DNA of 64,000 bases from Rhytidiadelphus loreus (taxonomy: Eukaryota; Streptophyta; Bryopsida; Hypnales; Hylocomiaceae). Numbering within the stretch: position 1 is the first letter of the stretch; each line of letters opens with the position of its first letter. Shown here one piece after another: positions 1-64,000 of this stretch. The notes below the pieces were generated by a model. It was not told the DNA's origin, searched no databases, and saw nothing but the letters and a program-made list of their open reading frames with translations. A program made the position numbers and the translations under genes. Location: NCBI GenBank assembly GCA_947034895.1, contig OX344762.1:70922981-70986980 (forward strand), read 5' to 3'.

Positions 1-141
1 CGCGGCTGCCACATGGCAGCCAGGTAAGCCTAGGTAAATGGGGGGTAAATTCCAAAAAAGTCAAAGGGTAAAATTGACTCTATTAGACGGACGGGCCCCT
101 CTACTAGACGTCTTCGACGTCGAGTTTGTCGAGTTGTCGAG
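1..141 (+). other. Window edge: palindrome and possible splice donor upstream of the DUF7869-type gene
   Basis: A perfect inverted repeat (GGCTGCC, loop ACAT, GGCAGCC) lies at 4-21 and is directly followed by a good plant splice donor, CAG|GTAAGC, with GT at 24-25. This may be the end of an earlier exon of the pseudogene that follows. The frame used by the gene has several stops between 24 and about 90, consistent with an intron. The acceptor cannot be fixed; TATTAG near 84 is one candidate. Confidence 0.3.
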
Positions 142-2046
142 TTGTTCGGGACTCCGGGTAGACAACCCTGGACGTTTCCCTGGGATGATACAAGAACACT
201 ACGTCGAAAGTTCTATGCTTGCACATTCGAGGCAAGAAGGGAGATGGCATACGCAGTTCAGAGTCAACTTCATGCAGGTGTTATTCCAGGGAAGAAGTTT
301 GTTACTCTTGCAAATGTAGACGTCTGCGAAAATGCTTGGTATATTATACACAGGGTCTCCAGGTCGGCATACCATGTCTATAAGGCCATGGCCATTGGAG
401 GATCTGTCAACGGGTCTCATGGAAACGCGGGGACACGGCGACCACGTCCGCATACTATTTAGGCTCAAGCAACTCTCACGACGATTATCAATGAGAATGC
501 TGACCAGATGCCAAATGAATTCAGACTGGTGGAAAATAATCGCGTGGATAATCTCAAGGTTGTTCCCTCTGCAATGAACTGGGATCACATGCGCAAGCAA
601 GTCAATTATGTAAGTATCCATTATCCTCCACTCCTCTACATTCTGTTGTAGCTTCTGTCGGCTGCCAACCGACACAACACTAGGAGTCCGAATTGTCGTC
701 CTCCAGAATCTCTCCACCTTGCGGGTCAGTGATAGTTCAATTGCCTCTTTAATTTCCGGGCAATCCCGATCTGTCGGCTGCCAGCCGATACATATGATTC
801 TCTCGTCATGGAATCCTTTGCAATTGGGTCTGTCTTGTAGGTCAATGGAGTCTGCAATATGAAGCCGGTCTCACAATCTGCCATCAGCCGCCTCCGAAAA
901 ACTCATTTCAAAAACGTCGAGGTCAAGGCGGTAGGAAGCAATTTCTCCAAATGCACAGAATGTGACTTCCTGGTGGAGTTCATTGCAAAGTATCCTAGAG
1001 GTTGTGATGAGTGGCAGGCCCTAGTGGATGACAGAGAACGACATCTCAATTACTAGCGCGCTTGCAGAAATGTGTATGGTGGATGGAGATCACAATCTAT
1101 TCAGAATCCATCAGAGTTCCTCTGCATTATTCACGACAAGATGGACACCACAAAGACCGCGATTCCGAGGATGCAGCACATTACCAAGGCCACCGCCGGG
1201 CTGGGGCAGATACCAATATCGTGTACTGGCATGCTCACGCATGGCCATGGCGATGGCGCATATGCACATTACTCCACATCACTGTGGCCTGGGGATTCCA
1301 ATTTCACTATATCGTTGCTATGTAGGGTTCTTCGAGCTCTGGAGCTGCCGCCTGTTCGGGAATCCAAGATCCTCTTCTCCACTCCTCCTCAAAACACCTT
1401 CTTTGAAGCTCTACTTCACGGAAAATCAAGATGCAACTCATCCATTCCTCCGACCTCTGATAAAATTACAAACACTCCAAGACCAGGACGGCCGCATGTT
1501 CTACTCCCAAGGAAGTTGTTCTTGCAACTCGACAATTCCGCAAAGGACAATAAGAATCGGTTCCTCATGGCATTCTGCTCATTACTCACTGCCAGGCGCA
1601 TCTTTAAGGAAGTAACTGTTGGCTTCCTTATTGTTGGTCATATGCACGAAGACATTGACGCGCACTTCAGTTATCTGTCCAAGCTAATCAAGAGGAAGAA
1701 CACTTACGTTCTTGCAGATCTAATGAAGGCGTTCATGGATTCGTAGAAGACTGTAGCCTTCATCCCGGAGTTCGTTCAGGAGGTGGCGGACTTCAAATCC
1801 TACCTAAAGGGATTCCATCATGATGGAGTCAACAAGATCGTGGGACTCGGGGATAAGCATCTCTTCAAATTCTACGTAGAAGAGTCGGGAAATGATCGAG
1901 GATGGCCGGTCATGAGGTACAAGAAAAGGACAACGGATTCTTCGTGGCTTCCTCTTGGACCACCGGTGAAAATGTGGACAGTTGACGCTTCAAGGGGACC
2001 GGCACTTCCACAGGGGGATCCTCGACCTGTTCCGTTCAAGGCACTC
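142..2046 (+). pseudogene. DUF7869-type transposase-like pseudogene, 5' part (two exons)
   Basis: One reading frame runs through exon 1 (about 142-609), a 231-bp intron (610-840, donor TAT|GTAAGT, acceptor TCTTGTAG) and exon 2 (841-2046), with phase 0 at the junction. The product resembles DUF7869 proteins, which have an RNase H-like core: KCTECD (metal-binding-like) near 950, HDKMDTTKTAIPR near 1130, GHGDGAY near 1240 and the hallmark GHMHEDIDAHF near 1640. The frame is broken only by three TAG codons (460-462, 1054-1056, 1744-1746), each where a glutamine would fit, suggesting CAG-to-TAG changes. The coding sequence stops at 2046, where an LTR is inserted, and resumes at 7228. The family is recognised from memory of its motifs. 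Its function is unproven, but the copy is clearly disabled. Confidence 0.72.
610..840 (+). other. Intron of the DUF7869-type pseudogene, with two hairpin motifs
   Basis: The intron is bounded by a consensus donor (GTAAGT at 610) and a pyrimidine-rich acceptor ending TTGTAG at 840. Exons on both sides are in phase 0. It holds two copies of a 15-nt hairpin: TCGGCTGCCAACCGA at 658-672 and the perfect form TCGGCTGCCAGCCGA at 774-788. Five related hairpins lie downstream of the same gene at 8.06-8.86 kb. Confidence 0.65.
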
Positions 2047-3602
2047 TGTGAGCCCTCAAGTTGGCACTTGGAACTCTGAACTTATTTTTCGCGATTTTTA
2101 GTTAATTTTTAAGTGAAAAATAGGAAAAAACATATAAAAATACAATTATTGTGGGTTTTGGTAGAAGTCCCTACCAAAAGGGGGGGTCATGGCCTTAAAT
2201 GCGTGAAACATGAAATACGTTGCATTTTCACTAATTTTAGGTCTTATTAGTATAAATAAGTAGTTAAGTCAATAATTCCGAGCGATGTGAGAATTTGAGA
2301 GTTAACTAGTCCTAGTGTCTTGTTCATGTAATACAACAGCTATAAGTATACATGTAACAAACTGGTTAAAAGTTAGAGTCTAGTCCGAGTCAGTCCAAAT
2401 CAAACTCGAAAGAGTTAGATTTATTGTTTACAGGTAATTTTGAGAAATACAGTCATTCACAGATCAAGATGGAGGAAATGATGATTAGAACGTACAGAGA
2501 GGTGCTTTTCTAGGTCAAAGCATGCCAGGAGGTCAAATAGAAGCCCAATCATCCAAGATTCCCCCGGTATCAAGAATAATTTCCCCCCCGGGTGGAAATT
2601 ATTAAAGAATTGCTAAAAATAGCATTCTTATTGGAGATTTGGTTTTGCCCTTAGTTGATGGACATCTTGCAGAAGATTGCCCAAAAGTTTCGGGATTTTA
2701 CAAAACTCCACGATGACTCCATGGGAAGTCAACTACTTAAAACTGCATTCGTAAATTCCTAGAAATTACCAATGTTGCGGTAAAATCTCACTAAAAATTA
2801 GGATAGTGTTTTGTGTGCCAATAAAGAGCCCTGTCAAGTTTGAAGACATTCCGACATTCCCAAGTACCAGAATCAAGACCGACAACGAATTTTACAAGAA
2901 TTTACAACTTGGCGGCGGGTTGACCGACGAACCAGGAGCTAGCGGTGTCCGAATGGAGCGTTTCAAGGGTCAATTCTTACTCCCACGAATATTCTAAGCC
3001 ACCCAGGACCGACAGTTTCATCAAAAGACGCAAACTCCAAAAGTTAGTTTTTTAACTTTTGTTCTGAGTTACCGTGACTCAAATTTGCGCTTTAAAACGG
3101 TTGGAGAGGTAGGGGTAAGGGGTCCCTTAGGCTAATTGGGGTCTCCTGAACGCGATGGCGCAGTTTGTTTTCAGTTTTGAGTTGTCCCTCAAAAGATAGA
3201 GAGGGTCAGCCCTTAGTTTGACTTTTAAAAGGTAATTTTTGATTAATCTGGGTTGATTTTGCAAATATCTCTTGTAAAATCAAAGATTGGATTTGCCCAA
3301 GATACTTGTCTTGGAAGCCATCTTTTGGACTAAAGAAAGACAATTTAGAACTAACCCTAGATTAAAACACAAAATATCTTGGTTAATTAGGTAGGTTTTC
3401 AAAATATCTTTGGGAAAATCAAATATTTGATTTGGGAAAAGATTCTAAGGCCATTTAGGGCCTAGAAGGAACTCGCTTGAGAACCTTCCTTCCCATTAAA
3501 CAAAGATTATTTTGAAAATACGTTTAGGTAGTTTAGCGAAATATCTAGATTGAAAGTAAAAGATAATTTACGAACAACTTACCGGGGGGGGCCGGGAGCG
3601 AG

Positions 3603-3610
3603 TATATAAG
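3603..3610 (+). promoter_or_regulatory. TATA box of LTR copy A
   Basis: TATATAAG is followed by a GC-rich start region. The same place in copies B and C has TATAAAAG and TATAAATG, each followed by a similar GGGCCCTTCTC-like stretch. The conserved position supports a polymerase II core promoter. Confidence 0.6.
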
Positions 3611-4134
3611 GCCCTTTCTCGAGGTTGTTCGTGGCCCTCATTCTTTGTTTCATTCTTGTTGTTGCTCTTGTCGTGCTACCGACACTTGTCGGAGCACTTT
3701 TTAAGCCAAATTTTGGCTCTTTTTTTCTATTTTCTTTTATTCTCTTGTACTTTGAAGGTCCGGAGGGCCCCTTCAAAGCTTTGTTTTCTTTTCTTGTTGA
3801 ATTGGAGGCTTCAAGCCCCAAAACTTTGCTTTTCAAAGAGTTTAGATGGAGGAAATCCCCTAACTCTAGTATTGTTTGTGTTAACTAACTTATTTCTTGA
3901 ATTTGGAGGCTTCAAGCCCCAAAACTTTGACATTTTGGGAGTTGTGGGAGTAGTTCCCAAACTCTACTTTGATATTGTTGTTCTTTTGATACTAACCAAC
4001 CATTTGTGTGAATTGAGAATAGTCTGTGAACTTAAAACTTTAAAGCGGCAAAGCTAGACTTTGCCAAAAGGTTTTGAGCATCACCACGTGCCAAAACTCG
4101 TTGTATAACAGGTGTTTGGTTTGAATAGTTACTA

Positions 4135-4253
4135 ATGTTCGGTTAAACACTGTCATGTGTACCTCCTTTAGTGATTAAACTTAAAACTTTGCCTTGAATT
4201 TTGGAAATTAGTTTTTAATGTTCGGTTAAACACTGTCATGTGTACCTCCTTTA
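4135..4253 (+). repeat. 36-bp direct repeat pair in LTR copy A
   Basis: A 36-bp sequence beginning ATGTTCGGTTAAACACTGTC is present at 4135-4170 and identically at 4218-4253, separated by 47 bp. It lies in the transcribed leader part of the LTR, with no coding role seen. Confidence 0.8.
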
Positions 4254-4300
4254 AGAATTAAGTTTCAAAATACTAGTTTGGATCCTTGGATACTAGTTAT

Positions 4301-4570
4301 TCCTGGGGTTGCTCCCGCACGGCGGAGCTTTGACTTTGAAACCTGCAAACGGGTACTTGAAACTTAAGTTGTCAGTTAATTCCTGGGGTTGCTCCCGCAC
4401 GGCAGAGCTTTGACTTTGAAACCTGGAAACGAGTACTTGAAACTTAAAGTTGTCAGTTAATTGCTGGGGTTGCTCCCGCACGGCGAAGCTTTGACTTTGA
4501 AAGGTTAAAATTTACTTTTAAACTGACCATCTAATTGTGGATTTAACCCCGCATGGCGAAGCTTTGAAAC
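4301..4570 (+). repeat. Tandem repeat of about 81 bp in LTR copy A
   Basis: Three full units start at 4301, 4381 and about 4461. Each holds CTGGGGTTGCTCCCGCACGG followed by AGCTTTGACTTTGAAA. A degenerate fourth unit lies near 4543. The GGCGAAGCTTTGA core also recurs in copies B (about 25890, 25950, 26125) and C (about 31110, 31180), so the motif is an ancestral part of the LTR that was amplified here. Confidence 0.8.
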
Positions 4571-4854
4571 TTTTACAAGAATCAAAAGAATCACATCCCT
4601 TGAAGCTTATTTAAGGTCTAAAATCCCTTGAAACATTTCTCTTTGCTTGTGCAAGTGGTGGAGGTATTGGTCCTCCAAAACTTTTTGATTGTTTTTATTG
4701 ATGTGTTGTACACATATTTCAATTCCTTTAAAATTTAGTTAAAACAATTCTTGCCTTAAGAATTATTTTCCATATTATTGTTTTCTTTGTTAGTGGTCAC
4801 TACTAACAGAAAAGGCGTGTTTGATTGTTAGAATAACCAAAATTTCAGGTGGTA

Positions 4855-5115
4855 AAAGAAATTCAGATCGGCCCAACCAGCCCGAAGGAAGTTCAAACTA
4901 GTCAGACCAGCCCGAAAGGAATTCAGACCGGCCGACTGAATCCAGACCAGCCCGAAGGAAGTTCAGACCGGTCGACGGAGTCCAGACCAACCCGAACGCT
5001 GAACGGGGGAACGCTGGAACGATGGGGAACACTGAACGGGGGAACGCTGGAACGACGGGGAACACTGAACGGGGGAACGCTGGAAACGACGGGGAACGCT
5101 GGAGCGACGGGGGAA
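4855..5115 (+). repeat. GC-rich minisatellites in LTR copy A
   Basis: Two arrays lie side by side. At 4855-4990, units contain CCAGCCCGAAGGAAGTTCAG. At 4990-5115, about three units of 33-34 bp contain GGGGGAACGCTGGAACGACG. Long open frames here, on both strands, are simply translations of the repeat. Copies B and C carry different GC-rich arrays, also with a CCAGCCC-like core, in the matching interval. Confidence 0.75.
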
Positions 5116-6004
5116 GGACGAATGGAACTGCGAGGCGCCCAATCGGTGCACGACACGTGGCAGTCCCAAGGACGACCGAATGGCAGCAGGCTGAAGCCCG
5201 AAGGACAGGGAGAACCGAAGTTTATAAGCAACAGAACGATCCATCATACATACAGTACGTGCCTTTCAGATTGGTTACAAGACTCGAAACTTGAAAATCA
5301 TTCATGGTTGGCAGTTGCTATCGCCACAACCAAAATTTTTAAGTTGTCAACTAAAACTTTGAACACTAAGTTTCCGATCGAAGTCATCTCATCCAACCTT
5401 CACATCTCTACAAGCACACACAACTCGTCTAACTTTTGCAAAACTAAATAAGAAGACACTTAGGGGAAGTGAAGAACTAATAAGAGAATGGAATGTGAGT
5501 ATTTCCACACGTGAAGGAATTAGAAGACTAAAAAACTATTAAGGTTAGAATCTAACTATTCATCAATTAATTGTTTTAGTATTGTTTATTCGGTTTATTC
5601 CTTTTCCTATTCATTGATAGATTTGTTTTAGATTATTTAAGATTATTTTATTAACATACTATTCATTTGGTTGGTTTTAGTTATTAATTAGGATTCCAAA
5701 TCCAAATTAGTTGTTTGTTTGTAGTTTGGGGGATTTGTTTTATTAGGCCTAATAAGCCAAAACAATAAAAACAAACAACAACTAATATCTTGGAATATTT
5801 AATAAAATAACTATTAAAAAATTGGCAATTGAATAAAACTACTATTCATTGAAAACTTAGGAAATATGAATTAAATTTATCATTTAATTTAAATTCCTAA
5901 AATCAAAGGATTAGTTTTAAATTGCCAAAACTAACAAATTTGGACTTTTTAGATAGGTTTTAAAAACAAGAATACTAAGATTTCTTCCAAATTCATGAAA
6001 GACA

Positions 6005-6076
6005 ATGGAGAATTTCGAGGAGACGATTATGATGGTGTTTTGCGATGATGGGACGATCGACATTCTCGACACCAAG
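6005..6076 (+). CDS. Short LTR-borne first exon (copy A)
   Basis: ATG plus 23 further codons end at ACCAAG|GTATG, a splice donor in phase 0. The peptide starts MENFEET and is acidic. The matching exons in copy B (26999-27061) and copy C (32117-32146 plus 62435-62455) also start at ATG and end at a phase-0 GT donor, although the peptides differ. This suggests an N-terminal coding exon inside the LTR, normally spliced to an internal gene of the complete retroelement. No acceptor is available in the solo LTR, so it is inert here. Confidence 0.4.
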
Positions 6077-7227
6077 GTATGATTTCAAATTTTATCTTTT
6101 GTCTTTTCTTTTGCTTTCATTCTTTAAAAATTTAGACTAGAAAATTAAAACTAACAAAATTAATCATTGAGAATCCAATAGCTAGTAGAATTTAAATTGT
6201 TAGAAAACCTTTGGAAATTTATCTAAAATTGTAAAAAGTAATAATAGATTAACTTTGAATTAATTTGGAAAACGAAATAGTAATCTCATCCAAAAGAATC
6301 TCAAAAGGAATCTAATTTAATTTAGGAACTTAGGGAATATTAGAATAATTAGGGAAAGTAAAAACCCAATTTATCTACTTATTCTCTTGAAAATTATTAA
6401 AGGAAGGAATTCCATCCAACCAATGGGAATTTTCATCCATTTAAAAGTTTTTACCTAAAAGTCCTAAATTCTTACTTTTTATCTTAACAAGAAGTTAATT
6501 AATCACTTCACTCATAAAAACCATAAAACCCTAAAAAATCACTAAATTTAGAATAATAACTTAGAAGTAGCATTAATTAAAGAACAATTAGGAATATTCT
6601 CAAGGCACGACTAGGGAATCTTTTGAAACCATAATCTTTTAGAGAATCTTTTGAAGATTCTAAATACACCTTTTACTTTTTAAATTACTTTAATTTGGAA
6701 GGATAAAAGGGTGGATGAAGATTTGACCTAATTTTGGATGAAAAGTCCTAAAATAGGTCAAAACTAGGTTTTCTCTAAAAATTCCATTAGATAATTTAAT
6801 TAACCTTTCAACCGTGAAATTTAGATTTATTTTACATTATTTTGCTATTTTTAGTTGACGGATGAAGTTTTTAGGATAGAATTAGGTACGAATTTCATCC
6901 ACACATAACTTTCATTAGGAATATTAGAATCCAACTTGCTTTACCATTTTGGAAAGGGCAAATTGTATTCTTTGATTTAGTTTAGGTAAAAGTTTAATTT
7001 AGCTAGAAGTTTAAATCACAATTAACTACCCTCAACAACCTTTATTTCTTAACTATTAGAGTGTTTTGAAGTACTTAAATTAGGTAAAAATCTACATAAC
7101 AAAGTGTCCATTGCTTGGAAGGCCAAAGAACACTACGTTTACATTTCACCCTTACAATTTGCTAACTTATGCCGCTAGAACCTATGTGCAACTTTCTGAC
7201 TTAAGGGTGGAGTTAGAAACACTTACA

Positions 7228-8041
7228 CACTTTGGGATAACGTCCACATAAATCCCAGAAAACGGAACGTAGATAAAAAAGTGGCCAGGGCAAGCGAATG
7301 CAATGAGAAACAGTGCTTCATCAAAAATGGAATAGCGAAGTACATCGAATTCTGGAAATCAGGAATGGCCAGAAACAAGCGATACGCAAAGGAAATGGCA
7401 GGTTGTGTGTCTTACTGGGAAAGAATTCTGTCGGAGATTAGTAAGCCGCTACCCGCAACACCCACATTGCTACAAGAAGGATTCTGGCTGATGTCTGACT
7501 GGATAAGAGATCACGGATCCGCATGTCGCGATGAGGGGGCGGACCTAATAATCTGACTGACACGACTCCGGAGGACGACTTGGAACCTTCTCCATACTAC
7601 GGGCCTGCGAAGGATAGGCCGAGGTTGACCTTTAATCCATTCAGGGATGTTTTGCTTGGAGATTTTGTTCTTTGCCGACCATGTCACAACAATTATCTGC
7701 CGGTTTGGTTGGGGCGGGTACTCGAGTGTGTGGACATGACTCCTGGGCCATCGTATGGAAACTTCAAGCTAGAATGGTGGACTCCAATGAAAGCCAAGAG
7801 GGAAGGAAAGGCCGCTGTGGCGAGGGAGTGTTGGACCCGTAGATGGCATAAGGAACTCTGTCTGCCGCAAGTAGTTCATGTCAACATTGTCTTGTACTCG
7901 CACCGAATGCCCTCGCATGCGAAGAATGGACCGCCAACATCTCATGTTATTCCGGAAGCCTCGGTTATTGCTGCAATTGCTAATCTGGAGGCTGCCAGGG
8001 AAGCTATTGACAAAGATGTTGATGAAGAGGGAGATGACTAA
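7228..8041 (+). pseudogene. DUF7869-type pseudogene, 3' part
   Basis: The frame resumes directly at the target duplication as LWDNVHINPRKRNVDKK and is open to about 7530. It then shifts by one base within a GGGGG run near 7532-7556. The second frame continues from about 7550 (LTDTTPEDD) to a TAA at 8039-8041. The shifted part has a tryptophan-rich segment (FKLEWWTPM, ARECWTRRWHKEL) and ends in an acidic tail, DEEGDD. No start codon is needed because it continues the exon at 2046. With three TAGs, an LTR insertion and this frameshift, the gene is dead, yet most codons remain readable, so its death may be fairly recent. Confidence 0.7.
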
Positions 8042-8935
8042 CGCCACGTCTCTTCTGTGTGCTATCGGCTGCCCACCGATAAACCCCTTATATGTTCGAT
8101 GAATGCTTACGACAGTGCTGGTCGGGTCAGAACCAACAATCGGGAGGTGGTGTCGGTTGCCAGCCGATAGGAGTGACACTACTCAGTATTGATAGCACCG
8201 TTCTGTCACCAGGAAAATCTTGTTTTCATAGGCTCTACCCAGATGTCCAATTCACTTCTTCTCATTTTCGGTCAGGAGGAGACTAGCCTCATGTCTGCAA
8301 TCTCCTTATTCTACGCAATTGCTTTTGCCTTTACTATCGGCTGCCCGCCGACACAAATTGCGCATCTGAATAATGTAACATTAGCTTAGACATTTTTAGA
8401 CATTCTCATATCCGGTCTGCCTCTATTGCTGGAATTGCATAGAATTTGTACATGTCAATTTTGAATTTAAATGAAGCTCCGCTGCGCGGCATTTTGAAAA
8501 TGTTTCTATTCTTTATGCTACCAAATATGCTCACTTCTCATGCTCTAGGATGGAGATTGCACTGTTTACATATGTCTACGTATGAGACTCTGGACCCTCT
8601 TATCGGCTACCAGCTGATACATGTAAAGGGGTTGGAGTTGTCTTGTGTTTGGGATTTGCATAGGAAATGATAGGATTTGTACTGTGGATATGCCTTTCCT
8701 GGGGTTCCACGGTTATAGGTACCGCTTCTAATATCACAAGGTTGCATTCGTAACTCATTAATTTTAATACTTCCAAGTCCATTAAAATCAAATTGTCTGA
8801 CATTAATCCATTTTGAGGAAACCAATGGAGGAGGATATTAAATGTGTTGGTAGGCCGCCGACACTTTTCCATCGTTGTTTTCAGTTTCTTCACATTTTCG
8901 AGGTCATTGTGCACTATCAATTTGTCTATATTTGG
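8042..8935 (+). repeat. 3' noncoding part of the DUF7869-type gene with five TCGGCTGCCAGCCGA-type hairpins
   Basis: Hairpins with 6-nt arms and a 3-nt loop lie at 8065-8079, 8153-8167, 8337-8351 and 8603-8617, with a partial copy near 8851. They are usually flanked by (G/A)T before and (A/C)A after. Two more are in the gene's intron (658, 774). No coding frame is convincing here. The element ends somewhere before 9.0 kb. Confidence 0.6.
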
Positions 8936-9380
8936 TGTAATTGTCCATAATTAGTTAAATATGGGTTAAGTTCATTTTGAGTTGAATATTGACTCAATGG
9001 TCATCTAAATGTGTCCTTTATAATTATTTGAGTTGAAAAATATGCCATTTTAGTTCATTTTCAACTTCTTCTAGAAATCATTTCATATTTTATTTGAGTT
9101 GGAAATTTTGGCAATAGAAAGCTATAGTCATTATTAAACAATGTTCAAAATTTTAGGTTGAAATTATAGTTTATTAGAAACCACTTGTTCGCACGTGGTT
9201 TGTTATAGTAGAACTAAGTGCACCCCCCGAGAACCAAAATTCTAGATAGGTGAGAGTTTGTTTTGTGTTAAAAATAATAAAATTGTAGATACAACTTTTG
9301 CTATGGCTAGTGGTTTGTATTGGATTCCAATCCAACCAACCATTGTCTCCAATTTTATTGTATCTTATAAAGATAATACA
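8936..9380. other. AT-rich stretch without a gene
   Basis: Nothing codes here. The last part (from about 9290) may be degraded copia sequence leading into the pre-integrase region, but no LTR, primer-binding site or clear boundary is visible. Confidence 0.4.
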
Positions 9381-12300
9381 ATTTCCTTTGGCATGAGAGA
9401 TTAGGCCATCTAGGCTCTATTTCATTTAGGAAAATTATTCTTTGTATTGCTCTGCATAATTTGCAACCTACAGATGCCAATTCAATGGCACTATGCCAAG
9501 CATGCATGCAAGGCAAATATATTGCCAAACCATCTTTATGGAAGCTTCCTCATGAGTTACCACCAATACTTTCAAGGCTGCATCTTGATATTAGTGGTCT
9601 AATAAATCCTATGTCTAAACCATTCCGTTATTTCTTGGTTTTGGTTGATGCATCAGACAAACAATCACATGTTTCAGTATTATCAACAAGAAATTTGGCA
9701 TTTGCCAATTTACTTTCAATGTTGATCCGTTTTAAGGCTTGTTTTTCTAATTATCTAATAAAACCATTACAAATGGATAATGCTCTAGAATTTGGTCAAG
9801 AACTTGTGCAGATTATTGTACTGCAATAGGAATTGATTTGACATATTCAGTTCCACATGGACATGCTCAAAATGGTTTGGTAGAATAATTTATTAAATGG
9901 ATTCAACTTAATACAAGACCATTGCTTCTTCATGCAAATTTGCTTGCATCTATATGGAGACATGCAATTCTACAAACTGCAACTTTAATTTGACTCCAAC
10001 CTTCATCTTTGGAAATTGTTTCTTCACAAAAACTTCTTTTCGGACCTATTTTCAATGTATCTCATCTACGAATGTTTGGTTGCTGTGTATGGGTTCTAAT
10101 CCCAAAACCTCAAGGCCGTACCATTGGAGCTCATCAACAAGAAGTCATTTATGTTGGGTTTGATTCTTCAAGTATTATTTGTTACATCAAACCATCAACT
10201 TGTATGTTATTACATACTTGTTTTGTTAATTGTCGATTTGAAAAAGACATTTTTCCATCTTTGAAAAGAAGAGCATCTATTCAAGAGCATTCCAAGGGAA
10301 TTATGTTCAAGGCACCTGAGACATTTACATTGAACCATGATCCTCGAACATCTTTGGCTGAAACAGAAGTTGCCAAAATTTTACATTTACAAAAGATTGC
10401 AGATTAAACATCTGATAGCTTCAATGATACCCCAAGATTTACCAAGACTCCATTGAATGAAGCTCAAAATGTGCTCACTCAAATTTCAATTCTAGAAACT
10501 CTTTCAACTCCAATTCTTTAACCAATGGGCAAACAAACTCGTGGACGAGATAAACAACCTCACAAGCGCAAAACAATATCTGTTAATATTATTTCTTCTA
10601 TACCTACAACAACCACTACTTATTTGGGATCAATAAAGTCAAACTCTCCATCCATGCCTAATATCATTGCAAATCCTAAGGGAGGAGCTCTTGTTCATGA
10701 ACAAGACAAGTTCAAGTTGAATACAGAGATATCTATGATGTATTGTGATACATGTGATATATGGGATAGAGCAATAGTTGAAATTGATGAATCATTTGTT
10801 TATATGATTGTTGAAAATCTTTCTTGTGAAAAAAATGATCCTGAACCACATACTGTTGAACAAGCAATGCGTTGCCCTGATTGGTTAAAATGGAAAGTTG
10901 CTATCGAGAAGGAATATGCTTCTTTGCGCAAGAGACAAGTATTTGGACTGATTGTGGAGAATCTTTCTTCTCAACCTTTTAGAAACAAACTGCTATTTGT
11001 GCGCAAACACAAAAAAAAAGATTCAATATGACAGATGCATATCTGCTATCTACACCTTTAGTTGGTTATAACAATAAAGGTGATGATCCTTATCACCCTT
11101 GCCAGCAAGAGGAATTATTGGGTGAATAATACCCATACCTGGCTGCAATTGGAGCACTTTTATATTACATCTACATGCCCTGATATTGCATTTGCAATCA
11201 GTGTCTTTGCAAGGCATAATGCTTGTCCCACATTACGACATTGGAATGGCATTAATCACCTTCGTTATCTGAAAAGCACTAAAGACTTGGAAATACATTA
11301 TTATTGATTAAGGTAAACCAGACTATGACAGGCCAACTGTCTAATGCAGACATCTACATACCCCCCCATTACAGTTCATTTCAGATTTTTGCTTCTACAA
11401 TTTAATTAGCTTGGTTAGTGGCCCACATTAGTGCATTAGGTGATTGTGATAGAATTAGTAATGACTGTCATAGGACACTTACACATTGTGAGTGTAAACT
11501 CATCATAAAGAGTTTTTTTTTATTCCTTTGTGTGATGGCCACATTAAAAATTCGTGTGGTTGTGTTAGGAAATCTGAAGACTGCATTAGGTGGTAAGATG
11601 ACCATCATGAAGACATATTTTATTGATTTCAAATAGTCTATAGACTGTTTTGAAAAAATACTTTAAAAATTCATAACAAATTCCTACTTTGTCCCAAAAC
11701 TAAAATTTTAACTGCTTCTTTCATTTCTCAAGGTTGTCTTTGCTAGAAAAAAAATCTGATTTTATTTTGCTAAATGGCAACATACCAAATCAGTCATTCT
11801 GCCTATCATAGGCTGGTTTACCTTAGTAGATCCCAAATTGATTGGATATGTTGATGCTAGCTACAAATCTGACCCTACAACATTCAAATCTCAAATATGC
11901 TATTTTTTCTTATGACATGGAGCTACAATATCTTGGAAATTGGTAAAGCAAACAATAAATGCAATATTATCTAATCATGTAGAAATTATTGCTTTGCATG
12001 AAGCATCTCGGTAATGCATCTGGTTGAGATCAATTAATAAGTTTATTCAAATAAATTGTGGATTACCATATGATGATTCTCTAAGTATCTTATATGAAGA
12101 CAACAGTGATTGTGTTGCACAAATGCAAGTGGGTTTTGTTAAGGGTGATCAAATTAAATATATTGATCCAAAATATTTTAACTATACCCATCACTTGATT
12201 ATAGAGCAAGCACTTGAAATCAAAAAAGTTATATCAGCAAAGAATCTTGCAGATCTCTTCACCAAAGCTCTTCCATTATCTACTCATCGAGTCATCGTCG

Positions 12301-12386
12301 ACTTATTCATGGCATTGGAATGCAAGGACTCAATACTTTGGAACAAGAAATTGAATAGATTTTATTATTATTGTAGAAACCTTTGA
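9381..12386 (+). pseudogene. Ty1/copia retrotransposon pseudogene (integrase, partial RT, RNase H)
   Basis: Fragments appear in copia order on one strand. The pre-integrase region (LWHERLGHLG, then CQACMQGKY) starts near 9390. The integrase core follows, with HLDISGL, QMDNALEF and HGHAQNGLVE supplying the D, D and E residues (9580-9890). The integrase end (FNVSHLRMFGC) is near 10040, and the RT entry (DWLKWKVAIEKEY, then LLFVRKHKKK) is near 10870-11020. The RT end (PDIAFAISVFARHN) is near 11175, and RNase H (VGYVDASYKSDP; NLADLFTKALPL) runs from 11850 to 12270. The RT centre, including the catalytic YVDD segment, is deleted at about 11025-11040. Several frameshifts and stops occur, and a 517-bp element splits RNase H. 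No LTRs are recognisable. Confidence 0.85.
11309..11825. mobile_element. MITE-like inverted-repeat element inside the copia RNase H region
   Basis: The left end TAAGGTAAACCAGACTATGA and the right end, read in reverse complement, TAAGGTAAACCAGCCTATGA differ at one position, and the match continues to about 25 bp. The element is 517 bp, AT-rich and noncoding. It sits exactly between RT/RNase H segments that are adjacent in intact copia elements. I could not identify a clean target duplication, so the superfamily is unassigned. Confidence 0.7.
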
Positions 12387-12571
12387 TATTCTTCCATGGT
12401 TTTTTTCCATTGGGCTTTGCCATGAGAATGAATTGATAAAGGTGTTAGACTCTTTTTTCTTAATTTGTGGTTTTATCCTTGATTATAATCAAAGTTAAGC
12501 CAGATAAAGTTTTAATGAGGCAACAACGGTATATCCACTAGTAGAAAATATAAGAATTTTGACAAAATTTT

Positions 12572-13618
12572 GTTAATTTGGTCGCGTTGTCTCGGTCATT
12601 GTTATGCTGATTTCAATAGAAATTTGTTAAAATTAACCCCTAAAGGACCATTGTCCCCTCGGGGGACAAAATGGATTTCGGGCAGGTTCCTATGATCTCA
12701 ATTTTTAGTGAATTTTTTTGAAACTTTCTCATAAGATAGGAAAACTTAATAGCTTCGTGGGAATATAAATTTTATTTCAATCAATGCTTGGGAGCAAAGA
12801 TTATAGCATCTTAAACATAATTTTCACGTCACCGGGTAGAAAAAGAAATCTACAAAAATTTGAAATTATTTTTTTGATTTTTTTCTTCTTAAATATCATA
12901 TTTTTGTCTACATGTGAAGCTTTGATTCATTCCATTTGGATTAGTAATTTGAAAGTTATGAACAATCTTGTTTTTCAGGCAATTTGAGCATCTTTTTGAA
13001 AAAATAACTTGTAGGATTCAATTTTGAATGCAATTTTCACAATTTAAAAAAATAAAAATTTGGACAAGGTTAAATTTTCTAGGTAGAACAATCTCACCAT
13101 TGAAATTATTGTATTTCAATCCCGTCTTAGAGCTATTAACGATTTAGTTTTTCTTTCAATCTTGGATCTACTTCTACTTAACAATTTTTTAAAGAATGAA
13201 AATCAAGCGTGTTTTCTTTGAATTTTTTTTTCTAGACTTTCAACTCAATTCTTCAACATATAAAATTTTAAATTCAAGGTCCATGGTGCAAAAAAATTCC
13301 ACAAATGGCAATCAAAGTCATCTGAAATTGCAGGCCAGTGTTCAAAAAAACTTTCTTTTTTCAACTTTGAATGCAAATATCTTCCAATCTATACAATCAA
13401 ATTCCTTGAAATTTTTACCACATGATCTTTCACTAGTAAAGTACAAGATTCTATGGTTAGATTCTAAAAAAAGCATTTTTTTTTTGGATGAATGTAGCAG
13501 AAATGGCAGTTTTGAGTAGTTTTTGATAGAAGAATGACCTTGGTCCTTTAGGGGTTAACAAATTTTTGTTGAAATCAATAGAATAGTGACCGGAACAACG
13601 CAACTAAATTGTAAACTA
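12572..13618. repeat. R1 family repeat with long inverted repeats
   Basis: The left arm (12572-12655) and right arm (about 13535-13618) are imperfect inverted repeats. Both read TTTCAA then AACCCCTAAAGGACCA toward the centre. Just inside the left arm is a hairpin, TTGTCCCCTCGGGGGACAA (12650-12670). The AT-rich core has no convincing gene. Related sequences in the same orientation occur at 21754-21960, about 52140-52940 and about 60985-61880, so this is a dispersed family. The long arms suggest a foldback or Mutator-like MITE, but I cannot assign it. Confidence 0.6.
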
Positions 13619-13891
13619 GGTTTTTGCTTCAACCCAAAACCCAGGAATACAGTATAGGGGTTCTAATTCTAGGGAATGATCAAATAGTCTAATGTATTGT
13701 GGCTGAGGTCACTTGTTTTCTAGAATGAGGTGGATTTTAGGGGTAAATACTATAAAAATACACAAACGAAGGGAAGATGCATAGATTTCACTCTTATTCC
13801 CAAGAATTAATTTGGTTAGCAGTCCGTTAATAATGCTATTGGACGCATGGATGCAGTCCCAGTCCTGGACTAGTGTTCTAAGGGTATTTCC

Positions 13892-16026
13892 GACAAATTG
13901 TCAAGATAGACCACAAATTGTCATGCATGATCTAGACCTTTAAGTGCAAATAACATATAGATACATATAGAGATATATGTTCGTTAATTAAAGTGATCTT
14001 TTATCGTGAGAGACAAATTGTCGGGCAGTCACTACTTATTTAGCCTAATTACTAAATTATCATGAGTAGGAGATCCGTCTCAGTCCTACGACAAATTGTC
14101 TCTAACTAAATGCAAGGGCATGAGTGTGTGATGCATTACATTTACAATCATAACAACAACACAAGGCAATACTATTTTAACGCATCATCACAATATATTT
14201 CAATGTCTATTCCAATTTCTACTATTAATAACATAAGCTTATTTGAATTTCAAAACTATCCATTCATCTATTATATGCAATACACATTTCAATTTCACAT
14301 ACAACAAACAAACAGGACAAATTATCGTTAACTACATTGAATACTTTGACAAATTGGCCCTCACTGTTCACTCAGTTCAGTCCCGGATCATGACAAATTG
14401 TCTTTCAGTAACCGGTTTAATCAGTCCACTTGTCAATAATAGAGAGAAAACTACAAAGGCAAATTGTCTCACTGACTGGTATCCTTTTGTAATCAAAGAC
14501 AATTTGTCAATTTAAAGGTCAACCAGGTGCGGTTTGAATACCAACAGTTGGAACAATTTGTCTTTTCAGTAATCTCTAAATTAATAATTTCCCTTTCAGA
14601 AATTGAATTTGTTCAAAACAGTTCATACACCATGACAAATTGTCGTTTTCATATCAATCATTTATACTTAAAAGTATACAAATAATTTCAAAACAATATG
14701 AAACCGATAAACAGAAATTCATGACAATTTGTCTTACCTGGATTCAAAGTCCAGTTTTCCTTTCCGACATAACCTATCCGAATAACAACTTGATTATTCA
14801 ATGCATTTCAATTGATAATAATGTGACTGTATAGTTCTTAGACAATTTGTCTTTATACTATCTCACACTTTGTCAATTTCTATTCATACTTCCATATCAT
14901 CTCTTTCATTGTCCAATAAAACTACTTGATAGAATTAATTTCCATATTCAACATTCGAAACTTATCCCATGAACAACTCTATCGTAAACAACAAAAAATC
15001 TTCAACACAATTATCCAAATAAATTATCACAATTACAACTTGTAGAATTTCTGTACTTATCTGTATTGCTGGAGAATGGACAAATTGTCTGTCGATCGAT
15101 CTGAACTCCACGGCAACTGGACTTTCTTGATTTGTACTCCGTTTCTTGACAGCAACCGCGTTCACCGATGACAATTTGTCTTTCTCTTTCCATCAATCCG
15201 TATGCTTTCCATTGTCGTAATTGAAATAACAATTTGTCTCAACCCCTACTACTAACAACACAGTCAATTTGCCTTTACAATGATACCCAGTTAACTTTGA
15301 CAAATTGTCTTTATGCACTCAGAGCATACTCAGACAAATTGTCTTCAACTGTTACCGTAACTACAACAAACTGCCGAAACTATAACGCTGACAATTTGTC
15401 TCGGTAATTGCATATACTCACAGTCATAGCGAGTCGATTATGCAAACAATTACAATACACGTTAAACAACTCAGCGATACCCAGTCAATTTGTCTTCGAA
15501 GTATTTTAATTACGCACACACACACAGAGCAACAAATACAATTTATCTCTAAATATTTCCAAACAACTATCCACACACAAATATTCACAACACAATTACG
15601 TCCAATCACTGGATCGTAATAACAACTTGACAAATTGTCAAATAATGTGACCCAATCACTGGTGTCACGGCCCGCAGCTTGGCAAACTCCCAAGCTGAAC
15701 AAAAATATCCAATCACTGGATATAAACAAATAACATACAACAGACAAGAATCGGCAAATAGTCAGAAATTACAATTCGATTACAAAGATTATAAGTACAC
15801 GACAATTTGTTCAAGACTTAGAAAGATAAAAACTGGGCCAAGAAAATGACAAATTGTCTTTACTATATACACTGTAGAAGACAACTATTCATATCTGTAA
15901 CACTACAGGTAAGATTCATCACATCCTTCCAAACCTACTTTGTAAAGACAATTCGTTTATATTGTACCAACAGTAGGAGTTTAAATTGACAATTTGTCCT
16001 ATTTACACTACCAAAGACGAATTGTC
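13892..16026. repeat. Array of the 11-mer GACAAATTGTC in both orientations
   Basis: Exact GACAAATTGTC starts at 13892, 14012, 14090, 14392, 14634, 15079, 15299, 15333, 15629 and 15848. The reverse complement GACAATTTGTC starts at 14498, 14723, 14841, 15170, 15390 and 15988. That is 16 exact copies, plus about ten one-mismatch forms (for example 13912, 14316, 14458, 14552, 15228, 15484, 16016). Chance expectation in 2.1 kb is far below one. The array reaches to 73 bp from the right end of CACTA-1. In En/Spm-type elements such subterminal motif clusters bind the TNPA-like accessory protein, so this is the probable role. Confidence 0.85.
15603..15719 (+). repeat. Three copies of CAATCACTGG
   Basis: The 10-mer CAATCACTGG starts at 15603, 15653 and 15710, at spacings of 50 and 57 bp within the GACAAATTGTC array. 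Between the last two is TGTCACGGCCCGCAGCTT. These may be a second class of sites within the same subterminal region. Confidence 0.55.
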
Positions 16027-16099
16027 AAGAAAAAGAAAATATCAAGTGACTACATAAATCAACAAAATTCTATCAAAATTCCTACGTTTTCTACTAGTG

Positions 16100-16394
16100 A
16101 ATGTACAACATATAGGAAAAAAAAATAGTAAGTAGAAAGAAGTAGAAAATGATTCAAAAGACTAAATTGTTAAGAATTTAGTTATGGAATTGAAAAATGC
16201 CAATTCCAATGGTTGAAATGTTGTAATAAATAATTGACATTCAATGATTTTATTTTATTTTTAAAATATTGAAAATTGAGTCAAATAAAGGACTTTAAAG
16301 TTATTTTAGAGTACAGAATCTTTAACTGCCTGTAAACTAAAACTCCTATTAACTTTCATCTCATTAATAAAAATGGAATGATTTAGAACTTCCC

Positions 16395-16444
<50 letters not shown>

Positions 16445-17435
16445 CCAATTTTAAAAATTTATTTCTTGAAAAAGTGATTTTTTAAGAATTCTTTTGAATT
16501 GCCCGTTGAATGATGAAAATTACATACTATAAAATAACTTTTTAACCATGTAGTCAAAAATTATGAAAATTGTTGGGCCTTGAAGTTATTCCTTCAACAC
16601 ATGTCGTGTAAGAATTTCAAAGAAAAAAAAATGAAAATTCCATTTGTAGTGAGCTGCCCCAAATTGCTATGTTGTCAAAAAATGCAGTTTGGTACTTTAG
16701 GAGTTAACCCTTAAAGGATGTACTAGTGATCATGGAAATCATCCTTTGGGATATCATAGAAATCGTTGGCTTAAAAAATGCAAAAGCACTAATTGGAAGT
16801 TAGACTACTATTATAGAAGACCTTCCCTTTTCACAACAAAATTTTGAAGATGAATAGTTGCACTTTTGTCCTACACAAAAAGATTCTGGCGTGGCTAAGA
16901 TACCGATCAACGTAGAGGAGGACGTGACGCAGGTGTTGGAGATGCATCTGGAGGACTCGTTGCTTGGTGCACTGCTCCATTTTCCTTCATTGTCTGAGGC
17001 AACGGTGGTGTCACTAGAGGGTTCGCATCTTGAGATTGCTAGTCTAGACAAGCAAAAGGATTCGCGGAAGAGAGGCAAAGTTGCCTCCAACATTGTAACG
17101 TGTCGGTGGTAGGAGGTTTGGGCATGCACATGGTTGTTCTGGCAAACATTGCGACAACGTGACAAACAGACGTCAGATAAAGTCTAGTAGAGCCCTCGTG
17201 ATGTCCAATAGGTCAACTTTAAGGTTGACTTTCAAATAAATGACTCTATAGGCCCGATAACTTGATACATTCAAATCTCACTTTAGTAAAGTATCTCAAT
17301 TTGATAAACACATTATATTCTAAATTTAAACTCATAATTGTAGTGAGATTTAAAATTATCTAAGTGGGTGGCAGATGACCTTATTTGACGCTTATAGACA
17401 AGCTTATTCGACACATTGTCCATTAGATACGCAAC
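16100..17435. other. AT-rich spacer with a possible R1 remnant
   Basis: This interval holds the microsatellite and, near 16680-16720, the words GGTACTTTAGGAGTTAACCC, which resemble the right end of the R1 repeat. Open frames at 16800-17165 (both strands) match nothing I recognise and lack support. Confidence 0.35.
16398..16442. repeat. (AT)n microsatellite
   Basis: This is an uninterrupted dinucleotide run of about 22 AT units, just outside the right end of CACTA-1. Confidence 0.95.
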
Positions 17436-20112
17436 GTGAGACATCCAACACGTCACCGAAACCCAAAATTGTGTCAGACAAGATATTCATGGGCATGCAA
17501 GTTTACGTGGGCAAAAGGTGAATGTAATGCTGCAAGGAATTTGATGGGGGTCATGTGCAAAAGCTGCAGTGTTGTGAGTGGTAGGCAGAAGGTAATGGTC
17601 CCAAAAGGAGGTAATTTAGAAAAACATGAAGGAAAAAGGACTTGCAAAAGCGACAACGATCCTTTTTCACACTTCAAGAAAGGGGAAAATTACGTCAAAT
17701 GTGACTATAAGTATGTGCAGTTCACAAAGTTGTGGGCGAGGCGACAGCTTGGTGACATTGTCGCTGACCAAATCTTGGCTGGCTTCGATGGCAAAGCAAA
17801 TAGAAAGGGAATTCAATTTTCTACACTCTTTCAAGTTCTTAATTCTGGTCGTCCCATGTATGATTATGAGCGCGAGAAATACTTATTGAGACATTTGAAG
17901 GTCAAGAATGTCTCTAGGAAACACTGGTCTAAGACATCTCGGTTGGATATGGCGGAACACCTTCATTCTTGTGTTTTGTTTGCCTTGAAGCTTGTAGTTC
18001 AAAATGCGAGTTTTGTTTCTATCAATGCAGATGAAGTGACAATGGTGGACAACACTTTGTGGGTTGGAATTCATGTGTATGTACTGGATTCATGGGAGAG
18101 GATTCTACACCTATTTTATTTGTCATGTTTTTTTTTATTGTGGTACTGCAAATCACTTCACTAATGTAATCAGGTTGGCATTGGTTGGAAAAAGAGGACT
18201 TACTTGAGAATAGATTGCAGGTAAGCTGGTTTCATTTGGGGTAGATGGGATTAGTATGTTTTAAGGCTTCAAAATTGGGGTATCTATTCATATTTGTCAA
18301 AAATGGGCCCCGTTTTGCCTCGGAGCCAATTGTGCTTTACATTGCATCAATTTGGTGGTGAAAACATTGTCAAACTATCCTATGGTTTCAAGGTTGGAGG
18401 CCCTTTGCCAGTTGCTCTATTTGTATTTTTGTCCCAGCCACAAGCTGCACTCGGAGCTTTAGAAGCTTGCAAATCTGATGGAAACTAAGGGCAACAAGAT
18501 GGTGAAGAACATGGAAACACAATGGATCTCAATATGTACATAGTCCCGCCCAGTGTATCATGTCTGAATACAAGACACTTTTGGTAAAAATGGGTGTAGA
18601 TATGTCTGTTGCTGGCCAGAAAAGGCAGCTTGCTGCGGCTGCAAACTTCGACTACCTCTTTGATATAGAAGTTATGCTTTCCCTTGCGTGCTTCATTTCG
18701 ATGTTGAATGTAGTTCATTCCCTCATTACATAGTCCCATGACATATTTATATGTAACTTCCTACAGTCCATAAAAGTTTGTTAGGCTGATTTGGCCAAAA
18801 TATTTGTGGATGAGAACACAACATTCTTGATAGCAAAGTTCAAGCGGTATCATGAACTCATTTCACTGACTTGTCTTGAAATTCCAATGGAATGGTAGGC
18901 AAAGGAGGGAGAAGGTATTTCGTATCTAGCCATGAACTTTGGTATTACCGCAATACTTGCACGTTGTCACTACAAATTGATGATGGATTACTTGTACGTG
19001 ATGGAGGAGGATTTCCAATGCACACAAGGAAACATTGAGCCCCAATTTGCAGGGTTTTTTCTTCACTTTCTATTTTTATTTTTTTTGCTTTAAACTTATG
19101 TTGCATCCTATTTTGGTGGGACTTGCTGTTTCTGGTTTGTCTATTCAATGCTCGCAGTGCACTCCGGGCTTTAGTCCAAGCAAGTAATGGCATTGCAGTG
19201 GGATTTAATTTTGTTTCCATTTTTTTCTCATGTTCATTACAGGTTTGGCTTGTTCTTTATTATAGGTTTGTGCACTAGTTTTTGCTTGATACTTTTTTGG
19301 TTTGTCACAGGTTTGTATTTGGTTTAGTTCAATGCCTGGTTTATATTTTACAAATTTCTTCTTCTTTGGTTTGGTTCTTTCTTGGTTTCTTGATACTTAG
19401 TTTTTTTATTGTAAGTCAAGGCCTCAAGGGACTTTGGGTCTTTGCCTTGTGAAACGCAATAGAATTGACTAACCTCAATTCCCTGTGTGGTCTAATAGAG
19501 ATTGTTCAATCACTCTCGAACGAGCTGGACCGGTGCTTCCCGCAACAAGAGTTACTAGATGCATTCGGTATAATATATCCCTAGTATTGGAAACAAGCGA
19601 GGGACAAAGACAACTTTGGTCACCAATTGAGCGTGTTTAAGCAATTCTATTCTCATCCTAGTAAGATTGTTGAATGCAAAGCTGCCTTTGCAAGATGAAG
19701 GAACATCATATACCACCCTTGAAATGTTCTCTAGCTCTAATTTGGACAATCAACAGGGTTTGTTTAAATTGACTATGAGAGCTAACTATGAAGTTGTTTG
19801 TGCAACAGCTGGCTGCGAGAATCCAGTCATCGAGCTCTGGCTTACCCTTTCTCAATCATGGCATTTGCGGAAATTCATTTCCGAGTATTTTCGAGTGGCT
19901 GAAATTGGCATGTGCTTGGTCTTGGGGATGAGCGCTGTTTTTCTACGTTAAAGTTTTTGAAGTCTTGCCAACATAACAGGCTAGGCAAGCACTTGCTGTT
20001 GGTGGTCCATATGTTTGGGCAAAAATATTACACATTGGAAAACTTTTCCTATAAGGCTGTAGTAGAATCCTGGAAAAATGCAATAAAAGTGGGCCGCCAT
20101 GGAGACATTTGA
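17436..20112 (+). pseudogene. hAT-superfamily transposase pseudogene (DUF4371-like, C-terminal dimerisation region)
   Basis: The longest intact piece, 17436-18164, has a degenerate BED-like zinc finger (CKSCSVV, then LEKHEGKRTC, near 17560-17645). It is followed by a helical region and VSINADEVTMVDNTLWVGIH near 18020, which looks like the DDE-entry region of DUF4371/hAT-like proteins. Matching fragments follow in shifted frames: MSEYKTLLVKM near 18560, ANFDYLFDIEVMLSLACF near 18640 and LAKIFVDENTTFLIAKF near 18790. The hAT C-terminal region begins with GDERCFSTLKFLKSCQ at about 19920 and continues to about 20090. Several stops and frameshifts interrupt it, so the gene is dead. Terminal inverted repeats were not found. 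Confidence 0.68.
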
Positions 20113-21753
20113 TGTGTACTAGATTCCAGTATCCTCCCCCTTTAAAATCCTTAGTTTTCATCAGATTTTGTTGGCTTTGAACTTCAAGACTCACTTCAAG
20201 ACAATTCTTTCCTTGACGGATATGGAGGCTTGTGGAGGCGAGACTGCGGGAGGGTGGATGTCACAAACTATAGAGAAGCCTGCTAGAGTGCTTCATTCTA
20301 ACTTGTGTTTTTGCTTTTAATTTGTTGTGTATTCTGTGTTGTGTAGATCACTAATATTGCAATTTTGGGCAGTTTTACTTTACGCAAGTCCAATTAGTGA
20401 ATGTCTCTAGTATACTTGTTTTAAAATTTTGTGTCTTGCTTTTACTTTTGAGTTCAGGACTTCATTGTTTCATCTTCTATGACTTCTTTCTAAGTTGATG
20501 TTTGAGCTGCAAATGCTTTATGTATCTTAGGTCACATACTCACATTTGAGTTTCAATTATCAATCTATATTTGAGTTTATACTTAGCTTCATTCTTGATT
20601 CATCTTTGAATTCTAATTTTGCTTGCTCTCAGTTGAAGTATGTGCTCAAGTTTGTATGACATTGTGGTAAAACACATATTTTTGGAAAAAAAATCGCATT
20701 GTTTTGAAAAAATTTGCCATCACTTAGTATTTCCAAACTATTTACTTGACTAAAATTAGCAAGTATAGTCCCTAGTGCTATACCAAATTTTAGTACTTGT
20801 TGCAAGTTGCCTTCTATGCAAGCAATAAAAATAGACAAAACACCACCATTTTTACACAAATTTATATTGTGGTTCATATCACTTTCAAGTTTATTTTACG
20901 GAAGCTACAACTTATCAAGTACACCAATAGCGTTCCAGCAAATTCTGCAAAAGGTATTCTGGAAATACTGGTGTAGCTTTGTATGATGGCCACATCCAAA
21001 ATAAAATAAAAGTAATTTTTTAATTTAAAAAAAATTTGGTGTAAATATAGATCACCATACACAACACACCAAGTAGCCAACATCAACATCAAATGTAAAA
21101 AAATTCAATCTAAAATGCATCACAAACATACTCTTACGTGCTGATAATGTTGCCCTGACAAGTATTTGGGACTACATAGTCAATGTAGTTGGATTTGAAT
21201 GTCATGATGAAAGAACTATACAACATCTCTCCACATCCAAGTCAGGATCATGGATTGGCTAATGTATGCAAAAGTGACTAAGTGAATTTAACGTGGCATG
21301 ACAAAAAATTGTAGGTTGGGTGCAAATGTGAGCCCCATCTTTATTCGTCTTTGATAAGTTTTTGTGGATGTCAAGTGAAAAATATTCCCTAATTGTAACT
21401 TTGACTATATTAGTACTCATCAACTAAAATGATCAATTTGACATTGATCTACATTCTTTAAGCAATTGCACTATTGCTCTCAAAATGTTTGACATTCTAC
21501 CAAAGTTGATGATAAATGTTCTTGGATGTCCAAATATTTTCTTTGTATTGATGTTAAGGAGTGTCTCTTCAAATCCAAGGTAAGTCAATTTCATTCTACA
21601 CTATACATGGTGATTGGAGAATTGATTATTTATAGAATACATTTGATAAGTAAGGTGGGAGATAAAAAGTTCGTTAGCTCTTCAAAAATAGATGTAAAAT
21701 TTGAATGTATCAAGTTTAGCAAATAGGGACATAAATACCTTTCTTTAAGACTT
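20113..21753. other. AT-rich intergenic DNA without a recognisable gene
   Basis: Short open frames occur on both strands, but none has a recognisable motif, splice structure or codon signal. I see no terminal repeats. Confidence 0.4.
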
Positions 21754-21960
21754 TAACCCCTAAAGTCCCATTGTCCCTACGGGGGACAAAATTGATTTTG
21801 GGTAGGCTTGTTTAGTCTCAATTTCTATCACATATTTTTGAATTTTTTTACCACACGTGCAGTTTTTCAAGAGCTTCAAGGACATATAATTTTTATGTAA
21901 AATGGACCTTTATTGCAAAAGTTATGATCTTTTTTAATGAAAATGGGGGAGAGGGGGAAA
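21754..21960 (+). repeat. R1 family fragment
   Basis: The segment begins TTTAACCCCTAAAGTCCCAT and has the same hairpin word (TTGTCCCTACGGGGGACAA) as the copy at 12636. It then loses similarity after about 200 bp, so it is a 5' fragment. Confidence 0.6.
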
Positions 21961-23245
21961 CTTGGACAGGGTTTATTTCTTTGACTTTGCCTCGGGGCAA
22001 GTTTGGGGTCAACTATTGGATCAAGCCAGGGTAGCGGGTTCAATTTGGGGAGTGAAGGAGGATGTAAGGCAAAGTCCACAGCAACAAACAACGGATTTAG
22101 GATGGATGGGTGGGAACATGTTGAGTGGGTGGGAATATTACAGGGAGCAATGGGAACAAGGCGGCCCGGTGGGAACAGGGTAAGGAGCACCAAAAACAAG
22201 GGGGCAAGCAAGAACAAGGTAGGTGGGTGGATGTAGGATATGCAAGCGGGTGAAAACATGGAGAGTGGGCGGGTGGAAATATGCACCGCTTGCTCATAGG
22301 TGCACCACTTGTGAAGGCTACTATGCCGTGGCAGTACGCGCTGCGGCAAGTTTCCTCGGAGGGACTGACCACCTCCGAGGCCAAATTTCTGAAATTTCTT
22401 GTCGTACTTTCATGAAAAGAGTTGCTTAGGCAACATCCTACACATTTGACATTAGAAATTTTAGTAGATTAGAAAAACGTCATTTTCCAAAGGCACTATC
22501 AATGTCCAATTGTAAGACTACAATTGACAGAATTTGCAACATAAATGACAAACATAAATGATTGACTTCAATTTGCAACACCTAAATGAAGTAGCAACAC
22601 AAGAAACAAGTAAATCATGCAAAATTAGCACACTCTTCGTCTACATTTGCACACTAACTCCTCCATGACTTCTCACTTTGGCACCACTACTTGTGCAATC
22701 ATCTCAATTTTAGCAAAATTTCTACAACTACTCATAAATACCTCATCCACCTACCACATCATGGAAAAAATGGTTGCACCTAGACACTCTAAGCTTCAAT
22801 TTTCCAAAATTCCTCAATTCCATGAAAACAAACAAGCCAAAAATTCAATTAATGCTTGTGTATACTTGAAGAGGAGATTGTTGTTACACTCAATGAGCTT
22901 TGAGTACTTCAAATTTGTCAACAACAAAGAGGAGCAATGCCATAGAGGGGAAGAAGAAGCTCTAGACATGTAGTAATACTTTGTCCTTCTCCAACTTCTT
23001 CCAAATTCCAAGTTTGCTATTTTTTTTCTAATGTGGCTCTTTGTTCTGTAATGCAACTTGCTTGGGATGGAATACTTATACGTTGCAGTTGCCGCTTGCT
23101 CCAAGTTCAAACTCAAAGGTTGTCAAGTACCTTTTCCTTACTACTAGGAAGCCCAATACTTCCGCATGAATTAATTCAAGAGAATCCAATGCCACGGATA
23201 CCCTGAGCATGGATTGAGAGCAACAAGCAAGGAGAGAAGTCAGCA
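21961..23245. other. Noncoding stretch with one strong hairpin
   Basis: A G-rich part (22000-22280) gives proline-rich frames on the opposite strand that I regard as artefacts. A 9-bp perfect hairpin, CCTCGGAGG and CCTCCGAGG with a 9-nt loop, lies at 22354-22380. No gene is supported. Confidence 0.45.
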
Positions 23246-25472
23246 CACTATAAGAAACCCATGCTTTTTTGGATGTGCCAAAAATATGATGACACGTTTT
23301 TCTTGACGTCAAGCATGTCATCGTCGATGTCCAACAAAATCCATTTGAAATGATGCGGCAAAAACATGTGAAAATCTGAGAAAACATGCCATATTTTTGT
23401 TGTTACGTTTGAACAAACATGGTCAACGAAAGTGTCAAAATGTGCCATGTGGTAGCCACGTCACCTCAACGTAAGTGCCACGTAGGTGGGCAGTGTCACA
23501 TAGAATTCTTTTTACTCGACCTAGAGATGATGTGGCAATTGATGTTGCATATGACATCACATTGTCTGAGAAGATTAATACTGTTTTGAGCAACATCAAC
23601 ATCAACAAGAATTTTGGTACTGTTTTTGGCGACATCTATTTAGATGTCAGCTTTAACATCCAAACATTTTGCAACATCAACTTTGACATACACCATAAAA
23701 AATAGCCCATACATAATACACCATACATTATACACAATATGCCATACACAATACGCCATACACAATATTTGGCATTTATGTCACATGACTTGAAAGTCAA
23801 TTATTGTGTATAAATAAATATGAAAAGACATATTATTTATACAAGTGGGGCAATAGGAGGCATGACAAACTATATGGCATATGTAATTTTTCAAAATTAT
23901 ACAAAGTTGTCAAAGTTGACATCTTAGTTGATGTCTAAAAAAACACTGTTCAAATTTTTAATGGCATCTAGGACTCTAGGTGTGCTGATGTCTCATGCCA
24001 CATCATCCTTGTTGGATGCCATGTCAATCAAATGCCACATCAACTGGCACTTTTTAAATTTTTTAGATTTTTAGATTTTTAGATTTTTTTTTTTAAAACT
24101 TGTCAAGTGGTTGCCTTTCCCCTACATTTTACATTCGGTCAGGGTTTTACCTCAATCCATAGTAACTTTCTCTAATTTATCCAAAGTTAAGCCAAAAACT
24201 CTTGCCAATTGTGAACCCCAAATTCGTCACTTGGGACTCATTGTTTTCTTTTTTTTAGTTTATTACAAATTAAGGCATAAAGTAGTACAAAAAGCCCAAA
24301 AAAGAGTGTAGAACCAAAATAGGTATGTCACGTACCAGTATAGCATTTGGTCATAAATAGCCTTTTATCCATAGATTACCCATAAAACCCACTTGTATAT
24401 AGATTAGAACCCGTAATTAGTGGGAAACAATAGGGCTACTGGGAACTTACCCAAAATAGCCCGAAACCTAGTGCATGTGACCATGATAGGCTAAATTAAG
24501 TCTTAGGAGAGTAGGGGAGGTCTCCACATAAATCTCCAAAGATAGGTTCTAGTTTCCCCATTCCACCGACGAAACATTAGGAATCCAAATTGTTAGCTTG
24601 CAGGTGTTACTTGTCCCAGACAGGCCGTAGGGAGGAATCCACAGCCGCCGGATAGTGTTCTCGGATCTGAAGCATGTCGGGATGTCCACGGCAAAACCCA
24701 TTTGCCAAGATTCCCTCACATGTGAAAGATTCCCTGACTGCCGGTGATTCAACCAAAGTCAGTTTTCACCACGCCACCAACTGTGTGCCAGAATAGCCTA
24801 AGACTTGGCATGTGGCTTGGGGGACTCCATGAGAGGTTCCCCCAAAAGTCTTGGTTTTTCCTGATCTCCAAAGGATCTTTTTCCGAGCAGTCAACCGCCA
24901 AAGGCTACGTTGGGAAATTCATGGAAAATACCCAAGCTGCGGTAAAATCTCACTAAAAATTAGACTAGCATCTTTTATGTTAATAACGCGCCCTGACAAA
25001 TTTCATGGTGTTCCAATAGCGGGAAGCAGCCGAAGCTGACAACATCCCCCCAATTAATAATTACTGCAAGATCTTTGCGGGTTTGACCGGCGTCCCGGGA
25101 GCATACGAAGTCGGAACGAAGACATCAAGGAGCCTTTTCTTACTCCCTAGAGCCTCCCCAACAACCCTAGCTAGTTACCCAAGCCAAAAGAGGTAAACCC
25201 CAAAAGTTAGGTTTTTACCCTTTTAATTGGCTCCAATTGGCACTAGTTTCCGATGGGTTTTTTGTGATAGAAATAGGGGGTAGGGGATCCATTAAGCTAA
25301 AAATGGCATTCTGAAGCCATTGGCGCAATCTATTTGCAATTCCGAGATAAACTCCAAAAGTTAGAGGTTAGGACCAACGTAAAACCCAAAATTAGGAGAA
25401 AATCTCAAATTTGGATGAAAATCCGGATGGATGAGGTTACTCGTCGAGGGGGGGAGTGGGCCCTTGGAAACC

Positions 25473-25480
25473 TATAAAAG
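25473..25480 (+). promoter_or_regulatory. TATA box of LTR copy B
   Basis: TATAAAAG is followed by GGGGCCCTTCTCTCTCCCAA, which is nearly identical to the sequence after the TATA box of copy C. The position matches copy A. Confidence 0.65.
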
Positions 25481-26219
25481 GGGGCCCTTCTCTCTCCCAA
25501 AACACCCCCAATACTTGTTTTGGGTCCGTGGGTCCAAGTTATCTTGGAATTTTTGGCGTTTCAAGCCAAAAAACCTCTACGGTGTTTTTGGAGCACTTTT
25601 GGCTCCCATTGTCGTTTATTTACAAGCTCTTTGGAGGTCCTTTGAGGTCCTCCCATCTTACCTTGTACTTGTTGCAAGTCAAGAGGGTTGCGTCTACTTC
25701 CGTGTGTCTTGTACTAATCCTAAAGTTACCCCCCACCGTACCTTGGCGATGCCGCTTTGGGGGGCCTTTAGCATGTGAGCATTGCCTTGTTTAAGCTTGC
25801 TTTGTGGGTACGGTTGCCTCTTGTGTAAATCCTAACTATAGTCACCCTTGTCGTGTTGCTTGTGAGTGGGCCCCACCGCCCTTGAGGCGCGAAGCTTTGA
25901 ACCTGTGACTTTCCCGAGTCTTAGAGTGAGTGTCAAACTAGGCCATAAATGGCGAAGCTTTGCACCCCCAGTGTTTTTGATTCCAAAGTTTAGTTCCCAA
26001 GACCTTCTTGGGAAAAGACAAAGTTTAGCCCCCAAGAGTGCTTAGGTGGTAGAAAGGTGTAGAAAAGAACCCCCGTCACAAGTAGCTTCCTTCCAAAATT
26101 TCTAGCTTATTTTCTACGACGTCCGGCGAAGCTTTGACCTTTCACCATCCGATTTTAATTGTGTGAGTGGGTTCCCATACGGGAATCCGGAAGAAGGAGA
26201 TTGTAGAAAAGAGTGGGTC

Positions 26220-26480
26220 CAGCCCCTAAGGGTGGCCCAGCCCATAAGAGAGTCCAGTCCAGGTCGGGCAAGCCCAGCCGTCGGAGGGGGTCAATCCGGG
26301 TAACCAGCCCGTCGGAGGAGGGGGGAGTCCAGCCCGTCGGGGGGTCAGTCCGGGTAGCCAGCGTTGGGGGGAGGGAGTCTAGCCCGTAGGGGGGGTCAGC
26401 CAGGGGGGTCCAGCTCGTAGAGGGTCCAGTCCAAGTCGGGTGGTCCAGCTCGTAGAGAGTCCAGTTCAAGGGGATTGGGG
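26220..26480 (+). repeat. G-rich minisatellite in LTR copy B
   Basis: Irregular tandem units contain AGTCCAGCCCGTCGGAGG or close variants, with GGTCAGTCCGGGTAGCCAG between them. The minus strand reads as a proline- and tryptophan-rich frame, which is a repeat artefact. It occupies the same relative place as the GC-rich arrays of copies A and C. Confidence 0.65.
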
Positions 26481-26998
26481 GGAAATAAAGTTCGGGAAGG
26501 GAAGTTAGAATTAGAGGGGGTAGGGGGGAATTAAGGGCCTGTGGCCGAGGGGAATGAGGAAAAAAGGGAGGGGAAGAGGAACATAAGAGGAAGATTCCGC
26601 TCCAAGAACTCCAACCTGCACGCACGTCCTCACCACAACATCACTCCAACATCTAATGGGAGAAGGTTGGGGAGGATAAGAGGCTAAATAGGAAGGCAAG
26701 GAAGAAGATGACCAAGAGTAGCCTTGGTTAGTGTGCACGGAAATCTCCCAAAGTTCCCCATGGCCATTAGAAGGAGGATTAGGATGACGCAAAGATGACA
26801 ACGTAAGGTGGTAGTTAGGTTTGCAAGAAGTTAGCGTCATAGTTGTAAGACCCCCATTAAGGGGTGGTTGGGAATAGTACCAAGGCAAAAGAAAGGAGGA
26901 GATAAGGAGAAGGAAGAACGCCTTAGGGTACTAGAGTGTAATATTTCTTTCTACAACTAAGCCGTAGGCATCTGAACCCCTCAAAATACGTCTCTACT

Positions 26999-27061
26999 AT
27001 GGAATACGAGCACGCGGCCGGAGGTATGGAGGAAAATGTCGCGCATGCCAACAACGATCAG
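26999..27061 (+). CDS. Short LTR-borne first exon (copy B)
   Basis: ATG and 20 further codons end at GATCAG|GTAAGT, a strong phase-0 donor. The peptide begins MEYEHAAGG. It corresponds in position to the exons of copies A and C. A second in-frame ATG follows at codon 10. Confidence 0.4.
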
Positions 27062-27439
27062 GTAAGTCAGTAAATTAATCCCCAGTGCTTTCCTTTTAAT
27101 TTGTGCTAAATTCTGTTAAGCAGTGATTAATGTCGATTAGCAAATAGGAATTAGGGTGGACCTTAAGTTTAGACATAGAAGTTTATCGATAGGGCTAGAA
27201 GTATCTAACCCCTCTCATATATAGAAGTTGACCGTAACAGCAGCCAAATTAGATTAGGATAGGATAGGAATTAGATTACAAAACAAGGTAGAACAGGATA
27301 GGATAGGACTAGGGATTAGTAATTGTTAGGGTAAAAATTCAACCAAGAAGTTAAACATTAAATTAGGACAAAATAATCCAATTAGGAGTGAAGGTTAAAT
27401 TAGAAAATCACAATTACCTTAGGTGATAAAGACGTAGGG

Positions 27440-27990
27440 TCAAGGGTAGAAAGTAAAAAAAGAGATTAGATTAGAAAATTAAATTAAGATTAGAAGATTA
27501 AGTTAAATTAGGAAAAAAGATAAGATAAATTAGATTAGAAGCTTAAATTAAATTAGGGGATAAATTAGATCAAAGATAAATTAGATTAGAAAATTAAATT
27601 AAGATTAGAAGATTAAGTTAAATTAGGAAAAAAGATAAGATAAATCAGATTAGAAGATTAAATTAAATTAGGGGATAAATTAGATCAAAGATAAATTAGA
27701 TTAGAAAATTAAATTAAGATTAGAAGATTAAATTAAATTAGGGAAGAAGATAAATTAAATTAAGAAAAAAAAAGATAAATTAAATTAGGGGATAAATTAG
27801 ATAAAAGATAAATTAGATTAGAAAATTAAATTAAGAAAGAGGATCAATTAAATTAGACAAGAAAAGGATAGATTAAATTAGGGGATCAATTAGATAAAAG
27901 ATAAATTAGATTAGAAAATTAAATTAAGAAAGAGGATCAATTAAATTAGGGAAAAAGATAACTTAGATTAGGAAAAAAAACCAATCAACT
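27440..27990. repeat. C-poor, AT-rich tandem array in LTR copy B
   Basis: Imperfect units are built from GATAAATTAGATTAGAAAAT and AAATTAAATTAGGGGATAAA. Larger units of about 110-130 bp recur between 27530 and 27720. The + strand is almost free of cytosine for 500 bp. It is noncoding and lies downstream of the splice donor, where an intron would be. Confidence 0.75.
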
Positions 27991-28554
27991 TAGGAAACCA
28001 TGGAAGGAACTTAGGTAATCCCTCCTCAGCTTTAGGAAAGGTCAATTAGCCTCAGATTCCCATAGATTAGGATAGATTCGGTGGTAGTTCGCATAGGTTG
28101 CCGTTAGGGGACGGTTAGCCCGAACTATTCCCTCGCCAATTGGGGGCAACTCCATTGTCACCTGCGGAAACTAGGAACTTAGAAAAGAAGATCCATTGCT
28201 TGGAAGGCACAATGGACCTACGCTTAGTCACCCGTTAGGTTAGAATTTAGTTAACCCCTAAAACCTGGTTGTGTCCGATTAATTACCAAGGGTGGGTAAT
28301 TAAGCGCCCATACCAATGTAGCATTTCTATGTTTTCTTGGACGTTGTATAAAACACAACTATGTTTTTTTTAATGTTTTTTATAACATCAATGTCGCATA
28401 AGACATCAACTTATTCCACCTATGATATCCAAATGTTTTTAAAACATCCAATTCAATTCTACCTCCTATGGCAGTGATCCCATCTTTGTGTTTGTGTTTT
28501 GAAAAACATCATTGTTTGTTGCTAACATCCAAAAAACATAGGTTTCTTATAGTG

Positions 28555-29286
28555 GTAGTACAAGGTGAGAGGAGGCGGGAGGAGTGAGCGACGACTACAT
28601 GGGAGCAAGTGGGAAGAAGCAGCTATGGGAGGAAGAGGCCGGCGACGATGACAACATGGAAGGAGGCGGGAACAAGCGTTGGCAATGTAGAAGTAGGGAG
28701 CGATGACAGAGGAGGAGCATGCAACTCAAAAATTGTTGTAAGGTATCCAATGGCCAGTACTACAACGAGCAATGAAGGGAACGGGAACCAATATAGAAGA
28801 ATGGTGGGGAACGAGCCCACATGGAGGGGAACATCAACGGAACATCTAGTGAAGGTCAGTCACCTTACCCCTCCTCTAAGCCCTATGCCATATTGTTGCC
28901 AATGTTTTCAAATTGCTAATTGTTTTTTTGTATATTTTGCACTCAAAATAAAAATATAATAGATTTCTCCATCAAGGTTTTGTCAAAGTTCTTAAATTGT
29001 AATCGTTTTTTTTTTCTATATTGTATTCAAAATTGAATGTTATAGATTTAGTTTCCATTAGATTTTTGTTAATGTTTTCAAACTTCAAATCATTTTTTTC
29101 TATATTTTGCACTCAAAATAAAAATATTATGAAATTTTCCATCAATTTTTTGCCAATATTTTCAAATTGCAAACAATTCTTTTCCCAATTCCACAAGCTA
29201 ACTTTAAATTGGCTACCATTTTTCTTGGAACATTGCACAAGAAAGGGCAATGAAAATTTACATGTAAATGCTTGGGATTGGGGTGG
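28555..29286. repeat. Spacer with about three tandem units of roughly 90 bp
   Basis: At 28905-29185, three imperfect units share TATATTTTGCACTCAAAATA, then TTCCATCAA and TTTTGCCAA-like words and TTTTCAAATTG. The part before it (28560-28860) is G-rich. An open frame at 28609-28959 ends near a possible donor (AAG|GTCAGT) but shows no recognisable domain. Confidence 0.6.
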
Positions 29287-30554
29287 GGTGAGCCCCAAAT
29301 TTGTCACTTGGAACTCATAGTTTTCTTTTTTTTAGATTGTTGCAGTTTAAGGCATAATATTATACAAAAAGCCCCCCAAAGAGTGTAGAACCAAAATAGG
29401 TATGTCACATACTAGTATAGCCTTTGGTCATAAATAGCCTTTTACTCTTAGAATACCTACAAATCCCACTTGTATATAGGTTAGAACTATAAAGTAGTGG
29501 AAAACAATAGGCTTATAGGGAACTTACCCGAAATAGCCCAAATACTAGTTCATGCGACCATGCTTGGCTAAAATGGTCCTAGGAAAGATAGGGAGGTCCT
29601 TACATAAATCTCCAAAGATAGGTTCTAGTTTCTCCATTCCATTGACGAAATATTAGGAACCCCAATTGTTAGCATGCAGGTGTCACTTTTCCAAGAAAGG
29701 CCACATGAAAGAATCTATGGCCATCGGATAGTGCTCTTGGATTAGGAGCATGTCAAGGGTTCAACAACAAAATCAATTCGCCAAGATTCCCTCACGTATA
29801 AAAGATTCCTTGACTACCAATAATCCAAGAAAATTCGATTTTTACCTCTCTACCGACCGTGCGCAAGACTAACTCAAGACTTGACACATGACTTGGAGAA
29901 TTCCATGAGAGGTTCTCCAAAAAGTCTCGATTTTTTCTAATCTCCAGAGGATCTTTTTCCAAGCGGTCAACCGCTAAAGGCCACAAAGAAAAATTCATAT
30001 AAATTATCCAGGCTGCGGTAAAATCTCACTAAAAATTAGATTAGCTTTTTTTATGTTAATAACACTCCCTAACAAGTTTCACAATATTCCAATAGCAGAA
30101 GGTAGCTGAATCACCAACGTTCCTCCAATTATTAATTACAATAAAATTTTCGTGGAGTTGACCAGCGTTCCGGGAGCGCACAAAGTCAGAATGAAGTCAT
30201 CAAGGGTCTTTTCTTACTCCCTAGGACCCTCCCAACAACCCTATCTAGTTGCCCAAGTCAAAAAAAGTAACCTCCCAAACTTAGATTTTTACCCTTTTAT
30301 TGATTTAAGTTGATGTTGGTTGTTGATGGGGTTTTCGCAATGGGAACAAGGGGTTGAAGGTCTTATAGACTAAAAATGGCCTTTTGAAGCCAATGGCGCA
30401 ATCCATTTGCGATTTGGAGTTAGACTCCAAAAGTTAGACTTTAGAACCAACGTAGAAACCTAAATGCGGTGAAAATCCTAAAAGATAAGGATTAAAATCT
30501 CGCATGACAAGGTTACTTAGGTTAGAAAGGGAAGGAAAGGGCGCCCCGGGAGAG

Positions 30555-30562
30555 TATAAATG
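30555..30562 (+). promoter_or_regulatory. TATA box of LTR copy C
   Basis: TATAAATG is followed by GGGACCCTTCTCCCTCCCAA, closely matching copy B. Confidence 0.65.
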
Positions 30563-32116
30563 GGGACCCTTCTCCCTCCCAAAACACCCCCTTTCTTGTA
30601 TTTGGGACTATTGGTCCCGCTTTGTGTGAAGATTTTGGCCCTTTTTGGCCAAAACTCTTGAGTCTTGTTTTTAGGCTTCTTTTGAAGCCCTTGTTGGTGT
30701 TTTTCAAGGAGTGTAGAGGACTTCGGAGGTCTCTCTACACCTTGTTGCTACTTTGAGTTGCGAGTTGATACCTTGTTATTACAAAGTATTGGGTCGAGTT
30801 GGTCATTGATCTTTGTCCTTGAATCTTGATGTTATACTTATTCTAGAGTTCATCCTCCACTGTACCTTGGCGATGCCGTTTTGGGGGACCTCTAGCCTTG
30901 TGTTTTCCTCACCCTCGTGGAACTAACCTTTGCTACTAACTTCAAGTCATTCTTTCCTGGTCACTAACCTAAGTCCCATACGTGGTATTGGTTCTAGTTT
31001 CCTTTGTCATTGTTAAGGAAAAAAGTGGAGTAGTTCCCCTTGGGGTAATAAAACTCTACCTTTCCTAATTGGTCCCAAGTCCTAGATTGTGTGTTAAAGG
31101 GTCTATTAGACGGCAGAGCTTTGAACCTCCAGGGGTTCACAAGTCCTAGATTTGGTGTTAAACCCAAATCGACGGCAAAGTTTTGAACCAACCATCTAGT
31201 TAATCCCAAAGTTTAGTTTTCAAAATACATTGGAACAAACCAAAGTTTAGCATCTAAAATAGAGGTTTTTTAAAGCTATGGTCCAGTGTCAAGTCCCGAC
31301 CTTTACTAGATATCCTGGGATAGCTACGTTCTGTTCCAAGCACTGGTGAGACCTTCGCCCTCCAATTGTCAAAGAGGTTGGATACTTTTTCAATTTAGTT
31401 TTGTTTGTGAGAGTCCAACCAGTTGGGTAGCAAGCCCCCAGCCAGCCAGAAGTAGGCCCCCAACCAAAAAGCAGGCCCCCAGCCAACGCAGCAAGCCGCC
31501 GTTGCCATTCCGTATTCCTTTTTTTTTTTGGGAGGGTTTGGGAGGTTCTTAGTAAAAACGGAAAAAAGTGAAAAAAGAGAAAAAAAATTAACAACAAAAT
31601 TAGTATAGAAGTAGAATGGGTTAGTATAAAGAAGGAAGCATAGTTTAGCATAGAAAGGGAGGAGCATAGTTTAGCATAGAAGTAGAGTGGATTATCATAG
31701 AAGTTAGAATAGCCAAGCATAAAGAGTGAAGCAAGCAAGAAAATAGTCTATCATAACCTCCTTCAACCTCACACCCTCTCACCAAACATCACCACACGAA
31801 GCCCACCTCAAATGCACTAGAAGAATAGAGGGCTTAGATAGGGAAGGAGCACTATAGAGGGAGATAGAGAAGAAATCCCTTCCACCATTAGGGTAAGCTG
31901 ACGCGTAAAGAAGTTAGGTTGGGTGTAAGTGGTAGTTAGTTAGCATTTTGACTTACTAAATAGGTAGGTGGCACTTCAACCACCTTCCATTAAGGGGGCA
32001 CGAGTGTTGAGGCAAAGGAAAAGGAGGAGAAAGAAATTGAGAAAAATATATATGCACCTTGCGCAGCTATAAAGAACGTTTTAGACCAATGGGTGGAGTC
32101 CTCCTTGCAACTTGCA

Positions 32117-32146
32117 ATGGTAGAAGGGGGATACTTGACCGCCTTA
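32117..32146 (+). pseudogene. LTR-borne first exon (copy C), split by CACTA-3
   Basis: ATG and nine further codons (MVEGGYLTAL) run directly into the CACTA-3 left end. After removal of CACTA-3 and one TTA, the exon continues at 62435-62455 (IMDLYAK) and ends at GCTAAG|GTAAG, again in phase 0. CACTA-3 therefore disrupted this exon. Confidence 0.4.
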
Positions 32147-32400
32147 CACTAGAAGAAACCCGCGTTTTTGGTGACAAGCTATTAACATGTTAGTTATGTT
32201 TTTCTTGACGTTTGCCATGTCAACTTGAATATCAAAAAAAATGCGTCAGGATTGACAGGCCCAAAAACATGCGAAAACTTAAAAAACGTGATGAGATTTG
32301 AAGTAGATTTCAGAAGACGTCATAAAAAACATGGACTTCAATGATGTGAAAAACTTGCCATGTGGCGGCCACATGGGCGCCAACTCAGCGATGATAAGGC
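32147..32400. repeat. Left terminal and subterminal region of CACTA-3
   Basis: The terminal inverted repeat is about 28 bp. It is followed by about 220 bp alignable with the left end of CACTA-2, including TTTTTCTTGACGT and TGCCATGTGG words. The right counterpart is at about 62403-62431. Confidence 0.8.
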
Positions 32401-35021
32401 CGGAAGTGCCACCTAAGCGTATTTTTCATCCATTCAGTGAATGACGTCATCCATGATGTCAATGACAGCTGTCGTTTTCCTGGTGCTGCAATACATCGAC
32501 AACCGCAGTGCCTTCTGGCCACTTTCATGTCGGAGAACATGTCTTGTGTAATACTTATGTACTGTAGGTGGTAGCGTCTGAAACAGAACTGTCATATTTC
32601 TGCATGTTTTCTCTAATGTTTTTGTCGGTATACGGCATGCTGCAGGACATAGAAGTGTGCCGAAGCAGTAGTTCCACAAAATTGCGAACATGCTAGTCGT
32701 CTGTTCACTGCGCAAGATCGACTGTGTACCTGCAAGCCGCTTGTGCATGGAACATGCAAAACTCCTGTGAACGTGTTCTTGAATCCCTCAAAATAGACGT
32801 GCTGTAGTACCATGCAACACTCAATGAAATATGTTGGCCATGTGTATGCCGAAGCATGTCGTGCTCTAAAATAAACTACAGTGACCATTGACATTGTATT
32901 CAGAAGCCTACCATCTGTATTATCGTCATGCTTGACATCATTGTTGAACATGGCTTCATTTTCGACAGATGCACTACTCATAAAATAAGTGTATAGTCTG
33001 TGAGAAATGTCACGAATACTGTGTGCTTGTATAGCATCGTGTACACAGAAACAAAGCATGAATGTCATATTAGAGAAATTCATGACTGCCAAGCACATAA
33101 AGAATGCCTACAATGACGTCATTGCCAGTCAGTGTATGCTATGCAGTACATCCATTTCCGACTCTTTGTACGTTTGTATTGTCGCCTAATGTAACATGGC
33201 ATCCATATCCAACAGGTTCCTCCATTCATGTACTGTAATGTACTGCACAATATGATGCTTGAAAATGATATGCCGTGACAGCTGTGCATTTCAGTTACCA
33301 TTTGTGGAAGTTCTGCAAGGGCCTAACTATGCTTATGCTTGACGAAGAGCAGTCTGTTTGTGCTCGTGTAATACTGAAGTGGTAAGCATGCAATGGCATT
33401 CAACGTTTCCTACTGAACTGAAACATGTTGCATGAGAAATTGAATGTATTGTCCCTCATACAAGAATATTTATGTATTCATTTATGTAAACTGCACACCA
33501 AAATTGAACATACCTCAATTGTTTAGATGAAGTAATGAACTCCATATTGTGAGAAACGCTAAAGTAGACTACTGAAATGCCGAAATGGTCATCGCACGTT
33601 TCAAAGCAAGCCCCGCAAATAGAATAAGCATGCTCACTGGCCCTGTACAACAAGTATGGACGAAGCACCATGCTAAATGGATGCTACAAAAATATAAGCC
33701 GCAATTTTACATTCTGTAAGGGAAAATGGTGTGCCAACGCATGCCAAGTATTGCACCTCCTGTATGTATACTTCAGCGTCTGCAGTCACAGAATATCCAA
33801 AGCGTGCACGTCAGTTGCAAAAATGTGGAGTCTACATTCAATTCCACAGTATTCAGGGACATGAATACTACATGCTATACTCTGAATATAATTGGTGTGG
33901 AAAAAAAAACGAACTAATAACTCCGCCATCGCTCATCTTGCAGCGGAAGAAAGACGGCGCTTGCATGCATGACCTATATTGCACTTGCAGCCACTGCAGC
34001 CACATACCTCTATAGAAAAACATTGACATTTGCGTTTGCAAGGAGAACATGTACTTACGGAAACTTGAAGTAGTAGTAGAAATTTTTAGTACTCTGCATC
34101 ACTCACCTGACTGTATGCACATAGAATGTCGTGCTTACTATCATCACTTCTTCTTCGGTTGCTCTACTTTCTTTGGTGTTGCAACCTGCAGAATTGGTAA
34201 GGTATGATGAATGCTCGTTCATGATGCATTGAAGGGAAACAACACGTCTCCACAGAAATTATTGCCCCCCAACCTCATTACATTCTTTTGGCAAGCACAG
34301 AAAACAACAAGAAATGACAACGAATTCCTGGAGTTCATTGAAAAATGCAATCTAATTTGTAATGTGACTTAATATAAATGACATGTGTGTCTCTTTCTAT
34401 TCCTGGCTGTACGCAGGAGTAACTGTGACTCCAATGAAGCCCTGCAATGTAGGCTGTGCTTAGCTTATTTTCTAAATAAAGAGCTCTACAGCTCTAGTTG
34501 CGTCCAACCCAAAATACAATAAAACAATTCTAGAAGCACAACATGCCTTCCAATATACATCATCCCCTTTGAAAGTAGGATTAGCCCATTGCGGATCAGT
34601 ACTGATGCCACTCCAGCTCTTACATTTTCATTTTAAGGCAGCAAAATGAAGTACTGTATTGCACTTCACTGCAACTCATATGTGAGACTACTACACCGTC
34701 ATAAACTTGAATTCCAGAATTGAGCACAGCTAATACTACTGTCTCAGTATGAAAAGGACCAGAATTGTCAAAAACAACCGGCTCCATGTCCATGCCTCTT
34801 ATACGTTGCTTCGTTAATGCCCCCCTACAATTACTGTCTCCTACATTTTACTTTCAGTATTTCCTATGTTTCCATTGCCATTACAGTATTCAGTGCTCAG
34901 TGTAGTGCAAGAAGATACAATTTCATTGTGTACCCTACATTGAGACATGCATTTCAAATTCAACAAATGTCTAGGATAACAACAGACACAACTACTCAAT
35001 AGTTGTGGCTATGTACATTAT
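32401..35021. other. CACTA-3 left arm, no gene supported
   Basis: Short frames on both strands lack motifs. The base composition is pyrimidine-leaning on the + strand. The interval may hold the 3' flank of the - strand accessory gene. Confidence 0.35.
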
Positions 35022-38000
35022 TCATAACTTCTTCGAAAGAATGTGAACCTTAGGTGCAGCCTTAGTTGTTTTCAGTAGTCCTGCTCCTTTGGATGTAGTT
35101 GGCTTCAAAGCTTGCACTGCATCGTTTGCCTTTGCCGTTTTCTTATTGCCAGACATGCTGGCCACGGTCCTCGTGCGCAATTCAACCCGACTCCGTACAT
35201 CAGCTTCTTCCTGCACATACGAATCATGCCACGTATATGTCAGTGAAATACATTGTCACTTGGAAGCCAGCATTGTACACCTTGTCAGTCATTTAAAAAA
35301 AAAGTGTGACAGGAACTCATGAAGTACGCGCGTACATACTCCATGGTATTCACAGTCATGGAAGACCTCCAAACACTCACTTCTGTTAAATTTGCACTGC
35401 ACTTGTCCCATGTTCATCACAATGGTAAGAAAACCTGTACTTCCACAAACTGTCACCTTACTTGCCAGGGATCGTAACATCTACAACAATGACATGCAAT
35501 GATCTGCTATGGCCGCAACTGTTCATTGACATTCTACAAGAGTGCATGTCGTGTGCCTTCCTTGACAACTTGTTACCAGAACAACTTGACGGTCCAATGG
35601 ACGTTCAATATTACCACAAGAATCCAGAAAATGGAATTGCAGAATGCCTTCTCTTATCGTGCGTGTGCATCCTTTACCTTGTGGAGACGCTCCGCTTCTT
35701 CATCTGGACATGCCTCTTGTGTTGAGACTACGTCATACAACGCATAGACATCACTATTTTTCTGAATGTCCGTCTCCTGTATGTCGTTCAAGGGAATTTC
35801 CACTGCGTCTGCGACGTGCGGTGTGGAAGAGGCCCGCATTGCAACATGTGTAAGAACTGGAAGTACTTCATGCTGCGTAGATAGTACCTCGGATGGCTCT
35901 GTGGAGAAGGTCACTTGGAATTGCTCGCTGCTGCCCAGTTTTGTAGGGTCCTCTTTTTCTAGCGCTGTTGACGGAAGCAAAACGGTGGGCAAGTGCGGCT
36001 GTGGTGCATGTCGTCCGTCCATGGACATTGCGGGCAACTGCAGGGCAGTTGGGACCTCCCTAACGTTAGGCACGGACATGTCCACCGTCATTCTGTGGCT
36101 GCCAAGAAGCTGATGAAACATTTCCTCGACCCGCTTCTGCGATGCATCCATCTTAGTCTCTAGCCGTGCTACAGTCCCTTCTAAGTGCGTGACACGCAAG
36201 GGGACTTCAGACATGCTTTTCCCGTCATTAGTAACTGCGTTTTGCTTCTCCAGCTCCAGTCGCTTGAACTCTTTTGCGACTTCTTCTTCTATCTCGATCG
36301 GATATGGCTCCCGTTTTAGAGATTGAGCCTACATGAAGTTCAGTACATTCATTTCGAATATACAAACAGCGCTTCATTCTCCAACCTTCACGAAAACTAC
36401 TATGATCAATGTCTATCCCATTGAACGCATGCAACTTCTGGGAAACTGTGCATTGCATTCAGTCCGGCACATTTCTGTCATGTCTCTAATGCAGCGAAGA
36501 AGTGGCTACGGCAGACCTCCTGCACATTATGCAAGTGCTTGCACAACCATGTGGACTAATTGTAAAGGCAAGAAAAAGGTGACGATCCCTTACCAACTTC
36601 GATATTGCTGATGTTTTGATTGCCTGCAATTGTACCGCCTTTGCAGCTTTTCCCTTCGATATGGAACACATTTTCTCGGACTTCTCCAATGCCGCTGCTG
36701 ATGTGCGTCTAGCGCACATGGTGTCCCAATGGTCCGGGTTGATTTCAAGGGGTCTTGGCTTCCCTCCATCTATGAGTTGATTGATTCTATAACGAATCGT
36801 AATCAATCCCTTCGTTATGTACACTCCGAACCATTTAGGGTTGACCTTCCGCTGTCCACCACGAACTTCCCAGTCTGCAACGACAAGGTCATTGTGAAGC
36901 ACTTTCTTTCCACATGACAACGACTATGCACTGCGCGCTTGCTGTATAATCAACGACAAAGAAAACTATGAATTGTACTTCAACACCTCAATTAAGGTAA
37001 ACAATTGTACAACATACCATCATATACACGACTAAAAAATCGTTTCTTGTAACTCATTGGCTGCGCCTCCCAACTGCAAGTGGGATCCAAATCACTTGCG
37101 AACAACTTCACGTCTGCTATCAGTGTTTTCCTCATTTTCCCGCATGGCGTGCCTTCAGCGTCCACCTGAATGGGTTTCTTCATGCTCTACACTTGTGGCT
37201 GCCACGGCTCTCCTTCACTATCCTCAGTGTCGCCATCTTCCTGTGATGCATCATCGTCATGCTCTTGTTTCACAGACACTGGAGTACCATATCCATCACT
37301 GCACATTAGTAACAATATCGTCAGAAATTATTCCAGCTACTTCGAAGTCCTGTAAACAAATATACCATGCTCAATGCAGTACGACACAAAGTACATGATG
37401 CTTCTCATCTATGGCGTACACATGACCACACAACGTCATCGCACTTCAACTACAGAAACTACTTAAACGTAGGCAGACGACGGGTGCATGTCCATGTTCA
37501 CTATCTGCATTCCCAATTGTAGCTTCTGCGACAGCGTCTTCATTTCTAGCTATATGTAATGAACGCAACTACGATAGAGTACAGCATGAAGAACAGAGCT
37601 TCATGATGTGCATGTATAGAACATGCTAACAAGAACTGGTCCCTCAGTGACAGTACGCTAGGAATCCAGTGTACAGTGCTTCTACAACGGAATACTATGC
37701 CGTCTGCAAATGCGTTGTCCTTGCACAGAACTTCGTGGAAGTACTGCTAAAATTTCAGATTGTTCTTTCTGCACACATGCCACTAACATGGACATGCAAG
37801 TTGAACGTCAGTAAACTTCAATTGGATTTAAAACAAACAGTAAGACAGCCATCCTTCATACTTGTGCACACACACGACGTTCAAGGCTAGAAAATTCTGT
37901 CGTTGCCCCTACAAGAGTACTACCGTCATATTATAGCACAGGCACTTCTCGTCATTAAACATGTACAACGCCCAATACTATTTCGGGTATTCCCGTTTTT

Positions 38001-41000
38001 CACATGGAATCAAAGTGCGCAATTCATATAGAACTGTCGTTCACTTGTGAAGCCTACTCTTCCAACGCAATTTCAGAGCTCCAATACTGCAGTGCAACCT
38101 CGTGAAGTACATATTCGCTTCTGCTTCCCTGTAGAAAATGGAAGTTGTCAGTATAACTTCATGAGGACTTGTATTGTGCATTTCAGTGAACTCAGTTACA
38201 CAGACATGTAAATGGACTTGAACATTTTTTCTATGTGTATTGCTGGCCTTCCTGTACAGGCGTATACAACACGACATTGTGCAGAAGCACAATTTCTTCA
38301 TTGGAGCAATAGAAGCTCACGTGCAACTTCTATCACTGTCATCACTTCGGTGCAAAATGACACAACAGTACGAGTCCACTGACCTTCACATTCTTCCTAC
38401 TTATTGTGTACTGCACATTTCATTTCAAGCATACCCTACTGAATTACCGCACAGAGGGTTCGAATTTGATGCATCGACGTCCCCTCGCCTGCACTCAACG
38501 TCGGTACTCCAACATTCAAAAGAAATGGAAATGTCTGTGTTCTGTGCTGCAAACATGTTTTCTGAACGTGCTACATTAACTCAGAACTTCGATGTCCTCA
38601 TATAAGCATGGAAAAGCAAGGCAATACAATAAATGCGCAGACGACGTTCCATTGCTTGCATGCACATGGAATATTTCATTCTGTAATTATAATTTCAAAC
38701 TAAGTATGACCATTTCTATCTAGCAATAATTCTTTGAGGAACTTCTGTGGCTAGACTTTTCTGTCCTCTTGATATTCACCTTAGCATATCGAGCTCTTTC
38801 ATTGAAGACCCTGGCATCAGTACTTCACTGTTCAACAAAGTCATTTTCCTTCTTAACAGAAGGAAAATGAAAATTATACAGACACTTGTTCTGCAAGGCA
38901 TTCACAAATCACTTGCTGTCTATTGTACACACATTCACAGTTCATCATTGTAGCACGGTAACGGATCGTCCGAAGCTGTCGACGCATACATGCAGAAGCA
39001 CAATTGTCCAACGGACATTCCAAACTGTAAGCACTGTGGAAAACACCTACCGTACGTCCATAACGGTGCACGACATTGTCCTCATCCATTGCAATTGTCT
39101 TCTGCTTCTTACTCTCCGTTTCTGACGCTACTGCATCCTAGCAACAGAAACACAAAAAGCACATGACATCAATGGCGTCAGCGACATTAAAATGACCGCA
39201 ACATATGTGTCATTGGCCTGTGAAACATTTATTCCAATTCACCAACTTCTTCTCTAATATCATTACACCTCATGCATCCCAAAAGCGCAAAGCATCATCC
39301 TGCAAATCAACTGAAGTGTCACTCACTCGGATGTCAACCATTAGTACTGTCACAATTGTTATGACTTCTTCAATTTCGGGAAAGCAATTCCTTTGTTTTC
39401 GCATATCACTTCAAATGCTCTTTATAGTGCTTAAGACACACATATACTACAGAAAACGTAAATATTTCCACCACAGCGGACTTCAGTCCCATTCCGTAGT
39501 CTTCATTAGTAAAACTCATGCACCTGTGACTCCATCAATGTTGCTATTCGTTGAGAATATGACCACTGAACATTATACGTGTTCAACCACGTTTCCTGTT
39601 ACCAACAATCCTTGTCAGGGGCTATAAGTTCCCACAAACATTCATGAATTCATTACAGAGCCGACAAAACTGAACTATACGTCATGCATTCCTTCAATTG
39701 GTGAAGTGAACCGTACACTGAATTCATTCTGAACATCACTAGCCACAAAGACGTACCTGTACGTAATGATGTGAAACTGCGAAGCACTACATTGTATGAC
39801 TTCAAATGGGCAATTCATTACATCTGTCACTTCGTGTCTGCCATGAGCATGACTCATGACATTGCTAGAAAATTCTGCCAAGCCTCGGTCTGCATACATG
39901 CATTTCCTACGTTACTTCTTCCATTTCCAAAATAATAATAGTTTCCTGTGCAAATAGCCGAACAATTCTAATGACTTTCACTTTGTACTGTTATCTTCAC
40001 AAATGCACACTGACAGACACTTCCTTGTAATTTGTGAATACAATGGGAACTCATCCAAAAAGCATTCTGGAAACGTTTTTGTACATACCATAGCAACCGA
40101 ACGCACTCATGCTTTCCGCGGACGTTCGTGAATCAAGTAGGAAGCATAACTACTTCGTATTTCTGAAAACTCCGTCCACGACCTCGTACATCTCAAGTGT
40201 CCCACAAGCATCCGTTACTGTTGTCTGTGTTCTACTATTGCCTTCAGAACGTCATTCCTTCATTTCTTGTATCGGATGTTCCACAGCAATGAATGAAAGT
40301 ACTGTCAATGACTTCCTACTATTCCATGACTCCGGAACGTGAAGTGTGCAAAATTCTGAGAGCTCCTGTACTGGCTACGACATTCACTGAGTGTACATTA
40401 CTTAGCATCCAATTACATCCTCTACAATTTAATTACTTGAAAAAAAGGAGCTACTGCCATGTCTATTGAATATGGAAGCAACAAAGTAACTGTTGATGAT
40501 ATTCATCACTATGGCTTAACGACGGCTCACAAATCCTACATGCATGGCTTTGCATACAGAAAATGTCAAAGACATTTCTGTGTACCAAGAACACGGCCTC
40601 CACTGTCTTCTACATTCTTCTCTTCTAAAGCTTATGAACAAGCACATTGTTAGTTCATGAACGTACCGTACAGCTTCCTTAGTCGTTGAAGCCATTTCCT
40701 GGGGACAATTGCATCGTTCATAGGAAATGATTGTACGCTTCAGCATCAACAATACCTGCATATGGCAACAGAATGTACAGAAACTAAAGAACATTAATCA
40801 CAGAATCCATGAAGTACCCTGACTTGTATTCAGCTTTTTCGAGCAACTGTCAACGACTTAAGAGCTCAGAAATGTAGCACAACCGTTCAATCTGAACGAC
40901 TCAGAATTCAACATTGTCAGTACAGTATGCCTATTCCGACGAAGCTGAAGCGCCATGCACTGTGATTTTCACATGTAACATTTCTTTGTAAATGCCGTCC

Positions 41001-43498
41001 TCGAAAAAGCAATTAACCCTCCTGTTTTATGCGCACAATTTCTAATGAGGCGTGCAGTATATTGCACACCTTATAAACGACACTTCTTCCAGTTCCTGTC
41101 ATTTCACTACCTTCGTAGTCATTGGTTATGGACAAAATGATCACATGTAACACAATAATAAACATATGAACAAAACAATAAAATGCAAAACCTATGAATT
41201 TTACCTCCCGTATGTTGAAGATTACATGTGCAGCTGGTAGAATGCACAAGTGCCATGCCATGCTGAGTCTGCCCTTGCACCTTTGAATACATGAATGGAA
41301 GGCATGGCCTGTCCCAGAAATGATTTGATCATTGACAGTGGTACTGCACTCATTACAGATTTGTCAGACGAAATGCTTGTCATTGACCGGTAGCACCTAC
41401 AGTACCTTCCGCATGCGTGCAAGAGAACTGAGCGTCGTCAATGCTAATCTGAATTGAAGACGTGTGCACTGCTGCTCAAAGTACGATTGTTTGTTCAGTG
41501 AGCACATACACATACAAAATTTCATATACTGTCAAGTGAGATTATGCCGTTTATACTATCTACTACAAAATGTTACAGAAACATGACGATGCCTATGCCG
41601 CGAGTAGTTCAGCAGAATGTAATCATTCTATTGTAGTTGGAAAAATTGTTGACAAATAAAATTAGAGGTCATACCACATACTGTGGAACACATTGCATGC
41701 ATTCCTTCCTTCACATACTAGAGGCACACACTGTACACCATACTCACTTCCGGATTGTCGTCATTGCACATGATTGGATCTTCGCATGCTGTACATCAAC
41801 AAACAAAGTGCAATCAGTTCTTTAATGTCGTGTACAGTCTTGTACATAGTGCACCTTCAGAATACAAAAAAAAAAATATGCCCTCTCGTCACACACGTCA
41901 TGACTTCGAATTCGATATCCTGCATTCTACATGTGCATATAATGCACTTGTACGCAAATTTTTCATGTCCATGTTCATGGAACTCCATGTCGTACTATGC
42001 AAAAACATTATCCTTTCAAGAAAGATCTCACACATTTAATGAAAAAATTACACTGAACAAATCCACATGCCACCTACGACTGCCTGCCTTGAAGTACAAT
42101 TCAAAATAAGCAGCGCAGTGCTCTTCTTCAAAATTGAAGAAAACAAGAAAATGCTTCTCTGAATTCTGAAGTGAACTGTACAATAGACGCAAACCGAAAT
42201 GAATATGCACAATGTAGCTTCACCACAGAAATCCATTCACAGAAGTTGCAGCATTCGGAAAAGCTCTTGTGTCCAAAGAGCTCTTTTTATTCCTTCCACT
42301 GAAAAGTACTTCGCATCCACACATTTTCTTCAAGTAGCTAACAAATTCTGAAAGACCCTTCAGAATGCATTATGTAGCAAGCACTAACAGTACCGCGAAA
42401 AAAAGGCAAGGACAACACAGACGAAAACGCAAGCGTACATCTGCAAGGACCAGACAACGGCAGTAGGGATGCGTACCTCTGCGAACAGAACTATCCGTCT
42501 TCTTCAAGAAATTTCACTGTTGTAGACGCAACTTCCCTCTCAGTTCTGCTTCAAGCGTATGACGTTGTCGACATTCGTAATTTGCTGAAATTTCTTTCAA
42601 TGGCAGGCCCGGTGATGATAGTGTACTGACCATGTTCAACTTTTACAGCAACAGTACGGTAACCAAACGCCGAAGACGGTACTGCTATGTATTCACAGTG
42701 ACGACGTCGGCGCTTAGCACAGCTTGTTCAACCGTGACGAAGGAATTCACATATCCCACTATGCGGAACTCACATGTTCACCTAAGCGGCAGTGAAACTG
42801 AGCACTACCGGCCATGGAAGAGACACTTTCCTGTCCTGCGAGATGTCCACTATAACGCGCAGACGTTCAAGAAAACGTGACCGACAACGGTACAATAACG
42901 TACTCTTGAACTCTAATTCTTGAGGTCGTCGTCACCAACGTTGTCCGTGACATAGTACGACATGCGCATAAAACACTCAACGGTTCCTCGAAGCGCTGAT
43001 GTCTTCTTGTACATTGCTTTGCTCACTTGTCGAAGGGAATAACATCATTCACTACTATACAATTATGCATTCACACGGACCTACAGCACACATGGTATCA
43101 CTATAGGCGTGAGATGCAAACAATACCCACCTCCAGTGCTGTTGCATGTCAAATTCATGTAGTGGTCGCTCGTCGTCGCGCGCCTCCTCCGACGATGCAA
43201 TTGAAAACACTTCCACGATCTTCTGCTTCTTCGTTGTTGGGCTTGATGTGGAAGGGTTCCCCTTGCTCTTAGCTACACTGCTTCTCTGCAGTAGTGTGTC
43301 ATTGAAGTGCTTGCTGCGCCTTTCACCTTCCGGACGCATTTGCATCACTGGTGTTCCATGCCCAGCACTTTGTGTTCGTTGTCTGTGCTCGTCTTCAGTG
43401 CGACGTGCTGGTGATACCCTTCTTCTGATCAGTTTTCCCTTAGGCTGCGGCATCCTCACTCGCGGTGCACACCACCTCACAAATTCTTGACCTTCTGT
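35022..43498 (-). CDS. CACTA-3 accessory gene, plausibly TNPA-like; interrupted by one TAG
   Basis: I reconstruct five - strand exons: 43498-43131, 37298-37018, 36874-36594, 36328-35678 and 35210-35022. All have GT..AG borders and matching phases (2/1, 1/2, 0, 0), 590 codons in total. The first intron is 5.8 kb and may hide other exons. Exon 1 is basic (KGKLIRRRVSPARR). Exon 2 has an acidic stretch, then MKKPIQVDAEG. Exon 3 (KVNPKWFGVYITKG, PDHWDTMCARRTS) has the spacing of the Transposase_24/PF03004-like TNPA region. Exon 4 is helical and probably coiled coil (EIEEEVAKEFKRLELEK; LEGTVARLETKM). Exon 5 is lysine-rich. A TAG at 37187-37189 lies in frame just before an ATG. Either the gene is dead, or translation starts at that ATG. 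Its expected role would be binding subterminal motifs. The family match is tentative. Confidence 0.5.
37299..43130. other. Long stretch inside CACTA-3, probably intron of the accessory gene
   Basis: None of the many short frames shows a domain. The words TGTAC, GCATTC and CATTGCA are common throughout. Additional short exons cannot be excluded. Confidence 0.3.
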
Positions 43499-44289
43499 CT
43501 GCACATAATAGTACAACAATCATTGCGACTGCCACTAGCAACAACATTAGACGAATTCCGTGTACATGGCCACTGCAAGCACAGGCGACGCACAACAACA
43601 AGTGCGTACTTCACTGAAACTGAATGCAGCACCTTCGATGCCCATTGAAAAAGTAACATTTCAATGGAACATGGCCCTACAGTATGCACTACTTTTACAC
43701 ATGCATCAGCACGGCGACGACTCTTCTTTCGATTGGCAAGTACATGACGATGTTCGGCTCATTCATGTACAGTCGTCAGCTCTGCAAATTTTGCAGCTCT
43801 GACTACGTCAGCTATTGCCAGTGTACAGAAGGACTGAATTCGAGCCTTCCTAAAGTACACAGCAGTGTCATTGCCAGATTCAGTGCAACATACAAATTCA
43901 GTGCAAACAAACCTGCTTAGACAAAATACAATTGACTGAGGAACTGAAATCCACTAACGACGTCTTCTGATGCGAAGCGATTCACGAAAACCTTCTCCTT
44001 GCACCTCTGTCCAGTAAGAGCAGACGTTGACGACAACAACAGTGCAAGCATGAGCATGGTCACGGAATATAAAAAGTGAATTACAGCCTAGGACTGTAGG
44101 TACAGGGAACATGTGCACCTAAGACCATGGCCAACCTATCGCCGTGAGAATTGGTTGCGTTAGACGGCGCACCAGCTGCAGCGCCGTCAAGCCATACAAG
44201 GCTTCCGCATTGAAGGAAAACCATTGTCGCCTACATAGTGACACGCAAGTATGGACTCAGATTTTAATTGACAGTTAGGAGTAGCGTGT

Positions 44290-44619
44290 TCAGACCTCCG
44301 TGACAGCACTTCCACTCAGTCGCGTAGGACGCGGAATCGTTGGAGCAACGAACTGGGGAGGTGGATGCGACGGCTGCCATTCCTGGGTTTCACGGAGTCG
44401 CTCACTTCTGCGTAAGCGCACCTCCACTTTGTGTATGCCGTCTGCATTTTGCTTCATGGCACTGGCACATGCGGTCGCCAAGGCGTGTATGACAAAATTC
44501 TCAAAAACGTGGAGCGCTTCTCCAGTAACTTCGACTTGCACTAACGTATTGCTGTGTACAGCCTCATGCAAATCCAGTACTCTATCGTGCTTACATAAAT
44601 TCTGTGAAAGTTCCATCAT
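44290..44619 (-). CDS. Hypothetical ORF in CACTA-3
   Basis: This is an open frame of 109 codons. It has a helical first part (alanine-rich, HALATACASAMK), an arginine-rich patch (KVEVRLRRSERLRET) and a proline-rich end (PSHPPPQFVAPTIPRPTR). It may be a terminal exon of a - strand gene upstream of the accessory gene, since it has its own stop. The local sequence is richer in CpG than its surroundings. Not recognised. Confidence 0.3.
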   Translation of the reverse strand: MMELSQNLCKHDRVLDLHEAVHSNTLVQVEVTGEALHVFENFVIHALATACASAMKQNADGIHKVEVRLRRSERLRETQEWQPSHPPPQFVAPTIPRPTRLSGSAVTEV

Positions 44620-46230
44620 ATTCAGATTCTACTGCTACATACGCGAGGAAGCCACTGCGGCTAGGATTATCATTAGTGCAGTCTGCCGTCTGCGTTCTCG
44701 TTCGTGTGCACAGTGACTACTGCGGATGCGTGACACGTGTCGCGGAAGACATAAGAGCCCCGGAACAGTCCACGGTACAGAGCCCGACATTGAAGGACGT
44801 CTACGCGAACGTAGACTTCGACACGCTCACGTCTCCGATAGCACAGTCATGTTCCGCAGGACGTCGGAGTGCACGTCCTCATGTGTTTCATATGTATCTT
44901 CATTAGCCTGCGTCGTGAACGAGCAATTGTAGCTGTACATCCACAATTTCCGCGTCTTCTACTTCCTTACCCCCACTTACAAGAACAACTAATTTTTAAG
45001 TTGAACATTCGTACAGCATAACTATGGCAATGTGAAAATTATGAGGGGCTGAAAATTTCTGCTGCGCGGACTTCAATTCACCGTACTAAGTACATAATAT
45101 GGTAGGCAGTTCATGAGCTATTATGCACTTGTTTTGGCATTGTGCACGATGATTACTGTCTCCAATGAAACAATGAATGTACTCTGTTTATTTCAGAATT
45201 ATCTACATGAACATGAAAACATACCAGGTTTCCTAGTTTCGAGAATTGGAAATGTACTAGTGCGCCATTGCGGCTTCAAAGTTGGCAATTCCGAAAATGG
45301 AATTTGTACAGAGGAATTTCAATGCACTGAAAAGCTTCAGTGCTTTCTGCTACATACTCATTCACAGCAACTAATGTATTTGGCTACTAGAATGTTGTAG
45401 TACATTTTCACGAGGACAAACTTGCTTGACAAATGGTGAGCACTGAATCAGTTTTGTGCCTTCTGTACTCCACATGGTAGTCATTAGTAAGTCAGAATGT
45501 AATGAAACTGGGGGAGAAGGCTGAAAGAAACATACGGGAATTGCATTGGCTGTCATATTCCCGTCCGAAATTGCATTCAGTATGTCAGTTCTATGTCACT
45601 TCTCCCGTTTGTAGTGAGGGGTTTCAGTGAGCTACGTTGCAACATTCACAGTACAATAAGGACATGAGTATTGCATAATCCATATTCAGTGATCCAAGGC
45701 ATGCAGTACAAAGTCTTCCGAATTAGCTCTGTAGAGGTGTCTATATATGAATTTCTGTGCTCTCCGTAATGGACAAACGAAGTGGCGCCTTCGTAGAATC
45801 AGAATGAGTCCATGGTTATCTTCTAATATGTACGTGCTGTTATATGTGAATTACAATTGCTTTGAATTTATTATAAGCTGACGAACACATGCATTCATGC
45901 ATTGAGGAATGCAGTACACATAAGTCTCAGCAGTGCATCTGTATGTGCAGGATGTTCAGCTCTGTAATTTGAATGCGCGGATCGTGCAAGCGAAGACGTC
46001 ATCAGCTAATAAGGTTTAAATACGCATTCTTCGGTGTGTTCCTGTACCATCATTCCTGTACAGTTTGAACGAACTGAATCGTTGAGTGCTGATTTACACG
46101 TTCTGTATGGTAGCATTTTCACGAATTTAATCACAATAATTTCACAAACATGCTGCTCATCAATTCAATATAGAGTATGCTCCATGCATTCTCCATTGAT
46201 GACTGCTGTCGTTCCCATTGTCATAGCAGA

Positions 46231-46620
46231 ATGTCAGTGCCAATCTTGTTTTCGGATAGGGAAGAGGAATGGAATGTTGAATCTGTAGGAGACTCTGATG
46301 TGCTTGAATCTGTCGGAGAGTGTGATCATCCTGTCGAACAATATCCGTTCGAGGAATATGATCTCGAACATTCCAATTACTTGGAGCATCTTGTCTTTCG
46401 ACACATGGAACACATGGAGTTGCATGACTGGGGTTTAGTGCGGGGAGAAGATTTTTTGGCCAACAACTCATACTTCAGCAACATGTACACCATGTCGCTT
46501 CATTACAATGGTTTCTATCCATTAGATAGTTGGGAAGAAGAATACGAAAATTGGCTTGCCGAACAAGTTTATTTTGCAATGCTACAGGGTGTTGCTTCAC
46601 ATCCGACTGTTTGCATATAA
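46231..46620 (+). CDS. Hypothetical acidic ORF upstream of the transposase
   Basis: Starting at the ATG at 46231, the frame gives about 129 residues. The first half is strongly acidic (DREEEWNVESVGDSD; YPFEEYDLEH) and the second is rich in aromatic residues (WEEEYENWLAEQVYF). It ends 0.64 kb before the transposase start and is on the same strand. An upstream ATG at 46177 is possible, but the residues it adds look unlike the rest. No family is recognised. It could be a small accessory protein of the element or an open frame without function. Confidence 0.35.
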   Translation: MSVPILFSDREEEWNVESVGDSDVLESVGECDHPVEQYPFEEYDLEHSNYLEHLVFRHMEHMELHDWGLVRGEDFLANNSYFSNMYTMSLHYNGFYPLDSWEEEYENWLAEQVYFAMLQGVASHPTVCI

Positions 46621-47255
46621 ACTGACTTCACATTCTGTACGTTCGAACACATATATACAGTTCACTACAGAAGGACATGTACATGAACGTTGTACTTGTA
46701 AATGAGTGAACTGGAGAGAATGCCTTTCATAGTATTCATGTACTGCCTAATGCACGTAGATTTGTGAATATGCCCCATGTCAAGTTGTACATGAGTTCAA
46801 ATGTGCAGCTCATGTATCTTCACTTCAAAGATGTTGTACATGATGTTCAATACAGTATGAAGTGCATATATCATTACAGAAAGAACTTTTGGAATACTGT
46901 TCAATTTCTGTCATGAAGTTCCTGAAGTAGTACGCACATGCTGCAGTATTGCATTGCGCTTGTTCTCATTCGTGCACTTATGGCAATTTAGGCAAGAACA
47001 TGTCATATGTTTCTATATACGTGGAGTTCAGGACACAGTCTTCCACTTCTGAACCATAGAAATTACGCAACATGTGCGTAGAGGACCGTTAGTATTGCTC
47101 AGAGCTCTTTAGCTAAACGTATACAGTGGCTTCTGCTTTAATATTAGTTAATGTCTTTTTTGTATGAATGACTGTTTTGTTTCCTATGTTTGTACAAATG
47201 CTTAATGCAACTGCTCTGTGCTGCATATGACTGTGATCATTGAAGACTGATATAC

Positions 47256-50200
47256 ATGAATACCGAATACCGAAATTGCGGCAGCACTGTTCGTATAATA
47301 GTCGATGGGCGTGTGCTCCGACACATTCCCATAGAGGACTTGATATTACAGACGGAGTTGCGCGTGGCCACTGAGAAAAATGTAAGGGTGTACCCATGTC
47401 CTTGCAATGACTGTCACGGTGGACGACGCAAACGTATTGAGACGATCAGGAGTCACCTAGCAACTATTGGCCGAGATCCTTTTTTGTTGAAGTCCATGAC
47501 CGGTGGAGACCCTGTAGATGGCTATCCACGGCAAGGTCTATGGGTGGAAGACATTGCATATGACAATGACATTGTGCATGATGAAGGTGCACATGTTCAT
47601 AGTCCAAATTATAGTAACATGGATCCAATGAATGCTGACAATGATGATGTTCCTCAACCAGTGCATCTTGATGAGTATCATGAGGTGCACCGTCAAGTTA
47701 TGGAGGCCTTTGATACAGGCGATGCGCTGCATATGGAGGCACCGGAAGTTGGAGAAGTAGTAGACAATGATGATGTTGATATGGACACTTTGGATGGTCT
47801 TGAAGAGTTGTATGAACAAGCTACGACACCGTTGTATGTGGGTGCAAGAACGAGCGTGGTGTCAGCCACCATCATCATCATGAACATGTGCATCGTTTTC
47901 CGCGTGAGCAACAAATTTACAGACGAGCTATTGAGGTATCTATCACGTGATTTGCTACCAGAAGGAAACAAACTCCCCAGTAGTCATTACATTGCACGAA
48001 AGACTATTCGGAAGTTGGGTTTGAATTACAGCAGCATTCATGCATGTCCTGATGGATGTGTGCTTTACGAAGACGACAACGCTTTGTTGAACACATGTCC
48101 TAAGTGCTTGAAGTCACGTTGGGTGGATGGTAGCAACGTCATTCCGGCGAAGGTTATTCGTCATTTTCCCCTCATACCTCAATTGAAACGAATGTGGCGC
48201 TCTAAGGACATTGCAGGCATGTTAACCGGTTACAAAAAGCATGTCAGTGACGACGGCATCATGTGTTCTGTAGTGGACAGTCCAGCTTGGAAGCACATTG
48301 ATGAAAATGCCACTTTTGGCAATTTTGGAGCTGAGTCCAGAAATCTACGTCTTGCACTAGCATTGGATGGTGTGAATCCGTTCAAATTGAGCAACACTAA
48401 CTGGTCAACATGGCCGGTGCTCATTCTCATATACAATTTGGAGCTGTGGTTTGTGACAAAGAAATTCTTTATTTCATTGTGTATTCTGATATTTGGGAAA
48501 ATGTCACCGACGTCCAAGAGCATTGACGTCTTCATACGGCCATTGTTGAGGGAACTACATGAATTGTGGGAAGGTGTTGCAGCGCAAGATTTCTCGCAAG
48601 CGGAAGGTTCAAGACGTTTTACATTATGTGCTTTACTCATGTGGACCATATCGGATTTCCCAGCATATGGCCTCATATCTGGCTTGTGTTGTAAGGGTTA
48701 CAAGGGTTGTCCTCCTTGTGGTCCTCAAACTGACGCTCGCATGGCCAAGACTGGTCAAGTCATAGGACAACGACGTGTACGAGGCTCGAAGATAGTTTAC
48801 GGTGGCATACGTCGATATCTACCTCGTCAGCATCCATATTGTCGCAATCGACGTTTTAATGGCGTTGTGGAGCAACGAGGTAGTCCTCCGATAATGTCCG
48901 GAGAAGATGTTATAAGATATGCAGCATGGCTACAGTCTTATTTGGATTTGGGCGGGAAGGAAAACGGTAAAGATGACCCTGTGCACGTAACAGGTGTGAA
49001 GCGATTGAGTGAGCTGTACTTCCTCCCGTACTGGCAGGTACGAAATGATTAGGAACTTGTACCTGCATTTCTTGCATTGTAGAATGACAAACAAAAGCAA
49101 GTAACAGAAGTCGGAAGCCGAGACATACATCATATGCATTTCCAATGTTTTGTGTGTGCTCTATATAGTTCATGTCAGTAGTTGGCTAATTAAATGTTGT
49201 ACATGCATTCAATTTTCTTTTGGTCTTGAAGTCATAGGAATGTAGAAGTACATTGACACTACATGCATGATAGTAGTAGTGTATACTGAATGCACATTAC
49301 GTGAAATGCATATTGTAGCGGACTGTGATGTTCACACTGTTTATGTAGAATGTCCTGTACATGCTCATACAAGTTTACTAATGTCTTCAATAGTATCTTT
49401 TGGAGCGGCACATCTTGGATGTGATGCATTGCAAGAAGAATTTGTGTGAGAACATGTTGAAAACTACTCTTGGTATGAATGATAGTCGGGGGAGTCGCCA
49501 AGATGCTCTGGATTTGGGAATTCGTGAAGAAATATGGTTGCAACCTGCACAACGTGAACAAGATGCATTTTACATGCCGCATGCACAGTACATACTGAAT
49601 GTTGATGAACGAAAGGAGTTTGTGGACATAATCTCGCAGATAAGGACACCTTCCAACTATGTGGGCTCCATCCACAAATGTTTGAAGGATGGGAAACTGC
49701 AATATATGAAGACACATGACTATCATGTCCTTATGCAGCAGGTACGATTGATATTTACAAACAAATAGCATGGTCTGGAATTTGTACATAAAAATTCAAT
49801 ATTCGATGGTCGTACGTACATTATTGAGTATTAATGTCCACTACAATGTTCGACTGCACAGGCAGCATAAACAGAAGCATGTGATGTTCTAGAGAATGCT
49901 ATAATGCACTTGAAATGGAACAGCATGTCACACGCACTACATATTATGAAGAAGAGGAGGTACTCGTGATCATTACAATACAAACAGAACAGAAATGGCA
50001 AGAAAAGAACAGAAAAGAAAAATATGTTTTTACATGTATGTATTGCTCAAATCTTGAAGATCGTTGCGTGGAAGTTTCATTTGAACGTTTTTGCAGATTC
50101 TTCCTATTGCTATGCGGAATATTTTGGACGAAAACGTGCGTATAGCAATTATAAGAACGTGCAGAGTTTTTCAAAAACTGTGCGAAAAAGAGATACATGA

Positions 50201-51796
50201 GGCGGACCGTGATGCTATGATGTCCGACGTCATACTAGCTATGTACATGCTGGAGAAGGAGTTTCCGACGACATTCTTGAATATCATGACACATTTGCCT
50301 GTGCACCTTGTTCAACAATTATTCACTTGTGGTCCTGTTCATTGTCGATGGATGTACCCTATTGAAAGGTACATGAAGACATTGAAAGATTATGTGAGGA
50401 CGTACGCACATCCGGAAGGGAGCATAGCAGAAGGTTACCGCATGGAGGACACACTTGGTTTTTGTACAGAGTACATGAAGGAATACGAAGGAACAACACA
50501 CCGAGTATGGGACCCTGTTGAAGATGCCCGCATGAATGATGAGGTACTACGATGTGACCAATCAAGGAGACGAAAAATGTCCAATGACATTTGTAGCTAT
50601 GCACACGCATTTGTACTCGACAATGCAGCTTCTTTGGAACCTTGGCGACAGTAAGTGCATGGCCATTTGTACTTGTCGTTTCATGTCACTTTGAATAAGC
50701 AGTGCAAGTTTGTATTTCAATTTGTAGTAAATAGTACAAATCTTTGTACAGTTTCTATGAATTACTTCAATAGGTGGCCTACCACATTGTCATTACAAGA
50801 ATGTACTCTTAGCGACGTTTTAAAAATAGGACTTGAACAAATCTGGCTAAGTGCATTACATCCGTATTTGATGTTGTCTGTTAAAAATACAGTCGTTAGT
50901 TAAATTTTTGGGTTGGGATTTCAATTTAATGGCTCTTCTGAACAATGCTTGAATATAGGGAATACGTACTTGCGAAGGGACGTCGTTGGCAAGAGCGTGA
51001 GTTGTTTCGACAACGAACACGTAATCGTAATGCTTCTGGACGAACGCAGTACCCTTCTGAATTGAGTGAGCTTCCAGCATTTGTTGATTGGTTACGAGCA
51101 CGTGTATACCACGTACAAGATGAAGGGCAGCACGTCGAAGATGACGTCATACAGTATGCTCAACCACCTGAGCGGTATGCAACCTCACACCGCCAAATGT
51201 ACGCTTTTGGAATGCATTTGCGGGTTCGCAGTTCGGAGGTTGGTCTTGTCACTCGTGACTCCTGTGTCGTTGCTTCTTTTTCACGTCAACTTCGTTGGGG
51301 CCTTCAAAATGGGAGACCCATTGAACAAAGCGATGACTATGTCGGATACATTGAAGAAATTCTAGAGTTGGATTACAGAAATCATTGCACAACAGTTCTA
51401 GTGTGCGATTGGGTGAAAAATAGTGGTGATTCTCGTTATCCGAACATAAAGCGAGATAAGTACCGATTCACGATGGCAAACTTCAATCACATGGATGGCA
51501 GCGTGCATGCGAATTCTTTTGCTTTTCCTGCACATTGTCAGCAAGTATTCTTTTCCGACGACCCGCACAAACGGGGATGGAAGATTATATGTCGAATGGA
51601 TGTGCGGGGGAGACGCGGTCAACTACAGTTACCGCAAGTGCAACCGAGCGTGATGGACATAGGAAACAACGCGAACTTTGCAGGACTACAACTAGACATG
51701 ATGGAGTCTGATCCAGTGAGAGTAGCGTCAACAATTGACGGTACATACATCATAGCATCAGAGGACACTACAGAGCAGCAGGATGTGCAGCAGTAG
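47256..51796 (+). CDS. CACTA (En/Spm) transposase, TNP2 family, four exons, apparently intact
   Basis: Exons 47256-49037, 49394-49741, 50097-50650 and 50959-51796 have GT..AG borders (GCAG|GTACGA, CAATAG; GCAG|GTACGA, TTGCAG; CGACA|GTAAGT, ATATAG) and join in phase 0, 0 and 2. They give 1173 residues with no stop. Residues 44-60 have the cysteine-rich transposase-associated motif (YPCPCNDCHGGRRKR). About 260-288 has IHACPDGCVLYE..CPKC. The TNP2 catalytic region (PF02992-like) follows: LALALDGVNPF near 370, IDVFIRPLLRELHELW near 425, ISDFPAYG near 466, then RHILDVMHCKKNLCENML at the start of exon 2. Exon 3 holds the DUF4218-like part (GPVHCRWMYPIERYMKTLK). Exon 4 holds the DUF4216-like part (YRFTMANFNHM). 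It cuts and pastes the element in the nucleus. The start codon choice is uncertain; a noncoding 5' exon is possible. Confidence 0.88.
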
Positions 51797-51937
51797 AACA
51801 CAGTAGGACAGTGTTCAATGTATACTGTTGTGAATGATGTATTGAATGTACAGAAAGTACCCTATACTGTAAGTTGGATAACTATATTGTAATGCAGGTG
51901 TTTTGCCTTTCTATATACATGCCCGCGAAAGTGTAGA

Positions 51938-51943
51938 AATAAA
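51938..51943 (+). terminator. Candidate polyadenylation signal of the transposase gene
   Basis: AATAAA lies 142 bp after the transposase stop codon, a usual distance for a plant 3' untranslated region. The flanks are T-rich. Confidence 0.4.
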
Positions 51944-52139
51944 TATTGACAATGCCTAACATTGTCGTTTATGTGTTTTCGAACATAGAAGAAAACATCA
52001 ATGTAAGTACAAAAAAGTTAGAGCAGTAGTATGAAACTATGTCCAATGCAGCAAAGGAAAACATGTAGTTCATGATGTAATCCGTTCTGCAAGAACCAAA
52101 CACTTTTTTGAAACAATTTTTTAGGCTACAGAAATTGAT

Positions 52140-52940
52140 AAACTTCTTTGTTTTATTTTTATTTTTTTTGGATTGGTACCCTGGAACAGAAATTCTGACT
52201 ACGGAAGCTCAAAATAGTTGACGACGGGCAGTTTGAGCAGCAATAAAGAAACTAAAATAAATTTTAAATTATTTTTTCTGAATCGTTTTCTTGTACATTT
52301 TATTTACGTCTATTTTGAAAGTTGAGCTTCATTTCATTTGAATTTGTCATGAAGAAGTGAGAGAGTCTTCTGGAGAAAAATAATTTGTAGGATGAATTAG
52401 TGAATGCAATTTTCCCATTTTTTCCATATAATAATTCCCCATAATTTAGTTTAATTGATAGAACAATCTGACCATTGGGATTACTGCATTTTAATTCCAT
52501 CTCAAATATATTAAGATTTTAGATCTTCATTTTTTGTCATAGCTATTTCTACTGAACATTTTTTTAAAGAATGAAAATTACATTTCTTAGAAATTTTATA
52601 TTTTTTGTGGACTGTGAACTGAATTGTCTACTACAAATATTTGAAGCTCATAACTATATGATGCAGAATATTTAAGTTAAAAATGTTGAATGTCAGAAAA
52701 TGTAGTCCCGTAATGTGCTGAAGAAATTGTTCTTTTTTCTTGAAAAGCATATATCTCTCAATGTCTGCGGTAAAAAATTCTGAAATTTTTTGCGTAGTCT
52801 CATAGGAGTTGGCTGTAACAGCGAACGGTTAGATGTGGACCAAAAACTTATTTTAATTTTTCTGAATTCTTAGCTATGAAAATGGCAGTTTTGTGTGCTG
52901 CTTGGGAGAGAAAATGGATTGGTTCTGTAGGGATTAAATT
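52140..52940 (+). repeat. R1 family copy inside CACTA-3
   Basis: It is collinear with 12.9-13.56 kb. Shared words include GTAGGAT..AATGCAATTTTC, GATAGAACAATCTGACCATT, TTCTACT.AACA.TTTTTTAA and AAATGGCAGTTTTG. It ends with TCTGTAGGGATTAAATT, corresponding to the R1 right end. The left boundary is unclear. Confidence 0.55.
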
Positions 52941-55736
52941 AAAATATATATTATAAGGAAAATGTAGAATTTTTTTCATACAAGAAGAAACTTGTAGAAA
53001 GGAAAATAGAATTTCAGAATTTCATTTTTATTAAATAATGAAAAAATAATGATGTATGAAGGAATTGCAATATTACATATTATATTGTCATATTTGGATT
53101 GTAGCACATGGAGCTCTTAATTGCAATAAGTTAAACAAGTTTTGAAAATTTTGAATCAAATTCAACGAACTTGCAAAGTACAAGCGTATACCTAACATTA
53201 CAAAATCAAAAACTAAATAATAAGAAACAATGTTTTTGCTTTGAAATAAAGAAAATAAGATTGTATGAACGCATCCAAATACAGAATGTTCTGCATTTTC
53301 CGAAGCAATGTAGGATGGTAGGATTTATTGACCAATCCCGGAGCAAGGCAATGTCTTCATATTATGAATAACAAAATGAAAGAAAAATTATGATTGTTAT
53401 ATTAGTATTTTTTTTATTAGTTGTAGTAATATTAAGGAAGAAGACTGTTACATTCCAAAAAATTCTAGCCACAAACAGGCTACAAGTTTCAGATTTCCAG
53501 CACCCCTGCGGTGCAATTACTGGACAATAAAAAATTATTTAATGTTAATTTCAAAAATAAAAATAAATATTAAAAATGATATTTTAAACTTTCGAAAAAA
53601 TAATTTTCTTAGTGTGGCGCTAACATGGGGCCAATGGTGCTACGTCAGATTCCGAATTTTCTATTTTTTATTTTTTAATGTTTATTTTATTTTATTTTGT
53701 CAGTACAACACTGTAGTGGAAGCTTAACTTTGGAGCACTCCTACGTCCAATTTCTGAACGACAAATACAGTTGAATGTAGTTTTATTTGTCATTAGTACT
53801 TTGATGAAACTTCTTTTCTGCTAATACTTTATGAAGTTGTTGTCCTATCGAGTGGTTGCATTTGGTGTTATTAGAGTTTATATTCTTCAAAATTGAAAAG
53901 TGGAGAAGTGTGTGAAGCCGAAAATTGCGTACTGTTTACTTCACAGTAGAATTTTAAGAAATGAGGTCATAGATGTCTACAACACAGGAATTTCGAAATT
54001 CCACAATAGAAAGAAAACCTCATTTCAGAGTGATTCCAAGAAGCTGTACTCAATGAATCGTAATATTTTGCTTGTCATTGAATGTGAAAGAAGTTTGGAA
54101 TTTGTCAATCAGAAATCCTAAAACAATATTGGTGATAGCACTAGTGAATTGAACCGTACGGATGGAATGTGAAATTGAAAGCCTACAACTTTTCACTGTA
54201 TATGAATTCCAAAATATTTTTCAATGTAGCACTGAATAACGATTTCTTCCAAATCATGAATTCCAGGAAAGCATGTGCGCGTACAGGGGTGAACAACGTC
54301 TTGTAGGCTGTATGTTTTCCTACAAATTAGTAAATTACAAGCATTGGGATTGAGGATTTCTGAATCCAATTATGAAATTCTTAATAATTTACCGTTTTCA
54401 AATGCTTCTCTACATCTCGCAACTTACAATTTGTTTCTTATATGTTGTACAAATGAAAATGATGTAAAACATTTGAAGCATGTACACAACTTGCCTTCAA
54501 CAATGAATTGAAAGAGTAACCAACATTTTGAAAAAAAATTCATACAAATATGTCCTTACGAATGGTAGGTACCTGGTTTTCTACAGGGCCAACAAAATGA
54601 ACTTTGTTCATTGAAACGCTAATATGTTGCTATGAAATTGGTGCGAAATACAGAGTTGTGAATGTAATGTTCATGAAGGGACGCTGCTGTGAAAGCAATG
54701 TGTCAGTATAAGTGCTCTCTGAGGTTCTGTCTGAAACATGTACCAGCAGTGTACATTTCAGTGTGCCTTCGCTTTTCAAACGCACTTATGCTTTAAAGTT
54801 CTGAATTCCAGCACAAATTCCTGGAAGTTTCCAAAAATATGGGACGACTTCAGTAATTCACTGACATTCGAATTCGACTGTGGAGAGTAGTGAAACGCAG
54901 AGGACAAATGTTTGAGTAGCTGTGCGTCCCCCGAAATGCAAATCACAGCTGAAAGGGTCGCTTTCCTAGCATTGATGACCACATTGCTGGAAAATGAAAG
55001 GGGTTTTCTGTTATTGTAGTACACTGTCACTATAGAGCTAGCTAGTACACCAGTCGTTTATCATATTGAAGTGCACGGCGGTCACTTCCGTGTACTTGTT
55101 TCATGTCATTGAAAGTCTGTCATGGACATGTCAGAATGTACAGGAGCCGTAGATGACATGTATGTCCCACATGACTCTAAAATCGTAAAGTTCATTCAAA
55201 TGGTAGAGAACATTAATAATGGAACATGTACCCTCAAGCCACATAGTAGTGACTAGAACATGGAAGAACTCTAGAATGTTCCAATGGTGGTCGCTGTTCT
55301 GTATATGAGAGAGTCCTTCATCACAGTAGTCATATGCAGTCGTTGGGAGAGTTCGTAGTCTATCCGGTACACACTACTTCACGCCTGAGAAGCACGCATA
55401 CGCAACGGAGAGAAGGACAGTCCTTCACGGTGAAGGTGCGTTTCTATGAAAAATGAATTCCACAAGAGGTGTCTTTCTTGTGGCATGCACTTTTCCGGTA
55501 GTATGTCCATTTCGAACTTCTGTTGCCAAACAGGTTGGCTTCAGCGAGCTTGCGTGCACAGTGTGTATTGTTAGTCATACTGAATGCACACTTTCTTGTA
55601 ATGTCGTTTCTGTGCATCTACAATACAGGAATGTTGCTTCTGTTTCCAGAGGGTTACTGTGACTGTAGAACTGAAGTTGTGTTCATGGGATATAGTGTAT
55701 TCACTACGAAGGTGCATTGCAACTTCTTTTTCTGCA
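52941..55736. other. AT-rich interior of CACTA-3 without a recognised gene
   Basis: Several short frames exist (for example the minus-strand frame 55030-54776), but none carries a recognisable domain. A palindromic word, CACCCCTGCGGTG, near 53502 resembles the R1 hairpin. Confidence 0.35.
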
Positions 55737-56027
55737 ATGGGTTATGAGGAACACGTCGGCGACTCTTTGGACTACACATTGTCGCCGCCCGGAGCTGAGT
55801 ATTGGTGTCCAGAAAAATCACTGGAAGACGATGGCTGCTCAGTGGAGAGAAAACAAGAGGACGTCGTGCAGGATATGTCGGAGGGGTCATTACTTGACGA
55901 CGTTTTTGAGGAACTTATGCAAGAAGAATTGAAGAATGAGAATGGCAGTACAGATGAAACAGCGGACAGTAGTTTCTCTGCATCTTACTCCTTTGCATCG
56001 ACGCAGGCATCAGGCACGGATTGGTAG
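55737..56027 (+). CDS. Hypothetical acidic ORF in CACTA-3
   Basis: From the ATG at 55737 (context CAATGG) the frame encodes 96 residues, strongly acidic (LLDDVFEELMQEELKNENG) with a serine-rich tail (SSFSASYSFAS) ending GTDW. Its composition resembles an activation domain. The sequence upstream stays open but looks noncoding. No family is recognised; the start was chosen by composition. Confidence 0.35.
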   Translation: MGYEEHVGDSLDYTLSPPGAEYWCPEKSLEDDGCSVERKQEDVVQDMSEGSLLDDVFEELMQEELKNENGSTDETADSSFSASYSFASTQASGTDW

Positions 56028-58750
56028 CCTCCTGAAGACCAGACTGAAGTGTTATGGGTATTTTGGTTCCTTATCTGTAATTTTGCTTTCACTGGCGGAG
56101 TAGTGTACGGGTGGACAACAATATGCATATTTGGTGATTCTCATGTTACAGACCAAGGAAATTTCAACTGCGCATTGAGGAGTTGAATGTTTACCGAAAG
56201 TTGAAAGTTTTGTCATTCCTATAAATGGAGAAGGAACATAAGTGAACTTCTGGACGCATTGACTAAGGAGTACTGAGACATACTATTTTGGAACTCCGTG
56301 TATGACATTGTAAGGTCCTATTCATGGTGACTGCATTTTTGGTTTTCCAGTGCTTGTGCACTTCCGTTTCATAGTAGAGTGGTCGTACGCTGCACAGTAA
56401 CGTCATACGTAATTATCATAGGCGTGGATGCTGAGTACGAGTGCCTGTATATGTACACACATTTACTATGTTCAGTATATATATTTCCCAAGATTTTGTA
56501 AGTGCTCAATGTGAATGAAGTTAGCAGCGTATGACGCAGTGTTTTTATTATGATTTGGAATTCGGAATTTGAGATGACTTTAGTTTCCTTTGTATTCATT
56601 GGGTAGAAGCAGAAGTTCTTTTCCGCGGAATGTGTCTTTCAAATTAGGAATATGAAGGACGCCTGTACTGCACATTTTAATGTATGTTCTACAAAAACAG
56701 AATTATGTTCTGTTAACAATGATGTCTGTACACGTGCCTGGGCAGTCGGAGCTTGTTGAAGTTGTATGCGACCATTAACTTTCAAGATTTGGTTGCAGGA
56801 CTTGAAGTGTATGCAGGTGTTAGCAAAGAAAAAAACACGGAATTGGATGGACACGAAATAGCACTTGTGGCCGTCTATGTTATGCATCTCCGTAATTTGT
56901 GATGGCAGGTACGTTCACTCGTAGCACTGTCATAGTGGCAATGCCTACAATGTGATGGCCAAATGATCCATGATTTCTCTGTCGAAGAACACATTTCACG
57001 TTTGTACCTCTTCTTTATGAAAAGGAAGAAACATAGTCATATTGAAGTTCTTGTTCTGAATTTCCGTAATGAATACTTCAATAAAATATGAAGTGATGAA
57101 CAGAAGGAGAAGCTGTGCAATGTACAGTGCATGTGCGGATGAGAAAGCACAAATACTGAATTGCAAAGGTATATTGACTTCCCGTTTGATTTCTGTATGA
57201 TGGATTCATACAAAGACATATTTGTGTAGATCCAACAGAATATCAGAGATTATGAACTTCTTGCAAAGGTTTCTCTGTGATGGTAGACAGGAAATGACCT
57301 GAGCATTGGACATAATGTCATTTACTAATGGAAAGTGTCATTGAGAACTGTCTGTGTCATTTTCAGAAGCAATGGAATATAGAATCGTACGTACAAGGCG
57401 AGGTCCACATTTTTCTTCCTTCTGTGTACAGGTTCTGTGCATTTCTTCCTTATACACTTCCATTGGCAGAAACGAATTGGTGACAAAGTCTGCCGTGTAC
57501 ATCAGTGTCCATATTGTTGTGCATATGTTGTAGCGGTTGGAACTACAATATCCTAGGTAATTCCTGGACGTTTATGTTCTGGTCTCCACGCTTGCCGTTG
57601 TCAATGAATGGCTGCACTGCAATATGTATTGGAGGGCCAGTGACGGCTGGCTTCATGTCTTGAAATTGGTTGCGCAGGTCTCTTATACAAGAAATTCTTG
57701 GGCGAAGATTAACAATTTCTACGGGCGATTTTCATCAGGTATTCTGTCAAGTGCTACCTATTGTATTCGAACGTCGTTTGTGAGTGGAAAACGTACAAGT
57801 TGTGGCATGAGCAAATTACAAGAGAATGAGAATGTGCATGAATCATACAGAGGACACATTACTCGGACTGAGGAAGTGCATGAGAACGTGTGCACACTGC
57901 GGAAGCACAAGTGCCTTTACAATGAATGAACTGAAGAATGTGCGGAATCATACTGTAGCAATACGCAACACTACAGGACATGCTGAATGGATTGCTTTGA
58001 TTTCGTAACTTCATTTTCTAACATGAAATGTGAAGCCTAATCTCTCATTCCGTGAAGATTGCATATGATACCATATCATTAAAGCTGTATAACAAGCATA
58101 GAACATTGCAAACTTGTAGGGCATCACGTTTGAAGGACAGCATTTGTAATTTCATATGTGAATTACTGTTTTCTGACGTCTGAAATGAATGTGAAGAAGG
58201 AAAAATGTACAAGGAAACAGCTAACGGTATTTACATATGATTTTTATGAATTCAATTTGTAATTGCCTGTACTGGTGTCAGCATTGGAATATGGACGGGC
58301 AGGAAGGCAGCATGAGCATTGTCGACTTACTGGAATGGAAATGCAAGCTCATATAGGAAATTTTCAAAGCAAGGTATGGTGAAAGTGCACAAGTACTAAA
58401 CAATATATTGTATTCTATGAAGAGACGGTGCATGCATCAGAAGTTTGTAGTTGTCACGTAATTTCTGTCTTTGTTTTTCAAAAGTGTAAGCATTGAAAAT
58501 GAAGCCCTAATAAGTCTTCCTGTATGGTAGACATACTTAGGCATCCATGTGACAAACAAGCGTTCTAAAAGTGCATACAATTGTAGCTTTCGGAGACTGT
58601 CATTTCGGTACTATTATTGGAAAATTGCACTTACAGCTTGAAGGTGTCATAGTTGCCACTGGAAGCTGCATTCCATACATGAACAGGGTGCAGCATATTC
58701 TTTAAACGTTTTCTTCATGTCTTGCAGAGGTTTTTCACAACGAACTGGAA
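56028..58750. other. CACTA-3 interior, no gene supported
   Basis: One open frame at 57624-57929 (+) has no motif that I recognise. The + strand is G-leaning here, unlike the left arm of the element. Confidence 0.3.
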
Positions 58751-59160
58751 TCACGCAAGATGGTAGACGTTGAAATATGATTTCGTGACCAAGTCAAACT
58801 TCAGGCGGTCTCCTTCGTGAACGTTGTGTTGCCGTGCGAACTCCTTCCACCCACCTCCAAAAGAGACATGCGCATGCTCTTTTTTCCCCATCAGGTAGAC
58901 ATTAACAGTGACAGACCAAAGTGGTTCACGGCCGTCGTATCCTAAGTGCACCTTTTTCGTGAAGTTGTCTCCATGTTCACGGACGAAGCTAGCAGGAATA
59001 GTCTACGCAAACAGTGAATGGAAAATCAGATTGCAAAGAAAGAAGATTTGCTTTCGTAAAATGACAACGGACACATGCGGAGAGAGGGTGAAAAGCTTAC
59101 CAAGGTCTTCAAAGAAGAATTGCTCATTGTTTTTTCAAACGACGTGCTGACAGCGGCCAT
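58751..59160 (-). CDS. Single B3-domain protein, two exons, inside CACTA-3
   Basis: Exon 1 (59160-59101, 20 codons) starts in a good plant context (CAACGATGGCC) and ends ACCTTG|GTAAGC. Exon 2 (59002-58751) follows an acceptor, GCGTAG, and ends in TGA, with phase 0 at the join. The 103-residue product is essentially one B3 DNA-binding domain: SFEKTMSNSSLKTL then TIPASFVREHG (residues 7-31), KKVHLGYDG..LWSVTV (36-53), FGGGWKEFARQHNVHEGDRL (68-87) and KFDLV to the end. The IP, GW, GD and terminal hydrophobic strand positions of plant REM-like B3 domains are all present. It probably binds DNA in the nucleus. It may be a captured host gene or an element-encoded regulator. There is no second domain, stop or frameshift. 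Confidence 0.8.
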
Positions 59161-60984
59161 CGTTGTTGACGCTGCAAATGGTGTACTGCAACGACGAAAA
59201 TGTAAGAGGACTTAATGACTGCAGACAGGTCTTAGCGCAGAGGAATGTAAGAATGACGCAGACGGTGGAGGACTTGTAGCAACGGAGCTTTCTCTGCAGT
59301 GATGCAAGGGAAGACTGTGGAAATGGAGAAGGGCGTTACTCTCTTGTACGGGGAAATGTGTATTCATTGGTAGATTTTGCGTGAATCATCGGATTTGATT
59401 TTTGTTTAATGAAAGATATGAGTAATTTTGGAGGAGTGACTTGCAGAAGCTGAATTTTCAGAAGGGACAGCTTGCAATAGCCGAAGATGGGATCCCATAT
59501 TTATTGATGTAAGTGTGTCAATTTTTTTTTCGGGTTGGGAGGAAATGGATTGTAGCTAGAAATCAATGAAGGCTATGAAGGCACAGGGAGCAGCGGTATG
59601 TTCTGGCAGTCCCTGTCTTTTTTATTTCAGAAAGAACTTTGGATTCCTCATTATTAAAAAAAGCAATTCCAACGATGACTGCAAAGAATGTAATTTTGTA
59701 GTGCACCCTGTACTGTAGTGCATGACATAATATGAAGCATGACAGGATCACATGTAAGACTGAGGATAGAAATAGCATTTGAAATTTTGTTGTGGAAAGG
59801 AGAGTTGGACCTTAATCGCTGAGCCGCAACATAAGTTCAATGTCAATGTCATAGGAAAAGTCACATGTTCTTAAAGCAATTTCTTGTAGTATTTTATTGT
59901 AGAAAATTAAGATAAATTTTCTATTTTACTATGTTTGAATACATGTGAACTTGAAGACACCTCAGGTGAAGTGAAGATGTACTCCTTCACAGTGATTTCA
60001 CTGAGCTATCTTGAAGTTCAGATGTGCTGGGGAGAGAAGGTGGTATGCAACTTCATACAGGTACAGGTTCTGTGACTTTTTGGGGAATATTGTATGGAAC
60101 AATTGAAGTGGACTTCAACTGTTGGAAGCGTTGGAAGTACTTAAATCTTTTCAGTTTTACCATTTATTTTAATTTTAATTAATGTATAAGCGGCAGATGA
60201 AAGTGCCTGAATCACAGTCTACTGTTATTGCAAATGTATATCTTATTTCAGAAGAGAAATAGCTGAGAAGAAAATGTGATTCAAACAAACATGTGGCATT
60301 GAATGTGACAATGAAACTGTGGTGCCTGAAATGTACAAGGAACTGCAAGTACAAGTTTTATGAAGGCCACTTTCTGCTTCCTGTCATTGCAATTCAAGAG
60401 TGCTGAAATTAGTAATAATTTTTGTAGAGTTCAACAGTTCAGTAGAAGTAGTCTATGGCTTCTACGATTCAAAAATGGAAAAGTAATGAACATTTCAACA
60501 GAGCAAATATTGAAATGAATTTTCTATTTTAATATGTTTGACTAATCAATTTTATGAAAGTACTATTTCATATAGAATACTGAAATGTTGTTTCTTCTCT
60601 TTCAACTGAACAAAAGTAACACATACAGTGAGGGACTACATCTGAAAAGAACTAACCATTTCATAAGTTCATTCAATTCCAAATTAAAAATATGGAAAGT
60701 GAGTTCGGCAGTAGTGCATTTGCCAAAAAAGCGTGGTATAACTATGTACTATGCATATATATTTTCTATGAACATGATATGAGTAGCATGTTGAATTCTT
60801 GTTAAAAAATATATATAATATTTAGTGAGCTCTTTTTTAATAGAATAATTTCATCGTATATGTCATTTCATAGGAACTAATGATCTATAAGTGTGAGTCT
60901 CACTTTCATTTGGGAAATGTGGTTATATCTAGCAAATTATTTAATTGAAATTTGTTTGATATGGACCACGGTACACTAAGCTTC
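59161..60984. other. CACTA-3 interior, probable 5' flank of the B3 gene
   Basis: This interval contains no convincing frame. G-rich on the + strand to about 59.5 kb, then AT-rich. The B3 gene's promoter should lie in its first few hundred bases, but no clear TATA box was identified. Confidence 0.3.
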
Positions 60985-61880
60985 CTTACATCCAAAGAAG
61001 CCCTAAGATACCATTGTTCACTCGCGGTGCAATGGAGATTTCGGGGATGGTCGTTGGACCTAAAATTATGTCCTCATTTTTTTAAAACACTCTAGAACAT
61101 ATATAGGGGATGAAATAAGCTTTCGAAGCATACAAATGTCTCTCCAATTTTGGACATGGAGCACAAGTTTTGGCACCCAAAGCTTAGAAAGTTGTTCACT
61201 GCGCATAATTTAGAAATATATTTATATATTTTCACTAAACTTTTATTCTTTTCATGAAAGATGATGTACACATGTCTACAGCTGAAGCTTGTATTCATTC
61301 TATGTGGACTGATTATGACATAGTTCTGGACAATCTCATTTCTCGGGCAATGTACGAAAAAAAAAATTATGAACTCATTTCATAATTCAATTTCCAAAAT
61401 TCATTTTTTAGGGAGCATGAACTGTATTTGCAAAAACAGTGTCACCACTGGGATTCGAAAGTTTCAATTCCATCTTACAGCAATCAAGTATTTTTTCGCT
61501 ATGTCAATCTCAGATTTAATTACTTCTACTGTAGAACATTGTAATGAATGCAAACCATATTTTGCACTCTTAATAATCTTGCGTGAACTGTAAACTGGAA
61601 AGTGCAGTAGCTGTTTTTTAAAATTCATGAATTTCTGTGCCACAAGAATCCATACATGGTAATGAAAGTCTTCTGAATTTCTTGACCACCATTCACTGAA
61701 TTTTTTTTTCTCACTTCAGAAGCTCATGTTTTCTAATCCGTACAATGAAACTTCATTACATTTGAACCGCATGATACAGGAGAACTTCAGTAAAAGAGCT
61801 TATGTTCACATGAAAGGAACAAAAAAATCTATTTTCGGTGATCACAGAACAAATGGCAGTTTCTACTGTTTGTGGAGCCA
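60985..61880 (+). repeat. R1 family copy near the right end of CACTA-3
   Basis: It starts with AGCCCTAAGATACCATTGTT and a CGCGGTGCAATGGAGATTTC stretch matching the R1 left end. It then follows the 12.6-13.5 kb copy: GTACACATGTCTACAGCTGA, CATTCTATGTGGA, GGACAATCTCATTT, TCTACTGTAGAACATT and CAAATGGCAGTTT. Confidence 0.55.
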
Positions 61881-62402
61881 GAAATTGCCTTCATACTGCA
61901 AGGGTTACTGAATGACTGTGATGAGTGCGCATGACAATGCTAGTTATTTTTGTACATGCAATGTAATAAAACTTACCATTTGAAGGACATGCAAATGAAG
62001 ACGACAAATGCATGATGCATAAATTCGTTTCTTCAAAACATGCAATGCTTCCCAATTAAGAAATTCAAATAAAAACTGAAAGTTGTGAGTTGCCATACAT
62101 TTCTTCTGGAATACGACAATGCTTCCACGCAATTGTGAAATTAAAGCACTTCACGGTAATGTCCAATGACTACCCAGTAGTTACCTACAATGAAAGAAGA
62201 CAACTTGATTCATGTTCCATTAATACATTTTCCTCGACACAATAAAAAACAACACTTTTTCTTCTCTGACGTCTAACAAAACATACTTGTTTCCTACTTT
62301 ATTCACATGTTCGTTACTACGTCTACAAGGATTGTGCCATCCAGTACCTCAAACTTTGTAACGCTTTCTTGTTTAAAAAAACATGTTGCGTTTTTTGTTT
62401 TG

Positions 62403-62431
62403 ATCACAAAAAATGCGGGTTTCTTATAGTG
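62403..62431. repeat. Right terminal inverted repeat of CACTA-3
   Basis: It ends GGGTTTCTTATAGTG, followed by TTA. It pairs with 32147-32175 with three or four mismatches over 28 bp. Confidence 0.88.
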
Positions 62432-62434
62432 TTA

Positions 62435-63148
62435 ATCATGGACCTCTATGCTAAGGTAAGATCCTAACTTTCCTTCCTTAAAACTAACCTACTAGGGGTC
62501 AAAACCTTAGGTAGGCCGAGAGCTAGGTACCATTAGGACAGAAGTCAGGTCATATTTGAGTAGATAAGCTTAGAGTAGACCCTGAAAAGTTTCCAAAAAC
62601 ATAAGACACGTAGGAATCAAAGTTAGGATGCCCAAGATATTAATGGATGAAGTTTAGAGCCCAAAATGGATGAAACCTAGGAGTTCTCATCCATCCAAGT
62701 CGGAACTTAGGACTTAGATAGATTATAGGAAGTCAAGTTCGTAGGTCAAATCTCACCTTCATTTAGAATTAGGAGCTCATAGAAAACTATGGATGAAGTT
62801 GGATAGCTACACGGCCAAAATTTCATCCGCCCATAGCGTATCACTGGAGAGTCCAATTTGAACGAGTTTTAGATTTTTAGAAATGACATGAAATGAGCTT
62901 CTATTTTAGAATGATAGAATAGACTTTAGAAGTAGGGAACACAGAAACATAACATAGCATGATAGTCAGCTTAGGAGTCGTCCAAGACCACAATTAGAGA
63001 GACCCAATTAGAAAATTAGCAAAAGATCCATTGCTTGGAAGGCAAAATGGATTGACCCTTAGACACCCATTAGAATAGAAATCTACCATAGGACTAGAAC
63101 CTGGTTGTGTTCGCCGATTTACCAAGGGTGGGTAAATAAGCGCCCACA
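62435..63148 (+). mobile_element. Long LTR, copy C, 3' segment
   Basis: It completes the split exon (62435-62455) and carries the donor GTAAG. It ends with the shared block TCCATTGCTTGGAAGGC (63027-63043), then ACCTGGTTGTGT and ACCAAGGGTGGGTAAATAAG, finishing GCGCCCACA. The same blocks end copy B, and a diverged version ends copy A. Confidence 0.72.
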
Positions 63149-63159
63149 AGTGATCATGG

Positions 63160-64000
63160 GAATTCTGAAGAGGAGGGTGAAGGTTTGACATATGGAGAGG
63201 GAATGGTTGATGGCATGATGGAAGGTTTAGAAAATTATGAAGGTTAGGAATTTGTTCATGGTGAAGCAAACTAGGCCAGACCACCTCATCATCCTCTAGG
63301 AATGGAGCATATCAAAACCATGAATTATGATAGTAAGAGTGCATTAGAGCTAGAGAATGGTTCATCCAATTCTAGTGATGATGGTGGTGAGATTGAAGAT
63401 GTAAATAGCATCAAGTATATTTATTGGGATTCCACTTGGTCTCGACAATTCATGACGTACTACACAGAGCTCTAAGAATTTATGGGGTCCTTGGGGTCAA
63501 ATGTATTTTGGCGGTACTTCCCTACTTTTGCAAATTTATTTGAGCTTTTCTAACTCATCTTTATTTTACAGGCCATTGTAGTGGAGACAAACCGCTATGC
63601 CACTATAGTGAATACAAATGGGAAGATTTATGGGGGTCATGATGGGAAGCTTTATCTTCATGGAAGAGTTGAAAACTTTTATAGCTATTGTTTTGTACAT
63701 GGGCATGAAGCGACAGCCAAATGTCAAAACTTATTGGCATAAAAAGGGCTCTATTTTTCATTGCCCTACAATTTCAAGTCTCATGTCTTGCAATTGTTTT
63801 CAACTTCTTACTAGGTGCTTGCATGTTATCGAGCCATCAACCTATAAGAGGGACAAGACCATACTGGGGTATGAATGTATGATAAAATGGGTCAAGTCTA
63901 GTGGCTCATCAATGCCATTTGTGAAAATTGCACAAAATCATGGAATGTGGGCAAATTTGTTACCATAGATGAGATGATGACTCACTATAAAGGCACATAT
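63160..64000 (+). pseudogene. piggyBac-like transposase pseudogene (N-terminal part, runs off the window)
   Basis: An acidic N-terminal region (EEEGEGLTYGEGMVDGMMEG) is followed after stops by a possible intron acceptor (TATTTTACAG at 63573-63582). Then come VVETNRYA and, in the frame of 63618-63968, the piggyBac-type core ELKTFIAIVLYMGMKRQP and LLTRCLHVIEP. A shift near 63870 moves to a third frame with YDKMGQV, a TAG, then WLINAICENC and TIDEMMTHYKGTY. DEMM..YKG is the typical first catalytic aspartate region of DDE_Tnp_1_7 transposases. With at least two frameshifts and several stops it is not functional. It may derive from an element adjacent to LTR copy C. Confidence 0.75.

Follow-up and report, generated by a model that had tools for sequence, protein, structure and literature searches.

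A selected B3-domain gene appears to be resident in CACTA transposons of Rhytidiadelphus loreus

Pack-CACTA elements hold gene fragments in an element that has no transposase of its own. For TnpA of Spm, activation has been described as correlating with demethylation (PMC10398659), and the VANC proteins of VANDAL elements carry DUF1985/DUF287 (PMC5735166). The portion of the account of En/Spm and the soybean Tgmt* elements that was available (PMC2613891) mentions no B3 protein. A search of the open-licence PMC literature by title and start of abstract found no report of a CACTA-encoded B3 protein, which is no proof of absence. Here we describe an element that resembles En/Spm (TnpA, TnpD) in having CACTA terminal inverted repeats (TIRs), a 3-bp target site duplication (TSD) and a tnp2-type transposase, and that differs from it in carrying an additional, separate gene for a single-domain B3 protein.

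The window, i.e. the whole stretch of 64,000 nucleotides that was analysed (G000:C2:70922981-70986980), contains an element with TIRs beginning CACTA, a 3-bp TSD and a tnp2-family transposase. Its features, and those of the B3 gene within it, are as follows; c2 to c11 denote sibling loci elsewhere in the genome.

32147..62431, no strand: CACTA element of family A, 30,285 bp, with a TIR pair and a TSD
32144-32146 and 62432-62434: TSD TTA, on both sides of the element
32147..32174, + strand: left TIR, CACTAGAAGAAACCCGCGTTTTTGGTGA; the TIR arms are 90% complementary
62404..62431, − strand: right TIR, CACTATAAGAAACCCGCATTTTTTGTGA; the same end type is found in siblings c2, c5 and c11
36995..37186, − strand: ORF with a piece of ~36 aa that, by sequence comparison, is 42-47% identical to the second conserved ORF of c3, c4, c7 and c8
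47244..49052, + strand: tnp2 transposase ORF (Transposase_21, Pfam E 6.7e-56)
49394..49768, + strand: transposase-gene ORF without a Pfam match, omega 0.09-0.12
50085..50654, + strand: transposase-gene ORF with DUF4218 (E 6.4e-31)
50942..51796, + strand: transposase-gene ORF with DUF4216 (E 1.3e-7)
55737..56027, + strand: acidic 96-aa ORF, ending ...STQASGTDW; 10 of the 11 close copies of the B3 gene have it as a neighbour
58751..59002, − strand: B3 gene exon 2, 83 codons plus TGA
59003..59100, − strand: B3 gene intron, 98 bp, GT..AG, found at the identical position in all 11 close copies
59101..59160, − strand: B3 gene exon 1, 20 codons from the ATG, context ACAACGATGG
58008..59900: B3 gene with flanks that can be aligned with the siblings, at 72% in c5 and c11 and, as far as 59750, at 69% in c3 and c4

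The gene represented by the ORF at 36995-37186 may also include those at 36486-36923 and 35654-36328. The second conserved ORF of the siblings gave nothing above cut-off in a Pfam search; it is a candidate TNPA-like gene. An AT-rich block (27-33% GC) at about 52000-54450 is probably a nested insertion within the CACTA element, and pieces of it are similar to 12991-13250 and, inverted, to 16102-16227. Two further TIR pairs were seen in the window. The first, CACTAGTAGAAA of the family-B type, spans 12536-16099 with its arms 3.6 kb apart and no matching TSD, and may represent a non-autonomous relative of elements of the c3 type. The second, CACTATAAGAAA, spans 23246-28554 with an imperfect TSD (GCA/GTA); a 1.3-kb direct repeat (24211-25535 and 29288-30617, 78% identical) overlaps it and extends past it, and this pairing may be false.

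The first-pass annotation had claimed an intact two-exon B3 gene inside a CACTA transposon, and the claim is borne out: the element is bounded by TIRs and a TSD, and the two minus-strand exons encode a product of 103 aa that consists of one free-standing B3 domain. The PF02362 profile, on which that annotation had let its B3 assignment depend, matched with E 7.8e-12 (45.5 bits against a curated cut-off of 30.1), covering profile positions 1-91 of 101. B3 was the sole Pfam family above cut-off on the 103 residues; the two weak families below it were neither DUF1985 nor DUF287. Among proteins of solved structure the best profile match was At1g16640, which we take to be a REM protein, at a weak E of 0.0019, followed by VRN1 (0.13), TEM1 (0.22) and RAV1 (0.51). 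Foldseek with a model of exon 2 gave no significant match. The protein is probably a DNA binder.

A homologue search with the single protein as query yielded 2 candidates, none at E ≤ 0.1. With a 10-row alignment as query, six metagenome-derived proteins were found (E 1e-27 to 5e-8); they cover 36-90% of the query at 52-67% identity. One of these, P0001, reads ..FRVQTIPASFVRQHGG.., as expected from read-through of the acceptor into the same exon 2. Five of the six (P0001 and P0003-P0006) end in an acidic tail of the ISSD/LSSD type, which the window protein lacks; these I/L-S-S-acidic tails presumably resemble SUMO-interacting motifs.

A protein search of the window's own genome (407 Mb) gave 122 matches, the best 11 of which share the 83-codon exon 2 after an in-frame TAG that corresponds to the acceptor. 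We examined 19.9-20.0 kb around each of the ten non-self loci. In all ten the two-exon gene is present and interrupted by the same intron; a CACTA right end, TTTCTNNTAGTG, lies on the 5′ side of the gene, 1.7-4.3 kb from the ATG. The B3 frame is free of stops in 9 of the 11 close copies, the stops being in c8 and c10. Three elements were examined at both ends, and all three have a 3-bp TSD (TTA in the window, TTA in c2 and AAA in c3). The ends of c2, on C5, are 30,280 bp apart; it is 98.6% identical to the window over 17.7 kb and 98.5% over 4.1 kb at the left end, the 8.5 kb between lying outside the comparison. Since it is bracketed by its own TTA duplication and its flanks differ from those of the window, c2 is a separate, independent insertion. 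The c3 element is 32,194 bp long, has AAA on both sides and the family-B TIR CACTAGTAGAAA, and carries a tnp2 of its own in the same orientation as its B3 gene.

Outside clade 1, to which these copies belong, 24 further copies were read. Exon 1 with the same motif was present in 17, and 14 of those have GT..AG. In the long-frame copies L052 and L053 the same exon start is preceded by CAG, a pattern that would fit capture, at the DNA level, of an intron-containing gene. The window also has a DUF7869 ORF outside the element (Pfam 6e-37; the relevant spans are 1057-2079 and 7535-8041), and a longer DUF7869-related ORF (E 2.6e-45) lies beside the module of c10 (L025/L026), its link to 7535-8041 having been made by eye. 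These ORFs perhaps represent a further transposon type.

We compared the coordinates of 118 B3 hits with those of tnp2 loci found with three queries: the window (A), c3 (B) and a locus next to a B3 copy of 45% identity (C). The tnp2 loci compared were the best 88-150 of 637-729 candidates, and a B3 hit without a nearby tnp2 therefore proves nothing. For A, 20 of 150 matches were used (83% identity or more), the 130 weaker ones being omitted; for B, matches of 61% or more from the 88 typed of 91, those of 47-60% being omitted; and for C, 35 of 89 together with the B matches of 46% or less, so that some loci occur twice. The B3 hits were divided at 42% identity, a threshold chosen post hoc with the data already seen, giving 62 hits at or above it and 56 below. 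A listed tnp2 lies within 25 kb of 36 of the 62 stronger hits, within 40 kb of 40 and within 80 kb of 46; the 36 correspond to 33 distinct tnp2 loci, as tandem B3 copies share one tnp2. In every one of the 36, and in all 46 within 80 kb, tnp2 lies on the 3′ side of B3. Within 25 kb, B3 and tnp2 are on opposite strands in A (4 of 4), on the same strand in B (15 of 15) and on opposite strands in C (17 of 17).

In 300 random placements, which were uniform and blind to clustering of transposable elements, the mean number of hits within 25 kb was 1.0 and the maximum 6, against 36 observed. Better controls are the sidedness (36 of 36) and the 56 weaker hits, for which a listed tnp2 was found within 25 kb in only 1 case, against a random mean of 0.9, and within 80 kb in 4. 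When all 88 tnp2 loci obtained with the B query were used, 21 of 58 B3 hits co-located with one, against a random mean of 0.6 and a maximum of 6. Relatives of the B3 gene thus regularly accompany CACTA tnp2 of three lineages that are 39-45% identical to one another. There is no listed tnp2 within 40 kb for 22 of the 62 stronger hits, nor within 80 kb for 16; the 22 include c6, which has no listed tnp2 within 3 Mb. Of the 20 A-type tnp2 loci with 83% identity or more, 4 have a B3 hit within 25 kb. For c3-type tnp2, a B3 within 80 kb was found at 7 of 8 loci of 80% identity or more, 13 of 42 at 64-80%, and 0 of 25 below 64%. The B3 gene is not universal among related CACTA tnp2 loci.

We considered whether the B3 hits of 43-65% identity are host genes, and rejected this, as many of them co-locate with CACTA tnp2. 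In four of these (L030-L033) no TIR was seen within 5 kb, a distance too short to decide. At some sites tnp2 has two or three tandem B3 copies, spaced by 4-7 kb, on its 5′ side (C4:21.860-21.870, C3:49.968-49.979, C2:53.770-53.775 and C4:28.599-28.604 Mb). The tnp2 is 15-27 kb away at three of the sites and 57-68 kb away at the C3 site, and the copies look as if duplicated within one element.

The two families of elements differ at their ends. The family A repeat AAAAACATG occurs 4 times in three 450-bp ends and is absent from 26.5 kb inside; the family B repeat GATTTGGAC occurs 14 times in five ends and is absent from 28 kb inside. The repeat words were chosen once the counts were known, and the B ends are related to one another. 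B3 exon 2 is nevertheless 67-77% identical to that of the window across families A and B. Because A and B share the B3 gene and not the subterminal repeats, binding of the ends by the B3 protein is less likely, unless its specificity has changed, and the suggestion of the first-pass annotation that the protein binds subterminal sites is weakened to that extent. A k-mer search of the elements for an internal B3-binding motif gave no sharp motif. Words of the GTAC type are enriched in the elements, which is mostly explained by trinucleotide composition. GTAC occurs 7.0 times per kb in the window element, 1.7 in most of the remaining window and 7.6 in L029, which has no B3 gene; GTAC richness is thus a trait of the family and not of the B3 gene.

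The acidic ORF beside the B3 gene matched no Pfam family at E 1. A search of the genome gave 12 matches: besides the window copy there are those of nine siblings, one at a locus 91 kb away from the B3 gene of c6, and one short relic. In the window, c2, c3, c4, c5, c7 and c11 it runs from an ATG to the conserved end STQ.S.TDW, where c5 and c11 read TNW and c4 reads SIQ; in c8, c9 and c10 it is damaged or diverged. Compared with seven siblings, the stop-to-stop ORF has omega values of 0.28-0.85, i.e. loose constraint.

L029 belongs to the A lineage (its tnp2 is 90% identical), has its right TIR 2.35 kb past DUF4216, and carries neither the B3 gene nor the acidic ORF. Between the window and c3, B3 exon 2 is 77% identical and the flanking DNA 69%, against 39% for the tnp2 proteins. 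In the B3 tree, where 11 of 32 inner branches are drawn open, the clade-1 copies of A and B form one group (support 94/96) within which A is nested (85/85). Since the A lineage shares the module with a lineage whose tnp2 is 39% identical, while its close relative L029 lacks it, the simplest reading is that B3 and acidic ORF together would have moved from a B-type lineage (c3) into the A-type lineage of the window.

By the NG86 method, diverged clade-1 copies of the B3 gene gave omega values of 0.08-0.38, each with p ≤ 0.0027 (11 pairs chosen from 55), and nine pairs involving other clades gave 0.04-0.27; the pairs share branches and hence are not independent. Comparison of the window's exon 2 with those of nine siblings gave 0.11-0.48, and the window tnp2 gave 0.14 against c5 and 0.12 against c11. 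Young pairs had nonsynonymous/synonymous counts of 3/0 (window-c2), 4/0 (c3-c4), 6/4 (c5-c11) and 4/3 (c6-c8), with a pooled pN/pS of 0.67. The comparison with siblings and their dN/dS, which the first-pass annotation had called for, therefore came out in its favour, in that siblings carry the gene and purifying selection is seen between diverged copies; in the youngest pairs constraint is little and not clearly seen. Weak constraint in young pairs is expected if, as is established for transposon genes, selection acts in the transposing lineage and each copy decays once inserted. The purifying selection seen between diverged copies need not, however, apply at present to the window copy itself.

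Our main reading, that the B3 gene is a resident and selected gene of these transposons whose product acts as an activator or against silencing, has in our estimate a probability of roughly 0.6 as a whole. Its first part is almost certain: the gene sits in TSD-bounded elements and has transposed with them, keeps a fixed side and orientation to tnp2, and is under purifying selection in diverged copies, which argues against a stray capture. The opposite view, that a captured host gene is carried as a functionless passenger of the Pack-CACTA type, draws on the capture of host sequence by CACTA elements (PMC13317346), on the weak constraint in young pairs and on the stops in c8 and c10. It is very unlikely given the selection seen in deep comparisons, the uninterrupted frame of 9 of 11 close copies, and the way in which all 36 co-located hits keep to one side of tnp2, in an orientation specific to the lineage. 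That a host gene family merely lies near CACTA elements, which would insert into clusters of B3 genes, might be suggested by the tandem copies at C4:21.86, C3:49.97 and C2:53.77 Mb. This is hardly tenable: the gene is between TIRs with matching TSDs in all three elements examined at both ends (window, c2 and c3), where the idea is refuted, and window and c2 have the gene in common and not the flanks. For the other copies the argument rests on co-location.

The second part of the main reading, an activator or anti-silencing role, is favoured by analogy with VANC and with TnpA of Spm, and we rate it a little short of even odds. Alternatively, the protein might be a structural part of the transposition complex that binds subterminal DNA in the manner of TNPA and helps to join the ends for tnp2. 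TNPA-type proteins bind DNA and are needed for excision (PMC2613891), and the fixed side of the B3 gene relative to tnp2 would suit such a role; it is nonetheless unlikely, with A and B sharing the gene and differing in subterminal repeats, L029 and 16 of 20 A-type tnp2 loci having no B3 (for the latter, no hit within 25 kb), and another conserved ORF in some elements that could be the end binder. We consider it equally improbable that the protein is a REM-like factor acting on host genes, shifting host expression, e.g. in the germ line, and so raising transmission of the element. The match to At1g16640 (E 0.0019), presumably a REM protein, points in this direction, and the long-frame genes L052 and L053 could be host members of the donor family; nothing found here ties B3 to a host target, however, and neither the co-location with element genes nor the transfer between elements requires one.

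Under the main reading of a resident gene with an activator or anti-silencing role, an intron-containing host B3 gene, probably REM-like, would have been captured at the DNA level before the lineages seen today diverged, and the B3 gene and acidic ORF would later have passed as a module from the B lineage to the A lineage of the window. The proposal that the gene is a captured host REM-like factor would hold at most for a remote origin, as its relatives accompany CACTA transposases of three lineages. Alone or together with the acidic protein, the B3 protein would bind sites inside the element and keep its promoters active or unmethylated, as does VANC, or maize TnpA in its activator role, with cutting and end recognition left to the transposase and a separate end-binding protein. 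In its most specific form, which we offer tentatively and think rather less probable than the role alone, this would be a two-protein module (free-standing B3 and acidic 96-aa partner) that evolved inside CACTA from a captured host transcription factor, counters silencing or drives transcription of the element, has an ancient B3 component present in several lineages, moves as a cassette, and forms the CACTA counterpart of VANC with a different fold.

If this is right, the fold of a plant transcription factor has become a long-lived transposon gene, and some of the genes counted as members of the 'B3 family' of plants may belong to transposons. The apparent exchange between A and B suggests that regulators of this kind spread as cassettes. 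A CACTA regulator unrelated to VANC would also make the independent evolution of sequence-specific anti-silencing directly testable.

Compared with Pack-CACTA and other fragment-carrying CACTA elements (PMC13317346), the window element has in common that probably host-derived sequence lies inside CACTA, and differs in that this is a whole gene with a conserved intron, common to many elements that keep their transposase. The window element itself has open tnp2, DUF4218 and DUF4216 ORFs together with the uninterrupted B3 gene and is thus not a Pack-CACTA. Proteins of the REM type such as At1g16640 are similar in having a single B3 domain of about 100 aa; here, however, the protein is transposon-encoded and has tens of co-located copies, and the REM label derives from a weak match and from a classification that we assume. 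As with VANC of the VANDAL elements (MULEs), a non-transposase protein encoded by the element is proposed to act on noncoding DNA of the element. The two differ in that they belong to different transposon superfamilies, that no tandem target motif was found in the B3-carrying elements, and that the domain here is B3 and not DUF1985/DUF287.
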